Source of the DNA: Algoriphagus machipongonensis
GTDB taxonomy: Bacteria > Bacteroidota > Bacteroidia > Cytophagales > Cyclobacteriaceae
Assembly: GCF_000166275.1 (NCBI RefSeq)
Contig: NZ_CM001023.1
Location: 2,731,001 to 2,795,000 of the forward strand
Length of the DNA stretch: 64,000 bases
Direction of reading: 5' to 3'
Shown here: piece after piece, positions 1 to 64,000 of the stretch
Position numbering within the stretch: the stretch's first letter is position 1
How the letters are laid out: each line of letters begins with the position of its first letter
Translations under genes and position numbers: made by a program
The notes under the pieces: generated by a model
Database searches by the model: none
Seen by the model: only the letters and a program-made list of their open reading frames with translations
Told to the model about the DNA's origin: nothing

Positions 1-498
1 GAAGTAGAGGTGGATATACTTACTGGAGAGGTGAAAATCCTCAAATCCGACATTGTTTTTGATATGGGTTGGAGTTTAAATCCTGCTATCGATATTGGAC
101 AAGTAGAAGGAGCGTTTGTCCAAGGCGTGGGTTATGTCTTAACAGAAAAGCTTGTTTTTGAACCTGAAGGAGAAGAAAAAGGAAGGTTAAATACGCTCAA
201 TACCTGGACCTATAAGCCACCGGCAATAACCACTATTCCTTTGGAGATGAATACACATTTGTACCCAAGAAATTTATCTAGTGAAGTTCCTGAGAATCCT
301 AATGGTCTTTTCTCTTCCAAGGAAGTTGGAGAACCACCTTTGGTGTTGGCTACAAGTGTTTTCTTTGCTATTAAATCAGCCATTCGAGCTTCTCGATTAG
401 AAAGAGGACTTTCGGGTTACTTTAAACTAGATGCCCCTGCCACAGTTCAGGAAGTCAGCAGGGTATTGGAAGTAAGTGAAAAAGATTATTCCTCTTAA
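1..498 (+). CDS. Xanthine dehydrogenase-type molybdopterin-binding subunit, C-terminal fragment
   Basis: The gene runs in from the left edge and ends at TAA 496-498, so only about 165 C-terminal residues are visible. The text FSSKEVGEPPLVLATSVFFA matches the conserved C-terminal region of the large (Mo-cofactor) subunit of xanthine dehydrogenase and aldehyde oxidase, where the GEPP segment carries the active-site glutamate. GQVEGAFVQGVGY upstream is also typical of this family. The family hydroxylates purines or aldehydes using a molybdopterin cofactor plus FeS and FAD partners, which would lie upstream outside the window. Family assignment is firm; the exact substrate cannot be read from this fragment. 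Confidence 0.85.
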   Translation, partial: EVEVDILTGEVKILKSDIVFDMGWSLNPAIDIGQVEGAFVQGVGYVLTEKLVFEPEGEEKGRLNTLNTWTYKPPAITTIPLEMNTHLYPRNLSSEVPENPNGLFSSKEVGEPPLVLATSVFFAIKSAIRASRLERGLSGYFKLDAPATVQEVSRVLEVSEKDYSS

Positions 499-767
499 AT
501 AACCTGTATTCAAAAATTAAAGATGCCGTCTCACTGCTCTTTTTTGTCAAATTGAGTTTCTATGCAAGTGTTTTGAATCTAAGTGCTCGATTTGATAAAT
601 ACAGGCTTTTTAGATAGGCTTTTTTAGTATGTAGGCCAAAAATCTACTTCAATTTCGAATAACTCATAAGATATAGCGCTTGATAGGCTTTTTTTGGGCT
701 TTGTGTAAAAGATAATTGAATAGCCATTCTTTTAGCTTAAATTTCAAAAAACCATCAACATCACCTT

Positions 768-2792
768 ATGAGAAAATCAATCATTGCTTCATTAGCAGTT
801 CTTATTGCTTGCAGCCCAAACCCAGAGGCAGAGAAGGAGGTTCCAAGAAGACAATTTATCAAAGTAGATGAGATCGACTCATCCATTAAGCCAGGAGATG
901 ACTTCTTTATGCATGTCAATGGGACCTGGTATGATACAGTAAAAATTGCCGATGATCAAGCAGGTGTAGGATCCTATTCCTTTCTGAATATTCCCCAAAA
1001 ACAATTGCTTGAAAATATTCTTACTGAGGTTTCATCAACAGAACATCCTAAAGGAAGCATTGAGCAAAAAGTAGGAGATTTTTATGCTTCAGGTATGGAT
1101 ACCACAGCAATCAATTCCCGTGGTTTTACTCCTGTACAGCCCATTTTAGATCAAATTGAGGCTATTTCGGACTTGAATAGTATGAAGGAATTTATTGCTT
1201 CTGAATTGAAGTCAAACAACCAAACATTGATCGGTTTAGGTATTTCTCCTGATGATGAAAACAGCAGTATCAATATCGTTCACCTAAGACAAACCGGCCT
1301 CGGATTACCCGATAGAGATTACTATTTCAAATCTGATTCTTCCACTTTAGGAATTCAAAATGCTTACAAAACATATATCGCAACTTTATTTGAACTGACA
1401 GGAAGTAGTTCAGGAGAAGCTGCACAGGCTTCTGAGGATGTATATGCCATTGAAAAAGCATTGGCGGAATCACATAAAACCCGAATCGAAAGACGGGTAG
1501 TAAAAGAGAATTACCATAAGTTGGCCGTTTCCGATTTAGAGAAAAAGCAACCAAATCTTGGGATTGAATCAATTTTGGGAGATTTAGGATTAGATGCTGA
1601 TTCACTGGACGTTCGGCAACCAGCATATTATGAAAAGTTAAATAACCTACTGGCTTCAGTTTCATTAGCAGACTGGAAAACTTACCTGAAAGCACATACA
1701 CTTTCCACCTATGCAAGCTACCTAAGCACACCATTCGAAAATGCTTCCTTTGAGTATAGTAAAGTAGTTTCTGGGCAGTCCAAGCAATTAACACGTGCCC
1801 AACAAATAGTACAGCAAGTTGATAGGCAATTAGGCTTTGATTTAGGCCAATTGTATGTCAAAAGGTATTTCAATGAAGATGCTAAGCAAAGAGTACATGA
1901 CTTAGTCAACAACCTTCAAAAAGCGTTTGAGCAACGAATAGATAAATTGGACTGGATGAGTGACAGTACCAAGGCACAAGCGAAAGAGAAGCTTTACGCG
2001 ATCAATAAGAAGATTGGTTATCCTGATGAATGGAGGGAATACCCTGTCAGTATTGATAGGGGAAAATTCTTTGAAAATGTCTTGGCTTTGAGAAAAGATG
2101 CAAGTCGATACCAGCTAGAAAAATTTGGTAAAGAGCCAAATAGAGAGGAGTGGGGGACCACCCCAAGTACGGTAACAGCCTATTACAATCCTTCTTTAAA
2201 TGAAATTGTATTCCCGGCAGGGATTCTTCAATACCCCTATTTTGACCTCTATGCAGATGATGCAGTCAACTATGGTGGAATAGGAATGGTGATTGGACAT
2301 GAGTTAACCCATGCCTTTGATGATCAAGGTGCACAATATGACAAGGATGGAAATGTTAAAAATTGGTGGACCGATGAAGATTATGATAAGTTCAAGGCTA
2401 AAACTCAGCAATTGATCGAACGATATGACAGCTTCACTGTTTTAGATTCTGTTCATATCAAAGGTGCTATGACGATTGGAGAAAATACCGCAGACAATGG
2501 AGGAATATACATTGCTTATGATGCTTTTAAACTCACCGAACAAGGTCAAGATAGTACCCTAATAGATGGCTACACACCAGATCAACGCTTCTGCCTTTCT
2601 ATAGCCAATATTTGGAGAGTAAAGGTCAGAGATGAGTTTTTGAGAACTTATGTTAATACCAACTCTCATTCACCGGCAATGTGGAGAGTGAATGGTCCAT
2701 TGATGAATTTTGAACCATTTTATGCGGCATTCCCGATTGAAGCGGGTGATAAAAACTTTAAGCCAAAAGAAGAAAGAATAAAAATCTGGTAA
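768..2792 (+). CDS. M13 family zinc metallopeptidase (PepO/neprilysin-like) lipoprotein
   Basis: The 674-residue protein has the usual length of bacterial M13 peptidases. The N-terminus ends in LIAC, a lipobox, so it is probably a lipid-anchored periplasmic or outer-membrane protein. The catalytic motif HELTH lies at residues 511-515 and the third zinc ligand region ENTAD begins at E572; both are intact. The N-terminal part has the SIKPGDDFFMHVNGTWYD segment typical of M13_N. Family members cleave oligopeptides on the amino side of hydrophobic residues. It appears monocistronic, with a terminator-like hairpin just downstream. Confidence 0.93.
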   Translation: MRKSIIASLAVLIACSPNPEAEKEVPRRQFIKVDEIDSSIKPGDDFFMHVNGTWYDTVKIADDQAGVGSYSFLNIPQKQLLENILTEVSSTEHPKGSIEQKVGDFYASGMDTTAINSRGFTPVQPILDQIEAISDLNSMKEFIASELKSNNQTLIGLGISPDDENSSINIVHLRQTGLGLPDRDYYFKSDSSTLGIQNAYKTYIATLFELTGSSSGEAAQASEDVYAIEKALAESHKTRIERRVVKENYHKLAVSDLEKKQPNLGIESILGDLGLDADSLDVRQPAYYEKLNNLLASVSLADWKTYLKAHTLSTYASYLSTPFENASFEYSKVVSGQSKQLTRAQQIVQQVDRQLGFDLGQLYVKRYFNEDAKQRVHDLVNNLQKAFEQRIDKLDWMSDSTKAQAKEKLYAINKKIGYPDEWREYPVSIDRGKFFENVLALRKDASRYQLEKFGKEPNREEWGTTPSTVTAYYNPSLNEIVFPAGILQYPYFDLYADDAVNYGGIGMVIGHELTHAFDDQGAQYDKDGNVKNWWTDEDYDKFKAKTQQLIERYDSFTVLDSVHIKGAMTIGENTADNGGIYIAYDAFKLTEQGQDSTLIDGYTPDQRFCLSIANIWRVKVRDEFLRTYVNTNSHSPAMWRVNGPLMNFEPFYAAFPIEAGDKNFKPKEERIKIW

Positions 2793-2825
2793 TCTTATCT
2801 AAGGTTTAAACCAGAGAATTTAAAA

Positions 2826-2859
2826 GCCGAATCCAATTCATTTTGGGTTCGGTTTTTTT
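2826..2859 (+). terminator. Rho-independent terminator after the M13 peptidase gene
   Basis: A 9-bp stem (2827-2835 with 2844-2852, one G-T pair) is followed by a run of seven T. It sits 34 bases after the M13 stop codon. Confidence 0.75.
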
Positions 2860-2975
2860 GATTTGTATAGTTAAATCTTCTTCAATTTTTTTTGATTACT
2901 CCTGTATTATTCAATAAAATTCTTTTGTGATAGAACTGACTTTTCTTTTCTTGTCAAACATAAATTTTTCCTCTT

Positions 2976-5801
2976 ATGAAACCCATTTATTACCTGTCCT
3001 TAGCCATTCTCCTGCTATTTGGTACTTTGTTACCCCAACTAACAAATGCTCAAACAGACTGGCTTTTGGATAATTCATCCTATAAGTCAACCATCAATAA
3101 AAATGGGGATCAGATAGAACTCTCAAATGGTTTAATCAAGCGAGTAATTAAGGTTTCTCCAAATGCTGCTACTATACGTTTAGATAATCTTTATAGCGGA
3201 GAATCCTTTTTAAGAGGGGTGAAACCTGAAGCAGAGGTGACCATCAATGGAGTAAATTATGAAGTAGGGGGATTGAAAGGTCAACCCAACTATGCATTCC
3301 TAAAAGAGGAATGGGTCGATAAGCTAGAAAATTCTCCTTCAGCCATGCAATACATAGGCTATGAAATCATGGAAATTCAAACTCCATTTGAGTGGGCTAA
3401 AGTTAGATATGGCGATAAAAATGCCCCTTGGCCTCCAAAGGGGGTTCACTTACGATTGGATTTTAAATTACCAGAACCTAGCCAAATGCTAGCCTCCGAT
3501 ACACCCCTACCAAGTTTCCTTGGAAGAAATAAAATATACTCGACTGATTTCAATGAATTGGATCCAACTTGGACTATCCAAGCTTCCAAATCTCATCCAA
3601 GATCATCTTTTCAAAATGAGGGTAAAATTGGAGAAATCTATACACCTGAAAACAGTTCTGTTTTCATCGAAAGAGACTTTGATCCTAATTCTAAAATTAT
3701 TGAAGCTTCGATTTATACCGGAACTGATAAAGCAAAAGAATTTGGACCGGGAATCACTTTGGTTTGGCCTGAAAAAACCATCAAATTTTTCCTAAGACCT
3801 GGTGGAAATGAGTATGACGATGGAGTTCCGATGTTTGGACTTTGGGATGGAGAAAAGCAAATTAAAGCAGCGGGAGGAAGGCAGGAGCTGGATTTATCCA
3901 CCCCATGGACTCTTAGATTTAGAATCACAGAATCTGCTGTTTATTGTGAAGCAAAACCATGGAATGGAGGAGAATGGCAAACCATCGAGGAGTTACCAGC
4001 ATTTTCCAGTATGCCCGAAAAAATACGAGTTGGGAAAAGCAATGAAGAAGGAAATTTCCAAGATCATGAGAAAGTAGGTGATTTGGTACGATTACAAATT
4101 CGTGACTTTTCCATATATGGAGAGATCGACCCCGAAGTTAAATTGGACTTGGAACCTGAAGATGTTACAGTTTCCGTACACTATGAGTTGTACGATGGAA
4201 TTCCGGTCATGGGCAAATGGCTGACTGTTCAGAACAACAGTGATAAAACGATAACCATTGGTGATTTTACTTCCGAAATAATAGCTGCTGTAGAATATGA
4301 ATCCAAAGTAGAGAAGCGTGAAAAAACTGTGTTTCAAAAGCCTAACATCCATGTGGAGACTGATTTTGCTTTTTCGAGTATGTCAGCCGATGATGCCAAT
4401 GCCCATGTGGTGAATTGGGAAGGGGATCCAGAATACTTTACACAAGTAAACTACCTTAGAGAGACACCTACACTACTCAAAGTGAGTCCTGAGTATGGCC
4501 CAGACCAATCCATTGAACCCGGAGAAGAATTTAAAACCTTCCGGACATTTGTTTTACCCCATGACAGTTATGAACGGGAGCGAAAAGGTTTGGCAGTTCG
4601 AAAAATGTACAAAACTCTGGCTCCTTGGACTACGGAAAACCCATTGATGATGCATGCTCGATTTGCTGATTGGGAACGTGTCAAAATAGCCATTGATCAA
4701 GCAGCTGAAGTTGGCTTTGAGATGGTAATCTTAACATTTGGTTCTGGCTTTAATATAGAAGATGATAGCGAGGAATATATAGCCGAAATGAAGCGGTATG
4801 CCGATTATGCGAAAAGCAAAGGAATAGAGATTGGCGGATATTCTTTGTTAGCTTCAAGAAGTATTGATGCAGAAAATAATGTAGTCATGCCTGAAGGAAA
4901 AAAGCCAACCTTTGGGAATTCACCCTGCCTAGCCAGTGAATGGGGACAAGACTATTTTAAAAAGCTGTATAATTTTTACGAAGAAACAGGCTTTACTCTA
5001 TTAGAGCATGATGGATCTTACCCAGGAGATATTTGTATTTCCGAAAATCACCCAGGACACAAAGGTCTAGCAGATAGCCGTTGGAATCAATACCAGATGA
5101 TTTCAGGATTTTACCAATGGTCTAGAGGAAAGGGAATCTACCTCAATATTCCTGACTATTACTTCATGACAGGAGGCAGTAAAATAGCCATGGGATATCG
5201 AGAGGTAAACTGGAGTCTACCAAGAAACGAGCAGTTGGTACACGCGAGACAAAATATCTATGATGGAACTTGGGAAAAGACTTCCACCATGGGCTGGATG
5301 TTTGTTCCACTGACCGAATACCATGGAGGGGGAGAAGCAGCCACCATTGAGCCTCTAAATGAGCATTTGGCGCATTATGAAATGATGATGGCTAGCAATT
5401 TAGGAGCAGGCGTTCAAGCTTGTTACCGTGGTCCAAGACTTTTTGATACCGAAGAAACCAAAATCATGGTAAAAGGAATGGTAGATTGGTACAAAACACA
5501 TCGAGAAGTACTGGAAGGGGATATTATTCACTTAAAAAGAGCTACCGGAAATGATCTGGATTATTGGTTGAATGTAAACCCAGGTGGAAAGGAAAAAGGA
5601 ATGTTGGTGGTATATAATCCAACAGATCACGCCATCACCAAAACCATTAAAGTTCCACTTTATTATACAGGACTAACAGATCAAACGAAAGCAATATTGA
5701 GTAATGGGGCAGCTTTGGATTTACAACTTGCCAGAGATTATTCAGTGGAGATTGAGGTTTCTGTTCCAGCCAATGGAGATGCTTGGGTCTTGTTTAAGTA
5801 A
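2976..5801 (+). CDS. Secreted alpha-galactosidase-like glycoside hydrolase with inserted lectin-like domain
   Basis: A 941-residue protein with a signal peptide (cleavage near residue 25). Residues about 30-190 and 385-540 read as a beta-sandwich domain of the type preceding GH36/GH-D barrels; about 550-850 fits an alpha/beta barrel, and LLEHDGSYPGD has an acidic residue where the family nucleophile would be expected. A beta-rich C-terminal domain follows. Residues about 190-382 look like a concanavalin/LamG-type insertion splitting the N-terminal sandwich. The barrel part resembles proteins annotated as alpha-galactosidase in Bacteroidota and Planctomycetes, but I do not recognise an exact CAZy family. 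Likely periplasmic or secreted and active on a plant or algal glycan. It is flanked by terminators and stands alone, without a SusCD pair in the window. Confidence 0.6.
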   Translation: MKPIYYLSLAILLLFGTLLPQLTNAQTDWLLDNSSYKSTINKNGDQIELSNGLIKRVIKVSPNAATIRLDNLYSGESFLRGVKPEAEVTINGVNYEVGGLKGQPNYAFLKEEWVDKLENSPSAMQYIGYEIMEIQTPFEWAKVRYGDKNAPWPPKGVHLRLDFKLPEPSQMLASDTPLPSFLGRNKIYSTDFNELDPTWTIQASKSHPRSSFQNEGKIGEIYTPENSSVFIERDFDPNSKIIEASIYTGTDKAKEFGPGITLVWPEKTIKFFLRPGGNEYDDGVPMFGLWDGEKQIKAAGGRQELDLSTPWTLRFRITESAVYCEAKPWNGGEWQTIEELPAFSSMPEKIRVGKSNEEGNFQDHEKVGDLVRLQIRDFSIYGEIDPEVKLDLEPEDVTVSVHYELYDGIPVMGKWLTVQNNSDKTITIGDFTSEIIAAVEYESKVEKREKTVFQKPNIHVETDFAFSSMSADDANAHVVNWEGDPEYFTQVNYLRETPTLLKVSPEYGPDQSIEPGEEFKTFRTFVLPHDSYERERKGLAVRKMYKTLAPWTTENPLMMHARFADWERVKIAIDQAAEVGFEMVILTFGSGFNIEDDSEEYIAEMKRYADYAKSKGIEIGGYSLLASRSIDAENNVVMPEGKKPTFGNSPCLASEWGQDYFKKLYNFYEETGFTLLEHDGSYPGDICISENHPGHKGLADSRWNQYQMISGFYQWSRGKGIYLNIPDYYFMTGGSKIAMGYREVNWSLPRNEQLVHARQNIYDGTWEKTSTMGWMFVPLTEYHGGGEAATIEPLNEHLAHYEMMMASNLGAGVQACYRGPRLFDTEETKIMVKGMVDWYKTHREVLEGDIIHLKRATGNDLDYWLNVNPGGKEKGMLVVYNPTDHAITKTIKVPLYYTGLTDQTKAILSNGAALDLQLARDYSVEIEVSVPANGDAWVLFK

Positions 5802-5831
5802 AGAATACATCAATCCAGGATCGATATTATT

Positions 5832-5860
5832 AGCACAAGTCTCTAGCTTGTGCTTTTTTA
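5832..5860 (+). terminator. Rho-independent terminator after the glycoside hydrolase gene
   Basis: An 8-bp perfect stem (5832-5839 with 5847-5854) with a 7-base loop is followed directly by a T-run. Confidence 0.8.
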
Positions 5861-6081
5861 TTGATTTTGTTATTGCTTTCATCCAAAAAGTTGGGCAATA
5901 TAGAAAAGGGTCCAAGTCTTGAGACTTGAACCAAAAAAGGTGACAGTTGCTGGAAAGAGCGATAGCTGGGTGCTATTTCAATAAATTAATGAGGAAGAAA
6001 TCGCAGCTTAGTCTAACCTTCCTAGGCAGAATTGCATGGATTTCAAAGAGAATTTGATACTTTCATTTAAGCAGCCTAGCC

Positions 6082-6912
6082 ATGAGTTCCTTTTTGAAAG
6101 AATCATTTTTTCAATTGAGCAAAAGAGAAAAGCTTTATGCCATATTGGCCATCAGCCTTTTCTTTTGCTTTTTTATGCTCTTTTTTCAGCCATTTGGCGT
6201 TAATAATTACGATCCAAAAGAATCTATTACTCCTGGATTTGCTTTGGCAATTTTTTCCATGGGGCTCTACCTTGGGTTACTTTTAGTTATTAATGAGTTT
6301 TTAATTTTTCCTTTGATTTTCAAAGGAGGTATTCTTCGTTGGCAGATTTTGATGTGGTTGATCTGGTCTATCATTTACATAGCTTCAGCCTTATTTTTAT
6401 TTTATAATATTCTTGGAGAATGGCACGATTTCAGGCTTTCCAGTTGGCTGGACTTTATCCTCAATTTTGGAGCGTTGGCTATTATACCTTTGACAGCAAT
6501 ATTTCTATATGGTAGAATGAGGCATGTGGAGCAGCTTACAGAAACAGCTGAGGATTATCATTCAGATATGAATACCATTATTCATTTTCCTTCTGATAAT
6601 CAAAGTAACCTTCACTCTTATTCGCTTGAAAATATTCTGTACCTAGAATCAGAAGATAATTACGTGGCAATACATTTTATCCATCAGGGCACCTTTTCCA
6701 AAACGTTGATCCGAAGTACATTAAAAAAGATTGACGACCTAAACTTGCATCCGGAATTAGTAAGATGTCATCGGTCTTTTATAGTGAATTTGGGTCATTT
6801 AGCAAAATATGATGGAAATAAACAACAAGGAGTGATAATCCTTCAGCATGGTTTAACCCCCATTCCTGTTTCAAAATCTTATGCTTCAAATCTAGTTTCT
6901 CGGCTTCGATAA
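6082..6912 (+). CDS. Membrane-anchored LytTR-family transcriptional regulator
   Basis: The 276-residue protein has about four hydrophobic helices in residues 20-155 (four-TM N-terminus) and a C-terminal LytTR DNA-binding domain at about 175-275. Typical LytTR segments are visible: ILYLESEDNYVAIH, LIRSTLKKI and LVRCHRSFIVNL. There is no receiver domain, so it is a one-component regulator that presumably senses something in or near the membrane and binds DNA directly. The next gene, a small membrane protein, starts 100 bases downstream and may be its target or partner. Signal and targets are unknown. Confidence 0.85.
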   Translation: MSSFLKESFFQLSKREKLYAILAISLFFCFFMLFFQPFGVNNYDPKESITPGFALAIFSMGLYLGLLLVINEFLIFPLIFKGGILRWQILMWLIWSIIYIASALFLFYNILGEWHDFRLSSWLDFILNFGALAIIPLTAIFLYGRMRHVEQLTETAEDYHSDMNTIIHFPSDNQSNLHSYSLENILYLESEDNYVAIHFIHQGTFSKTLIRSTLKKIDDLNLHPELVRCHRSFIVNLGHLAKYDGNKQQGVIILQHGLTPIPVSKSYASNLVSRLR

Positions 6913-7012
6913 TTCATTTATCCCAAATACTTGATTTTTACCCCAAATGCTTAAAAACTAGTAACGAGTGAAAGGTTTTCATGCTCATAGTGTTAAACAA
7001 AATCACAACACT

Positions 7013-7678
7013 ATGAAAAATCTTATTGCTTACCGTACACCAAACGTCTGGACCAATGTCCTTTCGTTTTTCATTTCTCTCACCTTTATGATTGTTTGGC
7101 TTCCTTTTATCCGATCTCTATTTGATGGAAGTTCTTACATATGGGGAACAGAATATTTTGGACTTAGAATTAGTGGGGCTGGAGTAACTCCTTCATTTAT
7201 ATTTCTTATTCTCCAAATGAGTTTGTACGCTGCCCTCATCGTAGGACTGTATAGAATGAGGAATCGAAAACTTTATTTTGGTCTTCTTGGAATTTGGTGG
7301 GCCAATGTTTTCGGGAATTTGTTGTTTGATATTCTCAAAAATGGAGACACTATGTTCCATGGAGATACTTTAAACGTCCATTTTTCCTTAACCTACATCA
7401 TTTTACCCATCGCTGCATTTGCCTTATTTCTTATAATCAGAGTAATGAAATCTGAAAAGGTTGGTGCCGAAATACCTTGGGGTAAAGAGAACAAGATTTT
7501 AATGTACCTTTTTTTAGGAATGTTACCTGTTCTTTTCCTTTTACTTTCTTCAGGTGAAACCAGTGGAACAAGCGATCAGATCGGAGTAATTTTGGCGATA
7601 GCTCAATGTTTTTATATCCCCTTAATTTTTAAACCATTTAATTTTAATAAAGAATTAAAAACAAGTAATGCTTATTGA
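7013..7678 (+). CDS. Small integral membrane protein of unknown function
   Basis: I chose the ATG at 7013 rather than the upstream GTG at 6968, because the latter adds a polar leader before a protein that otherwise begins like a membrane protein. This gives 221 residues with about six hydrophobic helices and short basic loops, and a Lys-rich tail. I do not recognise a family. It follows the LytTR regulator in the same direction and may be co-transcribed with it, so a regulated membrane sensor or transporter component is possible, but nothing in the sequence shows a function. Confidence 0.6.
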   Translation: MKNLIAYRTPNVWTNVLSFFISLTFMIVWLPFIRSLFDGSSYIWGTEYFGLRISGAGVTPSFIFLILQMSLYAALIVGLYRMRNRKLYFGLLGIWWANVFGNLLFDILKNGDTMFHGDTLNVHFSLTYIILPIAAFALFLIIRVMKSEKVGAEIPWGKENKILMYLFLGMLPVLFLLLSSGETSGTSDQIGVILAIAQCFYIPLIFKPFNFNKELKTSNAY

Positions 7679-7690
7679 TTCTTGAATTTC

Positions 7691-7726
7691 GGATGTAGTT
7701 TCTTTGATCGAAAGGAAACTACATCC
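7691..7726. terminator. Long perfect hairpin between convergent genes
   Basis: A 12-bp perfect inverted repeat (7691-7702 with 7715-7726), with a further short pairing inside the loop, lies between the membrane protein gene and the SDR gene that read towards each other. There is no T-run on either side, so it may be a degenerate bidirectional terminator or another structural element. Confidence 0.45.
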
Positions 7727-7801
7727 TATTAAAAAATATAATTTCATATACCCCTATATATCAATACTTTAATAATAACTTTTTAAAGGATTATTTAGAA
7801 T

Positions 7802-8647
7802 TTAATTCCAAAAAGTCAAACTCTTTTTTAGCTTTCTTAATCTTTTTAAAGGATGGTTTCGAATGAAGCGACGTAGTAACCAAGGCGAAAACCGATTTAG
7901 CCAAAGGGTGACTCCTTCCATACCTCCTACATAAAATTCCTCTTTACGTTTTGAAATGGCTAATATCATTTCATTTACGGCCTTTTCAGTAGGGTAGGCC
8001 TTTTTAAATGCCGTTTCCACTTTCCCATAATTTTCTCCTTGCCCCATGACTGCATGTGCGGTAATTTCTGTCTGAATTATCCCTGGAATAAGTATAGAAA
8101 TGAAAATTCCTGAATCCACCAATTCACTTCGTAAAGATTCGAAGAATCCATGCAGTGCATGTTTGGGAGCAGAATAGGCCGCTAATTTTGGGACACCATA
8201 TTTTCCGGATAAACTACTAATCACTACCAATTGACCAGAGCCTTGTTCTTGAAAATGGGGTAGAAGAGATTTGGTTAAAGTAACAGCTCCAAAATAATTG
8301 ATATTCATTAGCTTTTGATCTGTCTCGATTGAGGTGTTGATAGCAAAATCTCTAACAGCCATTCCTGCATTATTGATGAGAATATCAATCCTTCCAAAAA
8401 AACTCATTGCTTCTTTGGCTTTGCCCGGAAGTTCAGAAAGGTTCTCCAAGTCAATTGGCAATACTTTGGCTGAACCGGGATTCCTTGGAAGTTGAGAGTT
8501 TACCCGCTTTAGTTTCCCTTCATTTCTAGCCGAAATAATGAGCTTTGCTCCAAAATCTGAGAATTGATAACACATTTCCTCCCCGATACCTGAGGAGGCT
8601 CCAGTAATCCAGATAACTTTTCCTTGAAAATGTGATTTTAAGCTCAT
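7802..8647 (-). CDS. Short-chain dehydrogenase/reductase (SDR)
   Basis: A 281-residue classical SDR. The cofactor-binding GASSGIG motif is at residues 16-22, NNAG follows in the central sheet, and the catalytic YSAPK (YxxxK) is present with an upstream serine region VISSLSG. The C-terminal extension (FSPWLLRRFIRNHPLKR) is basic and resembles the DHRS7-like, membrane-associated SDR subgroup. It would oxidise or reduce an alcohol/ketone with NAD(P); the substrate is not predictable. It is a single gene. Confidence 0.88.
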   Translation of the reverse strand: MSLKSHFQGKVIWITGASSGIGEEMCYQFSDFGAKLIISARNEGKLKRVNSQLPRNPGSAKVLPIDLENLSELPGKAKEAMSFFGRIDILINNAGMAVRDFAINTSIETDQKLMNINYFGAVTLTKSLLPHFQEQGSGQLVVISSLSGKYGVPKLAAYSAPKHALHGFFESLRSELVDSGIFISILIPGIIQTEITAHAVMGQGENYGKVETAFKKAYPTEKAVNEMILAISKRKEEFYVGGMEGVTLWLNRFSPWLLRRFIRNHPLKRLRKLKKSLTFWN

Positions 8648-8730
8648 AAAAAGTTAATTGGGTAAAGTATTGTATATCAATTTACTAAAATCCTGACATT
8701 GTCAATTTCCCGGAAAACTCAACAAATAAA

Positions 8731-8761
8731 AAATGCTCGCAGAATGAATCTACGAGCATTT
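8731..8761 (-). terminator. Rho-independent terminator, minus strand (distal to glnS)
   Basis: A 9-bp stem (8731-8739 with 8753-8761) is followed on the minus strand by a T-rich run. It lies about 470 bases beyond the glnS stop, with the two 181-bp repeats between, so glnS transcripts may carry a long 3' tail. Confidence 0.6.
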
Positions 8762-8795
8762 ATTTCTATTTTTTGTACTAATCCCTGCTTCAATT

Positions 8796-8976
8796 CATTT
8801 CCATAATTGTCTCGTGAAGACACGAGGCAGAGATTATCAGACTTCAGATTCTTCAATCAATTTTGTTTTGAAATCCCCCTGGCCCCCTTTGATCTAAATC
8901 CTATTTCAATTGAATACGCTTCTCCAAGGGGGAGTTGATTCATATTCAAAACTGAAATTGAGAATTTTCCGCTTTC
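8796..8976. repeat. Intergenic direct repeat, copy 1
   Basis: About 181 bases that recur almost unchanged at 9042-9222. It contains a small inverted repeat (GTCTCGTGAAGACACGAGGC) and a C-rich and a G-rich pair (CCCCCTGGCCCCC near 8877, CCAAGGGGGAG near 8926). No open reading frame spans it. It looks like a dispersed noncoding repeat rather than an insertion sequence. Confidence 0.8.
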
Positions 8977-9041
8977 AGACTTTATAGTGGTCTTAAATAT
9001 TACTTAGACAGACAAAATGCTTACAGAATACTGTTACTACT

Positions 9042-9222
9042 CATTTCCATAATTGTCTCTTGAAGACACGAGGCAGGGATTATCAGACTTCAGATTCTTC
9101 AATCAATTATGTTTTGAAATCCCCCTAGCCCCCTTTGATCTAAATCCTATTTCAATTGAAGACACTTCTCCAAGGGGGAGTTGATTCATATTCAAAATTG
9201 AGATTGAGAATTTTCCGCTTTT
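9042..9222. repeat. Intergenic direct repeat, copy 2
   Basis: Second copy of the 8796-8976 repeat, in the same orientation, offset by 246 bases, with a handful of substitutions. It ends about 12 bases before the glnS stop codon. The 8648-9233 gap holds only the two copies, the terminator at 8731 and a short spacer. Confidence 0.8.
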
Positions 9223-9233
9223 TCACTCCAGCT

Positions 9234-11288
9234 TTAAGACTTTTTGCTTACCGCTTCCGCTTCTTCTACTAACTGCTCATTCTTGTCGGCTAATCCCGCA
9301 GCAATGAAGGCATCTATTTCCGCATTTCTTTCTTGACCTTTATTCAAAAGGACTCCCAGTGAAATCATAACACCTATGCGGGTTCCCACTTTCTTTGCGG
9401 CTGTATTGAATAGGGGCTCCAATTCTTCATAAGAAACATCCTCTGCAAGCTTCGCAATATTTTCTCTGGCAGCAGCCAGTTTATCTCCAGAAAGATTGGT
9501 GTATTTCTTCGCTATCTTTTGAATCTCATTGATGGAAGATCTTTGACCTTGTGCTTGTCCACCTCCTTGATTTGCTGGCTTAGCGGATGGGTTGTTCTGT
9601 GTCGGAGCAGGTTTTTGCTTGGCCCATGAATCCCTCAGTCCAACCGTCTTATTAAAGACCAATTGTTCAGCTGAAGAATCCTTATCCAAAGTGAAGTAAC
9701 CCAATCGCTGAAACTGGAATTTATCATCCATTGATGCTTCCTTCAAATAAGGTTCTAAATATGCTTCTTTGATAATTTTTAAGGACTCAGGATTGACAAA
9801 TTCCATAAAGTTTTTGTCCTCATGGCTATCGGGTGCTTCATCTAAAAACAGTCGATCATATTCACGAACTTCCGCTTTGATCGCATGTTGAATGGAAACC
9901 CAGTGAAGCGTTCCTTTTACTTTTCTAGTACTCGCTTCTGTTCCGCTTCCAGATCTTGAATCTAAGTCAGCTGTACAGTGAATTTCAGTGATATTGCCTG
10001 CAGCATCCTTCACCACAGATTCCCCTTTGATGATATAGGCACTTTTCAATCGAACTTCATTTCCAAGAGTCAAACGGAAAAATTTATTCCCAGCTTGCTC
10101 TTTAAAGTCCTCTCTTTCAATATATAATTCTCCACTGAACGGCAAATCATGAGTCCCTGAGTTAGGATCTTCAGGATTATTTTCAGCGCTTAAAATTTCT
10201 GTTTTACCTGCTGGATAATTCGTAATTACCAATTTCACAGGGTCCAAAACACCCATCACTCGAGTAGCAGTTTTATTCAAATCCTCCCGGATACAATATT
10301 CCAGCAGGGATACATCTGTAACTGAATCCCTTTTGGATATTCCTGACAGATCAGAAAACTTACGAATAGAATCTGGTGTATAACCTCTTCTCCTCAAACC
10401 TGAAATAGTTGGCATACGTGGATCATCCCATCCAGAAACCGTCTTGCTTTGTACTAGCTCCAGTAATTTACGCTTACTCATTACCGTATAGCTGAGATTT
10501 CTTCGAGCAAACTCTCTTTGTTTAGGTCTCAGCAGGGAAGGGTCATAGATTTGATCTAAAAACCAGTCATAAAGCTCGCGGTGCATTTTAAATTCCAGGG
10601 TACAAAGGGAATGGGATACCTGTTCGATGTAATCCGACTCACCATGCGCCCAATCGTACATAGGATATATACACCAATCATTTCCTGTTCGATGGTGTGC
10701 CTTTCTAACGATTCTATAGATCAGTGGATCACGCATCAGCATATTGGGAGAGGCCATATCAATTTTCGCTCGGAGCACATAAGAACCCTGCTCAAATTCC
10801 CCTTCCTTCATACGTTCAAACAAATCCAGATTCTCTGCTACTGATCGATCCCGAAATGGACTTGCAACCCCCGGTTTAGTTGGGGTTCCTTTTTGCTCTG
10901 CCATTTCAGCTGCAGACTGTCCATCCACATAGGCCTTTCCTTCTTTGATCAATTGGATGGCCCAATCATACATCTGTTGAAAATAGTCGGAGGAGTAACA
11001 CTCCTTTGCCCATTGAAAACCCAACCATTCGATATCATGCTTTATAGCATCCACGTATTCCTGCTCTTCTTTGCTTGGATTGGTATCATCAAAACGAAGG
11101 TTTACCGGTGCATTATGTAGCTCTCCAAGTCCAAAATTCAGGCAAATAGATGCTGCGTGTCCAATATGCAAATAACCATTTGGCTCGGGAGGAAATCTGA
11201 AACGAAGTTTTTTCGGATCAAATCCTGCTGCCAAATCGTCTGCAATGATTTGTTCGATAAAATTAAGAGATGCGGATTCTTCAGTCAT
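9234..11288 (-). CDS. glnS: Glutaminyl-tRNA synthetase with C-terminal extension
   Basis: Class I aminoacyl-tRNA synthetase that charges tRNA-Gln in the cytoplasm. The HIGH signature is at residues 41-44 and the KMSKS-equivalent VMSKR at 269-273. RFPPEPNGYLHIGHA is diagnostic for the GlnRS/GluRS group, and the beta-barrel anticodon-binding region follows to about residue 560. At 684 residues it is about 130 longer than E. coli GlnRS: a low-complexity linker with NPSAKPANQGGGQAQG leads into a helical domain (about 590-684) reminiscent of the YqeY/GatB-type tRNA-binding domain of some GlnRS enzymes. That domain assignment is tentative. Confidence 0.95.
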   Translation of the reverse strand: MTEESASLNFIEQIIADDLAAGFDPKKLRFRFPPEPNGYLHIGHAASICLNFGLGELHNAPVNLRFDDTNPSKEEQEYVDAIKHDIEWLGFQWAKECYSSDYFQQMYDWAIQLIKEGKAYVDGQSAAEMAEQKGTPTKPGVASPFRDRSVAENLDLFERMKEGEFEQGSYVLRAKIDMASPNMLMRDPLIYRIVRKAHHRTGNDWCIYPMYDWAHGESDYIEQVSHSLCTLEFKMHRELYDWFLDQIYDPSLLRPKQREFARRNLSYTVMSKRKLLELVQSKTVSGWDDPRMPTISGLRRRGYTPDSIRKFSDLSGISKRDSVTDVSLLEYCIREDLNKTATRVMGVLDPVKLVITNYPAGKTEILSAENNPEDPNSGTHDLPFSGELYIEREDFKEQAGNKFFRLTLGNEVRLKSAYIIKGESVVKDAAGNITEIHCTADLDSRSGSGTEASTRKVKGTLHWVSIQHAIKAEVREYDRLFLDEAPDSHEDKNFMEFVNPESLKIIKEAYLEPYLKEASMDDKFQFQRLGYFTLDKDSSAEQLVFNKTVGLRDSWAKQKPAPTQNNPSAKPANQGGGQAQGQRSSINEIQKIAKKYTNLSGDKLAAARENIAKLAEDVSYEELEPLFNTAAKKVGTRIGVMISLGVLLNKGQERNAEIDAFIAAGLADKNEQLVEEAEAVSKKS

Positions 11289-11404
11289 AGATCAAAATTG
11301 AATTTCAAAATTAAGGCAAATGGGTGTATTTGCAACGGGAAAATGAAATTGCTTGAAACAGAGAAGGGCAAATAATAGAAGAATGAGGAATTTCTTTCGA
11401 ACAA

Positions 11405-11436
11405 AAAAAGGCGTAGGTAAACTACGCCTTTTTAAC
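11405..11436 (-). terminator. Rho-independent terminator of the HEYGH lipoprotein gene
   Basis: Perfect stem of about 10 bp (11407-11416 with 11422-11431) around a 5-base loop, with A/T runs on both sides so it could act in both directions. It lies just after the stop codon of the minus-strand gene at 11457-12692 and upstream of glnS. Confidence 0.75.
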
Positions 11437-11456
11437 AATACCTTTTTCTACTGGCA

Positions 11457-12692
11457 TTAAGAACCTACAAGACTAGGCAAAGCTGCATCAAAAAGATCAG
11501 CAAACTCTTGACTACTCAAGATTTCTCCTTGTTTTTTTGCACTATTCGCTAAGTCATAACCCCACTGAGCTGCTGCCATTCTTTGTAATGGAGTGCCATG
11601 GTGACCTGAATTTGAAAACCCACAATCTCCGATATTAAAAAATACTTCAAGGAATTGTTGAACTCTTTTCCACTGCATGGTTGCTCCACGAGCATGTGAA
11701 AGATAATAAGCTGAAAAAGCATCTGCCATCATTTCAGTTCTTCTTGTATTCTCGGCTCGATCAGATGAAATTGGATTGTCAAAAGTGCCCACAGCATATT
11801 GGATTTGATGACCATATTCGTGAGCTAGTATTGCTTGCGGAGCAACATCCTCAAAGCCTAGTCCGGTATATGCATCGAGAATGCCATCTCCCATTATAAT
11901 CTTAGATGGAATTAAATTGCCACCAAATTCAAAACTAGTTTGGGCAAAAGCATTGAACGTGAAAATTGGATGTTCCCCATTTCTATATTGTGAGAAATTT
12001 TCAAAGAGAAAAATTATCAAATCCGCATATAATTCAGCATTAGCTTGATCATCATTGTACAAGATTTTATCAATTCTAATCACTTTTTCTCTATCCAGTA
12101 ACATATTGCCATGCATTGCAGCTAATACAATGTCCTCAGAAGGTATGTCCCAAAAACGCTTTAAATCTTTAAACGTCTTAGTTAAGACTTGAGTGTGTTC
12201 CCCATCCAATCCAAAATACTGATCTTCAGAACTGTTTTCAAATAATAAAGCATCATAGGTGGGAAAGTCCAACATTCCAATAAAGGAGGCTAGTTGATAG
12301 ACAGTAAATCCAAATAGTGCAGGTTCATCCCAACCTTCCAATTCATTGTTTATCCAGTAATTAAAATCAGTAGGGCCACAGGGAGATGGTTCTACAGCCT
12401 CCATTGCTTGTCTAACCATTTCCCTGAAATTTTTGTAATCCTCACTCTCAATTTGCGGAGTACTTTCAGGATCTAATCTCTGATTAGAGTTTGATCCATT
12501 AATTCTTCCAAAATTTTCATGTAATAGGAGGTAATCCGGCAAAATTATTTTCCCATTATCTTGTGAAGAAAGTTCCGAAGAGGTAGTTGGATCTATTTTA
12601 TCACTTGGCTCTAATTCACAAGACGTAAGTAATAAAAATGAGAGGGCAAATATTCCTAGCCCGATTTTGTTGATTTTTTTGAGGAATGCCAT
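11457..12692 (-). CDS. Putative zinc metallopeptidase lipoprotein
   Basis: A 411-residue protein with a lipobox LLTSC (Cys25), so probably lipid-anchored outside the cytoplasmic membrane. HEYGH at residues 291-295 is an HExxH zinc-binding motif, and a downstream RRTEMMADAFSAYY segment provides the acidic third-ligand region (gluzincin-like). The C-terminal part, GHHGTPLQRMAAAQWGYD, resembles the YpfJ-type neutral zinc metallopeptidase family. Substrate unknown. It stands alone between glnS and a hypothetical gene. Confidence 0.7.
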   Translation of the reverse strand: MAFLKKINKIGLGIFALSFLLLTSCELEPSDKIDPTTSSELSSQDNGKIILPDYLLLHENFGRINGSNSNQRLDPESTPQIESEDYKNFREMVRQAMEAVEPSPCGPTDFNYWINNELEGWDEPALFGFTVYQLASFIGMLDFPTYDALLFENSSEDQYFGLDGEHTQVLTKTFKDLKRFWDIPSEDIVLAAMHGNMLLDREKVIRIDKILYNDDQANAELYADLIIFLFENFSQYRNGEHPIFTFNAFAQTSFEFGGNLIPSKIIMGDGILDAYTGLGFEDVAPQAILAHEYGHQIQYAVGTFDNPISSDRAENTRRTEMMADAFSAYYLSHARGATMQWKRVQQFLEVFFNIGDCGFSNSGHHGTPLQRMAAAQWGYDLANSAKKQGEILSSQEFADLFDAALPSLVGS

Positions 12693-12960
12693 AAAATTTA
12701 TTTGTTTAGTTTAAAAGTATTTCAAAAATCTAGAATATATGATTTAGTTATATGATGTATTTTTATCGTTTGGGCGTATTAAAAATTTAAATAAAATTCC
12801 TGGTTAATAATTTAATAAATAAAAAGATAGATTCTATTTAAACCCTTGTTTTTCAGTTAAATAAAAATTATTAATTCTTAAAGTTGATTTTTCGGATCTA
12901 TTCCAAATGGATTTCATTTTACTAATTATTTGTAAAAACTAAATACTCTAAAAAGTAAAA

Positions 12961-14406
12961 TTACCTGCCATACCTTTCTTCCAGATTGTTGTTCTCTCTT
13001 TCGTCAGGGTTTGACCGGATATATCTTCCATCTACTTGGTGGAAACCTGGAACTTTAATCAAACCTCTTTGCATAAAGGAAGCAAGATGCTCTACTAAAA
13101 ATCTTCTGCCTGTTTGTAAATGAAACATCACAAACCTATCTCTAAGTTTTGAATGATTTGCATCCACCAAATTCTCTTCCAAAGGCTTGTTTAACACCTG
13201 AATGTATACGGTAATAGCTCCATCTTCTAGAGTAATTAGGTCTGGATAAATCTCAAGATTTACTCCCTGAAAAGAAAGTTGATTGAGAGAAAGTGAATCA
13301 CCTAAGTTAGATAGGGACTGATCCAAGAACTTTTGAGCATAGTTCTGTGCAAAATTGGGGAGCTTATTATGGATGGTATCATTGATACCAATAGTTCCTA
13401 GTGTTAAAATATCAGCCAGCCAAACTAGAAAATCTGCCCACCAAGGCAAATCGATATCAATATCAACATCTCTGATACTTGCTTGCATTCTTAGACTCCC
13501 GGGGCCATGCTGAAAATAAATAGGTCCTTTCATAGTGACTTCAGCATCGTATTCTTTTTCAGTAAATTTTGCATCCAGATATAGCTGTCGATCATCCACT
13601 GTCAGGTTCAATTTAGTCACTCTCAAATCCACACCTTTGATATCCTCAAACCAGGATCTGAGTTCCTCTTTGGCTTCATCTACTAATGCCTGAACCAAGC
13701 TATCGGTAAATTGCGTGATAATTTCAGCCCTCATAGGAACAAAACTACCCCCTAAAGGTGCAGAAACATCACCTCCAGGCACATCGACGATCAAACCAAT
13801 AGCGTCTACATTGACTCCAGTACCACGCATCATATGTAATCCTACTGCCCAATCCGCATGGTTTGGTTTGTTTTCATTAAAAAAGAGAACTTCTTCTAAT
13901 CCATCCAATGCTGGTTCGATGAGATCCAATTCGAAATTATTCAGAAGCTGCATAAATTCAGGAGCTTGAATCATCGCTTCAACTTGACTGGCAGGCAAAG
14001 GTCCTTCGATAAAATCAATCCCCCCATAAGAAAGCGCTAAAACAGGAGCCTGATTTGTTCTCGCTTTCAGCACAGGGGTAATTTTAAGATGAATCTGGAA
14101 AGGAATGTCAAATAGATCTGGGCTATCTGCAGTAGGGGAGGAAACGCTCATTTTCACCCTACCAGAAAGGTTTAAAGTGGTATACTTATTATTAGTCGAA
14201 ACCACTTTCAACCTAAACTTGACCGGAGCTAATTGAACATCGATGTTGGCTGTAATCACCAAATCATCGTTTCCTGGAATAATCGGAAAATCTTGTGAAT
14301 TAGACAATTGATCAAAAAGACCTTGATCTTGTAAACTTTGGAGGAGCTCTTCAAAAACTTTTAGTGAAACTCCAAGGACTAGTTTTCCTTTGTTAATAGA
14401 ATTCAT
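12961..14406 (-). CDS. Hypothetical protein, possibly with a lipid-binding (TULIP-like) fold
   Basis: The 481-residue protein has no signal peptide, membrane helix or recognised catalytic motif. It is rich in beta-strand-like alternating patterns, with two long halves that could be related, and a short hydrophobic amphipathic stretch around WWADFLVWLADILTLGTIG. The pattern loosely recalls tubular lipid-binding (BPI/P47-like) proteins, but this is a guess without a search. The AT-rich 268-base gap downstream holds nothing recognisable. Confidence 0.55.
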   Translation of the reverse strand: MNSINKGKLVLGVSLKVFEELLQSLQDQGLFDQLSNSQDFPIIPGNDDLVITANIDVQLAPVKFRLKVVSTNNKYTTLNLSGRVKMSVSSPTADSPDLFDIPFQIHLKITPVLKARTNQAPVLALSYGGIDFIEGPLPASQVEAMIQAPEFMQLLNNFELDLIEPALDGLEEVLFFNENKPNHADWAVGLHMMRGTGVNVDAIGLIVDVPGGDVSAPLGGSFVPMRAEIITQFTDSLVQALVDEAKEELRSWFEDIKGVDLRVTKLNLTVDDRQLYLDAKFTEKEYDAEVTMKGPIYFQHGPGSLRMQASIRDVDIDIDLPWWADFLVWLADILTLGTIGINDTIHNKLPNFAQNYAQKFLDQSLSNLGDSLSLNQLSFQGVNLEIYPDLITLEDGAITVYIQVLNKPLEENLVDANHSKLRDRFVMFHLQTGRRFLVEHLASFMQRGLIKVPGFHQVDGRYIRSNPDERENNNLEERYGR

Positions 14407-14663
14407 ATGATCGAAAAAGTTTAATATCTAAGTAAAATACCTGATTTGTAGATTTATTCAAAATTAAATTTCATTGAGGATCAGAGAATTATGATAAAAA
14501 GAAAGATCTAATTATTGAATCTTATGATTTTGATAGGTTGTTGATTTCAAAATCGAGAAAAGACGAAAGTTTTATTCCTTATGGGACTAGATAATAATTG
14601 GCTGATCAAAAATCAGTTTTACCAAGGCATGGGCTTTGTACTTTTAAAAAGAAAAAATCATTT

Positions 14664-16184
14664 ATGGCCATCCTAGGTAAGCTCGTCAAAGCCGGAATAG
14701 ACATCACCGCAAAACTCCAATCAGAAGAAGAAAACCCGAAAATTTCTCAGGAAAATCAACTCAGGGATCTTTTAACTCAAGCCAAAGACACCGCTTTTGG
14801 CAAGTACTATGGCTTTTCTGAAATCCTACAATCCGACCAACTAGTGGAATCCTTTCAAAAAGAGGTTCCCATCTTTGATTACAAGCAAATGCATGAGCTT
14901 TGGTGGTCTAAACAGGAGCGTTTTGAGGATATTACCTGGCCAGGAAAACCTAATTTCTTTGCCCGAAGTAGCGGTACTACAGGGAAAAGCAGCAAACGAA
15001 TTCCCATAACAGACGAGTTTTTGGCTTCCATGAAATCTGTAGGTAGCTCCATGATCAGCTCTCTTCATGACTTCGACTTTCCAGAGACGCTTTTCGAATC
15101 TGAAATCCTGATGTTGAGTAGTTCTGCCAACCTGGAAAAAAATGATAGAGGTTTTGAAGAAGGAGAAATTTCTGGAATCAATGTGAGTAATTTCCCCGAT
15201 TGGTACGACATTTTCTACAGACCGGGAAAAGACATTGCCGCTATTCCCGACTGGGATGAGCGTGTAAATGCTATTGCTGAGCAAGCTCCTGAATGGAATA
15301 TTGGAGCCATTGCCGGAATTCCTTCCTGGGTTTTATTGATGCTGCAACGGATTATTAAAAAGCATAATTTGAAGCATATCCATGAGATTTGGCCCAACTT
15401 TCAAGTGTACGCCTCTGGAGGAGTAGCCTTCGAAACTTACCGGGAAGATTTCAATGCTATTTGTGGAAAACCCATTACTATAATGGATACCTATTTGGCC
15501 TCAGAGGGATTCATTTCTTATACTGGAACCCCGGGTTCAATGGACATGAAAATGGCACTTGAACATGGGTATTTCTTTGAGTTTATTCCTTTTGATGAAA
15601 GAGGTATCAATGAAACTGGAGAGCTGCTGGACGAACCATTGGTTTTGGGAATTGATGAAGTAGAAGTGGGGCAGGAGTATGTACTTATTCTCAGCTCATG
15701 TGCAGGGGCTTGGCGGTATATGATAGGAGATGTGATTCGCTTCCAAAGCTTGAATCCTCCTCAAATAAAGATTACAGGTAGAACCAAGTTTTTCCTCAAT
15801 GTGGTAGGCTCGCAACTTTCGGAAGAAAAGATGGATAAAGCCATTTTGGAATTAGCAGAAGCCCACCAATCGAGTATTAATGAATACATGGTGGCTGCCA
15901 TCAAAAATGAAGCTGGAGAATATATCCATCAATGGGTAATTGTCTCTGATTTAAAGACTGATGGCCTAGCAAAGGAACTGGATAAGCTCCTTCAAGCGGC
16001 TAATAAAAACTATGCGGTTGCTCGATCTAAAGCACTGAAAGACATTGATGTAAAAGTAATTTCCAAAAATCAATACACGGATTTTCTTGGCCAAAGCAAT
16101 AAAAAAGGAGGGCAGACCAAAACCCCAAAAGTCATGAAAGAAGAAAAAATGAAATCCTTACTGAAGTTTATATCTCAACTTTAG
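14664..16184 (+). CDS. GH3 auxin-responsive-family acyl-adenylating protein
   Basis: I start at ATG 14664 (506 residues); the frame is open from TTG 14598 but that leader is not conserved-looking. The protein has the GH3 family phosphate-binding motif FARSSGTTGKSSKRIP, then the core segments WPNFQVYASGGVAFETYRE and MIGDVIRF, and ITGRTKFFLNVVG near the mobile C-terminal domain. GH3 proteins belong to the ANL superfamily and adenylate carboxylic acids, in plants conjugating them to amino acids. Bacterial members are mostly uncharacterised; substrates are unknown. Its last 17 bases overlap the end of the convergent metallopeptidase gene. Confidence 0.85.
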   Translation: MAILGKLVKAGIDITAKLQSEEENPKISQENQLRDLLTQAKDTAFGKYYGFSEILQSDQLVESFQKEVPIFDYKQMHELWWSKQERFEDITWPGKPNFFARSSGTTGKSSKRIPITDEFLASMKSVGSSMISSLHDFDFPETLFESEILMLSSSANLEKNDRGFEEGEISGINVSNFPDWYDIFYRPGKDIAAIPDWDERVNAIAEQAPEWNIGAIAGIPSWVLLMLQRIIKKHNLKHIHEIWPNFQVYASGGVAFETYREDFNAICGKPITIMDTYLASEGFISYTGTPGSMDMKMALEHGYFFEFIPFDERGINETGELLDEPLVLGIDEVEVGQEYVLILSSCAGAWRYMIGDVIRFQSLNPPQIKITGRTKFFLNVVGSQLSEEKMDKAILELAEAHQSSINEYMVAAIKNEAGEYIHQWVIVSDLKTDGLAKELDKLLQAANKNYAVARSKALKDIDVKVISKNQYTDFLGQSNKKGGQTKTPKVMKEEKMKSLLKFISQL

Positions 16185-16836
16185 GCAAAACTGGAATTCG
16201 TTCATCGGGGCAAAGTTCTGCACCACGAATCGACATGTAATATTTTTTGATCTGATTTTGGTATTCTGGGGAAATAAAATCATTCTCAAGAATGTATTTT
16301 TTTGCGGCAATAATATCTTCTCGGAAACCATGACGAATGGCAATACTATCTGCTTCATGCTCTCGCTCACGTTTAAATTTATCCGAAAGAACGTAGCGAA
16401 TTCCATAGGTTACCATTCCCATATTGGAGTGGTTTTCATAATCCACAATATGCCCAAGTTCATGAGCAAACCATCCCCTCAAAACATTATCTGGCAAGTC
16501 AGCAATAAAGAGGTCATCTGAATCCAAAACTTTTTCTGCAACATCTAATTTATACCTTCTGTTTTTGCCAAAAATATCACTGAAATCAATGACCGGCTGA
16601 GCCTGCATAGTAGAGGAACTCAGGTTACTTTGAATCACATCAAAACCATAGCTATGGAGTTCCTTGTATTCCTGCCATACGTCAATAAAAGCAGTTTGAA
16701 TATTGGAATGAATACCTGGAGAAAAGATAGGAGAGCCCGTTGGTAGGGAAGGTGTCTGAATAGATTTATAGGTAATTCCACCGATCAAAATGAGAGCTAC
16801 AGCCCCTATCAATACTTTATTTTTATGTTGCATCAA
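16168..16836 (-). CDS. Membrane-anchored HExxH metalloprotease-like protein
   Basis: A 222-residue protein with one N-terminal hydrophobic helix (residues about 8-25) that could be an anchor. HELGH begins the zinc motif and EHEADSIAIRHGF lies about 35 residues later, a spacing and motif like those of gluzincins (M48-like). The body is otherwise small. The gene is convergent with the GH3-family gene and overlaps its 3' end by 17 bases. Substrate unknown. Confidence 0.65.
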   Translation of the reverse strand: MMQHKNKVLIGAVALILIGGITYKSIQTPSLPTGSPIFSPGIHSNIQTAFIDVWQEYKELHSYGFDVIQSNLSSSTMQAQPVIDFSDIFGKNRRYKLDVAEKVLDSDDLFIADLPDNVLRGWFAHELGHIVDYENHSNMGMVTYGIRYVLSDKFKREREHEADSIAIRHGFREDIIAAKKYILENDFISPEYQNQIKKYYMSIRGAELCPDERIPVLPKVEI

Positions 16837-16892
16837 GTATAAATACGCAAAGAGCGTTCCAGAGGTATTTAACCATAACCTTTGCCGTTTTC

Positions 16893-16910
16893 AAAACCTC
16901 GAAGGTTTTT
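16893..16910 (-). terminator. Weak terminator-like hairpin downstream of the TauE-like gene
   Basis: A 7-bp stem with a 3-base loop (16893-16899 with 16903-16909) and short flanking runs lies between the TauE-like gene and the next minus-strand gene. Confidence 0.4.
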
Positions 16911-16965
16911 ATATTCTAAGTTGGGTAGAAGTCAATAAATCAATTATAACTTAGATTTAATGATG

Positions 16966-17721
16966 TTATTTAAACAAAATAATGATTGCTCCCAAAGCGG
17001 TCAATACCAATATCATTTTTCTAAAAAAGGCCTCATCGATCATTTTGACGATTTTAATTCCCAGTAAAAATCCTAAGATAATTCCCGGGATCAGTTTCAA
17101 GTCGAGTAGGAGGGTTTCTGCAGAAATAGTGTTCCAGATAAAGAAATGAAAGGGTAATTTGAACACATTGATGATCAAAAAGAGCCAGGCAGCGGTACCA
17201 ATGAAGTGGTTTTTGGGCAATCGCATGGCAAGAAAGTAAATATTAGATATAGGTCCTGCCAAATTACCAACCATGGTGGTAAAGCCTGCCAGCGTACCAA
17301 CACCGCTTGAAAATGCCCAGTGAGTAGGTACCGTTTTTTCCTTTTTTTGATCCCAATAAACAATAAAAGCGACGGTTAGGAAGATAATGGTCGCCATACA
17401 GATTTTAAAGGCTTTTTCTGGAAGATCCATCCCAAACCAACTTCCCAATAAAATCCCCAAAATCATCCAGGGAAGAAATTTTGCTACATATTTCCATTGC
17501 GTATGCCGATTGTAATAAATCACAGCAAACACATCTGCCACCACCAAAAGAGGTAATACAATGCCTGTGGATTGCTTCGCTTCGAAGGCAATAGCCATAA
17601 AAGTTACATTGATGATGGCAATGCCTTTGATTCCAGATTTAGACAATCCGATAACAAAAGCGGCCAAAAAACTAAGAATCCATGAAGTAGTACTAATCTC
17701 GGAGGTAAAGGATAAAAGCAT
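16966..17721 (-). CDS. TauE/SafE-family membrane permease
   Basis: The reading frame is open to 17814, but the ATG at 17721 gives a 251-residue protein of the usual family length that begins shortly before the first helix. About eight hydrophobic segments are visible. The segments FVIGLSKSGIKG and GFTTMVGNLAGPISNIYFLAM match the two conserved repeats of the TauE/SafE (sulfite or organosulfonate exporter) family. Function is inferred from family only: export or uptake of small sulfur-containing anions. The greB gene lies upstream on the same strand. Confidence 0.85.
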   Translation of the reverse strand: MLLSFTSEISTTSWILSFLAAFVIGLSKSGIKGIAIINVTFMAIAFEAKQSTGIVLPLLVVADVFAVIYYNRHTQWKYVAKFLPWMILGILLGSWFGMDLPEKAFKICMATIIFLTVAFIVYWDQKKEKTVPTHWAFSSGVGTLAGFTTMVGNLAGPISNIYFLAMRLPKNHFIGTAAWLFLIINVFKLPFHFFIWNTISAETLLLDLKLIPGIILGFLLGIKIVKMIDEAFFRKMILVLTALGAIIILFK

Positions 17722-17880
17722 AGGTTGGGGGCAAGAGCGAAGAACAAAAATATCCCTAATAATTCCCAAACATATTAAAATCGATAAGTAATCAGAAAAA
17801 CTGTAGTTTTCCAAGCAGAAAAAAGGTGTTTTAAATTGTACCTCATGCTAAGCAATTCCTTCTAGTGATGATTAACGAAA

Positions 17881-18396
17881 CTACTTTTGATACTCTATTT
17901 TTAGAATTTTCCATACAAAATCACCCAATTTGGTACTAACAATCACCTCATCTCCAACAGCTTTACCAAGAAGCGATTTAGCCATGGGAGAGTCCATAGA
18001 GATATAATTTTTGTTACCAATTAACTCTTCGTAACCAACAATACGAAAACGATTTTTAAGCCCTTTCTTTTCGTTTTTAATTTCTACCCAAGCACCAAAA
18101 TTCACTTTTCCTTCTTGATTGGGGTGGTATTCGATCACTTTAAAGTCATCAATACATTTACGCAAATAGCGAAGGCGATTATCAATTTCTCTAAGACGTT
18201 TTTTGTTGTAATGGTAATCGGCATTTTCTGAACGATCTCCCAAACTTGCGGCCCATGCCACCTTTGCGGTAACGTCTGGACGTTCAACTCGCCACAAATG
18301 ATCATGTTCTTCCTTTAACTTTTGTAAGCCTTCGGAAGTAATCAATTGTGAACGATTGAGTTTTGGTAGAGTTGATTCTGGAATTTTTCGCCTCAT
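17881..18396 (-). CDS. greB: Transcription elongation factor GreB
   Basis: 171 residues with the N-terminal Gre coiled coil and C-terminal FKBP-like domain. The text GDRSENADYHYNKKRLREID is close to the GreB coiled-coil tip, where the acidic D and E residues sit that reach the RNA polymerase active site. Gre factors stimulate cleavage of backtracked RNA in stalled polymerase. The YHYNKKRLREIDNRLRYL text favours GreB over GreA. It appears as a single gene. Confidence 0.9.
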   Translation of the reverse strand: MRRKIPESTLPKLNRSQLITSEGLQKLKEEHDHLWRVERPDVTAKVAWAASLGDRSENADYHYNKKRLREIDNRLRYLRKCIDDFKVIEYHPNQEGKVNFGAWVEIKNEKKGLKNRFRIVGYEELIGNKNYISMDSPMAKSLLGKAVGDEVIVSTKLGDFVWKILKIEYQK

Positions 18397-18714
18397 GATA
18401 AAAGATCTTGTTTTGAAAATTTTCGCAAGATAATATAATGAAAGAACTCAAGCTGACTAATGAACAAATAGAATTCTAAGCGCAAAGAAATGCAATGCAT
18501 TCTTTAGGCTCCATTGAAATAATTCTAAGCCATGAGAATCGCTTATATGAAAACGACCTGGACCTTTGCCCGAATAAGGAAAATAGAGCGTTAAGCTTTG
18601 CTCAAGATTCTCTTGCATTCTGGCTGAGCAGGTATTTATTAATAGAGAATTATAAAAGCAGAATTAGTGTTAGAGCCGAGATTTGCTTTTGATAATCTTC
18701 AATATGTATTTGCT

Positions 18715-18770
18715 TTAACATAAAATCGAGCCGTTATCGTACTCTGTACCGATAACTGATTTTATGTTAA
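18715..18770. other. Long imperfect hairpin, attC- or REP-like
   Basis: The 13-bp arms 18715-18727 and 18758-18770 are perfect inverted repeats. Inside them a second stem pairs 18733-18742 with 18746-18756, with a one-base bulge. The result is a two-box hairpin of 56 bases with a mismatched spacer between boxes. A smaller inverted repeat with similar ACATAA/TTATGT arms follows at 18811-18828. The 18397-18856 gap holds these and no convincing gene. The layout resembles an integron attC site or an interspersed palindromic element, but I see no integrase in the window. Confidence 0.45.
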
Positions 18771-18856
18771 CCATCCGCTTGGCGACTGGACGCAATTCAT
18801 AATAATTGTTACATAATTTATATTATGTTAAATACAAATAAATAATACCTCTATAC

Positions 18857-19531
18857 CTAGCTGTAAACCCTATATTCTATCTCCAGCTCTTTTCCTTCTA
18901 CCACTACCCCCAAACCAAAACCTGGAATCCAATTGGAGTAAATACAAGTATGCTCTTTTACTTTCTCTGCACTTGATTTTAAGGGAATCTCTAATTTGGG
19001 AACTGTCATGGAATCCTTAACCAAAACTTGATCAAGCGGAAATGTCAGTCCTTTTCCTACCAATTTGATATAAGCTTCCTTAATACACCAGAGTCTGAAA
19101 AATGCTTCGGTCTTTTCCCTGCCTTGAGAGTTCCGAATCAAATTGATCTCCTCTACAGAGAAAAAATGAGTTGAGATCAAATCTGCCTCAATCTCTGAAT
19201 TCAAAAACTCTAAATCCACTCCTAACTCGGATTCTCTAGAGAAACCATAAAGAACGAATTCCTTGGAATGTGAGGTATTGAAAAATATTCCTTCTCCATT
19301 ATTGCTTACATACGGCTTCCCTAATTTACGCTCCTTGATAACTATCTCCTTAGGATCAATTTCTAAATACCTGGAAAGCATTTTCCGAAGAATGCTTCTT
19401 CGTTTGGTATAATGTTCCTTTAAATGGGGATACAAAAATCGATTGGCACGTGTTCTCTCTTCTTCAGAAAGAATTTCTTCATCTTCTATCAGACAGTCAT
19501 CCAGTTTGGCAATCCATAAATCAACTTTCAT
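18857..19531 (-). CDS. Sfp-type 4'-phosphopantetheinyl transferase
   Basis: 224 residues with the family motifs GVDLE (residues 104-108) and WCIKEAYIK (148-156), whose acidic residues bind magnesium and coenzyme A. It transfers 4'-phosphopantetheine from CoA to a serine of carrier-protein domains. The gene starts 11 bases after the stop of the synthetase at 19543-23733, so the two are almost surely co-transcribed. It is the obvious activator of the carrier domains in this cluster, namely the free carrier at 31987 and the carriers of both synthetases. Confidence 0.93.
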   Translation of the reverse strand: MKVDLWIAKLDDCLIEDEEILSEEERTRANRFLYPHLKEHYTKRRSILRKMLSRYLEIDPKEIVIKERKLGKPYVSNNGEGIFFNTSHSKEFVLYGFSRESELGVDLEFLNSEIEADLISTHFFSVEEINLIRNSQGREKTEAFFRLWCIKEAYIKLVGKGLTFPLDQVLVKDSMTVPKLEIPLKSSAEKVKEHTCIYSNWIPGFGLGVVVEGKELEIEYRVYS

Positions 19532-19542
19532 AATATAAGCCT

Positions 19543-22500
19543 TTAATCCATCTCAAGATCCCATCGTTTTAGATTTCTGGCAATGGCAGCGTTCATCTGA
19601 CCTGTATAAGGCTCACGTATCAGTTTAAGATGAGGTCCCAAAATCTCCTCTCGATCTACAATGTTCACCAAAGGTTCCCATCCGAAAGCATGTTTATACT
19701 CCCTGGGCGTAGTAATAAGCAGGGTTTCACAGTCAATTTTCTCAGGCTTATAAGCCAGTAAGTATTTTTTCAATAAACCTGTGTCCTTAATCAATACAGG
19801 CTGATTTTTATCTTTCTTCACTTTTTTGATCAACTTATTGACCAGTACCGAAGGCTTATTCCAATAGTCTAAGTATTTGAATAATTTTCTATAACCTCCC
19901 TTGCCAAATACTCTTGATTTATCGAAAAATAAAGGTGGATCAATCATCACCAAATTGACCTTCTCCCCTTGCTGCTTTAGCTTTTTGGCCAACTCAAACG
20001 CGACCACATTGCCTATGGAATAGGATAAAATCCGATAAGGTCCTTTCCCTTGAATCAATCGTATTTCCTCTAGACATAAATCCGCGATTTCGCCTATATT
20101 TTCAGGAACGGAATCCTTCACTAATTCAGGGCTCACCGATAATACACCATAAACTGGGTATTCTGCGGGTAAATGCCTGGTTAACTGGCTATAAACCGTT
20201 TCGTAGTAAAACTCGCTGTGTATGCAAAAAACCGGTAATTTGTCCCCTGTGGTCTTAACAGGAATGATTCTTTTTATGGGTTTTGAACCTAATTCAACTA
20301 AGCCTTTTTTATTAACTACTTTTTCAGAAATTTCCTGAATGGAGTCCGATAGTTGGATAGGTTTTTGAAATTCATAAGAATCATTCAACTCCTTTTCTAC
20401 CAGCTTCCATTCATATTCTGCCCCCCCATTCTTTTGGAAGCTATCTTTAACTCCAATCAACTTCTGCCCTAAATACTTCTCCCATATTTTTAACACTTCC
20501 AGCTCCAGCAAATTTTCTGGTCTGGCATATTCCTCATGATGAAGGGATTTCACCAAGGATTCCACCGTAGAATAGCGAAGAAATTGCGCAGGCGTTACCT
20601 TAATTCCTATATTTCTACACCTGGAAATAATGCGAATGCTTTGCAAAGAATTGCCTCCCAGTTCATTGAAATCTCTGTTGACAGGTACTTCCTCTACTCC
20701 CATCACATCTGCCCAGATGCCAGCAACTTGGCGTTCCAGGTAGGTAGACGGCCCTTTAAAGGCTGTTTCTGCAGCTTTTGGTTGGGATCGAGCAAGCTCT
20801 TGAATGGAGGCTAAATCCACTTTTCCATTGGGCAGTAAAGGAAATTCTTCCAATTGCAGCAAAAGGTCTGGGACCATAAATCGAGGAAGCTTTTCACGTA
20901 AAAAGCTGATCAATTCCCCTTCTTCCAACTTTTGGCCCGAAGTATACGCCAACATAAGTTGAGGATCCTTTTCATTGCTGACTAAAGCCACTGCCATTTG
21001 AACCTGTGGGAATTGCAGCGCCAATTCCTGTATTTCAGCCAACTCGATTCGATGACCCCGAATTTTTACCTGATTATCCTTTCTTCCCAGGTATTCTATC
21101 AAGCCGTCTTTCTGAATGCGAACAAGGTCTCCGGTTTTATAAATCCTATCCCAAACCTCTGAATAAGGGTTTTTTAGGAATTTTTCATCGGTTTCACTTT
21201 TTGACAAATAGCCTTTTGTCAACCCTGCCCCAGCAATGCAAAGTTCACCCGAAATCCCTACAGGACTTAACTCCTGTTGCTCATCTAGCACATATGCCAA
21301 GGCATTGGAAGTTGCCAGACCAATGGGCACTTTATGAAATGACTCACCGGCTTTTAGCTCTTGAACAGTACACCAAACCGTTCCTTCAGTAGGCCCATAT
21401 TCATTAAAAAGCCTTGTTTTTGGCTGTTTTTCAAAATGTGATGGAATCAATTCATTGGGGAACTCCTCTCCTGCCAAAATCACCGTTTTAAGGGAATCCC
21501 ATGAATTTTCACTCCCTTGAATCAATGCCTGATACAGAGAAGGCAGCATCAGGGTATGACTGATTTTCTCTCTACTTATAATAGAGTCAAGAGCTGAGGT
21601 ATCCAAGGATTCATTTGCCTGAGAAATGACCAATTTTCCTCCAGTACACAGTGCCCAAAAAATCCCCGCAACAGAGCTATCAAATGAAAAGGAGGACAAC
21701 AATAAAAAGGCCTCTGGAGACTCTTGATAATATGCTTTTCTAGCCGCAACAGAGGAATATAAATTTTGATGATTTACATAAACTCCTTTGGGTTTTTTCG
21801 TACTTCCAGAAGTGAAAATGAGATATGCTTTATGATCGAATGAATATTCCTTAAAAATTTGATTTTCAATTATTTGATTATAATCAAATGAATCTATTTC
21901 TAATGTTTTTACAAATTCTTTAATGGAAGTTTTGGAAGTCAGTAAGCCTCTATGGGAAAGCACATATTCCGCTCCTGATTCCTGTAAATATTGAAGAATT
22001 CTTTGATCTGGATATTCAGGATCCAAAGGCAAATAAGCGCCTCCAATTCTCATAATTGCTAGTAGAGAAACAAGGAAATCAACGGACCTTTCCATATAGA
22101 TACCGATTGGTAACTCAGGGTCCACATGAAGCTTTTCTAGTTCCTTAGAAATGATCGTACTTCGATGGTCCAATTCCCCATAACTCAAGCGCTCTGCACC
22201 ACAAACCACCGCAATTTGGTCTCTTTTACTCTGCAGGTTTTCAAGAATCTCTGTTAAAACCGTTCCCTCATTTTCGGGATGAAAATCCGGGCTTAACCCT
22301 GAAGTCAAAAAGCTTCTCTCCTCTTCTGAGATCAGAGAATACGAATTGATAGGCAAATCAGGATGATCACAAATCTCTTTGAGGAGGCTTGCAAAATGTT
22401 TATTCATGCGCTCCGCAAAGATGGAGGAGAACAAATCTTGGCTAAATTCTATCCCGATCTGATAAACTCCCTCTTTTAGCCCAAAATGATGTAATGTCAA

Positions 22501-23733
22501 GTCAAACTTGGATACATCTAAATCCAGAACTTCAAAATCAACAGGAATACCAAGATCCCGGAATGGGTTTTCCCCGCTTGAATGCCCTACAAACATCGCT
22601 TGAAAGATCGGATTATAGCTTTGATCTTTCATCTCTTTAGAAGCCATCACAAGTTCTTCATAGCTTGGCTTCTCTGAGGAAATAGCTTTTAAAACATCGT
22701 TTTTTATCTCCTTTAGCAGTTCGGGAAATGACTTTTGTTCATCCAAACTAGCCCCTATAACCTGAGTATCCACAAAATAGCCAACCATGGACTTAAACTC
22801 CTCCTTTTCTCGATAAAGAACAGGAATGCCCACGTTCACATCCTTACTTTTCCCATATCGGCCAAGTAAAACCTGGAAAGCGGCAAGAAATATATTGAAA
22901 TCAGTGGTTTGGAATTTTTTCAGTAGACCTCCAATTTTTGGCGTAAGATCTTTTGGGAGCGAAAATCGAAGCAACTTACCCTGGTAACTGGGCGTAGCGG
23001 GCCTCGAATAATCCAATGGAAGGTCCAAAAAAGAGTCCATTAAATCCTGAGAAGGATGGATTGGAGCACTATCCTTTGGCTGTTCCTTTTGCCAATGAGT
23101 ATAATCCGAATATTGTAAATCAGCCTTGTTTAACTCTAATTTTTGACTTTCCTCTTTGCCATTTAATTCCTTATAAAAAGCAGCAAAATCAGACCTCAAA
23201 ATCCCTATAGACCAGGCATCTATAATAATATGATGAAAAGTTATGCCAATGGAATATCCCCCATTTTCCAATAGAAAAACTCCTATCCGAATTAAAGGGT
23301 CGGACTCCAGTCTAAAGGCTTTGCTGGCTAATTCCTTTTGTTTTTGTCTAGCTTCCTCTTCACTAACCTTTTGATCGTAGACCTGAAGGCTGAAACTATC
23401 CTTATCCCGGAAAACCATTACGGCTTCTTCCTCAAGGATAATGTAATTGCTGGCTAAAACACGGTGTTTATCAACTAAGTGGTCTAAGGCTTGGGTAAAA
23501 GTCTCCAAATGGAAAGCCCCTTCCTGAAATTTCCAGATTTCAAAGTAATTATATACTGGGCTTTCAGGATTTTTTTGGTAAACAAACCAAAGACGTTGCT
23601 GGGCAATCGATAAAGGATAATAGGAAGCCTGAGGAGCTTTTGGAATTTGCTCCTTGACTTGTTCATCAGCATCTTGATCGGCTTCATTAAAATTAAGCCA
23701 CTGATCCAGAAGATCATCTGAATTTTCTTCCAT
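19543..23733 (-). CDS. Nonribosomal peptide synthetase, C-A-T-(degenerate T)-TE
   Basis: 1396 residues. A condensation domain (about 35-470) has HHIIIDAWS at 167-175 in the HHxxxDG position. The adenylation domain (about 480-980) has TSGSTKKPKG, NEYGPTE and YKTGD, with the catalytic lysine at K971 in NGKVD. Aligning by eye to the GrsA pocket gives D685, S686, A689, L728, I752, A754, E778, V786, W787, K971, i.e. DSALIAEVWK, which resembles the histidine-type code DSELTAEVCK. A carrier (about 1000-1065) has its phosphopantetheine serine at S1029 (GGNS). A second carrier-like stretch (about 1073-1142) reads GGAE and lacks the serine. A thioesterase follows (S1239 in SYSIG, D1265, H1368). It is the likely final, releasing module. 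It lies in an operon with the HupE-like gene (11-base gap) upstream and the PPTase downstream. Confidence 0.93.
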   Translation of the reverse strand: MEENSDDLLDQWLNFNEADQDADEQVKEQIPKAPQASYYPLSIAQQRLWFVYQKNPESPVYNYFEIWKFQEGAFHLETFTQALDHLVDKHRVLASNYIILEEEAVMVFRDKDSFSLQVYDQKVSEEEARQKQKELASKAFRLESDPLIRIGVFLLENGGYSIGITFHHIIIDAWSIGILRSDFAAFYKELNGKEESQKLELNKADLQYSDYTHWQKEQPKDSAPIHPSQDLMDSFLDLPLDYSRPATPSYQGKLLRFSLPKDLTPKIGGLLKKFQTTDFNIFLAAFQVLLGRYGKSKDVNVGIPVLYREKEEFKSMVGYFVDTQVIGASLDEQKSFPELLKEIKNDVLKAISSEKPSYEELVMASKEMKDQSYNPIFQAMFVGHSSGENPFRDLGIPVDFEVLDLDVSKFDLTLHHFGLKEGVYQIGIEFSQDLFSSIFAERMNKHFASLLKEICDHPDLPINSYSLISEEERSFLTSGLSPDFHPENEGTVLTEILENLQSKRDQIAVVCGAERLSYGELDHRSTIISKELEKLHVDPELPIGIYMERSVDFLVSLLAIMRIGGAYLPLDPEYPDQRILQYLQESGAEYVLSHRGLLTSKTSIKEFVKTLEIDSFDYNQIIENQIFKEYSFDHKAYLIFTSGSTKKPKGVYVNHQNLYSSVAARKAYYQESPEAFLLLSSFSFDSSVAGIFWALCTGGKLVISQANESLDTSALDSIISREKISHTLMLPSLYQALIQGSENSWDSLKTVILAGEEFPNELIPSHFEKQPKTRLFNEYGPTEGTVWCTVQELKAGESFHKVPIGLATSNALAYVLDEQQELSPVGISGELCIAGAGLTKGYLSKSETDEKFLKNPYSEVWDRIYKTGDLVRIQKDGLIEYLGRKDNQVKIRGHRIELAEIQELALQFPQVQMAVALVSNEKDPQLMLAYTSGQKLEEGELISFLREKLPRFMVPDLLLQLEEFPLLPNGKVDLASIQELARSQPKAAETAFKGPSTYLERQVAGIWADVMGVEEVPVNRDFNELGGNSLQSIRIISRCRNIGIKVTPAQFLRYSTVESLVKSLHHEEYARPENLLELEVLKIWEKYLGQKLIGVKDSFQKNGGAEYEWKLVEKELNDSYEFQKPIQLSDSIQEISEKVVNKKGLVELGSKPIKRIIPVKTTGDKLPVFCIHSEFYYETVYSQLTRHLPAEYPVYGVLSVSPELVKDSVPENIGEIADLCLEEIRLIQGKGPYRILSYSIGNVVAFELAKKLKQQGEKVNLVMIDPPLFFDKSRVFGKGGYRKLFKYLDYWNKPSVLVNKLIKKVKKDKNQPVLIKDTGLLKKYLLAYKPEKIDCETLLITTPREYKHAFGWEPLVNIVDREEILGPHLKLIREPYTGQMNAAIARNLKRWDLEMD

Positions 23734-23744
23734 AGTCTAAGCTA

Positions 23745-24977
23745 CTAAAGGATTCCTTTTTCAAGCAACCAAGTATGAAGTTTCAAATCATATCCAAAAG
23801 CCCTTTCAATAATCCAATAAGTAGAAATTAACATCAACAAAATGGAGAATCCGACCAAGATGATGTTATATATTTTTAATCGACTTAAAAGGAAAAGGAT
23901 TGGAAATGCAACAATGATGATTGCCAATTGACCGATTTCAACTCCAAAATTAAAGCCTACCAAAGAATACACGAGGTACTCCCCTCCTCTTGATTGCTCC
24001 GCTAAAACTGAGGCAAAACCAAAACCATGGAATAGTCCGAACACCAAAATAATTAGCCATTCGCGTTTATTGAGAAAAGGGACAATGTTATGGAAAGCTG
24101 CCATTGCAATAGATATAGCGATAATGGACTCAACTAGTCTAGAAGGCAAATTAATCACTTCTAATGCTGCCAAACTTAAGGTGACCGAGTGTGCCAATGT
24201 AAATATCGTAATGATCTTAACTACAGATAGAAAGGCGGCTTTAAAGCTAGATTCCGGAACGAAGTCCGTGTATTTTATTCCTAACCATCTCTTTTTTGGG
24301 TCATTCTTTGATCGGTAAATAATCACAGAAGGGATCAATAAGGCGATTAAAAACAAGATATGATCCAGACCAATCCAAATATGATAGATACCCGATTTGA
24401 CCATGGCCATAAAACCTGTAAAGACAGATCCTTCTTCGATATTCAGGGTCTGAATAGGGTTAGATGTTCCATAAATCAAAGATGGAAGCGATTCATTAGC
24501 CAATACACCGGTTTTCCAATTCCGCTCTATATGCAGTAGAGACTCATGGTTATTACCTAGTTCGTTGACGAAAATCTGATCATAGATCTCTAATTCAGAT
24601 GGAACTGGTTGCATATTGCTCATGGTAAAATTGAACAATAGAAAATCATCATCCTTTAAAGTAAGAAGATCTATGGTCTCGAAACTCAAAGCATGTTCGC
24701 CCAGATTTGAGCTAAATTTCAGATTTTTAACAATGTAGGAGACAATCGCTTGAACTTCCCGACTATTGGGTTCAGGGATTTCTCCCTGCGAAAAGGAATA
24801 CCCCAGGACTTTTTCAATGTCACTCTTTTTCAACTCCACCCTACAATCCATTTCTCCCTCATAGATACTTAGGTATACATAGTTTTGATTGGGTTTGTGA
24901 GCGGATGCTTGGAATATTGAGAAGATGAAAAAAGCTAAGAATAAAAAACTAGCACGGTATATTTTGGTTCCATTCAT
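23745..24977 (-). CDS. HupE/UreJ-family membrane protein
   Basis: 410 residues: a signal peptide, an extracytoplasmic beta-rich domain (about 27-190), then six to seven helices. GIYHIWIGLDHILFLIALL, FTLAHSVTLSLA and LFHGFGFASVL hold conserved His and Asp residues within helices, characteristic of the HupE/UreJ_2 family. Some HupE/UreJ proteins are nickel or cobalt permeases; the second group with a large N-terminal domain is not well characterised. It begins the minus-strand operon with the synthetase and PPTase, which suggests transport of a metal or of the cluster product. Metal specificity is not readable. Confidence 0.85.
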   Translation of the reverse strand: MNGTKIYRASFLFLAFFIFSIFQASAHKPNQNYVYLSIYEGEMDCRVELKKSDIEKVLGYSFSQGEIPEPNSREVQAIVSYIVKNLKFSSNLGEHALSFETIDLLTLKDDDFLLFNFTMSNMQPVPSELEIYDQIFVNELGNNHESLLHIERNWKTGVLANESLPSLIYGTSNPIQTLNIEEGSVFTGFMAMVKSGIYHIWIGLDHILFLIALLIPSVIIYRSKNDPKKRWLGIKYTDFVPESSFKAAFLSVVKIITIFTLAHSVTLSLAALEVINLPSRLVESIIAISIAMAAFHNIVPFLNKREWLIILVFGLFHGFGFASVLAEQSRGGEYLVYSLVGFNFGVEIGQLAIIIVAFPILFLLSRLKIYNIILVGFSILLMLISTYWIIERAFGYDLKLHTWLLEKGIL

Positions 24978-25027
24978 AAGGTTGGGGTGAGTTTTTTTAA
25001 CAAATTACATAACAATAACATGCTATC

Positions 25028-25035
25028 TATGTTTG
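25028..25035 (+). promoter_or_regulatory. Possible -7 promoter element (TAnnTTTG) in the divergent cluster promoter region
   Basis: TATGTTTG fits the Bacteroidota -7 consensus TAnnTTTG and lies 71 bases before the start at 25106. No clear -33 TTG partner is visible. The 24978-25105 interval is the only room for promoters of both arms of the cluster; no Fur- or Zur-like box stands out. Confidence 0.28.
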
Positions 25036-25105
25036 AAGTATTGACTAAAAAAGTGAATCGGCAAGTCAATTCATAATTTTAACCCACTATTTACCTAAAG
25101 CATAA

Positions 25106-26179
25106 ATGAATAAAAGTAAAGAAACGATCCTCATTGACAGTGACGCTATAATTCAGATTATCAGGAAAGTAGGGTTGAATAAAGTGATGGATGACTTAAT
25201 TTTTAATCTGGAAGATTCATTAAAAAATTATTCAGAAAAAGAAACAGAAGTTCCTGTTCGATCTGGATTTAATTATAAAAAACCTTTTTTGGGATTGGTA
25301 GAATGGATGCCTGTGATGAAAAAAGGAGAAGAAATTATTATTAAAGTGGTGGGGTATCATCCTGAAAATCCCAAAAGATTCAAGCTTCCCACCATTCTTT
25401 CTACCATTTCATCATACGATGCTCACACTGGACATTTAAATTACCTCGTGGATGGAGTTTTGCTTACCGCGATTAGGACGGGAGCTTCCAGTGCTGTTGC
25501 CAGTAAAATGATGGCTAATAAGAATTCTAAAACCTTGGGGATCATTGGATGTGGAGCACAATCCATTACACAGATACATGCGATATCCCGATTATTTCCA
25601 TTAGAAGAGATTTTGATTTATGATACCGATGAAGCCTCCATGAATAGTTTGGCAGAGCGGATCTCCCCTATCGATTTGGGAATTTCACCTAAGATCTCAA
25701 GTATTTCAGAAATCATGGAGAAAGCTGACATTTTGAGCACAGCTACTTCTATAGAACCAGAAAAAGGCCCTCTCTTCGATAGATTAAATTCAAAAACTCA
25801 TTTACATATTAATGCTGTGGGAGCTGATTTCCCTGGAAAATTTGAACTCCCAAAGTCTCTACTCCAAAAAGCCCATGTTTGTCCTGATTTTCTGGAGCAA
25901 GCGGTAGTAGAAGGTGAATGTCAGCAATTAGAACCCACAGACATCGGTCCTTCCTGGATTGATTTGATTCATGATGAGCAACTGATGAGCAAGTACCAAT
26001 CAAGTTTGAGTGTATTTGATTCTACAGGTTGGGCTCTGGAAGATCAAGTGGTTGCAAGCTTATTTGCAAAATATGCTGAGGAATTAAACCTAGGGACTAA
26101 AATGAACATAGAGTCCTATTCCACTGATGAAAAAAATCCATACGGGATGATCCATCAATTAATAGCTGATTCTCAATAA
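25106..26179 (+). CDS. Ornithine cyclodeaminase/mu-crystallin family protein
   Basis: 357 residues. The substrate-binding region around SYDAHTGHLNYLVDG and LTAIRTGASSAVASK is typical of the family, followed by the NAD-binding GIIGCGAQSITQIHA. Family members convert ornithine to proline with loss of ammonia, or catalyse related imine reductions (for example SbnB in siderophore precursor synthesis, lysine cyclodeaminase). As the first gene of the plus-strand arm of a peptide cluster with a stand-alone A domain, a carrier and a flavin dehydrogenase, supply of proline for a pyrrole or pyrroline starter is the best guess. No sbnA-like partner gene is nearby. Confidence 0.85.
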   Translation: MNKSKETILIDSDAIIQIIRKVGLNKVMDDLIFNLEDSLKNYSEKETEVPVRSGFNYKKPFLGLVEWMPVMKKGEEIIIKVVGYHPENPKRFKLPTILSTISSYDAHTGHLNYLVDGVLLTAIRTGASSAVASKMMANKNSKTLGIIGCGAQSITQIHAISRLFPLEEILIYDTDEASMNSLAERISPIDLGISPKISSISEIMEKADILSTATSIEPEKGPLFDRLNSKTHLHINAVGADFPGKFELPKSLLQKAHVCPDFLEQAVVEGECQQLEPTDIGPSWIDLIHDEQLMSKYQSSLSVFDSTGWALEDQVVASLFAKYAEELNLGTKMNIESYSTDEKNPYGMIHQLIADSQ

Positions 26180-26287
26180 GAAAATATTTTAAGATTTTTT
26201 CAAACAAAAAAGCCTTCTGAGAAGTAAGGTTTCATGATAAAATTAAAATTTAAGTAATCTAGTTTTCTAGACCCCAACTAAATAACC

Positions 26288-28528
26288 ATGGTCAAAAAAT
26301 TACTCTCTACTTTTTTTATAACACTCCTTTTTTCCAGCTATATACAGGCTCAAGCTTTAAAAGGTAGAATTTTGGATACTTCAGGTTCCCCTATCATTGG
26401 TGCCTATATTATTCATACGACTTCAGAGCATCATGCTCATACGAATGAATCTGGGTACTTTGTTTTACCAGAAGTAACCAAAGGAGACTCGCTTCAAATC
26501 AGCCATGTCGGTTATGAAACTCAAGCTTATATAGTAGATAATCTTTCAAAAGAAGTTACCATTCGATTAAAAGAATCTGCCATTGAACTTGGAGAGGTCA
26601 TCTTTAGCCAAGATGTGAACCCAGTGAGTACACTTTCAAGAATTGACCTTAAAACCAATCCAGTAAATACTTCTCAGGATATTTTAAGAAAAGTACCTGG
26701 GCTTTTTATAGGCCAACATGCAGGAGGTGGTAAAGCTGAACAGATTTTCTTAAGAGGTTTTGATATTGATCACGGTACAGATATCAATATTTCCGTAGAT
26801 GGGATGCCTGTCAATATGGTATCGCACGCTCATGGTCAGGGTTACTCTGATTTACACTTTATTATCCCTGAGACAGTTGAGAGAATAGATTTTGACAAAG
26901 GTCCTTACAATGCTGACAAGGGTAATTTTGCCACAGCAGGATATGTGAATTTCCAGACTAAAAGAGGTTTGGATAAAAGTTCGGTTTCTGTGCAGGGAGG
27001 TAGCTTTAACAGTATAAGAACGGTAGGTCTTTTTAACCTAGTAAACAAAGTAAATAACAATGCTTATATCGCTGCCGAATATTTATCCAGCGATGGCCCA
27101 TTTGAATCCAGTCAGAATTTCAACAGATTAAATTTGATGGGTCGATATGGTGTCACCTTTGATGACGGAAGTGATTTTAGCTTAATCGCTTCACATTTTA
27201 CAAGTAAATGGGATGCCTCAGGGCAAATCCCCGTTCGAGCGGTAGAAAGTGGTCAAATCACGAATTTTGGTGCCTTAGATGATACCGAAGGTGGTTATAC
27301 AAGTAGAAGTAATATTGCTTTGAATCATTCCAAAATGATCAATGATAGACTCTTCATTAAGAACAATGCCTATTTCTCCAAGTATGATTTTGAACTGTTT
27401 TCAAACTTCACCTTTTTCTTAGAAGACTCCGTCAATGGGGATCAAATCAGACAAAGGGAAGATCGTGCCTTATTTGGCCTGGAGAGTCAATTAACCTACA
27501 GCAATACCTTTAGTGGTGGAGATTATGCTTTGCAGTTTGGCGTTGGATTAAGATCAGATGACAGCAGAGGAAATGAACTCGCCGGGACTAAAAACAGAGA
27601 TAGCGTTCGCTTTGTAACCCAAAGAGGAGATATTACCGAGGCGAATTATTACAGTTATGTAAATTTTGACTTATTTATAAATAAATGGAGAATTAATCCA
27701 GGCTTGAGAGTGGATTACTTTAACTTCCTTTATCAAGATGATTTGACTCCAGAATATGATCCAAAATCTCTAAATGCAGCTGTATTAAGTCCAAAGTTGA
27801 ACTTTATTTACACTGCAAATGAGAAGGTTCAGCTCTTCTTGAAATCAGGAATTGGATTTCACTCCAATGATACTAGAGTGGTCTTAGAGAGACCAAATAA
27901 TGAATCCATCCTTCCAAGAGGTTTTGGAGTTGATGTGGGTGGTAATTTTAAACTGATGCCGAGATTGATTGTAAACACTGCGCTTTGGTATCTAAGACTA
28001 GAGCAAGAGTTTGTTTATGTGGGAGATGCTGGTATTGTGGAGCCAAGTGGAAAAACCGGCAGAAGAGGTGTAGATTTAGGTTTGCGTTGGCAGGCAAGCA
28101 ACTGGTTGTATTTTGATGGTGACTTCACTTATTCTTATGCCAGAAGCTTAGAAGATCCAGAAGGAAATAACTTTATTCCTTTGGCACCTAGAATCACTAC
28201 TACTGGAGGATTAAGTTTAGAAAAAGACGGTTTTGCCGGTGCACTTAGAGCAAGGTATTTACAAGATCGACCAGCCAATGAAGACAATAGCGTAATTGCT
28301 GAAGGGTACACAGTTGTGGATTTAAATGCCAGTTATACATTTAATGCCATCACTGTTGGATTCTTTATTGAAAACTTATTGGATACGGATTGGAAAGAAA
28401 CCCAATTTGATACAGAGTCAAGAATCCGATTGGCAGATGGAAGTCTTGAACCAAGTCCTGTAAGTGAAATTCATTTCACTCCTGGAACACCCTTCAACTT
28501 CAGAGGTTTTGTGAAGTTCACGTTTTAA
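26288..28528 (+). CDS. TonB-dependent outer-membrane receptor
   Basis: 746 residues with a signal peptide, a carboxypeptidase-regulatory-like domain (about 22-95), a plug domain (about 110-215) and a beta barrel ending in an aromatic residue (F). The plug text FLRGFDIDHGTDINISVDG and VSHAHGQGYSDLHF is rich in His and Asp and marks a distinct receptor subgroup often seen with metal-related genes. No SusD partner is present. It sits inside the peptide cluster, 108 bases after the cyclodeaminase gene and only 4 bases before the flavin dehydrogenase gene, so it most likely imports the metal-loaded cluster product or its metal. TonB/ExbBD are not in the window. Confidence 0.92.
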   Translation: MVKKLLSTFFITLLFSSYIQAQALKGRILDTSGSPIIGAYIIHTTSEHHAHTNESGYFVLPEVTKGDSLQISHVGYETQAYIVDNLSKEVTIRLKESAIELGEVIFSQDVNPVSTLSRIDLKTNPVNTSQDILRKVPGLFIGQHAGGGKAEQIFLRGFDIDHGTDINISVDGMPVNMVSHAHGQGYSDLHFIIPETVERIDFDKGPYNADKGNFATAGYVNFQTKRGLDKSSVSVQGGSFNSIRTVGLFNLVNKVNNNAYIAAEYLSSDGPFESSQNFNRLNLMGRYGVTFDDGSDFSLIASHFTSKWDASGQIPVRAVESGQITNFGALDDTEGGYTSRSNIALNHSKMINDRLFIKNNAYFSKYDFELFSNFTFFLEDSVNGDQIRQREDRALFGLESQLTYSNTFSGGDYALQFGVGLRSDDSRGNELAGTKNRDSVRFVTQRGDITEANYYSYVNFDLFINKWRINPGLRVDYFNFLYQDDLTPEYDPKSLNAAVLSPKLNFIYTANEKVQLFLKSGIGFHSNDTRVVLERPNNESILPRGFGVDVGGNFKLMPRLIVNTALWYLRLEQEFVYVGDAGIVEPSGKTGRRGVDLGLRWQASNWLYFDGDFTYSYARSLEDPEGNNFIPLAPRITTTGGLSLEKDGFAGALRARYLQDRPANEDNSVIAEGYTVVDLNASYTFNAITVGFFIENLLDTDWKETQFDTESRIRLADGSLEPSPVSEIHFTPGTPFNFRGFVKFTF

Positions 28529-28532
28529 TAAA

Positions 28533-29678
28533 ATGAATTTTAGCTGGAGCAAGGAACAATTAGAATTAAAGAAGAAAGCCATTGAGTTTTCTGAAACTCA
28601 TCTAAATCAGGATGTTTCCGAGAAAGATCGTGGTAATATTTTCCCTTTAGAAGAATGGAAAAAATGTGCTGAATTTGGGGTTTTAGGTTGGCCTTTTAGC
28701 AAGTCTTATGGAGGAAGTGGTTTTGATCCGCTGACTACCGTGCTCATGCTAGAAGGTTTAGGCTATGGATGTAAAGACAATGGCCTCCCCTTTTCGCTCA
28801 ACTCTCAATTGTGGAGCACACAAATGGCTATCAATGCTTTTGGAACTGAAGATCAGAAGAATAAGTATCTCAAAAAACTAATATCAGGTACCATTGGAGC
28901 CTTTGGAATAACTGAAGAAGGCTCAGGTTCCGACACTTATGCTTTGGAGATGACAGCTGATAAAGTGGAAGGCGGCTATATTTTAACTGGGGAAAAGCAT
29001 TACATCACCCTCGCTCCCATTTGCGAAATAGCAGTTGTCTTTGCCACTACTAATGCCAAATTGGGCAAATGGGGTATTACAGCATTTATTGTTGATAATA
29101 CCATGGAGGGCTTTACAGTAAGCGAGGTCCGCGACAAAGTTGGAATGCGAACCACTCCCATGGGCAACCTCTATTTCAAAAACTGCTTTGTTCCCGATGA
29201 AAATAGATTGGGCAGAGAGGGTTCAGGTTTGAGTTTGTTTAGCTCTGCCATGGAATCCGAACGAGGATACATCTTTGCCAGTCAAATTGGGAGAATGGAA
29301 AAGCAATTGGAACTGTCCATTGATTATGCAAATAATCGGCAGTCATTTGGTCAAAGTATTGGCAAAAACCAATCTATATCCAACCGTATAGCCAACATGA
29401 GGCTTCGACTGGAAACTTCAAAAATGCATTTGTATAAGGTGGCTTATCTTGACCATAGTGATTTACCCTTAATGAAGGAAGCAGCGATGGCTAAATTATA
29501 TATTAGTGAAGCTTTTGTGGAATCCAGCTTGGATTTTATCCGGATTTTTGGAGCCAAAGGGGTGGTTACAGAATATGAAGTAGAGCGAGATTTACGTGAT
29601 GGCTTGGGTGGATTAATCTATTCTGGCACATCCGATATCCAAAGAAATATCATCGCCAAACTGGATGGGTTATTATGA
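28533..29678 (+). CDS. Acyl-CoA dehydrogenase-like flavoprotein, candidate aminoacyl-carrier dehydrogenase
   Basis: 381 residues with the acyl-CoA dehydrogenase fold. FGITEEGSGSDTYAL is the FAD-binding middle-domain signature, and YSGTSDIQRNIIAK the C-terminal one. In peptide clusters, close relatives (PltE, RedW, AnaB) oxidise prolyl-S-carrier to pyrrolyl or pyrrolinyl-S-carrier rather than fatty acyl-CoA. That role fits its neighbours: its last four bases (ATGA) overlap the start of a stand-alone adenylation protein, and a free carrier protein is encoded 2.3 kb downstream. Family is certain, the specific role is inference. Confidence 0.85.
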   Translation: MNFSWSKEQLELKKKAIEFSETHLNQDVSEKDRGNIFPLEEWKKCAEFGVLGWPFSKSYGGSGFDPLTTVLMLEGLGYGCKDNGLPFSLNSQLWSTQMAINAFGTEDQKNKYLKKLISGTIGAFGITEEGSGSDTYALEMTADKVEGGYILTGEKHYITLAPICEIAVVFATTNAKLGKWGITAFIVDNTMEGFTVSEVRDKVGMRTTPMGNLYFKNCFVPDENRLGREGSGLSLFSSAMESERGYIFASQIGRMEKQLELSIDYANNRQSFGQSIGKNQSISNRIANMRLRLETSKMHLYKVAYLDHSDLPLMKEAAMAKLYISEAFVESSLDFIRIFGAKGVVTEYEVERDLRDGLGGLIYSGTSDIQRNIIAKLDGLL

Positions 29679-31207
29679 ATTCAAAAACTCAAATACTGAG
29701 CGAACTCCTATCTGCCGGTGCAAAAGCAAGTCCGGAGAAGATTGCTTTTAAGTGTGCTGAAGGGCAAATTACTTATCAGGAGTTAGATCAGAAGAGTAAT
29801 CAACTTGCCAATTGGCTTGTTTCCCAAAATGTTAAACAGGGGGAACGAATAGGCATTTTGATAGAGAAAAACATAGTTACTTCCTTTGCCATTTATGGTG
29901 TGTTAAAAGCAGGTGCCGTATTGGTGGCTTTAGATCCCAGTCAACCTGCGGAGAAACTCGACGCCATTATTCAAGATTGTGGCATAAAGGTGTTACTCAC
30001 CATTCCAACACATCAGAGAAAAGTTGATCAAATGGCAACTGATGAGTTAATCATTTTAGGTTCTCAATCAGGGATCAATTGGAATACTGTTTTTCAAGAG
30101 GCAGATGACTCCCCATTAGATTTAGATATCAAACCTTCGGATCTGGCTTATATTTTATATACTTCAGGCTCTACAGGTGAACCCAAAGGGATCGTTCATA
30201 CCCACGCAAGCGGGATGGCTTATGCAAGACAATCAGCCTTGCTCTATGAAGTTACTCCTGATGATGTGATTGGAAATGTGGCCTCCTTGCATTTTGATCA
30301 AAGCACATTTGGCTATTTCTCCGCGATTTATGCAGGTTGTACCACTTATGTTTTTGGCACCAGTGAACTGATCATGCTGGGAAGTTTTTGCGAAGCAATA
30401 AAAGCAAATGAAATCAGCATTTTATACTCAGTCCCTTCTCTTTTCATCTCATTGATTCAAGGAAATTTCGATCTTGATTTCCCTAAGCTCAGATGGATCA
30501 AATATGGAGGCGAAGTCTTTCCTTCTGGAAAGTTAAATGAGTTAATCAAGAAAATACCAAGCGCTAAAATTTCCAATGTATATGGTCCTGCAGAAGTAAA
30601 TCAGTGTACTTATTACACGATTACTGAGCCAGTCAACCCAGAAAAAGAAATACCCATCGGTCAGGTTTGGAGCAATACAAACTATTTGATTCTAGACTCT
30701 GAAAACCAGCATGTAAACCCAGGAGAACAGGGCGAGTTATTAGTACACTCTTCCACTATGATGTCAGGCTATTGGAATAATGATTTTCTTAACGAAAAAG
30801 CATTTTTCTATGATATTCAAGAAGGAAAGGAAACCAAGTATTATAGGACTGGAGATTATGTCTATTTAAATGAGGACGATGAATTGGTTTTTGTAGGTAG
30901 AATGGATCGACAAGTGAAGATTAGTGGACATAGAGTAGAAATGGGGGCAATCGAGCAAGTGATACTTAGGCTTCCAGAGGTAAAAAACGTAGCTGTTTTT
31001 ACCTGCCAGCCTAATGGAACAAGAGAGCTTTGCGCAGCAATAGTCCCTAAAAATAGTACCTTGGATATGGATGAAATAAGAAAGAAGCTTTTGAATTTAT
31101 TACCCAAAACGAGCATTCCGAGAAATTTCTTCGAAGTTCAATCTCTGCCACATTCAGTGAATGGAAAAGTACACTATCTTAAGCTCGAGAAGCAGTTTTC
31201 TAATTAA
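29675..31207 (+). CDS. Stand-alone adenylation (amino acid-carrier ligase) protein
   Basis: 510 residues, a complete ANL adenylation domain without condensation or carrier domains. Motifs: YTSGSTGEPKGIVHTH (A3), NVYGPAE (A5), YRTGDY (A7) and NGKVHYLK (A10 lysine). The pocket read by eye is about D-Q-F-Y-I-Y-V-Q-C-K. It shares the Y and C positions with the PltF/CloN4 proline code DLLYLALVCK but is not a clean match. It should activate an amino acid and load it onto the free carrier at 31987. Start ATG overlaps the previous stop by 4 bases, so translation is probably coupled. Confidence 0.9.
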   Translation: MNSKTQILSELLSAGAKASPEKIAFKCAEGQITYQELDQKSNQLANWLVSQNVKQGERIGILIEKNIVTSFAIYGVLKAGAVLVALDPSQPAEKLDAIIQDCGIKVLLTIPTHQRKVDQMATDELIILGSQSGINWNTVFQEADDSPLDLDIKPSDLAYILYTSGSTGEPKGIVHTHASGMAYARQSALLYEVTPDDVIGNVASLHFDQSTFGYFSAIYAGCTTYVFGTSELIMLGSFCEAIKANEISILYSVPSLFISLIQGNFDLDFPKLRWIKYGGEVFPSGKLNELIKKIPSAKISNVYGPAEVNQCTYYTITEPVNPEKEIPIGQVWSNTNYLILDSENQHVNPGEQGELLVHSSTMMSGYWNNDFLNEKAFFYDIQEGKETKYYRTGDYVYLNEDDELVFVGRMDRQVKISGHRVEMGAIEQVILRLPEVKNVAVFTCQPNGTRELCAAIVPKNSTLDMDEIRKKLLNLLPKTSIPRNFFEVQSLPHSVNGKVHYLKLEKQFSN

Positions 31208-31225
31208 TTATAAGGAAAATCTATT

Positions 31226-31987
31226 ATGCTAAATAAGGATCAAATCGATGCGTATCAAGAGCAAGGCTATTTACATCTAACTAGTTGGTTACAAGGTGAT
31301 GCATTGGTTCAGATCAAGGAAGCGATTGAAAAAATAGAAAAACTGGATGGTCCAGAGTTTTTTCGGGAAAAGAATTCACAGAAAATCAGGACAGTTTTTG
31401 CTCCTGAAAAATTTGATGCCTCAATTCTTGAGTTGCTTGAAAAATCCTCTTTGCCTATCCTAATTAGTCAATTGCTAAATACTGAATTTTACCTTTTCCA
31501 ATCCAAACTAAATACAAAGAGTAGCTTGGAGTCTGGGGTTTGGAGCTGGCATCAGGATTTTAAGTTCTGGAAAGAAGATGGGATGATTGCTCCCAATGCC
31601 TTAACTGTTGCAATTTTATTGTCGGATGTGGAGGTAGCAAATGGTCCTGTTTTGGCGATCCCCTCTTCCCACAAGGAAGGTGAAGTTGAATCTTACCTGA
31701 ATAATCCGGATGGAGTGCATGATGAGAACTTGAAATACATGATCACCCAAAGTACCTTGGCCAAAATGGTAAAAAAACATAGTCCAATTATACCTTTTAC
31801 TGGAAAAGCGGGCGATGTTCACATCTTCCATTGTAATCTATTGCATAGCTCTTACCAAAATATGGGTGTGGAAGACAGAAAACTCCTGATGTTTACTTTC
31901 AACCCAACAGATAATATTAAAGAAGTCACTGAGCCGCGACCTGATTATATGGTCAAAAGAAACCGAACCGCATTAAATCCAAATTAA
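31226..31987 (+). CDS. Phytanoyl-CoA dioxygenase (EctD-like) Fe(II)/2-oxoglutarate hydroxylase
   Basis: 253 residues. The iron facial triad is intact: H109 and D111 (WHQDF) and H207 (NLLHSS), with R218 as candidate 2-oxoglutarate ligand. WHQDFKFWKEDGM and GPVLAIPSSHKEG are very close to ectoine hydroxylase motifs. Because the HxD carboxylate is kept, it should hydroxylate and not halogenate. Likely target is an amino acid or carrier-bound residue of this pathway (proline ring, Asn or His); which one cannot be read. The stop codon TAA shares its last A with the ATG of the carrier gene. Confidence 0.88.
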   Translation: MLNKDQIDAYQEQGYLHLTSWLQGDALVQIKEAIEKIEKLDGPEFFREKNSQKIRTVFAPEKFDASILELLEKSSLPILISQLLNTEFYLFQSKLNTKSSLESGVWSWHQDFKFWKEDGMIAPNALTVAILLSDVEVANGPVLAIPSSHKEGEVESYLNNPDGVHDENLKYMITQSTLAKMVKKHSPIIPFTGKAGDVHIFHCNLLHSSYQNMGVEDRKLLMFTFNPTDNIKEVTEPRPDYMVKRNRTALNPN

Positions 31988-32214
31988 TGGTTGAAGAAAT
32001 TACCAATTATATCAATAAGGAAATAAATATCCTTGTCACCCAAGAGGAGGAATTACTTAGCAGTGGATTGATAGATAGTATCACTATTATGAAGCTTATT
32101 GCTCACCTAGAGGAAGCATATGAAATAAAAGTACCGCCTCAAGATATGGTCATTGAAAATTTCAATTCAGTATCCTCCATATCAGAATATATTGCTCAAC
32201 AGCAGAATAAATAA
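31987..32214 (+). CDS. Free-standing acyl/peptidyl carrier protein
   Basis: 75 residues, a four-helix carrier protein. The modification site is S31 in LIDSITIMKLI (DSxxxM/L form), preceded by the typical acidic LLSSGLID. It would carry the activated starter amino acid as a thioester after activation by the PPTase at 18857. It is translationally coupled to the dioxygenase gene (1-base overlap) and followed 7 bases later by the presumed start of the next synthetase. Its position between the stand-alone A domain and the synthetase condensation domain fits a PltL/AnaD-like starter carrier. Confidence 0.9.
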   Translation: MVEEITNYINKEINILVTQEEELLSSGLIDSITIMKLIAHLEEAYEIKVPPQDMVIENFNSVSSISEYIAQQQNK

Positions 32215-32221
32215 TTCAAGT

Positions 32222-35200
32222 TTGCAAGCATCAAAAAGCACCATTTCCAGCCTTACTGGGAGTCAACAGAGTATTTGGGCAAGTCATAAAATCGATCCCC
32301 ACTCCACTTCCAATTACTTACCACATACTTTCAAATTGAGAGGTGAAATTGATATCTATGCTTTTGAGCAAGCTTTCAATAAGCTTATCTCCAATAACGA
32401 TTCCCTAAGAACAATTTTTCAGGAAAATGAAGAGCTGGAAGTGGAGCAAATTGTGTTGCAGGAAATGGATTTCACCCTGGAATCAATACACGTTTCAGAA
32501 ACTGAGGTAAATTCTTTTATTGATCATAGAATACTTCAGCCCATAGATCTTCATCAAAGATGTTTTGATTCCACCCTGATAAAGCTCGGTGAAGAGCATT
32601 TCATCTGGTACTTAAGCGTACATCATATTTTAGCGGATGCTGCCTCTATAAAAATTCTCTTTGAAGAAATGGCCAAACTCTATCAGGCTGAGTTAAGCCA
32701 TCAAAAGATTGAATTTGAAAAAAAATCAAGTTTTGAAAAATACAGAGAGTTTGAGTTAGAGAAGCGAAATTCTAAAAACACGCCTTCAGCTGAATACTGG
32801 AAGTCCAAAGGTCAAATACCTGATAAAAAATTAGCTCTTTACGGGAATGAAAAATCTTCAAAGTCTAAAGCAAGAAGGGTCAAAATTCCTATTGATAGAG
32901 CATTAAAGGATTCATTAGACGAAAAGCTGAATACTGGAGGGTATCGCTCCTTTAACCCAGATCTTACCAAGTTTACGATTTGGTCCACGCTCTTCGCTGC
33001 CTTTATTTCCAGAATTTCCGGTGAATCAAATATTCGATTGGGAAGCCCCTTCCCTAACCGAAATCTGAGTGACTTTAAAAATACAACCGGCCTTTTGATA
33101 GAAGTGCTACCCTTTGATATTCAGGTAACTAGTGAAGATACTTTTCAGAGTCTATTTGGAAAGGTTAGGCTTGAACTTTTCGATTTTTTTAAAAACGGAT
33201 ACCCAGGCGCTCAAACAATGGAAAATGCCAGAGGAATTCACTTGGTGGTAAATTACATTCCCATTTGTTTTGGAGATTTTGGAACCATACCCTGTAAAAC
33301 CAAATGGTTATTTCCCGGGGAATTGGACCCTGGTCATCAACTCCGATTACAAGCTTTTGATTTTAATAATCAAACGAACTTGGACTACTATTTTGATGTA
33401 AATGAAGCTTATTTTACGGATTCTCAGATAGAGCTTCTCCCCGATCATTTTACGAAGCTAGTTCAGGCATTTATTTCAGATGATGGATCAAAAATATCCG
33501 ATGTTAAACTGGTAACAGATCAGGAAAAAGCTGAGCTTATTAATACGTATGAAAGCTCTGAAAACACCATCCTATCTCTTGACAATCAACTTAAAAACAT
33601 TTTTGAACAAAATTCAAATAATAGAGCCTTAGCTTTAGGAGAGGAAAGCATTTCCTTTAGAGAACTCGACATTCTTATTAATAAGACTTGTTTAAAGCTC
33701 TTAGAGCAAGGAGTCAAGCCTCAAAACGTAGTAGTTGTTCATAAGGAAAGATCTGCTGAATACATCATATCTATTCTGGCTATTTTAAGATTGGGTGCCA
33801 CATTTGTTCCCTTACCAGTAGGTTTACCTCAAAAGCGAATACAGGTCATATTGGAAGACTTAAAACCTAAATTGCTTATTAGTGCTTCCTCAGATTTTGG
33901 TTCTAATTATGCTACATCAGACATCAATCTTCAGGAACTTCGGTCTTCTGAAAACCAAAAAGCTGAATTAGAATTAGGTATAGATCAAAATCGTAGCACT
34001 TATATCCTTTTCACTTCAGGCTCTACAGGAAAACCTAAAGGAGTAGAAGTTTCTCTCCTCTCTTTAGCTAACTATATCCAAGAAGCGAAGAACTTGTATA
34101 GCAAGGGTCAGGAAGTAAGCATGCCCTTTTTTACATCGATTGGCTTTGATTTAACCATCACTTCGATATTTCTTCCACTATTAACAGGTGGATCCATCCA
34201 TATTTATCCTGAAAGCAAAGGAACATCAGATTTATCTATTCTAGAAGTTGTCAAAAACAAGCAGATAAACGCGATTAAACTTACTCCCTCCCATGCAAGA
34301 GTTATTCAAGGAAGTGAATTAAAAGACTCACAGCTACATACGGTCATTTTTGGAGGGGAAAACCTGGAAACAAATCTTGCATTGGACTTTCAATCCCAGC
34401 TGCCAGAAGCTGCAGAAATCTTCAATGAATATGGCCCCACCGAAGCAACCGTCGGATGTATCGTTCATAAATTTGACCCTAATGAAAAAGCTTTTTCTGT
34501 GCCCATAGGTAAGCCCATTTCAGATTGTTATTTCTATGTGTTAGATGAACGCTTAAATCCGGTACCGCAGGGGGTTCCAGGAAACTTATATTTAGGAGGT
34601 AAAGTCCTTGCTCTTGGGTATTATCAAAACCAAAACCTTACCGATGAATCATTTATAAACAACCCTTATCAGGATGGTCAAAAGATTTATAAATCAGGAG
34701 ATCTAGCCAGATTGAATGCCCACGGAAATCTCGAATATTTGGGAAGGGCTGATGAGCAAATAAAGCTAAATGGAGTACGAATTGAATCTACTGAATTAGA
34801 ACTACTTATCTCCAAATTCCCCAGCGTTGAGGAGACACATATAGTATTAGCGGACTCTCAAGAGGATTTATTTGAAGTTCCTGATTTTTACTGTAAAAAT
34901 TGTGGTATTCCTTCTACTTACCCTGATGCCAGCTTTAACGAAGAAGGCGTATGTAATCTTTGCGAATCATTTGAGGAGTACCAATCTAATGTCTCCACAT
35001 ACTTTAAGTCATTTGATAACCTGAAATCAGAAATATTGGGTTTAGGTGAGGAAAAAGAGAAAGAATACGACTGCTTGATGCTTTTAAGTGGAGGTAAAGA
35101 CAGTAGTTACGCTTTGGCCAAATTGGTTGAACTTGGGTTAAACGTTCTTGCTTGGACTCTGGATAACGATTTTATTTCGGATAATGCCAAGGAGAACATC

Positions 35201-36337
35201 AATAATACCACCAGTAAGCTAGGTGTTGACCATATTTATGGTAGAACAGATGCGATGAATGCGATTTTCAGAGATAGCCTAGAGCGACATCAAAACGTCT
35301 GTAATGGCTGCTTTAAAACCGTTTATACCTTAAGTACCAAACTGGCATTGGAAAAACATATACCAGTGATCGTTACTGGACTTTCCAGAGGACAATTTTT
35401 TGAAACCAGACTCACAGAAGAGCTTTTCTTAAAGGATCATTTTGACCCAGCTGATATAGATAATATCATTTTGGAGACCCGTAAATCTTACCATAGAAGT
35501 AAAGATGCAGTAAGCGAATACCTGGATGTTTCCATGTTTGAGACTGATGAAGTTTTCTCCAAAGTTTCCTTTGTTGATTTTTATCGCTTCAGCGATGTAA
35601 GTCTTTCGGAGATGATTGATTACTTAGAAAATAAAATTGGATGGAAGAGGCCAAAGGATACGGGCCGAAGCACCAATTGTATCATCAATGATCTAGGCAT
35701 CTATGTTCATAAAAGGAAAAAAGGGTATCACAACTATGCATTCCCTTATAGCTGGGATGTAAGAGTAGGACATAAAAAGCGAGAGGAAACAATAGATGAG
35801 CTGAATGATGAATTAAGTGAGAATGCAATAAAGGAGCTCATGCAAGAGATTGGAATGGAATCCCAAGGTCCTTCAAAAGAGATAAGGGCCTATTTCAAAG
35901 CTTCTTCTCAAGTAAATAAGAATGAACTCATTGCCTATTTGAGAGAATTTCTTCCTTCAAATATGATTCCTAGCATCTACATTCAAATTGATTCTTTTCC
36001 TCTTACTGCCAATGGAAAAGTAGACAAACAGGCACTCCTGAGAAGCCAAACCAAAAGTGCTCCACAAAAAAATAAGGCAATAGTTAAGCCCAAGAATAAA
36101 ATTGAAGAATTGGTGCACAGCACATGGTGCTCTGTTCTCAAAATGGATAGTATAGATGTAACGGATTCATTTATTCCGCTTGGTGGAAATTCACTTTCAG
36201 CGATTAGAATTGTATCTCTTTTAAGTAAAAGGCTCAACCTTGAAATAAGTATTCAAGAATTCTTTGAGCAAGATTCAATCCGAAAGCTCTCAGCGAGTAT
36301 TGAAGCAGAAATCAAAAAGCGGATGGGTATACATTGA
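32222..36337 (+). CDS. Nonribosomal peptide synthetase C-A-T with a PP-loop ATPase domain inserted in the A domain
   Basis: No ATG precedes the condensation domain. I use TTG 32222, 7 bases after the carrier stop (1371 residues, numbered from here); TTG 32192 or 32153 inside the carrier gene are alternatives. Condensation domain about 11-435 with HHILADAAS (134-142). Adenylation core about 455-880 with TSGSTGKPKG, NEYGPTE and YKSGD; pocket residues by eye are D643, L644, T647, K686, I709, G711, E736, V744, G745, K1266, i.e. DLTKIGEVGK, the classical asparagine code. Between the A8 region and the A10 motif (NGKVDK, 1264-1269) lies a foreign domain of about 340 residues: a zinc ribbon (C891, C894, C911, C914), a PP-loop SGGKDSS (956-962) and a CNGC (1027-1030). 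This order is that of N-acetyl sugar amidotransferases. The carrier serine is S1324 (GGNS). There is no release domain, so the chain must pass to the synthetase at 19543. Confidence 0.9.
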   Translation: MQASKSTISSLTGSQQSIWASHKIDPHSTSNYLPHTFKLRGEIDIYAFEQAFNKLISNNDSLRTIFQENEELEVEQIVLQEMDFTLESIHVSETEVNSFIDHRILQPIDLHQRCFDSTLIKLGEEHFIWYLSVHHILADAASIKILFEEMAKLYQAELSHQKIEFEKKSSFEKYREFELEKRNSKNTPSAEYWKSKGQIPDKKLALYGNEKSSKSKARRVKIPIDRALKDSLDEKLNTGGYRSFNPDLTKFTIWSTLFAAFISRISGESNIRLGSPFPNRNLSDFKNTTGLLIEVLPFDIQVTSEDTFQSLFGKVRLELFDFFKNGYPGAQTMENARGIHLVVNYIPICFGDFGTIPCKTKWLFPGELDPGHQLRLQAFDFNNQTNLDYYFDVNEAYFTDSQIELLPDHFTKLVQAFISDDGSKISDVKLVTDQEKAELINTYESSENTILSLDNQLKNIFEQNSNNRALALGEESISFRELDILINKTCLKLLEQGVKPQNVVVVHKERSAEYIISILAILRLGATFVPLPVGLPQKRIQVILEDLKPKLLISASSDFGSNYATSDINLQELRSSENQKAELELGIDQNRSTYILFTSGSTGKPKGVEVSLLSLANYIQEAKNLYSKGQEVSMPFFTSIGFDLTITSIFLPLLTGGSIHIYPESKGTSDLSILEVVKNKQINAIKLTPSHARVIQGSELKDSQLHTVIFGGENLETNLALDFQSQLPEAAEIFNEYGPTEATVGCIVHKFDPNEKAFSVPIGKPISDCYFYVLDERLNPVPQGVPGNLYLGGKVLALGYYQNQNLTDESFINNPYQDGQKIYKSGDLARLNAHGNLEYLGRADEQIKLNGVRIESTELELLISKFPSVEETHIVLADSQEDLFEVPDFYCKNCGIPSTYPDASFNEEGVCNLCESFEEYQSNVSTYFKSFDNLKSEILGLGEEKEKEYDCLMLLSGGKDSSYALAKLVELGLNVLAWTLDNDFISDNAKENINNTTSKLGVDHIYGRTDAMNAIFRDSLERHQNVCNGCFKTVYTLSTKLALEKHIPVIVTGLSRGQFFETRLTEELFLKDHFDPADIDNIILETRKSYHRSKDAVSEYLDVSMFETDEVFSKVSFVDFYRFSDVSLSEMIDYLENKIGWKRPKDTGRSTNCIINDLGIYVHKRKKGYHNYAFPYSWDVRVGHKKREETIDELNDELSENAIKELMQEIGMESQGPSKEIRAYFKASSQVNKNELIAYLREFLPSNMIPSIYIQIDSFPLTANGKVDKQALLRSQTKSAPQKNKAIVKPKNKIEELVHSTWCSVLKMDSIDVTDSFIPLGGNSLSAIRIVSLLSKRLNLEISIQEFFEQDSIRKLSASIEAEIKKRMGIH

Positions 36338-36418
36338 TATAAAATTTTTGGTTTTTTAAGTGTTTAATTTTTTCTCTGACTAAGGATATGTTTTGAAAAG
36401 TTTTAGCTTTAAAGCTTC

Positions 36419-37885
36419 ATGAAAATCAATCTCAAATCATTAGGGCTATACTTTGGGCCTATTGCCTTCGTTTTAATAAACTTTTTTGTCGTTTTCAATG
36501 ATCTAAATCCTGCAGCTCAAGCCATGTTGGCTTTAGCTGCATGGATGGCTATTTGGTGGATCTCGGAAGCTTTACCCATTGCTGCCACTGCATTCCTTCC
36601 TTTGATATTAATGCCCTTACTTGACATTCTTCCCATCGCAGATGTGTCTTCGAATTATATGCATCCTACGGTTCTATTGTATATGGGAGGATTTTTATTG
36701 GCAACAGGAATAGAAAAATGGAATCTCCACCGGAGGATCGCTCTTAATATCATCAATCTTTTAGGAACAGATCTTAGAAGAATTGTTCTTGGCTTTATTC
36801 TGGCAACAGGAATATTATCCATGTGGATTTCCAACTCTGCAACCTCTCTTATGATGCTACCCATTGGTTTGGCTGTTGTAAATCAATTTAAATCCCAATT
36901 AGGAGAATCTAATTCCTCTGTTGCTGATCGCTTAGGTAAAAATATCATGTTGGGAATAGCCTATAGTGCCTCAATTGGTGGTTTGGCAACTCTGATAGGA
37001 ACTCCTACCAATGCGATTATGGCTGCAGTCATTAAGGATTTGTATGATTACAGCATAGGCTTTAATGAATGGTTGGCATTTGGACTACCATTGGTATCCG
37101 TCATGCTATTTATTTGCTGGTACTACTTGGTGAGTGCGGCTAATCCCCTACCCAAGAAATTCTCCCTTTCTGATGGTAAAAACATCATTTCAACGCAGCT
37201 AAAGGCTTTGGGAAAAATCAGTTTTGAGGAAAAACTGGTGATGATTGTTTTTGGATTGGTTTGTTTAGCCTGGATATTAAGAAGTTTTGTCTTGGTAAAA
37301 ATTTTACCAGGAATTGATGATACCATCATCGTTTTGGTGGGTGTACTCATCTTGTTTATCCTTCCATCTTCCTCTGGTGAAGATCGAATATTGGACTGGA
37401 AAACTGCAGAGCGAATCCCTTGGGGCGTTTTGATCCTTTTTGGTGGTGGACTGGCATTGGCAGCGGGCTTCAAAGAAACGGGATTAGCAGAGTGGATTGG
37501 TCAGCGATTTACGCTTATTGAAGGTATTTCTTTCTTCCTATTGCTTTTGATTATCATCGCTTCGGTCAACTTCCTAACTGAGGTTACTTCCAATGTGGCG
37601 ACTGCTTCCATGTTGCTTCCAATTCTAGCTTCCGTAGCTCTTAAGCTAGATTTACACCCATTTGGGTTGATGATTGCTGCAACCTTAGCAGCCAGTTGTG
37701 CCTTTATGCTTCCGGTTGCTACTCCACCGAATGCCGTGGTTTTTGGTTCCGGCTATCTGCAGATGAAAGATATGGTTCGCGCCGGATTTTGGCTGAATAT
37801 CATTTCTATCTTTTTGGTATCTCTAATGGTGTATTTTGTACTTCCATGGATGTGGGAAATTGATTTGCTTAAAAACCCATTTTGA
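36419..37885 (+). CDS. DASS-family sodium/dicarboxylate (SLC13-type) symporter
   Basis: 488 residues with about 11-12 hydrophobic helices. WISNSATSLMMLPI and MLPVATPPNAVVFGSGY are the two conserved SNT/NT-type sodium and carboxylate binding loops of the divalent anion:Na+ symporter family. It probably imports succinate, malate or related C4 dicarboxylates. It starts 81 bases after the synthetase gene in the same direction, but family function gives no clear link to peptide synthesis. Confidence 0.9.
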   Translation: MKINLKSLGLYFGPIAFVLINFFVVFNDLNPAAQAMLALAAWMAIWWISEALPIAATAFLPLILMPLLDILPIADVSSNYMHPTVLLYMGGFLLATGIEKWNLHRRIALNIINLLGTDLRRIVLGFILATGILSMWISNSATSLMMLPIGLAVVNQFKSQLGESNSSVADRLGKNIMLGIAYSASIGGLATLIGTPTNAIMAAVIKDLYDYSIGFNEWLAFGLPLVSVMLFICWYYLVSAANPLPKKFSLSDGKNIISTQLKALGKISFEEKLVMIVFGLVCLAWILRSFVLVKILPGIDDTIIVLVGVLILFILPSSSGEDRILDWKTAERIPWGVLILFGGGLALAAGFKETGLAEWIGQRFTLIEGISFFLLLLIIIASVNFLTEVTSNVATASMLLPILASVALKLDLHPFGLMIAATLAASCAFMLPVATPPNAVVFGSGYLQMKDMVRAGFWLNIISIFLVSLMVYFVLPWMWEIDLLKNPF

Positions 37886-38053
37886 TTTATGATGTTAGAT
37901 GTTAGAAGTACAATTTTTTAAATCATATATCTAAAATCATACATCTTATATTTCAATTCAAATTCCGTCACAAAATCTTCCCATTTCGTCACATTCTTTT
38001 GTAAGACTTTCCATTCTCCTCTATTCTTGAACTATCAATTAGAAAAGAAATTA

Positions 38054-38197
38054 ATGGATACCAAGAAAGTCTTTTATTTACTGATTATACTCGCAATCAT
38101 TTACAACTTCCTAATGGCAGTTTCTTGCCAGAGTGAGCAGGGTATGACTCAAGAGAAAGACTTTATATCCAATTCAAATCTAGTTGATATAAAGTAA
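38054..38197 (+). CDS. Small lipoprotein of 47 residues
   Basis: ATG 38054 to TAA 38195-38197. The protein begins MDTKKVFYLLIILAIIYNF, and its hydrophobic stretch ends in MAVSC, a fair lipobox with Cys25. Only about 22 polar residues would remain after processing. It lies 26 bases before the histidine kinase gene, in the same direction, so it may be co-transcribed and could be an accessory of that sensor. No family recognised. Confidence 0.55.
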   Translation: MDTKKVFYLLIILAIIYNFLMAVSCQSEQGMTQEKDFISNSNLVDIK

Positions 38198-38223
38198 TTC
38201 AACTTATTTAATAACAACATCTT

Positions 38224-39627
38224 ATGAAATCTAAAAGGTTTGCATTTCGGGAATTAGAATGGTGGATACTCACCTTTGTGTTTTTGATAATTGTTCTCAC
38301 CAATATCGTGATTACCATGTCATCAAATCACTATCCGGTAGAAAAATTCTTCGGGATAGTCATCATGCCAATCGTCATTTATATAGGGTTTTATGTGATG
38401 CATTTGGTAATAATTCCCAAATACCTCAAAGACAAAAATGTCCTGCATCTGGTGCTGTATAGCTTGTTAGCGGCATCTGTAACAGGTGCCTTGTCTGGTG
38501 CTTGCGCAGGAGTAAATGACATGGATGCAGAAAAATTCTTTCGCTTTTATTTTGGCACGCTTTCTTTGTATTCAGTCTACCTGGTGACTGCTATTCTACT
38601 CAGAAAAATGTTCCTACCTCCTATTTTCAAGGATTTTCAAATCTACAATGGAGTTAGGTTATTCATCATTTTCTTATTTGTAAGCATATTCTTATTCGTT
38701 TCCAGAATCTTTGTCAATGATGCAGTACTAGTCATCCTGCTAATGATTGTCCCTGGTATCTCCTTTTTTGTGATCTACAATTACTTCCTGCTTTATAGAA
38801 ATAAGATCAGTGGAAATATGAAAGCTTATCGTTGGTTTCTCTGGGGTTTGATCGGAGTGATTATGATCGGGTTCTTTCTCGCTGCTGTAGAAAACAATGT
38901 TCCTGAAATCATACTTCTAGGCGTGGGAATGGTGCTTTTGCTGGTCTTTGTCGTCTTCCCGGTATCCAATTTAATCTTTGGGAAATACGAAGATTTTATC
39001 GGTAAAATCGATGTACTTTCTGTGCAAGTCAATCAGAGTACTGCCAACCTTAGTTTCCTTCGATCCCAGATTAATCCACACTTTCTTTTTAACGCACTCA
39101 ACACCCTTTATGGCTCTGCCTTGATGGAAAATGCAGAAAAAACATCCGATGGCATCCAAAAACTGGGAGATATGATGAGGTTTATGTTGCATGAAAATCA
39201 GATGGATAAAATCCCTCTTTCCAGAGAAATCGATTACCTCAGAAATTACCTAGACCTTCAAATGCTTCGTTTTGCCAAAGAAGATCATTTGGATGTTACT
39301 ATTCAGATTGGTGAAGAGCATTGTCATGGTGACATCTCCCCTATGCTTTTGATTCCATTTGTGGAAAATGCCTTTAAACATGGTATCAGCACCAAAAGCA
39401 AGTCTTGGATTAAGATTAACCTTCGTTGCCTGAAAGGTTCAGTCCATCTGGATGTGGTCAATAGCATGCATCCCAAAAAAGTTACTGAAGATCCAAAGGA
39501 TGAGTCGGGAATAGGATTAGAAAATGTCAAAAGCAGATTGACGCACTTTTATCCTCAAAAACACAACCTAACTATTGTAGCGAATGAATTTGAGCATTTT
39601 GTGCATTTATCCGTTCAACTTCAGTGA
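38224..39627 (+). CDS. LytS/YehU-type sensor histidine kinase
   Basis: 467 residues: about eight hydrophobic helices (about 12-255), a short coiled coil, then a His_kinase domain with the phosphoacceptor motif SQINPHFLFNALNTLYG and an ATPase segment with PFVENAFKHG and GIGLENVKSRL. This family phosphorylates LytTR response regulators. The likely partner regulator is at 41286; unusually, a secreted peptidase gene lies between the two. Ligand unknown. Confidence 0.92.
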   Translation: MKSKRFAFRELEWWILTFVFLIIVLTNIVITMSSNHYPVEKFFGIVIMPIVIYIGFYVMHLVIIPKYLKDKNVLHLVLYSLLAASVTGALSGACAGVNDMDAEKFFRFYFGTLSLYSVYLVTAILLRKMFLPPIFKDFQIYNGVRLFIIFLFVSIFLFVSRIFVNDAVLVILLMIVPGISFFVIYNYFLLYRNKISGNMKAYRWFLWGLIGVIMIGFFLAAVENNVPEIILLGVGMVLLLVFVVFPVSNLIFGKYEDFIGKIDVLSVQVNQSTANLSFLRSQINPHFLFNALNTLYGSALMENAEKTSDGIQKLGDMMRFMLHENQMDKIPLSREIDYLRNYLDLQMLRFAKEDHLDVTIQIGEEHCHGDISPMLLIPFVENAFKHGISTKSKSWIKINLRCLKGSVHLDVVNSMHPKKVTEDPKDESGIGLENVKSRLTHFYPQKHNLTIVANEFEHFVHLSVQLQ

Positions 39628-39653
39628 CTTGCCTGATTTGAAACACGGTGGAG

Positions 39654-41231
39654 ATGTTTTTTCATCTCCTAAAATTCATCCTCTCAAAAAGAAAGACATT
39701 GAAAAAATACCTGCTTTTACTCTGTACAATCTTATCGATTTCATGTTATGGACAAAAGGAAACACATTTTATATCCATTAATCAAGTAAGAGAAGACTTG
39801 AATTACCTGGATGAGATTCTTCGGGAAAAGTCTTCCTATCAGGGCTTAAATGGATTTGATTATCATAAATCTTTTGACACCTACCTCAATAAAATTGAAT
39901 CAAAGGACTCAATTTCTGTTCTGGAATTCGGATTGTTTCTTTCCCAGACAATGGGGAAAATTGGAGATCGACATTCCTATATCAAAGGATATGATCTCCC
40001 TGAATCCAAATACCTACCCATGGCTTTTGCCCCTTTGGATGAAAAAGTTTTGGTTTTAGAATTTGATAGAGAGCAGGAGGTTTATAAAAGGTGGCATTCT
40101 GAATATCCTTACTTGAAATCAATAGAGCAGATTCCAATAAATGATATCCTTTCCAAATCTATTCCAGGGGAAGAGTTGGCTCCTGAAAATTCCTTCACAC
40201 TTAGAGCTGTTAGGGAATTGAGGAACATAGAGACCCTTTTTTATATTTTAAACAAGGAATTACCCAACCCCATTTCAATTACCCTTACCAATGAAGAGGG
40301 GGAAGAAAAACTCTTTAGCATCCCTTTGGTCGAAAAAGATAAAAGACCCAGAATATGGGATGAGAGGTATCATAAGAAGGGATTTTTCTTTGAGTTTTAT
40401 GAGGATCAAATTAATAACAGAAAAATCATTGAGCAGTTTTTTCGGATAGATGATCAATTAGCGTACATCCAAATCCCATCTATGGTCGATCGAAAGGATA
40501 GCCCTACTTTCTTCCAAATGCTAGGTTCCTTCATGGAAGAGGCAAAAAATACAGAAGCCTTAATTATTGATGTTAGAGATAACGGTGGTGGATCCAGGGA
40601 TTTAATTCAGGAATTGGCAGGCTATCTTGTTCACCCTGACTCAATTTATGTTGTCAACGTAACAAGACAAAGAGGTGAATTACCTCTTAATAATGAATTA
40701 AAAGAGAGATTAAACTCACGGTTTTTATTTCCCAAAAGTGAATTTGAGCCTAGAGAACAAGAAACTATCAATCGGTTTATTTCCACTTTTGAGCCCATGT
40801 ATCAACTCAATGAGAAAAACTTTAGCGAAAACTATTATTACTTGCTTAACGGGAAAAAACTATCGACTGACAAATACCATTTTAATAAGCCCGTTTATAT
40901 TTTGGCCAACGAACGAACCTTTAGTGCCGCTTCTATTCTAGTATCAGTATTCAAAGGCCTACCCAATATAAAAATTGTAGGAACCAATACAGACGGGTCA
41001 AGTGGGAATAGTGAAAGGTTTAATTTGCCACATTCTCAATTAGATGGAAAAATCAGCACCATGGTCTCTTTTCAAAAAGATGGGCAGATCTTAGATGGAA
41101 TAGGCACTTCGCCAGATATCAGAATTGAAAGAAACTTGAATCAGGTATATTGGAGCGAAGATTACCAACTCCAGAAATTAATTGAATTGATCGAGGAAGA
41201 AATAAAAAATGCCTCCTCTAAAAGCAATTAA
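39654..41231 (+). CDS. Secreted S41 (C-terminal processing)-like serine peptidase
   Basis: The frame opens with GTG 39648. I give ATG 39654 (525 residues), but TTG 39699 starts a textbook signal peptide (KKYLLLLCTILSISCYGQ) and may be the true start. The S41 core is visible: DVRDNGGGSRDLIQELAGYL, then ANERTFSAASILVSVFKGLPN with the candidate nucleophile serine in TFSAAS, then VGTNTDGSSGNS. No PDZ domain is obvious. Family members cleave proteins in the periplasm; target unknown. It lies between the histidine kinase and the response regulator on the same strand. Confidence 0.8.
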   Translation: MFFHLLKFILSKRKTLKKYLLLLCTILSISCYGQKETHFISINQVREDLNYLDEILREKSSYQGLNGFDYHKSFDTYLNKIESKDSISVLEFGLFLSQTMGKIGDRHSYIKGYDLPESKYLPMAFAPLDEKVLVLEFDREQEVYKRWHSEYPYLKSIEQIPINDILSKSIPGEELAPENSFTLRAVRELRNIETLFYILNKELPNPISITLTNEEGEEKLFSIPLVEKDKRPRIWDERYHKKGFFFEFYEDQINNRKIIEQFFRIDDQLAYIQIPSMVDRKDSPTFFQMLGSFMEEAKNTEALIIDVRDNGGGSRDLIQELAGYLVHPDSIYVVNVTRQRGELPLNNELKERLNSRFLFPKSEFEPREQETINRFISTFEPMYQLNEKNFSENYYYLLNGKKLSTDKYHFNKPVYILANERTFSAASILVSVFKGLPNIKIVGTNTDGSSGNSERFNLPHSQLDGKISTMVSFQKDGQILDGIGTSPDIRIERNLNQVYWSEDYQLQKLIELIEEEIKNASSKSN

Positions 41232-41285
41232 AGTATTCTCCACCGTTATGAGCCTCGAAACCTACCATTTTAAAACTCAAAATAT

Positions 41286-41963
41286 ATGATCAAAGCAATA
41301 GCCATAGATGATGAGAAAATGGCTTTGGAAGTCATCAAAGCACATGCTTCAAAAGTTCCTTTTTTGCATTTGGACGAAGTTTTTTTAGATGCCATTCAAG
41401 CCTTGGAATACGTTAAAGAGCAGTCGGTAGATTTGATCTTCTTGGACATCAATATGCCTGATATTTCAGGAATTGACTTTGCTGGTTTACTTCCCAAAGA
41501 AACCATGGTTGTGTTTACCACAGCCTACTCTGATTTTGCTGTAAAGGGTTTTGAACTGGATGCTTTGGACTATTTATTAAAGCCTTTTAATCTCAGCAGA
41601 TTCATAAAGGCTTGCCAAAAGGCACAGGAATGGATGGAATTGCAACCAGAAAGAGAACCAGAATCCACTTTTATCAAAACGGGTGAAGGTCAGGTTAGAT
41701 TGCATTTTGGTGAGCTACTTTTCTGTGAGGCCAGTGGAAACTATGTGACTTTCCAGTCTGAAGAAGAAAAGGTGCTCAGTAGAATGACCTTAGCCGAGGT
41801 AGAGAACCTACTGCCTTCCTATTTTATCCGAACCCATCGTTCCTTTTTAGTCAACAGCAAAAAAGTGGATAAAGTAGAAAAGCATCTACTTCATTTACAG
41901 CAGAAAACCGTTCCTGTAAGTTTGTCTTATATGGATCAGGTGATGGAGTTTTTTCAGGTTTAG
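41286..41963 (+). CDS. LytTR-family response regulator
   Basis: 225 residues: a receiver domain (about 1-120) with the acidic pocket DDE, phosphoacceptor Asp in FLDINMPDISG and K in LLKPF, then a LytTR DNA-binding domain (about 135-225; FCEASGNYVTF, IRTHRSFLVN). Likely partner of the kinase at 38224. The last 4 bases overlap the end of the convergent AraC gene. Confidence 0.93.
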   Translation: MIKAIAIDDEKMALEVIKAHASKVPFLHLDEVFLDAIQALEYVKEQSVDLIFLDINMPDISGIDFAGLLPKETMVVFTTAYSDFAVKGFELDALDYLLKPFNLSRFIKACQKAQEWMELQPEREPESTFIKTGEGQVRLHFGELLFCEASGNYVTFQSEEEKVLSRMTLAEVENLLPSYFIRTHRSFLVNSKKVDKVEKHLLHLQQKTVPVSLSYMDQVMEFFQV

Positions 41964-42841
41964 GAATCTATAAAGCTATCCAGGTATTCCTTACGGTAAT
42001 TGAGTGGGGTCTTCCCTATTCTATCCTTAAACTGTTTATTAAAGTTGGAAAGCGTATTAAATCCACTTTCGTAGCAAACCTCTGAAATATGAATATCCTC
42101 CTCATGCAGAAGTTTACAGGCATGACTGATCCGTACATCACTTACAAAATCAGAGAAAGATTTGTTTGCCCGGGATTTAAAAAACCTACTAAAAGCACTA
42201 ACAGATAAGTTTGCCAATTCCGCCACTTCCTGAAGAGTGATCTTTGATTTGTAATTGTTCATCACATATTCATACACTTCCCCCATTCTATCTTTCTCGG
42301 ACTCTTTGTTAAGATTGATGTATTCTGGGTTTGTAATTGGCGTAATATCCTTTGAATGAGACAAATAAGTCAAAATCTCCAGCAACTGAACCAATTGACT
42401 AGAACCTTTCAATTGAACCAGCTTTTTCATCATTTTGGTCACTTCGGCATTACTTTTTCCATTAACTGATAAGCCACGGATTGAAGCTTTCATAAGTCTC
42501 CCGATATCCTCAAATTCTTCTTTTTCAAAGATTCCATTACCCAAAAAATCTTCAGGAAAATAGATGACAATCAAGTGAGTTTCAAGATCGTTTTCCGGAT
42601 CAAAATAGATATCATCCGAACGCCAAACATGGGGTAAATTTGGACCTGTCATAACCAAGTCACCTTCTTTAAAAGGCTTGATATCATCGCCTATATAGCG
42701 AGTCCCTCTCCCCTTTAGTATAACTACTAGTTGATACTCAGGATGAAAATGCCAATATTTATCAAAATATGGAGCGATAAGTTCCTTTACCACAAAAACT
42801 TTGGTGTCTGGAATTCGAGACTTCTTAAGTGGATTTTTCAT
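41960..42841 (-). CDS. AraC-family transcriptional regulator
   Basis: 293 residues: an N-terminal cupin-like sensing domain (FHPEYQLVVILKGRGTRYIG) and a C-terminal double helix-turn-helix (about 190-290; ITLQEVAELANLSVSAFSRF and VCYESGFNTLSNFNKQFKDR, GKTPLNYR). The gene is divergent from the ThuA/PVC gene at 42985, with a 143-base AT-rich spacer, so it is the natural regulator of the following catabolic genes. Effector probably a sugar or sugar acid, by family analogy. Confidence 0.9.
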   Translation of the reverse strand: MKNPLKKSRIPDTKVFVVKELIAPYFDKYWHFHPEYQLVVILKGRGTRYIGDDIKPFKEGDLVMTGPNLPHVWRSDDIYFDPENDLETHLIVIYFPEDFLGNGIFEKEEFEDIGRLMKASIRGLSVNGKSNAEVTKMMKKLVQLKGSSQLVQLLEILTYLSHSKDITPITNPEYINLNKESEKDRMGEVYEYVMNNYKSKITLQEVAELANLSVSAFSRFFKSRANKSFSDFVSDVRISHACKLLHEEDIHISEVCYESGFNTLSNFNKQFKDRIGKTPLNYRKEYLDSFIDS

Positions 42842-42984
42842 AAATTTTAGCTTTGTTATGCTCTAATTATGTACAATATTCATGCAAGGAGGGTAAAATT
42901 CAGTCATTATTCAAATCAAAACAGTGAGAAATTTTATTAAATTATTCTGAATATTGGTATTCAATTGATATTTAAACCCATTCT

Positions 42985-45900
42985 ATGAGTATATCTAAAA
43001 AGTTACCCCCAATGAGATTTTCTTGGTTAATGGCCACCATGGTCATTTCCATGCTCTTAGTGAGCTGTGGAAAGAAAAAGAGCGGGACATTTCTGTCCGC
43101 CACGGAACCTAGACGCGTTGAAATTTTAGTCTTAGGTCATGAGAGTGAACATCATAACTCAGAAAAGTTAATGATGTATCTACAAACTCCATTATTTCAA
43201 AAAGGCATCAATCTGACGTATACGACAGATGTGAGCGATTTGAATCCAACGAAATTGAGCAATTACGATGGATTATTGATTTATGCCAATCACGATGAAA
43301 TCACTCCTGAACAAGAAACTGCTTTAAAGGATTTCGTTCAGGGAGGAAAAGCATTGATTCCGATTCACTCGGCATCCTTCTGCTTCCAAAACTCTCCTTG
43401 GTTTATTTCAGCTGTCGGTGGTCAGTTTAGTACCCATGAAACTGGTGACTTTACTGCTGAGATCGTAGACAAAGATCACCCAGCTATGCAAGGGATCAAT
43501 GAGTTTGAGACTTGGGATGAAACTTACGTTCATAGCCAGGTAAACCCTGACATGCATGTGTTAATGGAGCGTGTAGAAGGTGATCACAGAGAACCTTACA
43601 CTTGGACACGTGAAGAAGGTAGCGGTAGAGTATTCTATACTGCTTACGGACATAATGAGAAAACTTGGGAAAAAGACGAATTCCAAGAGCTTGTTGCTAA
43701 CGGTATCCTTTGGGCTGTAGGTGATGATGTAAATAAGCTTTTGGCTGAATACAACATTCCAGAGCCAACATTTGAGGATGCAGATATTCCTAACTATGAG
43801 AGAAAGGATCCAGCACCAAGATTCCAGCACCCACTTTCTCCTGAAGAATCTATGAAGCTTGTTCAGGTACCAGTAGGATTTGAATTAGAGCTTTTTGCAT
43901 CTGAGCCAATGATCATCAACCCAATCGCATTCACATGGGATGAGAGAGGTAGATTGTTTGTCATAGAGACAACAGATTATCCAAATGAGATCAGAAAAGA
44001 AGGTGGAGACGATAAAATTAAAATTCTTGAAGATACTAACGGAGACGGTAAAGCTGATAAAGTAACCATCTTTGCTGAGGGCTTAAATATCCCTACTTCT
44101 ATCACAGCTGTAAATGGTGGAATGTTGATTTCCATGGCTCCTGACTTTGTATTCTTGAAAGATACAGATGGAGATGATGTGGCAGACGTTAGAGAAACCA
44201 TCATGACCGGATGGGGTAAATTTGATACGCATGCCGGTCCATCTAATCTTAAATATGGATTTGATAACAAAATCTGGGGAGTATTAGGCTACTCTGGATT
44301 TAATGGTACCGTGAGTGGTAAACAGTTTAACTTCAGCCAAGGTGTTTATCGTTTTGATCCATCAGGAGAAAACATGGAATTCCTAGGTCGTACCAGTAAT
44401 AACACTTGGGGACTTGGTTTCTCTGAAGATAATGAAACGTTTATTTCCACAGCAAACGGACAACACTCTGTTTACTTGGCAATGGACACCAAATTTGTCA
44501 AGAGAACCATTTACAGAGGTACTCCTAATACTGCCACGGGTATAGATTCTCACTTTGACATGCCTCACCTAACTCCTTTTTTAAGACAGGTGGATTGGCA
44601 TGGAAGTTATACTGCTGCTGCAGGTCATAACATTTATACGGCGAGAAATTTCCCTAAAGAATACTGGAATAAGATAGGCTTTGTTGCTGAACCAACGGGT
44701 CGGGTACTACACAATGCAAAATTGATTGAAGAAGGATCCGGATATACCGAGAAAAACGATTTCAACATATTGGCAAGTTCTGATGAGTGGTTTAGTCCTG
44801 TTCATGCTGAGGTAGGACCAGATGCATCTCTATGGGTTGCTGATTGGTACAACTTCATTATCCAGCACAACCCTACTCCAAGAGGATTTGAAAATGGTGA
44901 AGGAAACGCTTATATCAACCCATTAAGAGATAGACAGCATGGTAGAATTTACCGTCTTACTTATAAAGGTGGAGATGCTTCTGAAAGCTTTGACCTGAAA
45001 GATGCTGACGGTAGTGAGTTACTTGAGGCAATGAAGAGTGATAACCTTTTCTGGAGAATGACAGCTCAGAGATTAATCGTTGAGACTCAAAACAAAGAAG
45101 TAGTAGAAGGTCTATACGAGTTGATCAATTCTCAAGAAGTAGATGAAGCCGGTATCAATGGACCTGCGATTAATGCACTTTGGACATTGAAAGGTCTTGG
45201 TGAGCTAGAAGGATCAAATAGCCAAGCTCAAGATGTAGTAACGAAAGCGTTGAGTCATCCTTCTGCTGCTGTAAGAAAAAATGCAGTGAGAGTACTTCCT
45301 AGAAATCAGGCTGGACTTGATGCGATTATGACTGCAAATTTGATGGAAGACGCTAATCTTCAGGTTAGAAAGTTTGCAATACTAGCTGTATCTGAAATGC
45401 CAGCTTCTGACGCTGTATCGAATAAATTATTGACTATTTCAGAAAATGCTGACAATGCAAAAGACGAGTTTATTCCACAAGCCATATTTGCTGCGGCATT
45501 GACTCATCCTTCTGCTTTTGAGGGAAGACCAACTCCAGAAGCTCCAGCTGAAGGGGAAGAAATGAGCATTGCTGATAGAGTTTCTAAAAGCTTAATCTCT
45601 GAATTGTATACGCTTGATCCTAGAAATGCTTTGCTATTCCCACCAGATCCAACTGGAAAAGAAATTACTATCGAAATGTCAGTTTCTCCAGGAAGAGATG
45701 ATTTAGATGGAGTGATAGTAGCACAAGGAAATAGCACCAATGGCTATAGCTTGTACGTCTATAAGAACGCTTTGCACTTCGCAGTAGCACAAGATGGTGA
45801 TGTGAAAATCATTAGCTCTCGTAGAAACTTACCATCTGAGAAATTCATGATCAATGCTACCCTATTAGAAGGCGGTAACATGAGCTTGAAGATTGATGGA

Positions 45901-46497
45901 AACGAAGTAGCAAAAGGAAAAACAAAAGGCTTATTTACAACTGCCTTATCTCCTGCAAATGTTAGAGTTGGACAATTTGATTCAAACAACAAAGTGGGTG
46001 ATTATGAAGGCAATTGGAGATTCTCAGGTAGAATCGGAAACGACTCTAGCTTGGATTTGAAAAAAGTAAGCTCTGAAGATAATGAGGTTGTTGCTTCTAT
46101 AGAAAAGCCAGAAGTAGTAAAAGATGGGATTGTGACTTTAACCGCAGTCCCACATGAAATGAAATTCGATAAATCAACTTTCATAGTAAATGCAGGTTCA
46201 AGTTTGGTAATTGATTTTATCAACCCAGATTTTGTTCAACACAATTTGATAATTGGAAGCATGGGATCCTTTGACAAGATCAGCGAGGCAGCGGTAGCAA
46301 TGGCTCAGAACTTGACAGGAATGGACAAAGGTTTTGTTCCAAGTATTCCAGAAGTATTGGCAGCTACCGGTTTGGTATTCCCAAATTCTGAAGATTCAAT
46401 TATCATGACAGTTCCATCGGAGACAGGCGATTATCCATTCGTCTGTACTCTTCCAAACCATTGGAAATCGATGAACGGCATTATGAAAGTTATTTAA
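42985..46497 (+). CDS. Large lipoprotein: ThuA-like, PVC-type beta-propeller, HEAT repeats, lectin-like and cupredoxin domains
   Basis: 1170 residues. The lipobox LLVSC follows a basic leader. Domains in order: ThuA-like (about 45-245), PVC-type membrane-bound dehydrogenase beta-propeller (about 285-660; GFELELFASEPMIINPIAF and several DxDGDGxAD calcium-like turns), helical HEAT-type repeats (about 675-810), a LamG-like beta domain (about 860-1040) and a C-terminal azurin-like cupredoxin (about 1060-1170) with ligands in VQHN and CTLPNHWKSM. The copper domain suggests electron transfer from an oxidation reaction to a carrier such as the cytochrome c at 48666. It is followed 6 bases later by the epimerase gene, so they form an operon. 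Substrate unknown, probably a carbohydrate. Confidence 0.82.
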   Translation: MSISKKLPPMRFSWLMATMVISMLLVSCGKKKSGTFLSATEPRRVEILVLGHESEHHNSEKLMMYLQTPLFQKGINLTYTTDVSDLNPTKLSNYDGLLIYANHDEITPEQETALKDFVQGGKALIPIHSASFCFQNSPWFISAVGGQFSTHETGDFTAEIVDKDHPAMQGINEFETWDETYVHSQVNPDMHVLMERVEGDHREPYTWTREEGSGRVFYTAYGHNEKTWEKDEFQELVANGILWAVGDDVNKLLAEYNIPEPTFEDADIPNYERKDPAPRFQHPLSPEESMKLVQVPVGFELELFASEPMIINPIAFTWDERGRLFVIETTDYPNEIRKEGGDDKIKILEDTNGDGKADKVTIFAEGLNIPTSITAVNGGMLISMAPDFVFLKDTDGDDVADVRETIMTGWGKFDTHAGPSNLKYGFDNKIWGVLGYSGFNGTVSGKQFNFSQGVYRFDPSGENMEFLGRTSNNTWGLGFSEDNETFISTANGQHSVYLAMDTKFVKRTIYRGTPNTATGIDSHFDMPHLTPFLRQVDWHGSYTAAAGHNIYTARNFPKEYWNKIGFVAEPTGRVLHNAKLIEEGSGYTEKNDFNILASSDEWFSPVHAEVGPDASLWVADWYNFIIQHNPTPRGFENGEGNAYINPLRDRQHGRIYRLTYKGGDASESFDLKDADGSELLEAMKSDNLFWRMTAQRLIVETQNKEVVEGLYELINSQEVDEAGINGPAINALWTLKGLGELEGSNSQAQDVVTKALSHPSAAVRKNAVRVLPRNQAGLDAIMTANLMEDANLQVRKFAILAVSEMPASDAVSNKLLTISENADNAKDEFIPQAIFAAALTHPSAFEGRPTPEAPAEGEEMSIADRVSKSLISELYTLDPRNALLFPPDPTGKEITIEMSVSPGRDDLDGVIVAQGNSTNGYSLYVYKNALHFAVAQDGDVKIISSRRNLPSEKFMINATLLEGGNMSLKIDGNEVAKGKTKGLFTTALSPANVRVGQFDSNNKVGDYEGNWRFSGRIGNDSSLDLKKVSSEDNEVVASIEKPEVVKDGIVTLTAVPHEMKFDKSTFIVNAGSSLVIDFINPDFVQHNLIIGSMGSFDKISEAAVAMAQNLTGMDKGFVPSIPEVLAATGLVFPNSEDSIIMTVPSETGDYPFVCTLPNHWKSMNGIMKVI

Positions 46498-46503
46498 TTA
46501 AAT

Positions 46504-47361
46504 ATGGCATTAGACGTAAAATTTGGGGTAAGCACCTGGTTATGGACTTCCCCATTTTCAAAAGAAACGCTCTCACTCCTACCTAAAATAAAATCATTTG
46601 GATACGACGCAGTGGAAATCCCTGTGGAAGATCCAACTTTAATAGACATTAAAGAAGTAAAAGCTGCATTGGAAGACAATGGTTTGACGGCAGCTATCTG
46701 TGGTGCTTTCGGTACAAGTCGAGACTTGACAAATGAAGATCCAAGCTTTCATAAAACAAGCTTTGATTACATCAACGAATGTTTTGAAATCGCTGCAGGC
46801 CTAGATTGTAAATTTGTTGCCGGCCCTATGTATTCTGCGGTTGGAAAGGCAAGATTAGTCTCACCTGAACAGAAGAAAATAGAATGGGACAGAGCAGTAA
46901 GCAATTTGAGAATTGTATGTGAAAATGCACGTAAATTTGGATTACAAATCGCTTTGGAAACATTGAATCGCTTTGAGACAGACTTGATCAATACCTGCGA
47001 AGAATTAATGCAGCTGATCCAGGATATCAATGAGCCTGAAGCCAAAGTGATTTTGGATGGATTCCATATGAGTATAGAGGAACCAGATCCAGAAGCAGCT
47101 ATTAAATTGGCAGGAGATAAATTGATTCACTTCCAGGTATCCGAAAATTACCGAGGTACTCCTGGAACTGGCCAAACTCCATGGGATGCTTACAAGCGGG
47201 GTTTAGAAGCTGTCAACTACAAAGGGATAGTTTCTATAGAAAGTTTTACTCCGGAAGTGAAAGAATTAGCAGGAGCTGTTTGTATATGGAAACCGTTGGC
47301 TCCAAGCCAAGATAGCTTCGCCAGTGAGGGATTGAAATTCCTTAAAAACTGGGCAAAATAA
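46504..47361 (+). CDS. Sugar phosphate isomerase/epimerase (AP endonuclease 2 / xylose isomerase-like barrel)
   Basis: 285 residues, a TIM barrel of the xylose-isomerase-like family. ALETLNRFETDLINTCEE, ILDGFHMSIEE, IHFQVSEN and VSIESFTPE hold the Glu, Asp, His, Glu metal ligands typical of D-psicose/D-tagatose 3-epimerases. It is 6 bases after the ThuA/PVC gene and 55 bases before an oxidoreductase gene, so it likely acts on the product of a sugar oxidation pathway. Exact sugar not predictable. Confidence 0.88.
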   Translation: MALDVKFGVSTWLWTSPFSKETLSLLPKIKSFGYDAVEIPVEDPTLIDIKEVKAALEDNGLTAAICGAFGTSRDLTNEDPSFHKTSFDYINECFEIAAGLDCKFVAGPMYSAVGKARLVSPEQKKIEWDRAVSNLRIVCENARKFGLQIALETLNRFETDLINTCEELMQLIQDINEPEAKVILDGFHMSIEEPDPEAAIKLAGDKLIHFQVSENYRGTPGTGQTPWDAYKRGLEAVNYKGIVSIESFTPEVKELAGAVCIWKPLAPSQDSFASEGLKFLKNWAK

Positions 47362-47416
47362 TTCAGATTATTGAAACAATACATTACCTATAAAAACCTT
47401 TTTAACCAATAGTAAA

Positions 47417-48529
47417 ATGAGTAAGAAGCCTTTTAATATTGCTATTATCGGACTCGGCTTTGGTGCTGAGTTCATCCCAATATATCAAAAACATAAATTG
47501 GCAAACATGTATGCGATTTGCCAAAGGAATAAAGAAAAAGCTGAGGAAATCGGTAAAGCTTTCGGAATAGATAAAGTGTATACTGACTATGATGAGCTTT
47601 TAAAAGATCCAGAAGTTGATGCGGTACATATCAATACGCCGATCCAAAACCATGCAGAGCAATCTATCAAAGCCCTTAGAGCTGGAAAGCATGTAGCTTG
47701 TACTGTTCCTATGGCTACTACAGTAGAAGAATGTAAAGCCATCGTAGAAGAAGTAGAAAGAACTGGCCTTACCTACATGATGATGGAGACGGTAATTTAT
47801 AGCCGTGAATTTCTATTTGTCAAGGAAATGTTTGAGAATGGTGATTTAGGTAAAATTCAGTTCCTAAGAGCCTCTCACCAACAAGAAATGGCTGGATGGC
47901 CAGGATATTGGGAAGGTCTCCCTCCTATGCATTATGCCACGCACTGTGTAGGTCCAGTTTTAGCATTGCCTAAGGCCCAAGCGGAATATGTTTCTTGCCT
48001 AGGTTCCGGAAGAATCGATGAAAACTTGATTCCAAAATACGGGTCTCCTTTCGCAATTGAAACTTGCCATATCAAATTCAAAGATTCTGATCTTGCAGCT
48101 GAAGTGACCAGATCTTTGTTCAACACAGCAAGACAATACAGAGAAAGTTTTGATGTTTACGGATCTAAGAAATCATTTGAGTGGACTCTTATCGAGCATG
48201 AGGACTCAGTGATCCATACTGGAGAAACTCCCGAGCGTGTAAAAATCCCTGATTATGCACATTTGCTTCCAGAGGAAATTGCTGGATTCACAACTGCAGG
48301 AGTTTATGATGGAGATGATAATCAGCACCTGTCCTTTATTCAAGGAGCTGGACACGGAGGTTCTCACCCACATTTGGTGAATGAATTCCTAAACGCATTG
48401 AATGAAGAAAGAGCACCTTATCCAGACGCAAAGCAATCAGCAAATATTACCTGTGTAGGAATACTTGCACATGAATCAGCAATGGATGGAGGTAAAATTA
48501 TTCCACTACCAGAATTTACGTTAAGCTAA
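47417..48529 (+). CDS. Gfo/Idh/MocA-family NAD(P)-dependent oxidoreductase
   Basis: 370 residues. The N-terminal Rossmann fold has GLGFGAEF and, further on, VDAVHINTPIQNHAEQSIKA and AGKHVACTVPM, where the usual EKP is replaced by TVP. The active-site region is ATHCVGPVLALP. Family members oxidise or reduce sugars and inositols. Third gene of the catabolic operon starting at 42985, and followed by a good terminator. Confidence 0.92.
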   Translation: MSKKPFNIAIIGLGFGAEFIPIYQKHKLANMYAICQRNKEKAEEIGKAFGIDKVYTDYDELLKDPEVDAVHINTPIQNHAEQSIKALRAGKHVACTVPMATTVEECKAIVEEVERTGLTYMMMETVIYSREFLFVKEMFENGDLGKIQFLRASHQQEMAGWPGYWEGLPPMHYATHCVGPVLALPKAQAEYVSCLGSGRIDENLIPKYGSPFAIETCHIKFKDSDLAAEVTRSLFNTARQYRESFDVYGSKKSFEWTLIEHEDSVIHTGETPERVKIPDYAHLLPEEIAGFTTAGVYDGDDNQHLSFIQGAGHGGSHPHLVNEFLNALNEERAPYPDAKQSANITCVGILAHESAMDGGKIIPLPEFTLS

Positions 48530-48541
48530 GAAAAATCATTA

Positions 48542-48580
48542 AAGAAGGATTTTGGGCTTAAAACCCAATCCTTCTTTTTA
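48542..48580 (+). terminator. Rho-independent terminator of the 42985-48529 operon
   Basis: A 10-bp outer stem (48542-48551 with 48567-48576) with further inner pairing (GGG/CCC) is followed by a T-run. It lies 12 bases after the oxidoreductase stop codon. Confidence 0.8.
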
Positions 48581-48665
48581 AAAATTCGTGAAACTTAATA
48601 CTAAACCCTCTAAATGAAATTGAATTTATTCAAACTAACTATTTGAATATTAATATAATACCAGA

Positions 48666-49130
48666 ATGAAAATTACAAACTTATCAAAATTAACTACCGT
48701 ATTCCTGGTAGCTCTTTTGTTCGCATGTGGAGGTGAAGAAAAAAAGTCTGAAACAATAGTTGAAAAGCCTGTAGCAGAAACTACAGCTCCTGTATTAAAT
48801 CCGCCCGTAGCGGCTGAACCCGAACCTGAAGAAGAGGAAATGACGGAAGAAGCAATAGACAGTTCTGAAAGCCAAGTGCTAACGGGCGAAGAAAAAGTAG
48901 CTAATTCAGATTGTCTTTCCTGTCACCTTGTAGAAAGAATGGTTGTAGGTCCTGCTTATAGAGATATCGCAGCGGAATATAAAAACACCGATGAGAATGT
49001 AACAAAGCTTGCCAAAAAAGTCATCGAAGGAGGATCTGGTGTATGGGGTGAAACCGCCATGCCGCCACATCCAAACCTTAGCGAAGAAGATGCAAAAGAT
49101 ATGGTCCGTTACATCTTAGGACTTTATTGA
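48666..49130 (+). CDS. Monohaem cytochrome c lipoprotein
   Basis: 154 residues. Lipobox LLFAC (Cys21), then a long acidic and proline-rich linker (about 25-75), then a class I cytochrome c domain with haem motif CLSCH at residues 83-87 and the axial methionine in AMPPHP (M132). It would be tethered to a membrane and accept electrons from a periplasmic oxidase or dehydrogenase; the cupredoxin-bearing PVC protein encoded upstream is the obvious candidate donor. It has its own terminator, so it is probably transcribed separately from the operon. Confidence 0.92.
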   Translation: MKITNLSKLTTVFLVALLFACGGEEKKSETIVEKPVAETTAPVLNPPVAAEPEPEEEEMTEEAIDSSESQVLTGEEKVANSDCLSCHLVERMVVGPAYRDIAAEYKNTDENVTKLAKKVIEGGSGVWGETAMPPHPNLSEEDAKDMVRYILGLY

Positions 49131-49186
49131 CAAGCAATTGAAAATTAAAGTAACATAGAATAAATTGGGTAACAAGATTACAGAAA

Positions 49187-49218
49187 GAGTGGCAATACGT
49201 ATTGCCACTTTTTTTTTC
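49187..49218. terminator. Rho-independent terminator between convergent genes
   Basis: A perfect 22-base inverted repeat (49188-49209, stem up to 10-11 bp) is followed by nine T on the plus strand. It ends the cytochrome gene and may also serve the convergent gene at 49223. Confidence 0.85.
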
Positions 49219-49222
49219 ATCC

Positions 49223-49591
49223 TTACTTTAATTTTTTACCGTAGGCATCAAACATTCCCATCAGATCTCCTTTAGCAGATTCCTCATCTACCTTTTGGAG
49301 AAATAAGGTAACGTCATAGCCACTGATATTAAAAGCTGCTGATAAGGCATCCCCTTCTATTTTTACGGCAGCCATCTTTTTTTCTTCTGTGGAACCCTCC
49401 TCTTTGAAATAGCCCGTTGTAAGATTATCCTTTGTCTCAAATCTTACTGGAATTGTTGCATCTCCATTGGGAGTGTTTTTTATGAGCACCTCCCATTTGC
49501 CTTCAAAATAGGATGCGTCTACAGCTGCAAATGCAAAAGTGACTAGAAAAAAAAATCCTAATGCACTTAAAATAGATAATTTTGATTTCAT
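49223..49591 (-). CDS. Small secreted protein of unknown function
   Basis: 122 residues with a clear signal peptide ending near AFAAVDA. The mature part of about 97 residues is beta-rich and begins YFEGKWEVLIKNTPNGD, a pattern like that of small periplasmic lipocalin-like beta proteins of Bacteroidota. No catalytic motif is seen. It is divergent from the SGNH hydrolase gene at 49703. Confidence 0.7.
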   Translation of the reverse strand: MKSKLSILSALGFFFLVTFAFAAVDASYFEGKWEVLIKNTPNGDATIPVRFETKDNLTTGYFKEEGSTEEKKMAAVKIEGDALSAAFNISGYDVTLFLQKVDEESAKGDLMGMFDAYGKKLK

Positions 49592-49702
49592 GTTTTGGGG
49601 TTATTGTATATTATTGATACAATAAGAATAAAAAATAATTGCTTTCAAATACTTCCTGAAAGAATTTTATAGTTTTCTTTTCTATTGAATTAACTTAACC
49701 TC

Positions 49703-50434
49703 ATGAAAATGAATCAAAAGAAATTTTACTTACTACTGTTATTCCTTTGTGCCACCAGTTTACTATTTGGCCAAAGTCAGGAAAAGAAAATCATTCCTAT
49801 TACAAGCTCTTTAAACTATGGTAAATCAGTAGCTGTTTTCGGGGGCTCCGTTTCTGTGATCCCTTCAAGCGAAGCGGCCAAATCCATGTGGAAAGAAAGT
49901 TTGGGAATGACCGTAACAAACTACGGCGTGGGTGGAGCTGGTTTTTCATCCTTGCAGGGGAAATCCTTGCAGCAGCAAGTAGATGAGGCTGGAGTTTTTG
50001 ATATTTATATCTTGTGGGCTTCTACTAATGATTACACCAATAATCGCGAAAATGGATCGGTCACAGATTACACAGAACTTGATGGATTTGATGAAAAAAA
50101 GCTGGTAACCCAAGCTGGAGGGATAAACTATTGTATTAAAAAGATATATGAACTGAATCCCAATGCAACCATCTATTTCTTTACTTCCAGCAAAGCTTTT
50201 ATGAATCCCGGAGGTTATGACCCGCTGGATTCTAACGGAATGGCCAGATATGTAGAAATGCAGAAGCAAATCTGCGAATTACACGGAATACCTTATTTAG
50301 ATCAATTTTCGAAGGCAGGGTACAACACTTTCAATCAAAACCTATTTTATGAAGATCCTATTCACATGAATGAGGAGGGCTACAAGAAACTAGGCGAGCT
50401 ACAAGTGGCGTTTTTGGCTTTCCCATCAAATTGA
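49703..50434 (+). CDS. Secreted SGNH/GDSL-family hydrolase
   Basis: 243 residues with a signal peptide (about 1-24). The SGNH blocks are present: GGS with S49 (block I, in a GGSVSV variant), GVGGAGF (block II glycine), STND (block III Asn) and EDPIHMNEEG (block V Asp and His). These enzymes remove acetyl or other esters, often from carbohydrates, which fits a role next to carbohydrate catabolism genes. Substrate unknown. Confidence 0.88.
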   Translation: MKMNQKKFYLLLLFLCATSLLFGQSQEKKIIPITSSLNYGKSVAVFGGSVSVIPSSEAAKSMWKESLGMTVTNYGVGGAGFSSLQGKSLQQQVDEAGVFDIYILWASTNDYTNNRENGSVTDYTELDGFDEKKLVTQAGGINYCIKKIYELNPNATIYFFTSSKAFMNPGGYDPLDSNGMARYVEMQKQICELHGIPYLDQFSKAGYNTFNQNLFYEDPIHMNEEGYKKLGELQVAFLAFPSN

Positions 50435-50439
50435 CAGAT

Positions 50440-50474
50440 AAAAAAAGAGGGTAACGATAAATCGAAACCCTCTC
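50440..50474 (-). terminator. Rho-independent terminator of the 50496-53183 gene
   Basis: A 7-bp stem (50446-50452 with 50467-50473) with further inner pairing is followed on the minus strand by a T-run. It lies between the convergent SGNH and PVC genes. Confidence 0.75.
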
Positions 50475-50495
50475 TGCTATTAAACCAATAGTCTT

Positions 50496-53183
50496 TTATC
50501 TTGAATAAAGAATCAAATTCCGCATTGCCCAAGGAGTTTCTCCCTTTTCGGTGGATTCGATTTTAATAAAGCGAACACTTTCCTCAGACTTCCATCTTAA
50601 GTTATTAACTCCCTGCTCTCCTTTTCCTTCAGCGACTTTAGTCCAATTATTACCATCGCTTGAAATAGATACATGGTAGGAAATTGGAAATTCATTTCTC
50701 GAATCAAATTGAATTTCTGCGAAATTATGCGCATCCGGAAGTTCCACTTGAAACCACATTCCAGGTTCCTGTGAAGTTTCAGTTTTCCATCCTTTATAAC
50801 CAAAAGCATAGGATGGGTCTTTTGTGGAGCCTACTCCTTGAAGTGCTGTGCTGCTGGCATTTACGATCCAGTTATCTTGAAGAATAAGAGCTTTAGGAAC
50901 CTCTCCTGTCAATTCTTCAAAAGTATAGGTTCCCTCCTTTTCTTTCGTTTCTTCACGTATCTCGGCAACATATTCAGGAGTCACAAAACTTCCTTCATTA
51001 CCAAAAGCATTTCGGATATAAGATATTACGGAGGCGATATATTGATCATCATTCATATCCATCGCAATCATCACTCCCTCATATTCCTTTCCTTCCATAT
51101 CTCCAGTCAAACCATGCAGTAAAGTTTTTACGGAATACTCAGGGTGACCTTGAATTCTTTGAGAACCAGAAAAAGCAGGTGCAATTAATCCATCACCTGC
51201 TGGTGAACCCAATCCTTTTGGTCCATGACAGGTAGAGCAATAACTATCAAAGATGCTTTTGCCTTGATTGTATAACGCCAGTTGCTGTGGTTCAAATTTG
51301 TTAGCATCCTCTTCTTTAGCCTCAGCAATCTTTTCTAAAATCTGAGTACCCACAAGCTGAACGCCCTGAGCTGAATTGCTTTCTATAGTGGAAGCCATCA
51401 ATTCTTCAACCTGATCGATCGAAAGAATATAGGCGCTAAAAAGTGCTTGGATGACCACATTAGGATCTGCATCCTGGGTCATTTGTCTATAGTCTTCTGC
51501 TAAGCTCTTCTCACCGTATTTATAGAGGGTTTCACTGGCTTTGAGTGCTTGGACCCTAATAATTGGACTTGGGTCTTTTAACAAGCTTCTAACAAGCTCC
51601 AGTTTTAAAGAACTTAAGCCTTCTAATGTCCATAATGCATGAATTCTGGCAAGTTCATTATCGGAGTTTTTAACCATCTCCTCTAAAGCAGGAACTATAG
51701 ACTTGTCCTGATTTAAAACCATTAGCTTTTGAGCGGTATCTCTCCACCATCCGTTTGGATTTTCAAGGTGTCTAACTAGCTCAGCCGATGTTTCCTCATA
51801 CATTCTAGGTTTTTCTGTATTTCTAGGCATTCCATCGTAAGAAACTCTCCAAATCCTTCCGTTGCCAGCCACATCATCCATTTGGTACTGCTGGATTTTG
51901 GTCCTTAAATAACTTCCTTCCTGTGTCCAATTCCCTTGCTGGATGATACCACGATACATATCCACGATATAGAGCGTTCCATCAGGAGCAGTAGCCATAT
52001 CCACGGGTCTAAATAAAGGATCGGTAGATTGAATAAATTCGGACTCTTTATCGAGATACTTGTTTTGAATGTAAGTCAATCCTTCCACGTTTTCAGTGGT
52101 AACTTGCCTTACAATTCTTCCTACAGGCTCACCATAGAAATATTGGCCTACCAACTCTTTTGGAAGTCGATCACCTCTAAAAACATCATTTCCTGCTGCT
52201 CCAGTTACATTGCTTAAGGAACCATCCGGTTTGGTTTCTTTCATCCCAGGTTGGAAATCCTCCAGTTTAATCAAACTGAAAGGAATCCGGAATCCATCTT
52301 TCCACTGTCCTTTAACGCTATAATTGCCATAAACAATTGGAAATTGAAATCCCTGTGGTACTCCTCCGGCTCCATCTTGAAACCAGATCTTTCCATAATT
52401 ATCTTGAGTCACACCCCATTGTCCCCAAGGATTACCGCTTGGTTCCTGAATTACTCCATCTGGGGTCCATCGGATTCTCTTGCTGTTATAGGTGCTGTAC
52501 ATCCAGTTATCTAAGGTCCAAGTCAAAAAGCTGGTCTGATGTTCCACATTACCAGACCTTCCTAGACCTGAAACGAACAATTCCTTTTTATCCGCTTTTC
52601 CATCTCCGTCCGTGTCTGTGTATTTATAAACATGATCCTCATTTGACTCCATAGACAAGATTGTGTTAGGGCCAAAAGGAACCACATACCTAGGAAACAC
52701 TAAGCTGTCCAAAAAGACCACTCCCGTTTCATAAACCCCATCATTGTCCTGATCTTCCCATCTGGATATTCTGGAAGTCGGCATCAATTCCCCATTGGCA
52801 TCGATATCCTGCATGTAGGTTCTTAACTCAAGCACATACATTCTTCCATTTCCGTCAAATTGTATGGCTGCAGGTTCTCTAATTTGTGGTTCAGAAAGCA
52901 CGGGGTCAATATGAAAGCCCGGCTGTAAAACAAAGGATTTCTTCTCCTCATTAGCTGAAACAGGGATTACCGGAGGCTGTGGAGATAGGTCAATCCCTTT
53001 CCAGGTTGGAGATTCTAAATCTATATCCTCAGGTAATTCAATTTTTGGATAAGGCTCTTCTAGTCTTTTAGGATCCATTGATTCTGAAGGAGAAACGTCA
53101 AATGGAGACCTTTCTGGCTCGCAAGAGCTCAGGACAATCAAGGAAACAAAAGATAATAGGAAGGTTTTATTGGTACCAAACAT
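50496..53183 (-). CDS. PVC-type beta-propeller lipoprotein with cytochrome c and discoidin-like domains
   Basis: I start at ATG 53183, which yields 895 residues with a lipobox VLSSC; the frame is open 48 codons further up, but that leader hides the signal sequence. Domains: PVC-type dehydrogenase beta-propeller (about 75-450; FHIDPVLSEPQIREPAAIQFD and DADGD-type turns), helical HEAT-type region (about 455-590), class I cytochrome c with CSTCH and a downstream AMDM methionine candidate (about 610-710), and a C-terminal discoidin/F5_8-type carbohydrate-binding domain (about 745-895). It resembles a Planctomycete-type dehydrogenase that passes electrons to its own haem. It is related in architecture to the protein at 42985 but ends in different electron-transfer and binding domains. 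Confidence 0.85.
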   Translation of the reverse strand: MFGTNKTFLLSFVSLIVLSSCEPERSPFDVSPSESMDPKRLEEPYPKIELPEDIDLESPTWKGIDLSPQPPVIPVSANEEKKSFVLQPGFHIDPVLSEPQIREPAAIQFDGNGRMYVLELRTYMQDIDANGELMPTSRISRWEDQDNDGVYETGVVFLDSLVFPRYVVPFGPNTILSMESNEDHVYKYTDTDGDGKADKKELFVSGLGRSGNVEHQTSFLTWTLDNWMYSTYNSKRIRWTPDGVIQEPSGNPWGQWGVTQDNYGKIWFQDGAGGVPQGFQFPIVYGNYSVKGQWKDGFRIPFSLIKLEDFQPGMKETKPDGSLSNVTGAAGNDVFRGDRLPKELVGQYFYGEPVGRIVRQVTTENVEGLTYIQNKYLDKESEFIQSTDPLFRPVDMATAPDGTLYIVDMYRGIIQQGNWTQEGSYLRTKIQQYQMDDVAGNGRIWRVSYDGMPRNTEKPRMYEETSAELVRHLENPNGWWRDTAQKLMVLNQDKSIVPALEEMVKNSDNELARIHALWTLEGLSSLKLELVRSLLKDPSPIIRVQALKASETLYKYGEKSLAEDYRQMTQDADPNVVIQALFSAYILSIDQVEELMASTIESNSAQGVQLVGTQILEKIAEAKEEDANKFEPQQLALYNQGKSIFDSYCSTCHGPKGLGSPAGDGLIAPAFSGSQRIQGHPEYSVKTLLHGLTGDMEGKEYEGVMIAMDMNDDQYIASVISYIRNAFGNEGSFVTPEYVAEIREETKEKEGTYTFEELTGEVPKALILQDNWIVNASSTALQGVGSTKDPSYAFGYKGWKTETSQEPGMWFQVELPDAHNFAEIQFDSRNEFPISYHVSISSDGNNWTKVAEGKGEQGVNNLRWKSEESVRFIKIESTEKGETPWAMRNLILYSR

Positions 53184-53346
53184 TCGGTTTTGGGTTTTAT
53201 TATTGACTTGGAAGGAAGGCATCAGTGTATTTGCTCTTTCTATTTTGATAAACCATGATGCAAAGTATGAGATTATTCTGTTTTTGGGAATACCGAAAAA
53301 GTAAAATTTTAGAATAAAAGAACTCAAGGATTAGATTTTCATTTAC

Positions 53347-53541
53347 TTACTTGAAATATAGTTTTCTGGATTGGCAGGTAATTGTATGATAGAACTCCCA
53401 GTCACATGCGCTATGGGTATGGGCATTTTTAAAGTAGCCCGTATTGTGTTGCTCCAACCGTTCTTGCAAGTTTTGAGTTTGACCAATATAAAAGCGATCA
53501 GTCAATGGCGAGTAGATGATATACACAAAAAATGAATCCAT
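53347..53541 (-). pseudogene. Truncated GIY-YIG nuclease copy at the distal edge of the array
   Basis: 64 residues. The first 60 match the other copies (with changes such as SACD for SASD and ITCQ for IACQ), but after CQSRK the sequence ends LYFK and stops, losing the last 33 residues of the domain. The breakpoint with the repeat unit is near 53359-53361. It keeps the GIY-YIG N-terminal strands but lacks the conserved C-terminal part, so it is probably nonfunctional. It is the most diverged copy and therefore likely the oldest. Confidence 0.75.
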
Positions 53542-53571
53542 TTCTCTTTACTTTAAAATGGCTATAAAAGC

Positions 53572-53601
53572 AAAAAACCGCTCATCTCTGAGCGGTTTTT
53601 T
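53572..53601 (-). terminator. Hairpin terminator copy in array unit
   Basis: A perfect 13-bp stem with a 4-base loop (aaaaaaccgctca/tgagcggtttttt). It recurs at 53979, 54386 and 54793, and here is the copy upstream of GIY-YIG unit 1. Confidence 0.85.
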
Positions 53602-53602
53602 G

Positions 53603-53655
53603 AGCCTCCTATCGGGATCGCCCGCGATAGCTATCGGGGCAATGACCTACTGATT
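53603..53655 (-). pseudogene. tRNA-Thr 3'-half remnant (unit 2/1 junction)
   Basis: On the minus strand it starts with AATCAGTAGGTCATTG, equal to the tRNA-Thr segment from the anticodon loop through the variable region. It is then broken by the palindromic insert CCCCGATAGCTATCGCGGG and resumes with CGATCCCGATAGGAGGC to the tRNA 3' end. Without the 5' half and with a broken T-arm it cannot be a tRNA. Confidence 0.85.
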
Positions 53656-53948
53656 CAAGATTCATATTTCTCTTTCAGCTTCTGGCTCATTTCAGGGTAC
53701 TTTTTCAAATCATGAAGATACTTTCTCTTTTTAGCTTTTTTGATGTGTGATTCTATTCTAACTGCTTGTTTTCTGGATTGGCAGGCAATTGTATGGTAAA
53801 ACTCCCAGTCACTTGCGCTATGGGTATGGGCATTTTTAAAGTAGCCCGTATTGTGTTGATCCAACCGTTCTTGCAAGTTTTGAGTTTGACCAATATAAAA
53901 GCGATCAGTCAATGGCGAGTAGATGATATACACAAAAAATGAATCCAT
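53655..53948 (-). CDS. GIY-YIG nuclease family protein, array copy 2
   Basis: 97 residues. The GIY-YIG core is visible: VYIIYS and FYIGQTQNLQERL provide the two tyrosines, the glycine and the catalytic arginine, and RIESHIKKAKKRK holds the family glutamate. Small stand-alone members of this family are presumed nucleases of unknown role; mobility functions are known for larger GIY-YIG homing endonucleases. The stop codon TGA overlaps the first base of the tRNA remnant, so the C-terminus was set by the junction. Identical in protein to copy 3. Confidence 0.85.
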   Translation of the reverse strand: MDSFFVYIIYSPLTDRFYIGQTQNLQERLDQHNTGYFKNAHTHSASDWEFYHTIACQSRKQAVRIESHIKKAKKRKYLHDLKKYPEMSQKLKEKYES

Positions 53949-53978
53949 TTCTCTTTACTTTAAAATGGCTATAAAAGC

Positions 53979-54008
53979 AAAAAACCGCTCATCTCTGAGC
54001 GGTTTTTT
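53979..54008 (-). terminator. Hairpin terminator copy in array unit
   Basis: Same perfect 13-bp stem and 4-base loop as at 54793. It lies upstream of copy 2 and downstream of the tRNA remnant at 54010. Confidence 0.85.
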
Positions 54009-54009
54009 G

Positions 54010-54062
54010 AGCCTCCTATCGGGATCGCCCGCGATAGCTATCGGGGCAATGACCTACTGATT
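54010..54062 (-). pseudogene. tRNA-Thr 3'-half remnant (unit 3/2 junction)
   Basis: Same remnant as at 53603-53655, with the same palindromic insertion in the T-arm. Confidence 0.85.
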
Positions 54063-54355
54063 CAAGATTCATATTTCTCTTTCAGCTTCTGGCTCATTTC
54101 AGGGTACTTTTTCAAATCATGAAGATACTTTCTCTTTTTAGCTTTTTTGATGTGTGATTCTATTCTAACTGCTTGTTTTCTGGATTGGCAGGCAATTGTA
54201 TGGTAAAACTCCCAGTCACTTGCGCTATGGGTATGGGCATTTTTAAAGTAGCCCGTATTGTGTTGATCCAACCGTTCTTGCAAGTTTTGAGTTTGACCAA
54301 TATAAAAGCGATCAGTCAATGGCGAGTAGATGATATACACAAAAAATGAATCCAT
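54062..54355 (-). CDS. GIY-YIG nuclease family protein, array copy 3
   Basis: 97 residues, identical in sequence to copy 2, which points to a very recent duplication or to gene conversion. Motifs as in copy 2. On its 5' side (minus strand) lie the hairpin at 54386 and the tRNA remnant at 54417. Any expression must start in the roughly 30 bases between hairpin and ATG or read through the hairpin. Confidence 0.85.
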   Translation of the reverse strand: MDSFFVYIIYSPLTDRFYIGQTQNLQERLDQHNTGYFKNAHTHSASDWEFYHTIACQSRKQAVRIESHIKKAKKRKYLHDLKKYPEMSQKLKEKYES

Positions 54356-54385
54356 TTCTCTTTACTTTAAAATGGCTATAAAAGC

Positions 54386-54415
54386 AAAAAACCGCTCATC
54401 TCTGAGCGGTTTTTT
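54386..54415 (-). terminator. Hairpin terminator copy in array unit
   Basis: Same perfect 13-bp hairpin, upstream of copy 3. Confidence 0.85.
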
Positions 54416-54416
54416 G

Positions 54417-54469
54417 AGCCTCCTATCGGGATCGCCCGCGATAGCTATCGGGGCAATGACCTACTGATT
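54417..54469 (-). pseudogene. tRNA-Thr 3'-half remnant (unit 4/3 junction)
   Basis: Same remnant with the same palindromic insert. It begins at the stop codon of copy 4, where CTTG of the gene end aligns with CTTG of the tRNA anticodon loop. Confidence 0.85.
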
Positions 54470-54762
54470 CAAGATTCATATTTCTCTTTCAGCTTCTGGC
54501 TCATTTCAGGGTACTTTTTCAAATCATGAAGATACTTTCTCTTTTTAGCTTTTTTGATGTGTGATTCTATTCTAACTGCTTGTTTTCTGGATTGGCAGGC
54601 AATTGTATGGTAAAACTCCCAGTCACTTGCGCTATGGGTATGGGCATTTTTAAAGTAGCCCGTATTGTGTTGAGCCAACCGTTCTTGCAAGTTTTGAGTT
54701 TGACCAATATAAAGGCGATCAGTCAATGGCGAGTAGATGATATACACAAAAAATGAATCCAT
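54469..54762 (-). CDS. GIY-YIG nuclease family protein, array copy 4 (tRNA-proximal)
   Basis: 97 residues. It differs from copies 2 and 3 by F/L in DRLYIG and by A for D in QERLAQHN, otherwise the same. All GIY-YIG core residues are kept. It is the copy directly after the intact tRNA-Thr and its terminator, and so is the most likely founder of the array on this side. Function unknown beyond the nuclease fold. Confidence 0.87.
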   Translation of the reverse strand: MDSFFVYIIYSPLTDRLYIGQTQNLQERLAQHNTGYFKNAHTHSASDWEFYHTIACQSRKQAVRIESHIKKAKKRKYLHDLKKYPEMSQKLKEKYES

Positions 54763-54792
54763 GTCTCTTTACTTTAAAATGGCTATAAAAGC

Positions 54793-54822
54793 AAAAAACC
54801 GCTCATCTCTGAGCGGTTTTTT
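54793..54822 (-). terminator. Terminator of tRNA-Thr
   Basis: A perfect 13-bp stem with a 4-base loop and a T-run on the minus strand starts one base after the tRNA. It is the presumed source of the three other hairpin copies in the array. Confidence 0.88.
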
Positions 54823-54823
54823 G

Positions 54824-54896
<73 letters not shown>

Positions 54897-55006
54897 TTTT
54901 TCCTTTAACGTGGTGCAAATATAGGCCTTCCATATATTCACTCCAAGCTCTCAGAATTTAAAATTTTAGATTTTTTTCTATCTTCCTTATTCTGAGGGAG
55001 AAAAAT

Positions 55007-57073
55007 TTAAAACTCCCTTAAGATGGAGAGCTTCTTCTTCAATTTATCGATCTCCTCTTCTGCTTTTTGAATCTTCACATCAAACTGGTCTTTCAACTTA
55101 TCCGCAGTCTTTGAAGCTGCAAAAAACTCCAAGTTGTTTTTCCAAAGTGTGATGTTGTTTTCCAAATCTGAGATCTGCTTGCGAATCCCATGCTCTTTCT
55201 TATTTAGAGTCCTGGTCGCATTTGGATCAGATTGAATTTTATTCAAATTAAGTCGGAATAGGAAGTCTTCTCTATCGAAATTCTCTGGATCAAGCTTTTC
55301 TAAATAGACATCTACTGCCTCTTTAAATTGAGCCTGAACCTCTTTCATACTTTTTCTAGGTACAAACCCGATTTCATTGAATTTACCCACGAGAGCTGTT
55401 AATTCTTCCTCTGAGGTAGACTCGGCACTAGCTGCTTCTTTGATTTCTTTGATGACAGCTTCCTTCTTCTCTAAATTCGCCTCAAACTCAGCATTGTTCT
55501 GTTTGTTTGCATTTCTTCTGTTGTCAAAGAAGGTATCACAAGCAGCCTTAAACTTCTTATAAAGGGAATCTCTCGTTTTCTCCGGTGTAGGACCTAATCG
55601 CTTCCAGTCTTGCTGCAATTTCACTAATTGATTTGCAGTGCTTTGCCAATCTGTGCTATCTTTTAATTCTTCAGCCTTTTGAATGAGTTCTTCAGCTTTA
55701 CCCTGGTTGGTCGCACGAATCTCATCAAGCTCTTTGAAAAATAAATTTTTATTATGGAAGAATTGCTTGAAAGCAGTCCAGAAAGATTTGTTAATCTCTT
55801 TTCCTGATTCACGAGGAACGGGTCCTATTTTTTCCCAAGCTTTCTGAATTTCAAGAATCTCCTTGGTTTTATTATTCCAGTCTTTGATTCTATCAGCCTT
55901 GAACTCGGTAAATGGCTCAAGCTTTTCTATCAAGCCTTCTTTCTCCACCTGATTCTTTTGGAATACTTCCTTCTGACTCTCGTAATACTCTTTTCTACGA
56001 TCATATACAGCGTCAGAAGCGGCTTTAAACCTTTGCCATAAAGCTTCCTGCTCTTCTCTCGGCACAGGGCCAATATGTTTGAATTCTTCGTGAAGCTCAT
56101 TCAATGCTTTAATGGCATCTTTGAGATCTTTGACATCTTTTAATGTCTCGGCTTTTTCACAAAGTTCAATTTTACTTTCTAAGTTTTTCTTACGATCAAG
56201 TTCTTTTAACTCAAAATAGATACTTCTATTATCATAGAATCTATCCATTAAGGCATTATAACTTGCCCATAAGCTTCTATTTTGAGAGGATGGTACTGGA
56301 CCAACAGATTTCCATTCTTCCTGAATGGCTTTGATGGCCCCCATACTTAACGTTGTCTCCTCTCCATCTACAAGCTCTCTCAATTTGTCAAGAAGCTCAT
56401 TTTTGGTTTGAAGATTCGTTTCTTTTTGCTTTTCAGCATCCTTTCGGATTGTATTTACTTGTTTTTTGAATTCGTAGTAATAGGTATTGAACTCTTTTTC
56501 CTCATCACTAGGTCTGAAGTCAAAATCATCTTCAGCACCGCCATCTTCCTTAAATTTGTCCAGAGCTTCTGCTCTTTCTTTTTGTACAAACTCATCAAAA
56601 GCTGATTTGATTTCAGCAATGAATTTATCCTTTTTAAGAACGTTCCCCTCTTTTGATTTTTCTTTAATTAATTGAAGAAGTTGCATTTTAGAAAGATCAG
56701 TAAGATCAATTTCTTCCTCATGATCTTCATGCTCCTCACTTTCGCTCTCCTCGTCTTCTTTGGCAGCTTCCTCCTCGGTTTCAGAATTTTCAGATTCCAC
56801 CACTTCAGATGTATCAGCTACAGGAGCAGCTTCTGCCTTTGGCGCTTCTTCTACTTCTGCCGGAGATTCAGTCTCCTCAGTCGGCTCAGATTCAGAGGCT
56901 TCTACCTCTTCCACCACCTTTTTAGAAGGCGTTTCTTCAGTGATACTTTCCTCTTCAGAGCTCTGCTCAGTGGATTCTACATTTAGTTCCTTTTCGTTAC
57001 TCTTTACCTCTTCGTTTTGTGAGGATTGAGTCACCTTGTCCTTGTCGGACAAATCATTACTTTTCTCAGTCAT
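55007..57073 (-). CDS. DUF349 repeat protein
   Basis: I start at ATG 57073 (688 residues); the frame is open 11 codons further. Residues about 1-130 are acidic, Ser/Glu-rich and probably disordered. The rest consists of repeated helical DUF349 units, each marked by a WKxxGPVPxxxxxxLWxxFKAAxDxxYDxR-type pattern, about five to six times, and ends in a coiled coil. DUF349 proteins are widespread in Bacteroidota and of unknown molecular function. No signal peptide, so cytoplasmic. Confidence 0.9.
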   Translation of the reverse strand: MTEKSNDLSDKDKVTQSSQNEEVKSNEKELNVESTEQSSEEESITEETPSKKVVEEVEASESEPTEETESPAEVEEAPKAEAAPVADTSEVVESENSETEEEAAKEDEESESEEHEDHEEEIDLTDLSKMQLLQLIKEKSKEGNVLKKDKFIAEIKSAFDEFVQKERAEALDKFKEDGGAEDDFDFRPSDEEKEFNTYYYEFKKQVNTIRKDAEKQKETNLQTKNELLDKLRELVDGEETTLSMGAIKAIQEEWKSVGPVPSSQNRSLWASYNALMDRFYDNRSIYFELKELDRKKNLESKIELCEKAETLKDVKDLKDAIKALNELHEEFKHIGPVPREEQEALWQRFKAASDAVYDRRKEYYESQKEVFQKNQVEKEGLIEKLEPFTEFKADRIKDWNNKTKEILEIQKAWEKIGPVPRESGKEINKSFWTAFKQFFHNKNLFFKELDEIRATNQGKAEELIQKAEELKDSTDWQSTANQLVKLQQDWKRLGPTPEKTRDSLYKKFKAACDTFFDNRRNANKQNNAEFEANLEKKEAVIKEIKEAASAESTSEEELTALVGKFNEIGFVPRKSMKEVQAQFKEAVDVYLEKLDPENFDREDFLFRLNLNKIQSDPNATRTLNKKEHGIRKQISDLENNITLWKNNLEFFAASKTADKLKDQFDVKIQKAEEEIDKLKKKLSILREF

Positions 57074-57121
57074 AAAAACAGTACTTATTCTAGGCAATAT
57101 GGGCAAAAGTAAGGATTTTGC

Positions 57122-57691
57122 CTAATTTAATCTTGGGTCCAAAGGATAATTTGCGATAACCTTAAACTCCCCTCCCATGTTTTTCAAAAGCTTTCTCCAA
57201 AGCTCTTCAGGAGTATATTCAAAAGTTTTGGGATCCACTTCCGTTCGGCATACAATCCAAGTCTTATCTTCTAACTCTTCTTCTAATTGATCTAAACCCC
57301 AACCACTATATCCAATAAAAAATCTAACTCTATCTGGGTTGATCAATCCTGTCTTCAATTTTTCTACCAACTGCTCATAATCTCCACCCCACCATAGATC
57401 TGTTCCAATCTGTATACTTCTTTCTAATTCTTTTTCTCCCGTGTAGATGTAATGAAGGGTGTTTTGCTCCACTGGGCCACCTACAAATACCTCTGCATCC
57501 AAAAAGTCAAGGCTCTCCACTAGCTCGCCCAACTTTAAAATGGAAGGTTTATTAATAACTAATCCAAAACTGCCCTCTTCATTGTGTTCACAAAGCATAA
57601 CTACCGACCTCACAAAGTTTTCATCTTGCAAAAACGGTTCTGAAATCAATAAATCTCCTGCCCTTGGTGTTATTTTATCATTTTGACTCAT
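57122..57691 (-). CDS. YqgE/AlgH family protein
   Basis: 189 residues. The family's N-terminal GDLLISEPFLQDENFVRSVV and central GSFGLVINKP and VFVGGPVEQNTLHYI are plainly present, as is the GYSGWGLDQLEEEL region. The fold is known, but the molecular role is not established. It reads divergently from pdxH and lies 48 bases after the start of the DUF349 gene on the same strand. Confidence 0.93.
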   Translation of the reverse strand: MSQNDKITPRAGDLLISEPFLQDENFVRSVVMLCEHNEEGSFGLVINKPSILKLGELVESLDFLDAEVFVGGPVEQNTLHYIYTGEKELERSIQIGTDLWWGGDYEQLVEKLKTGLINPDRVRFFIGYSGWGLDQLEEELEDKTWIVCRTEVDPKTFEYTPEELWRKLLKNMGGEFKVIANYPLDPRLN

Positions 57692-57794
57692 TAACTATCC
57701 CTTATTAATTAAAGGAAAAATATAGATCATAATTTTTTAAAATCAATAGGGATAGTACATTTATCCTGAAATTTTTACTGAAACACAGTTCCCT

Positions 57795-58430
57795 ATGAAT
57801 ATTTCAGCAATACGTAAAGACTACAGTCTCAAAACGCTAGAAATCAATACTTTAAAAGACAATCCTATCGATCAATTTCAATCTTGGTTGCAAGAGGCAA
57901 TTATTGCTGAAGTTGCAGAGGTAAACGCAATGACTCTTTCAACTTTAGGCTTAGATGGAATACCAAATGGAAGAATTGTTTTGCTAAAAGAGCTGGATCA
58001 GGGCTTTGTTTTCTTCACAAACTATAAAAGTGAGAAAGGAAAAGAAATCGCTCAAACGCCAAAAGGCTCTCTCACCTTTTTCTGGATAGAACTAGAACGA
58101 CAAGTAAGGATTAAAGGAAAGATCGAAAAAGTTTCAGCCGAGCTTTCAGACAAGTATTTCTTTTCTAGACCCGTGGAATCACAGATTGGAGCTTGGACTT
58201 CTCCACAAAGTCAGAAAATTCCTTCCAGTGAAGATTTACAAAACAGAAAGAAAGAAATAGAAAAGAAATTTGAACAAACACCACTAAGCAGACCTCCTCA
58301 TTGGGGAGGCTATAGACTGATCCCAAGTGCCGTTGAGTTTTGGCAGGGAAGACCTAGTAGACTCCATGATCGGGTGTTATACGAGAAGCAAAATGATGGT
58401 TCTTGGAAAAAATCTATCCTAGCCCCCTAA
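57795..58430 (+). CDS. pdxH: Pyridoxamine/pyridoxine 5'-phosphate oxidase
   Basis: 211 residues, usual length. FMN and PNP binding segments are visible: NGRIVLLKELDQGFVFFTNYKSEKG and, at the end, PPHWGGYRLIPSAVEFWQGRPSRLHDR with the family signature. It oxidises pyridoxine or pyridoxamine 5'-phosphate to pyridoxal 5'-phosphate in the cytoplasm. It ends exactly where the convergent bshB1 gene ends, with no base between the stop codons. Confidence 0.96.
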   Translation: MNISAIRKDYSLKTLEINTLKDNPIDQFQSWLQEAIIAEVAEVNAMTLSTLGLDGIPNGRIVLLKELDQGFVFFTNYKSEKGKEIAQTPKGSLTFFWIELERQVRIKGKIEKVSAELSDKYFFSRPVESQIGAWTSPQSQKIPSSEDLQNRKKEIEKKFEQTPLSRPPHWGGYRLIPSAVEFWQGRPSRLHDRVLYEKQNDGSWKKSILAP

Positions 58431-59150
58431 TTACTTCAGGTCAAATAAATCATTTACCCCTAAATACCTTTCAGCAGTAAAGCCTTCACCATAGGTTGCC
58501 ATAATTCTATGCCCAAATTCTCTTGACCTAGATTCTATAAATGGCAAAAACTCCGGATCGGAAATAAAACTTTTTGGTTCCTTGCTCTCAGGATCAAAAA
58601 ACTGAGATTTATAGGCCTTGATACTTTCCACTTTCTGCTCCCAAAAAGGGGTAATATCAACAATAAAATCAGGCTCTATGTAATTATTTTGAATGTAATG
58701 GTAGACAAACTTAGGTCTCCAAGGCTTTTGAGATACCCCATTATAGCTAGTTTCGATTTTTCTTAAACCACTCATAAAACAGGCTTTACTTGCCAAATCA
58801 GAGCCTTTTCCATGATCTGGATGCCTATCTCTTATTGCATTGGCAAGAACTATCTCTGGCTGGTATTTTCTAATAACCTCAATTAGTTTATGCTGATGCT
58901 CTTCGTCATTCTCGAAATAAATATCTTTAAAGCCCATATTTTCACGAGCTGAAAGTTTTAAAATTTCACCGGCCTTCTCCGCTTCCTGAAGTCTTAATTC
59001 TGGAGTTCCCCTGGTTCCCATTTCTCCTTGGGTGAGATCTACAATCCCTACTTTATACCCCTTCTCTATCTGAGATAAAATAGTACCTGCACAGCCTAAT
59101 TCCGCATCATCCGGGTGAGCAGCAATTACCAATACATCCAGTTTTGACAT
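58431..59150 (-). CDS. bshB1: Bacillithiol biosynthesis deacetylase BshB1
   Basis: 239 residues of the PIG-L/LmbE zinc deacetylase family. AAHPDDAELGCAG holds the first zinc ligands and RHPDHGKGS the later His residues; TQGEMGTRGTPELRLQEA is typical of BshB1. It removes acetyl from GlcNAc-malate during bacillithiol synthesis, the low-molecular-weight thiol of many Bacteroidota. It lies 19 bases after the start of the M23 gene on the same strand. Confidence 0.93.
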   Translation of the reverse strand: MSKLDVLVIAAHPDDAELGCAGTILSQIEKGYKVGIVDLTQGEMGTRGTPELRLQEAEKAGEILKLSARENMGFKDIYFENDEEHQHKLIEVIRKYQPEIVLANAIRDRHPDHGKGSDLASKACFMSGLRKIETSYNGVSQKPWRPKFVYHYIQNNYIEPDFIVDITPFWEQKVESIKAYKSQFFDPESKEPKSFISDPEFLPFIESRSREFGHRIMATYGEGFTAERYLGVNDLFDLK

Positions 59151-59169
59151 TTTAAATTTTTATTAAAGA

Positions 59170-60213
59170 TTATCTTACTCTTAGATTTTGACCAATCCTC
59201 AAAATACTACGAGTGGAAATTCCATTTAGTCTTGTGAGTGTACTTACAGAAACACCGTATTTTCTAGCGATTGAACCCAGGTTTTCTCCTCTTTTAACTC
59301 TATGGTAAGCAGCGGTTCTTGCCTTCACCACATGTGCAAAAGTATTGGGAGTTATTAAATAATTAGGGCCCACAATTTTCTCTTCATCAAAATCGTAAAC
59401 ATCCTGAGCATCAAAAGGTAATCCTCGGTATCTCAATTCATAATGAAGATGGGATCCCGTACTTCTTCCCGTACTACCTCCTTTGGCAATAAGGTCTCCC
59501 GCTTTAACTTCCTGCCCTACATCTACTAAGAACTTTGACAAATGACCATAGAGTGTCTCTAAACCATTTTTATGGCGGACTACCAAATAATAACCATAGC
59601 CATAGCGATCATAGGATCTGACACGAACGATCCCATCAAAGCCACTATAAACAGGGTCTCCGGTAACTAAATCAAGGTCAGTTCCATAGTGCCATCTCCC
59701 CCATCTAGATCCAAAAGTAGAGGTAACGGGAGTCTTGCTAAGAGGCATTTTCCATTCGTAACCGAAAAATGGATCATACAGTCGGATGTTTACCGAATCC
59801 TGAAAGGTTTTGGGATCAAAATTATAAATATCAATTTTCTTACTATCCCAACTTGAAAAGTATTCGTAAGCAGTAATCCAGATGCTATCGATCTGAACTT
59901 GTTCAGAAACCTTGATTAATTGATTTGTTGGTGCCCAAATCATGACATTAGGGTCTTCACTAACAATCGAACGCACCTTTCCCAAGTTCACATTATTTTC
60001 GAAAATAATGGAATCAGTAATGGTGGAAAGGGTCCTTAAATAAGACTGTTGATCAAACCCTCTTAGTTCGATATTTTTCCGCTCCTGAGTTTCAGTAGCT
60101 GGAGTAGTTGATTTATTTTTCTTAATAATCTTAGGAAAAACTTGAGCATTGGCTTCTGTAAAACCAATGCTCAAAATTAGTCCTAAAAATATTTTTAGAA
60201 TGAAAGACCTCAT
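59170..60213 (-). CDS. M23 family metallopeptidase with C-terminal LysM
   Basis: 347 residues with a signal peptide ending ANAQ. The M23 (LytM) domain at about 160-275 has the zinc ligands in HYGTDLDL and HLHYE, both intact. A LysM peptidoglycan-binding repeat (YHRVKRGENLGSIARKYGVS) follows. It probably cuts peptidoglycan cross-links in the periplasm during growth or division. It lies 9 bases after the trxB start-side neighbour, in one minus-strand run with trxB and bshB1. Confidence 0.92.
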   Translation of the reverse strand: MRSFILKIFLGLILSIGFTEANAQVFPKIIKKNKSTTPATETQERKNIELRGFDQQSYLRTLSTITDSIIFENNVNLGKVRSIVSEDPNVMIWAPTNQLIKVSEQVQIDSIWITAYEYFSSWDSKKIDIYNFDPKTFQDSVNIRLYDPFFGYEWKMPLSKTPVTSTFGSRWGRWHYGTDLDLVTGDPVYSGFDGIVRVRSYDRYGYGYYLVVRHKNGLETLYGHLSKFLVDVGQEVKAGDLIAKGGSTGRSTGSHLHYELRYRGLPFDAQDVYDFDEEKIVGPNYLITPNTFAHVVKARTAAYHRVKRGENLGSIARKYGVSVSTLTRLNGISTRSILRIGQNLRVR

Positions 60214-60222
60214 GAATTAGGT

Positions 60223-61167
60223 TTATGTATTCTCTATTTCCGCCAAATAGCGTTCAGCATCCAAAGCAGCCATACATCCCGTTCCAGCAGCTGTAACTGC
60301 TTGTCTATAAACATGATCTTGGGCATCGCCACAGGCAAAAACACCCTCGATATTTGTTTTAGAAGATCCTGGGATCGTTTTGATATACCCGGAAGCATCC
60401 ATATGGATAAAGTCCTTGAATATCTCAGTATTTGGTTGATGTCCAATAGCAACAAAGAAGCCAGAAATTGCTAATTCTGATTTTTCTCCAGTTTTATTGT
60501 TAAGAATTCTTACACCGCTTACTTCTTCTTCTCCTAAAATCTCATCCGTCTCTGTATTCCAAAGGATTTCAATCTTAGGGTTATTCATTACACGTTTTTG
60601 CATGATTTGAGATGCCCTCATTTCATCTCTTCTGATAAACATGTAAACTTTGCTACAAATATTTGCCAAATAAGACGCTTCCTCACAGGCAGTATCACCA
60701 GCTCCAACAATCGCAACTTCCTGATTTCTAAAGAAAAATCCGTCACAAACTGCACAAGCTGATACACCTTTACCGTTTAATCTCTCCTCACTTTCTAATC
60801 CTAACCATTTGGCAGAAGCACCTGTAGAAATAATCACAGTTTCAGCATGAATGGTTACTTGATCATCCACAGTCACCACTTTTGGAGATGCATTAAAATC
60901 AACCTTCGTCACCATCCCATACCTCACTTGAGTTCCAAATCGTTCAGCCTGATTTTTGAAATCTTCCATCATCTGCGGCCCCATCACTCCATCAGGATAG
61001 CCTGGATAATTCTCAACGTCGTTCGTAATGGTCAATTGCCCACCAGGTTGGCCACCTGTATACAACACTGGGGATAAACCTGCTCTTGAGGCATAAATCG
61101 CAGCAGTATATCCTGCCGGTCCGGACCCAACAATCAGTACACGGACTTTTTCAATCTCTTGATTCAT
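60223..61167 (-). CDS. trxB: Thioredoxin-disulfide reductase
   Basis: 314 residues. FAD-binding GSGPAGYTAAIYAS is at the N-terminus, the redox pair is C138-A-V-C141-D, and the NADPH-binding GAGDTACEEASYL follows. The C-terminal FACGDAQDHVYRQAVTAAGTGC closes the FAD domain. It reduces thioredoxin with NADPH in the cytoplasm; some relatives in bacillithiol-using bacteria reduce bacillithiol disulfide instead, but the text is closer to classical TrxB. Confidence 0.95.
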   Translation of the reverse strand: MNQEIEKVRVLIVGSGPAGYTAAIYASRAGLSPVLYTGGQPGGQLTITNDVENYPGYPDGVMGPQMMEDFKNQAERFGTQVRYGMVTKVDFNASPKVVTVDDQVTIHAETVIISTGASAKWLGLESEERLNGKGVSACAVCDGFFFRNQEVAIVGAGDTACEEASYLANICSKVYMFIRRDEMRASQIMQKRVMNNPKIEILWNTETDEILGEEEVSGVRILNNKTGEKSELAISGFFVAIGHQPNTEIFKDFIHMDASGYIKTIPGSSKTNIEGVFACGDAQDHVYRQAVTAAGTGCMAALDAERYLAEIENT

Positions 61168-61318
61168 TAATAGCTTGTATTAAATCGTTTAAATTTTATC
61201 AATTATGATGGGTAAACAAAACCTCCCTATGTTAAAATTCCCAAAGAGGAAAATAGGGTGAAAAACTTCTCATATCTCCATGCTGCAAAGGATACATCCA
61301 AGAAATTTCTTATATAAA

Positions 61319-61340
61319 AAAGGGGCTAAAAGCCCCTCTT
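61319..61340 (-). terminator. Rho-independent terminator of rpoD
   Basis: A 7-bp GC-rich stem (61321-61327 with 61331-61337, 3-base loop) is followed by a T-run on the minus strand, 17 bases after the rpoD stop. Confidence 0.85.
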
Positions 61341-61354
61341 TATGTTTTTGACTT

Positions 61355-62218
61355 TTATCCCAAATAGGGCTTCAAGGTCTTGCTTCTTGAAGTGTGTCTA
61401 AGTCTTCGTATTGCTTTTTCTTTGATCTGCCTTACTCTTTCCCGAGTTAAATTGAACTTCTCTCCAATTTCCTCAAGAGTCATAGCATGCTCTCCATTTA
61501 AACCGAAGTAAAGTGTAATTACATCAGCTTCACGTTGAGTCAAAGTGGACAATGCACGCTGCACCTCTTTACGAAGTGAATCGTTCATCAATCCATCATC
61601 TGGTTTTTCGTCTCCATCATTTTCCAAAACATCCAAAAGGCTATTTTCTTCACCTTGGACAAATGGAGCATCCATGGAAACGTGACGACCAGAAATTTTC
61701 ATAGTATCCACCACCTCGTTGGCAGTTACTTCCAAAACCTCAGCTAATTCTTCCGGAGAAGGTTCTCTTTCGAATCTTTGCTCCAGCTCGCTGAAAGTTT
61801 TACTGATTTTGTTCAAAGAACCAACTCTGTTCAAAGGCAAACGAACAATTCTAGATTGCTCTGCCAAAGCTTGCAGGATAGATTGTCTAATCCACCAAAC
61901 AGCATATGAAATGAATTTGAAACCACGAGTTTCATCGAATCTCTGTGCAGCTTTGATCAAACCTAAGTTTCCTTCGTTGATCAAATCACCTAAGGAAAGA
62001 CCTTGGTTTTGATATTGCTTTGCAACAGAAACGACAAATCGAAGGTTGGCTTTGGTTAATTTTTCCAAAGCTAGTTGGTCACCTTCTCTGATTCTTTTGG
62101 CCAGAACTACCTCTTCATCTGCTGTTAACAGGTCTACCTTCCCAATTTCCTGGAGATATTTATCCAGTGACTGGCTTTCTCTGTTGGTAATCTGTTTGCT
62201 AATTTTTAGCTGCCTCAT
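61355..62218 (-). CDS. rpoD: Primary sigma-70 factor, RpoD/SigA family (short Bacteroidota type)
   Basis: 287 residues, the typical size of the Bacteroidota primary sigma factor, which lacks a long region 1.1. Region 1.2 ([19 protein letters not shown]), region 2 ([20 protein letters not shown] and [10 protein letters not shown], melting the -7 element), region 3 and region 4 ([22 protein letters not shown] helix-turn-helix) are all visible. It directs housekeeping transcription from -33 TTG / -7 TAnnTTTG promoters. Confidence 0.95.
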
Positions 62219-62288
62219 TCAGGATTATGATTTGTGAATTTTAATTTAGTTGTATTCGTTAAAATAATCAATTACTGGATTAACCTAG

Positions 62289-64000
62289 TTATTTTGACTC
62301 AGGTTTTTCCGGTTTTGGCAATAAAGCCTTTCTAGAAAGCTTGAATTTACCAGTCTTTTTATCGATATCGATCAATTTAACCATAATTTCTTCTCCTGGC
62401 TCAAGTACACCGTCCATGCTCTCTACACGTTCCCACTTAATCTCGGAGATATGTAGTAAACCATCTTTACCCGGCATAAATTCCACAAATGCACCAAAAG
62501 GTTGAATATTTTTCACTTTACCTGTGTAAGTCTCTCCGATTTCAGGCTGAGCAACAATCGCTTTTATCCTTGAAATCGCTGCATCCATATTGTCTTGGTT
62601 AGCAGAGAATACACTGATTTTACCTTGATTATCCACTTCTTCAATCACAATCGTAGTGGAAGTATCTTTCTGAATTTCTTGAATTACTTTTCCACCTGGG
62701 CCGATCACTGCACCGATCAACTCTTTTGGAATCATCATCATGAAGGATCTTGGCGTATGAGGCTTCAATTCAGTTTTTGGAGCTGCCAAAGTTTTGGTGA
62801 TCTCATCCAAAATATGAAGTCTACCCTCTTTTGCCTGAAGCAATGCTTCCTTCAAAACAGAATAATCCAGTCCTTCTACTTTCAAGTCCATTTGACAAGC
62901 GGTAATACCTTGAGAAGTACCAGTCACTTTAAAGTCCATATCACCCAAGTGATCCTCGTCACCAAGGATATCAGATAAAATAGAATATTTTCCAGTGTTA
63001 GCATCAGAAATCATTCCCATTGCAATACCGGTCACAGCAGATTTGATTTGAATCCCTGCATCCATCATTGCTAATGAACCTGCACAAACTGTTGCCATGG
63101 AAGATGAACCATTTGATTCCAATATATCAGAAACGATACGGATGGTGTATGGGTTCTCTTCTGCTGGTGGAAGCACTTTTTTCAATGCTCTCATCGCTAG
63201 GTTACCATGTCCAACCTCTCTTCTACCTGGACCTCTATTTGGCTTAACTTCACCTGTGGAAAATCCTGGGAAGTTATAATGTAAGTAGAACTTGTTATAA
63301 CCAGAAATTGTTGCACCATCTACCATCATTTCATCCATCTTAGTACCCAATGTACAAGTGGTTAATGATTGAGTTTCACCTCTAGTAAATACTGCAGATC
63401 CATGAGCTGAAGGCAAATAATCAACGACAGACCAGATAGGTCTTACTTCGTTCAATTTTCTACCATCCAATCTTTTCTTCTCATCCAATGTCAAATTTCT
63501 AGCAGCTTCCTTGTGGATTTTGCTGAAATAAGGACCGATTAGGCTAGCTTCATACTCATGCTCTTCGCCTAAACTTTCTACAAACTCATCTTTGATTTCT
63601 TTGATTAAAGCAGAACGCTCAGATTTATTTGCAATTTGCTTGCTTACAGATGCATAAAGTTTGTCATAAACTTCAGCTTTCATTTTATCGAAAAGTGCTG
63701 GATCAGACTTTTCGTGAGTATATTCTCTCTTTACTTCTTTACCAACAAGCTTGGTCAATTCAATTTGAGCTTGGCAATGTCTCTTGATTTCTTCATGAGC
63801 AAATTGCATTGCTTCAAGCATTTCTTCTTCCTGAATTTCGTCTGCTTCACCTTCTACCATCAAAATGAAGTCAAGTGAACCTGCAACGATAAATTCTAAA
63901 GAAGCCTTCTCCAATTCTGTTGGAGTTGGGTTAATTTTCAATTTCCCATCGATTTTCGCTACACGAACTTCAGAAATAGGACCATTGAAAGGGATATCAG
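62289..64000 (-). CDS. pnp: Polynucleotide phosphorylase, N-terminus beyond the window
   Basis: The frame stays open to the right edge, and the text [20 protein letters not shown] there matches a PNPase N-terminal region, so only the first part is missing. Visible are the helical middle, the second RNase PH domain ([33 protein letters not shown]), a KH domain ([13 protein letters not shown]) and a C-terminal S1 domain ([28 protein letters not shown]). It degrades RNA 3' to 5' with phosphate and forms part of the degradosome. Confidence 0.96.

What the first reader, a model, noticed from the sequence alone, without database searches (positions are those of the whole stretch)
34865..35890. Asparagine-type adenylation domain interrupted by a complete PP-loop ATPase domain
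Seen: between the A8-like segment and the A10 lysine motif NGKVDK, where A domains normally run straight on, the synthetase carries about 340 extra residues with two zinc-ribbon Cys pairs, SGGKDSS and CNGC. Known: this site is where methyltransferase, ketoreductase or monooxygenase domains interrupt some A domains; PP-loop enzymes of the WbpG (amidine-forming) and TtuA/CtaC (thiolating) kind activate a carbonyl by adenylation and add N or S. Inference: the domain adenylates the Asn side chain or a peptide carbonyl on the carrier and converts it to an amidine or thioamide. I do not know of a described A domain interrupted by a PP-loop domain. This is my first choice for a new system.
Basis: partly seen in the sequence, partly recalled or inferred. 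Interest (0 to 1): 0.88.

Follow-up and report, generated by a model that had tools for sequence, protein, structure and literature searches.

The report
Nitrile-forming domain inside a peptide synthetase
A bacterial peptide-making enzyme carries a built-in second enzyme that probably turns the amino acid asparagine into a nitrile or an isomer; this kind of insertion is already known from two antibiotics, but here it sits in a widespread gene set, for which I found no description, that looks made for capturing a metal.

Summary
In the C-A-T synthetase at 32153-36337 a 342-residue PP-loop domain (34865-35890) interrupts an Asn-type A domain between a8 and A10; all motifs are intact.

The claim that no such insertion is described is wrong. 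It is the AMDH (aminomutase/amide dehydratase) domain of cystobactamid CysH, also reported in albicidin AlbIV, where carrier-bound Asn becomes beta-cyanoalanine or isoasparagine (PMC7966384). Two CysH-like domains in cystobactamid-type clusters are 50% and 48% identical to it, share its catalytic motifs and fall in its clade. Nitrile or isoAsn is far likelier than amidine or thioamide.

Two additions. (1) CNGC plus a distant Cys, invariant in 78 of 78 inserts, resembles the three-Cys [4Fe-4S] site of TtuA, LarE and CtaC and would explain dark-brown CysH. (2) Most well-flanked relatives lie in a cassette: HupE-type permease, proline-type A/carrier/dehydrogenase starter, Asn-AMDH module and a module with code DSALIAEVW, plus a cyclodeaminase in some and a TonB receptor in Bacteroidota. 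HupE or dehydrogenase neighbours occur under ten phylum-level labels. I read it as a metallophore, perhaps Pro*-Asn*-His. Ten limited literature searches showed no description of the cassette.

The parts
34865..35890 (+). AMDH-type PP-loop domain inserted in the A domain (342 aa)
   Evidence: (TIGR03573 137.1 bits, cut-off 203.2)
32153..36337 (+). NRPS module C-A(AMDH)-T; Asn code DLTKIGEVG; the upstream end of the frame overlaps the carrier gene, so the true start is probably a later codon
34889..34963 (+). N-terminal zinc-ribbon-like Cys pairs (CKNC, CNLC)
   Evidence: C10, C13, C33 78/78 and C30 77/78
35087..35107 (+). PP-loop SGGKDSS
35300..35311 (+). CNGC, first two of three Cys of a putative [4Fe-4S] site
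   Evidence: 78/78; aligns with CYNC of MmLarE
35666..35680 (+). RSTNC, third Cys of the putative [4Fe-4S] site
   Evidence: (78/78)
31987..32214 (+). free carrier protein of the starter
   Evidence: as a separate frame in 26 of 43 well-flanked loci
31226..31987 (+). PhyH-type 2OG oxygenase (ectoine-hydroxylase-like); found in 5 of 91 contexts
29675..31207 (+). stand-alone A domain, pocket D-Q-F-Y-K-G-V-Q-C by eye (proline-type by recall)
   Evidence: as a separate frame in 38 of 43 well-flanked loci
28533..29678 (+). acyl-CoA-dehydrogenase-fold enzyme; best solved relative is prolyl-ACP dehydrogenase 4irn
26288..28528 (+). TonB-dependent outer-membrane receptor
25106..26179 (+). ornithine cyclodeaminase family protein
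23745..24977 (-). HupE_UreJ_2 predicted metal permease, long form with an N-terminal region
19543..23733 (-). second NRPS, C-A-T-TE, code DSALIAEVW
18857..19531 (-). phosphopantetheinyl transferase

Best explanation
The insert is an AMDH (aminomutase/amide dehydratase) domain. The A domain loads Asn onto the module's own T domain; the inserted PP-loop domain then uses ATP to activate the side-chain amide oxygen (as an O-adenylate, by analogy with other ATP-dependent nitrile synthetases such as QueC) and expels it, giving beta-cyano-L-alanine, or after hydroxylation isomerises the residue to isoasparagine. A [4Fe-4S] cluster held by CNGC and the Cys of RSTNC, with one open iron, probably takes part, for instance as a Lewis acid. 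The residue is joined to a proline-derived starter (A, free carrier and prolyl-ACP-dehydrogenase-like enzyme) and passed to a third module (code DSALIAEVW), and the product serves metal uptake through the TonB receptor and HupE permease encoded beside it. Shown here: architecture, Asn code, kinship with CysH-like domains, invariant motifs, cassette conservation. Inferred: the reaction, the Fe-S cluster, the starter chemistry, metal binding.
For: In CysH the AMDH domain converts carrier-bound Asn (+114 Da) to +96 Da (beta-cyano-Ala) in vitro; deleting the domain abolishes cyano-Ala and isoAsn linkers; CysH is dark brown; homologues are all inserted in Asn-type A domains (PMC7966384, parts 1-3 of 8 of its single main-text section read). 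CysH-like domains of G579 and G577 are 50% and 48% identical to the window insert, sit in cystobactamid-type clusters (TauD oxygenase, O-methyltransferase, PabAB-like, thioesterase: for G579; similar order in G577) and share CNGC, RSTNC and YSWDVRxGH. All 45 inserts form one clade (100/99); the CysH-like pair and the window lie together in a 43-row sub-clade (97/91). Catalytic columns are invariant in 78 of 78 inserts. The Asn code is in 72 of 72 fully read A domains with at most one conservative change. The A2 profile's best solved match is LarE 8cnz, CNGC on CYNC, E 2.5e-10 (titled mmLarE-[4Fe-4S]). Pfam QueC matches the CysH-like protein of G579 in its insert. Cassette: of 43 loci with at least 9 kb on both sides, HupE in 37, dehydrogenase in 26, TonB in 19, cyclodeaminase in 16, stand-alone A frame in 38, separate carrier frame in 26. 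DSALIAEVW-type code in 38 of the 40 loci (of 80) in which a further NRPS A code could be read.
Against: No activity was tested for any cassette member; identity to CysH-like domains is only about 50%. The published paper saw no classical CxxCxxxC motif. The three-Cys set also occurs in 4 of 30 WbuX-type proteins, one of them (L036) beside HisH and HisF motifs, so it does not by itself name a reaction. TonB receptors like the window's were found only in Bacteroidota (26 of 34 loci) and once in Balneolota/Rhodothermota (1 of 4), in 0 of the other 42 loci, among them 0 of 9 Pseudomonadota and 0 of 4 cyanobacteria. No shared site was found upstream of HupE. The metal role therefore rests on context alone.
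Confidence: 0.75

Rival explanations
1. Thioamide synthetase: the three-Cys [4Fe-4S] PP-loop domain puts sulfur into the Asn side-chain amide or the backbone amide, an in-cis CtaC, giving a ring-N/thioamide chelator of the methanobactin type.
For: CxxC plus distant Cys as in TtuA/LarE/CtaC; Cys spacing close to CtaC (C154, C157, C284 in PMC6772006 against 146, 149, 272 here); LarE is the best profile match; metal-type transport genes beside it.
Against: The CysH-like relatives share the same three Cys, and CysH makes beta-cyano-Ala and isoAsn, not a thioamide (PMC7966384); they fall in the same clade. The CtaC sequence itself was not compared.
Confidence: 0.1
2. Amidine former of the WbpG/WbuX kind using ammonia from a HisH/HisF-like partner.
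Against: Below the TIGR03573 cut-off (137.1 against 203.2 bits). HisH motif in 0 of 91 NRPS contexts against 17 of 30 WbuX loci searched only about 1.5 kb each side. Separate clade with a long stem.
Confidence: 0.04
3. AMDH as above, but the cassette makes an antibiotic or signal, not a metallophore; HupE and the receptor serve export, immunity or something else. (This rival shares the AMDH part with the best explanation, so the odds overlap.)
For: The two characterised AMDH clusters make antibiotics (PMC7966384); HupE_UreJ_2 function is not tested for this long form; the TonB receptor is confined to Bacteroidota and one Balneolota/Rhodothermota locus in this sample; no shared upstream site found.
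Against: HupE-type permease in 37 of 43 well-flanked loci and TonB receptors in 19 of 43, with only 1-4 HupE_UreJ_2 genes per genome in 12 genomes.
Confidence: 0.3

Closest known systems
CysH AMDH domain, cystobactamid biosynthesis (PMC7966384)
   Same: PP-loop domain inserted in an Asn-type A domain; SGGKD; CNGC and RSTNC in CysH-like proteins of cystobactamid-type clusters; about 50% identity; one clade
   Different: CysH is a stand-alone A-AMDH-T that hands its residue over in trans; here the module is in line, C-A(AMDH)-T, with a prolyl-type starter and metal-type transport genes
AlbIV (Alb04), albicidin biosynthesis (described in PMC8949500 and PMC7966384)
   Same: Asn-activating A domain with a 342-residue SGGKD alpha-ANH-like extension, product beta-cyano-Ala
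   Different: stand-alone A-T; sequence not obtained here
QueC/ToyM and ArtA nitrile synthetases
   Different: free-standing, other substrates; ArtA is argininosuccinate-synthetase-like; no CxxC plus distant Cys of this kind known to me (recall)
CtaC thioamide synthetase (PMC6772006); TtuA, NcsA, LarE
   Same: PP-loop plus three-Cys [4Fe-4S] site; CtaC also acts on a carrier-bound substrate
   Different: sulfur insertion; not part of an A domain; the AMDH clade's experimental member forms nitrile/isoAsn
WbpG/WbuX N-acetyl sugar amidotransferase (8wex)
   Same: overall fold and N-terminal Cys pairs
   Different: below family cut-off; no HisH/HisF partner; three-Cys set in only 4 of 30 sampled WbuX-type proteins

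Membership tests
AMDH-interrupted A domain (CysH, AlbIV) | 38-kDa-size domain inserted in an A domain (a8-a9 region) | tested here: met
   342 aa between A8 (ends 34786) and A10 (36011)
AMDH-interrupted A domain (CysH, AlbIV) | Asn-specific A code | tested here: met
   DLTKIGEVG; Asn-type in 72 of 72 fully read A domains, 3 of 75 incomplete
AMDH-interrupted A domain (CysH, AlbIV) | SGGKD ATP motif | tested here: met
   35087-35107; 78/78
AMDH-interrupted A domain (CysH, AlbIV) | sequence kinship with the characterised domain | tested here: met
The original CysH and AlbIV sequences were not compared
AMDH-interrupted A domain (CysH, AlbIV) | dehydrates or isomerises carrier-bound Asn | not testable with these tools
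   needs intact-protein mass spectrometry
WbuX / N-acetyl sugar amidotransferase (TIGR03573) | score over the curated cut-off | tested here: not met
   137.1 bits against 203.2
WbuX / N-acetyl sugar amidotransferase (TIGR03573) | HisH/HisF ammonia-supplying partners nearby | tested here: not met
   HisH motif in 0 of 91 contexts; 17 of 30 WbuX loci have it (motif from recall)
TtuA/LarE/CtaC Fe-S PP-loop enzymes | CxxC plus distant Cys | tested here: met
   C146, C149, C272 in 78/78; CNGC on LarE CYNC
TtuA/LarE/CtaC Fe-S PP-loop enzymes | bound [4Fe-4S] cluster | not testable with these tools
   brown colour of CysH is reported (PMC7966384); no metal analysis seen in the parts read
TtuA/LarE/CtaC Fe-S PP-loop enzymes | sulfur insertion | not testable with these tools
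   CysH forms nitrile/isoAsn instead (PMC7966384)
Metallophore biosynthesis cluster | dedicated outer- and inner-membrane metal-type transporters | tested here: inconclusive
   window has both; HupE 37/43 but TonB 19/43, the latter only in Bacteroidota and one Balneolota/Rhodothermota locus
Metallophore biosynthesis cluster | product binds metal | not testable with these tools
   -

The most novel reading that the evidence does not exclude
AMDH domains have their main home in a widespread, so far undescribed metallophore family built on one conserved tripeptide: a dehydrated proline, an Asn-derived residue (beta-cyano-Ala or isoAsn) and a third residue with code DSALIAEVW, closest among codes I recall to His of bacitracin synthetase. 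This would be a nonribosomal X-Y-His (ATCUN-like) chelator for Cu(II) or Ni(II), taken up through HupE and, in Bacteroidota, the TonB receptor, with the residue change made by a [4Fe-4S]-dependent dehydratase/aminomutase built into the A domain. The antibiotics albicidin and cystobactamid would share the domain by transfer; the direction is open.
Probability: 0.27. Interest if true: 0.85.

Novelty: new member of a known kind. Interest (0 to 1): 0.5.

Why it matters
The AMDH reaction is reported, but its mechanism was left open and its many homologues had no known product (PMC7966384). Recognising a TtuA/LarE/CtaC-type three-Cys site gives a direct test of the cofactor and links this nitrile formation to the Fe-S PP-loop enzymes. 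Finding most of the well-flanked relatives in one conserved, permease-linked cassette under many phylum labels, with named strains of marine Bacteroidota and cyanobacteria among them, points to a common but uncharacterised small molecule, perhaps for metal uptake, and gives a short list of strains to test.

Tried and rejected
Amidine formation (WbpG): rejected as the leading idea because of score, missing partners and tree. Thioamide formation: my own leading idea until; demoted when a review (PMC8949500) and then PMC7966384 showed that AlbIV and CysH carry the same insertion and make nitrile/isoAsn, and when CysH-like proteins proved to share the three Cys. Frameshift or joint artefact: rejected. 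Regulator site upstream of HupE: no 10-mer shared by more than 4 of 47 upstream regions (one of them only 2 bases long) and no obvious common palindrome in the lists. Fatuamide A (cyanobacterial copper metallophore; passages of PMC11877528): salicylate-thiazoline parts, no match to this cassette. Copper TonB family of PMC12914433 (passages): the term HupE does not occur. The search of solved structures with the second NRPS A domain did not settle its substrate. The viral structure library and the second structure-prediction job were not used. The structure comparison is a second look only at Foldseek's matches; families missing there are not excluded.

Rows dropped or weak: 3 of 80 loci (L117, L134 no frame found, L125 frame without the domain) before the 78-insert count. 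The 75 codes come from 74 loci and the window; 3 were incomplete and are left out of the 72. Of the 80 loci, 12 have another NRPS frame without the DSALIAEVW-type code: two read otherwise (L118, L134), ten gave no readable code. WbuX sample: the 30 handed out as loci, of 57 matches over the cut-off; one of the 30 (L028) was cut short by my slicing. A first count of carrier-like tblastn hits (40 of 43) is not used because it can pick up T domains; the separate-frame count is 26 of 43.

Literature: 10 answered searches in an open-licence library only. The statement that I found no description of the cassette rests on these.
Full report
OBSERVATION. The frame 32153-36337 encodes C-A-T with a single A domain. 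Between the A8 segment, ending at 34786, and NGKVDK at 36011-36028, where an A domain normally runs straight on, lies a domain of about 342 residues with two Cys pairs, SGGKDSS, CNGC and, further on, RSTNC. The A pocket reads DLTKIGEVG, Asn-type. The site is the a8-a9 region where methyltransferase, oxidase and ketoreductase insertions occur (passages of PMC11355689).

DISTRIBUTION. A search with the insert region gave 2085 proteins at E <= 1e-3, of which 120 are listed, nearly all synthetases of the same size. In 196 genomes of the same family, 10 including the window's own carry a full-length match at 40% identity or more; 41 genomes have any match at E <= 0.001, the rest being shorter or weaker PP-loop matches. 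Many are metagenome bins, so single labels may be wrong. Of the 80, 77 gave extractable inserts: with the window, the PP-loop, C10, C13, C33, C146, C149 and C272 are invariant in 78 of 78, C30 in 77. Of 75 A-domain codes read, 60 are DLTKIGEVG, 9 DLTKVGEVG, 3 single-change variants and 3 incomplete.

ALREADY DESCRIBED. A review states that albicidin Alb04 has a 342-residue SGGKD extension in an Asn-activating A-T module and that the same domain in cystobactamid biosynthesis was named AMDH (PMC8949500, section 4.1 read). The primary paper (PMC7966384; parts 1-3 of 8 of the single main-text section and some passages read) shows that CysH converts loaded Asn to beta-cyano-Ala in vitro, that removing the domain abolishes cyano-Ala and isoAsn linkers, that a carrier-acting oxygenase (CysJ) steers between the two, that the protein is dark brown, that no CxxCxxxC was seen, that the mechanism is unknown, and that numerous homologues all sit in Asn-type A domains with no known product.

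LINK TO CysH. Among 195 genomes of the phylum of a Myxococcota locus, 3 have the domain at E <= 1e-40, one being the starting genome; the other two (G579, G577) have A-insert-T frames of 1004 and 1036 aa, with inserts 50% and 48% identical to the window's. G579's neighbourhood has a TauD oxygenase, O-methyltransferase, PabAB-like protein, thioesterase and a two-A-domain NRPS with thioesterase; G577's is similar by order and sequence starts. Both inserts keep CNGC, RSTNC and YSWDVRxGH. In a tree of 45 inserts and 30 WbuX-type rows the inserts form one clade (100/99); the CysH-like pair and the window fall in a 43-row sub-clade (97/91) that leaves out L011 and L012. The order within that sub-clade is largely unresolved, and the tool warns that the long stems to the outgroup may join falsely.

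THE CASSETTE. In the window the module is preceded by a cyclodeaminase, a TonB receptor, a dehydrogenase whose best solved relative is prolyl-ACP dehydrogenase 4irn (383 bits, next 281), a stand-alone A domain, a PhyH oxygenase and a free carrier; divergently lie HupE_UreJ_2 and a C-A-T-TE synthetase. Of 43 loci with at least 9 kb on both sides, HupE-like genes occur in 37, dehydrogenase in 26, TonB in 19, cyclodeaminase in 16; three (L086, L092, L134) have none of HupE, dehydrogenase and cyclodeaminase. Stand-alone A frames are in 38 and separate carrier frames in 26 of the 43. The bit-score thresholds were mine; the weak HupE hit in L057 is a gene cut by the locus end (positions 143-3). By label, HupE or dehydrogenase neighbours are seen in 10 of 13 labelled groups of the 80 loci, not in the single Gemmatimonadota, Calditrichota and Eremiobacterota loci; TonB receptors like the window's only in Bacteroidota (26 of 34) and Balneolota/Rhodothermota (1 of 4). 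As a baseline, 12 genomes hold 24 HupE_UreJ_2 genes, 1-4 each, so chance nearness would be about 1% (my arithmetic); the long form of 416-447 aa lies beside the module in six genomes (G000, G123, G066, G046, G009, G090), and no HupE lies near the modules of G005, G013 and G142. Controls: L139, L140 and L141 around CysH-like genes show none of HupE, cyclodeaminase, TonB, dehydrogenase or carrier hits, though L139 has little flank on one side; of the two outlying-insert loci, L025 has a weaker dehydrogenase (130 bits) and a carrier, and L024 none by this search but a cyclodeaminase-family gene by clustering.

THIRD MODULE. A further A domain reads DSALIAEVW or a near variant in 38 of the 40 loci, of 80, in which a further code could be read; L118 and L134 differ, and ten more loci have a further NRPS frame without a readable code. 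Zobellia and related flavobacteria lack the dehydrogenase and cyclodeaminase within reach and have another starter code, so the starter is not the same everywhere.

HOW IT MOST LIKELY WORKS. By homology: Asn loaded on the T domain is changed by the inserted domain. Inferred: ATP adenylates the side-chain amide oxygen and loss of AMP gives the nitrile, as proposed for other ATP-dependent nitrile synthetases (passages of PMC13060819). The three invariant Cys match the [4Fe-4S] site of TtuA/LarE/CtaC (CtaC residues from PMC6772006, parts 1 and 2 of 3 read) and would explain the brown CysH; an open iron could act as a Lewis acid on the amide, as in aconitase (recall). The PhyH oxygenase could play CysJ's part in the 5 of 91 contexts that have it. 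The proline-type starter rests on a recalled pocket code and on the dehydrogenase. The third code resembles one I recall for His in bacitracin synthetase; this is unverified, and diaminopropionate is the alternative. Pro*-Asn*-His would be an X-Y-His chelator; with HupE, and TonB in Bacteroidota, a metallophore is my preferred reading of the cassette, at moderate confidence.

VERDICT. The domain insertion is a known kind and its chemistry is reported. The in-line arrangement, the Fe-S-type site and the widespread permease-linked cassette were not found described in the searches made, and are the part worth following.

Noticed in passing
L033, L036, L038, L042 (stand-alone WbuX-type proteins): A minority of TIGR03573 proteins (4 of 30 sampled) carry CWHC plus a third Cys, one beside HisH/HisF motifs; they may be a separate Fe-S subgroup under the WbuX name.
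   Followed up: partly
L011 / L024 8119-11043 (genome G013): An AMDH-like insert, 45% identical, in an A domain whose code reads DAQDIGVVD, not Asn-type, within a larger NRPS cluster: a possible change of substrate.
   Followed up: no
L058 4956-5393 and 15 other contexts: A small His-rich protein without a convincing Pfam family lies between the AMDH module and the TonB receptor in flavobacterial cassettes.
   Followed up: partly
genomes G316, G324, G245: PP-loop proteins with open frames of about 680 aa matching TIGR03573 below its cut-off, not examined.
   Followed up: no
window 32621-32641: The condensation-domain motif HHxxxDG reads HHILADA; 101 of 120 relatives also have Ala in the last place.
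   Followed up: no
L059 11494-12837 and 10 other contexts: An EryCIII-like glycosyltransferase accompanies the cassette in 11 contexts.
   Followed up: no
L142 7175-12439, L143 6130-11381: In G009 and G090 the third module is followed by a 262-aa protein similar in sequence start to the methyltransferase-like c16 group and two further NRPS fragments of 660 and 823-827 aa.
   Followed up: no
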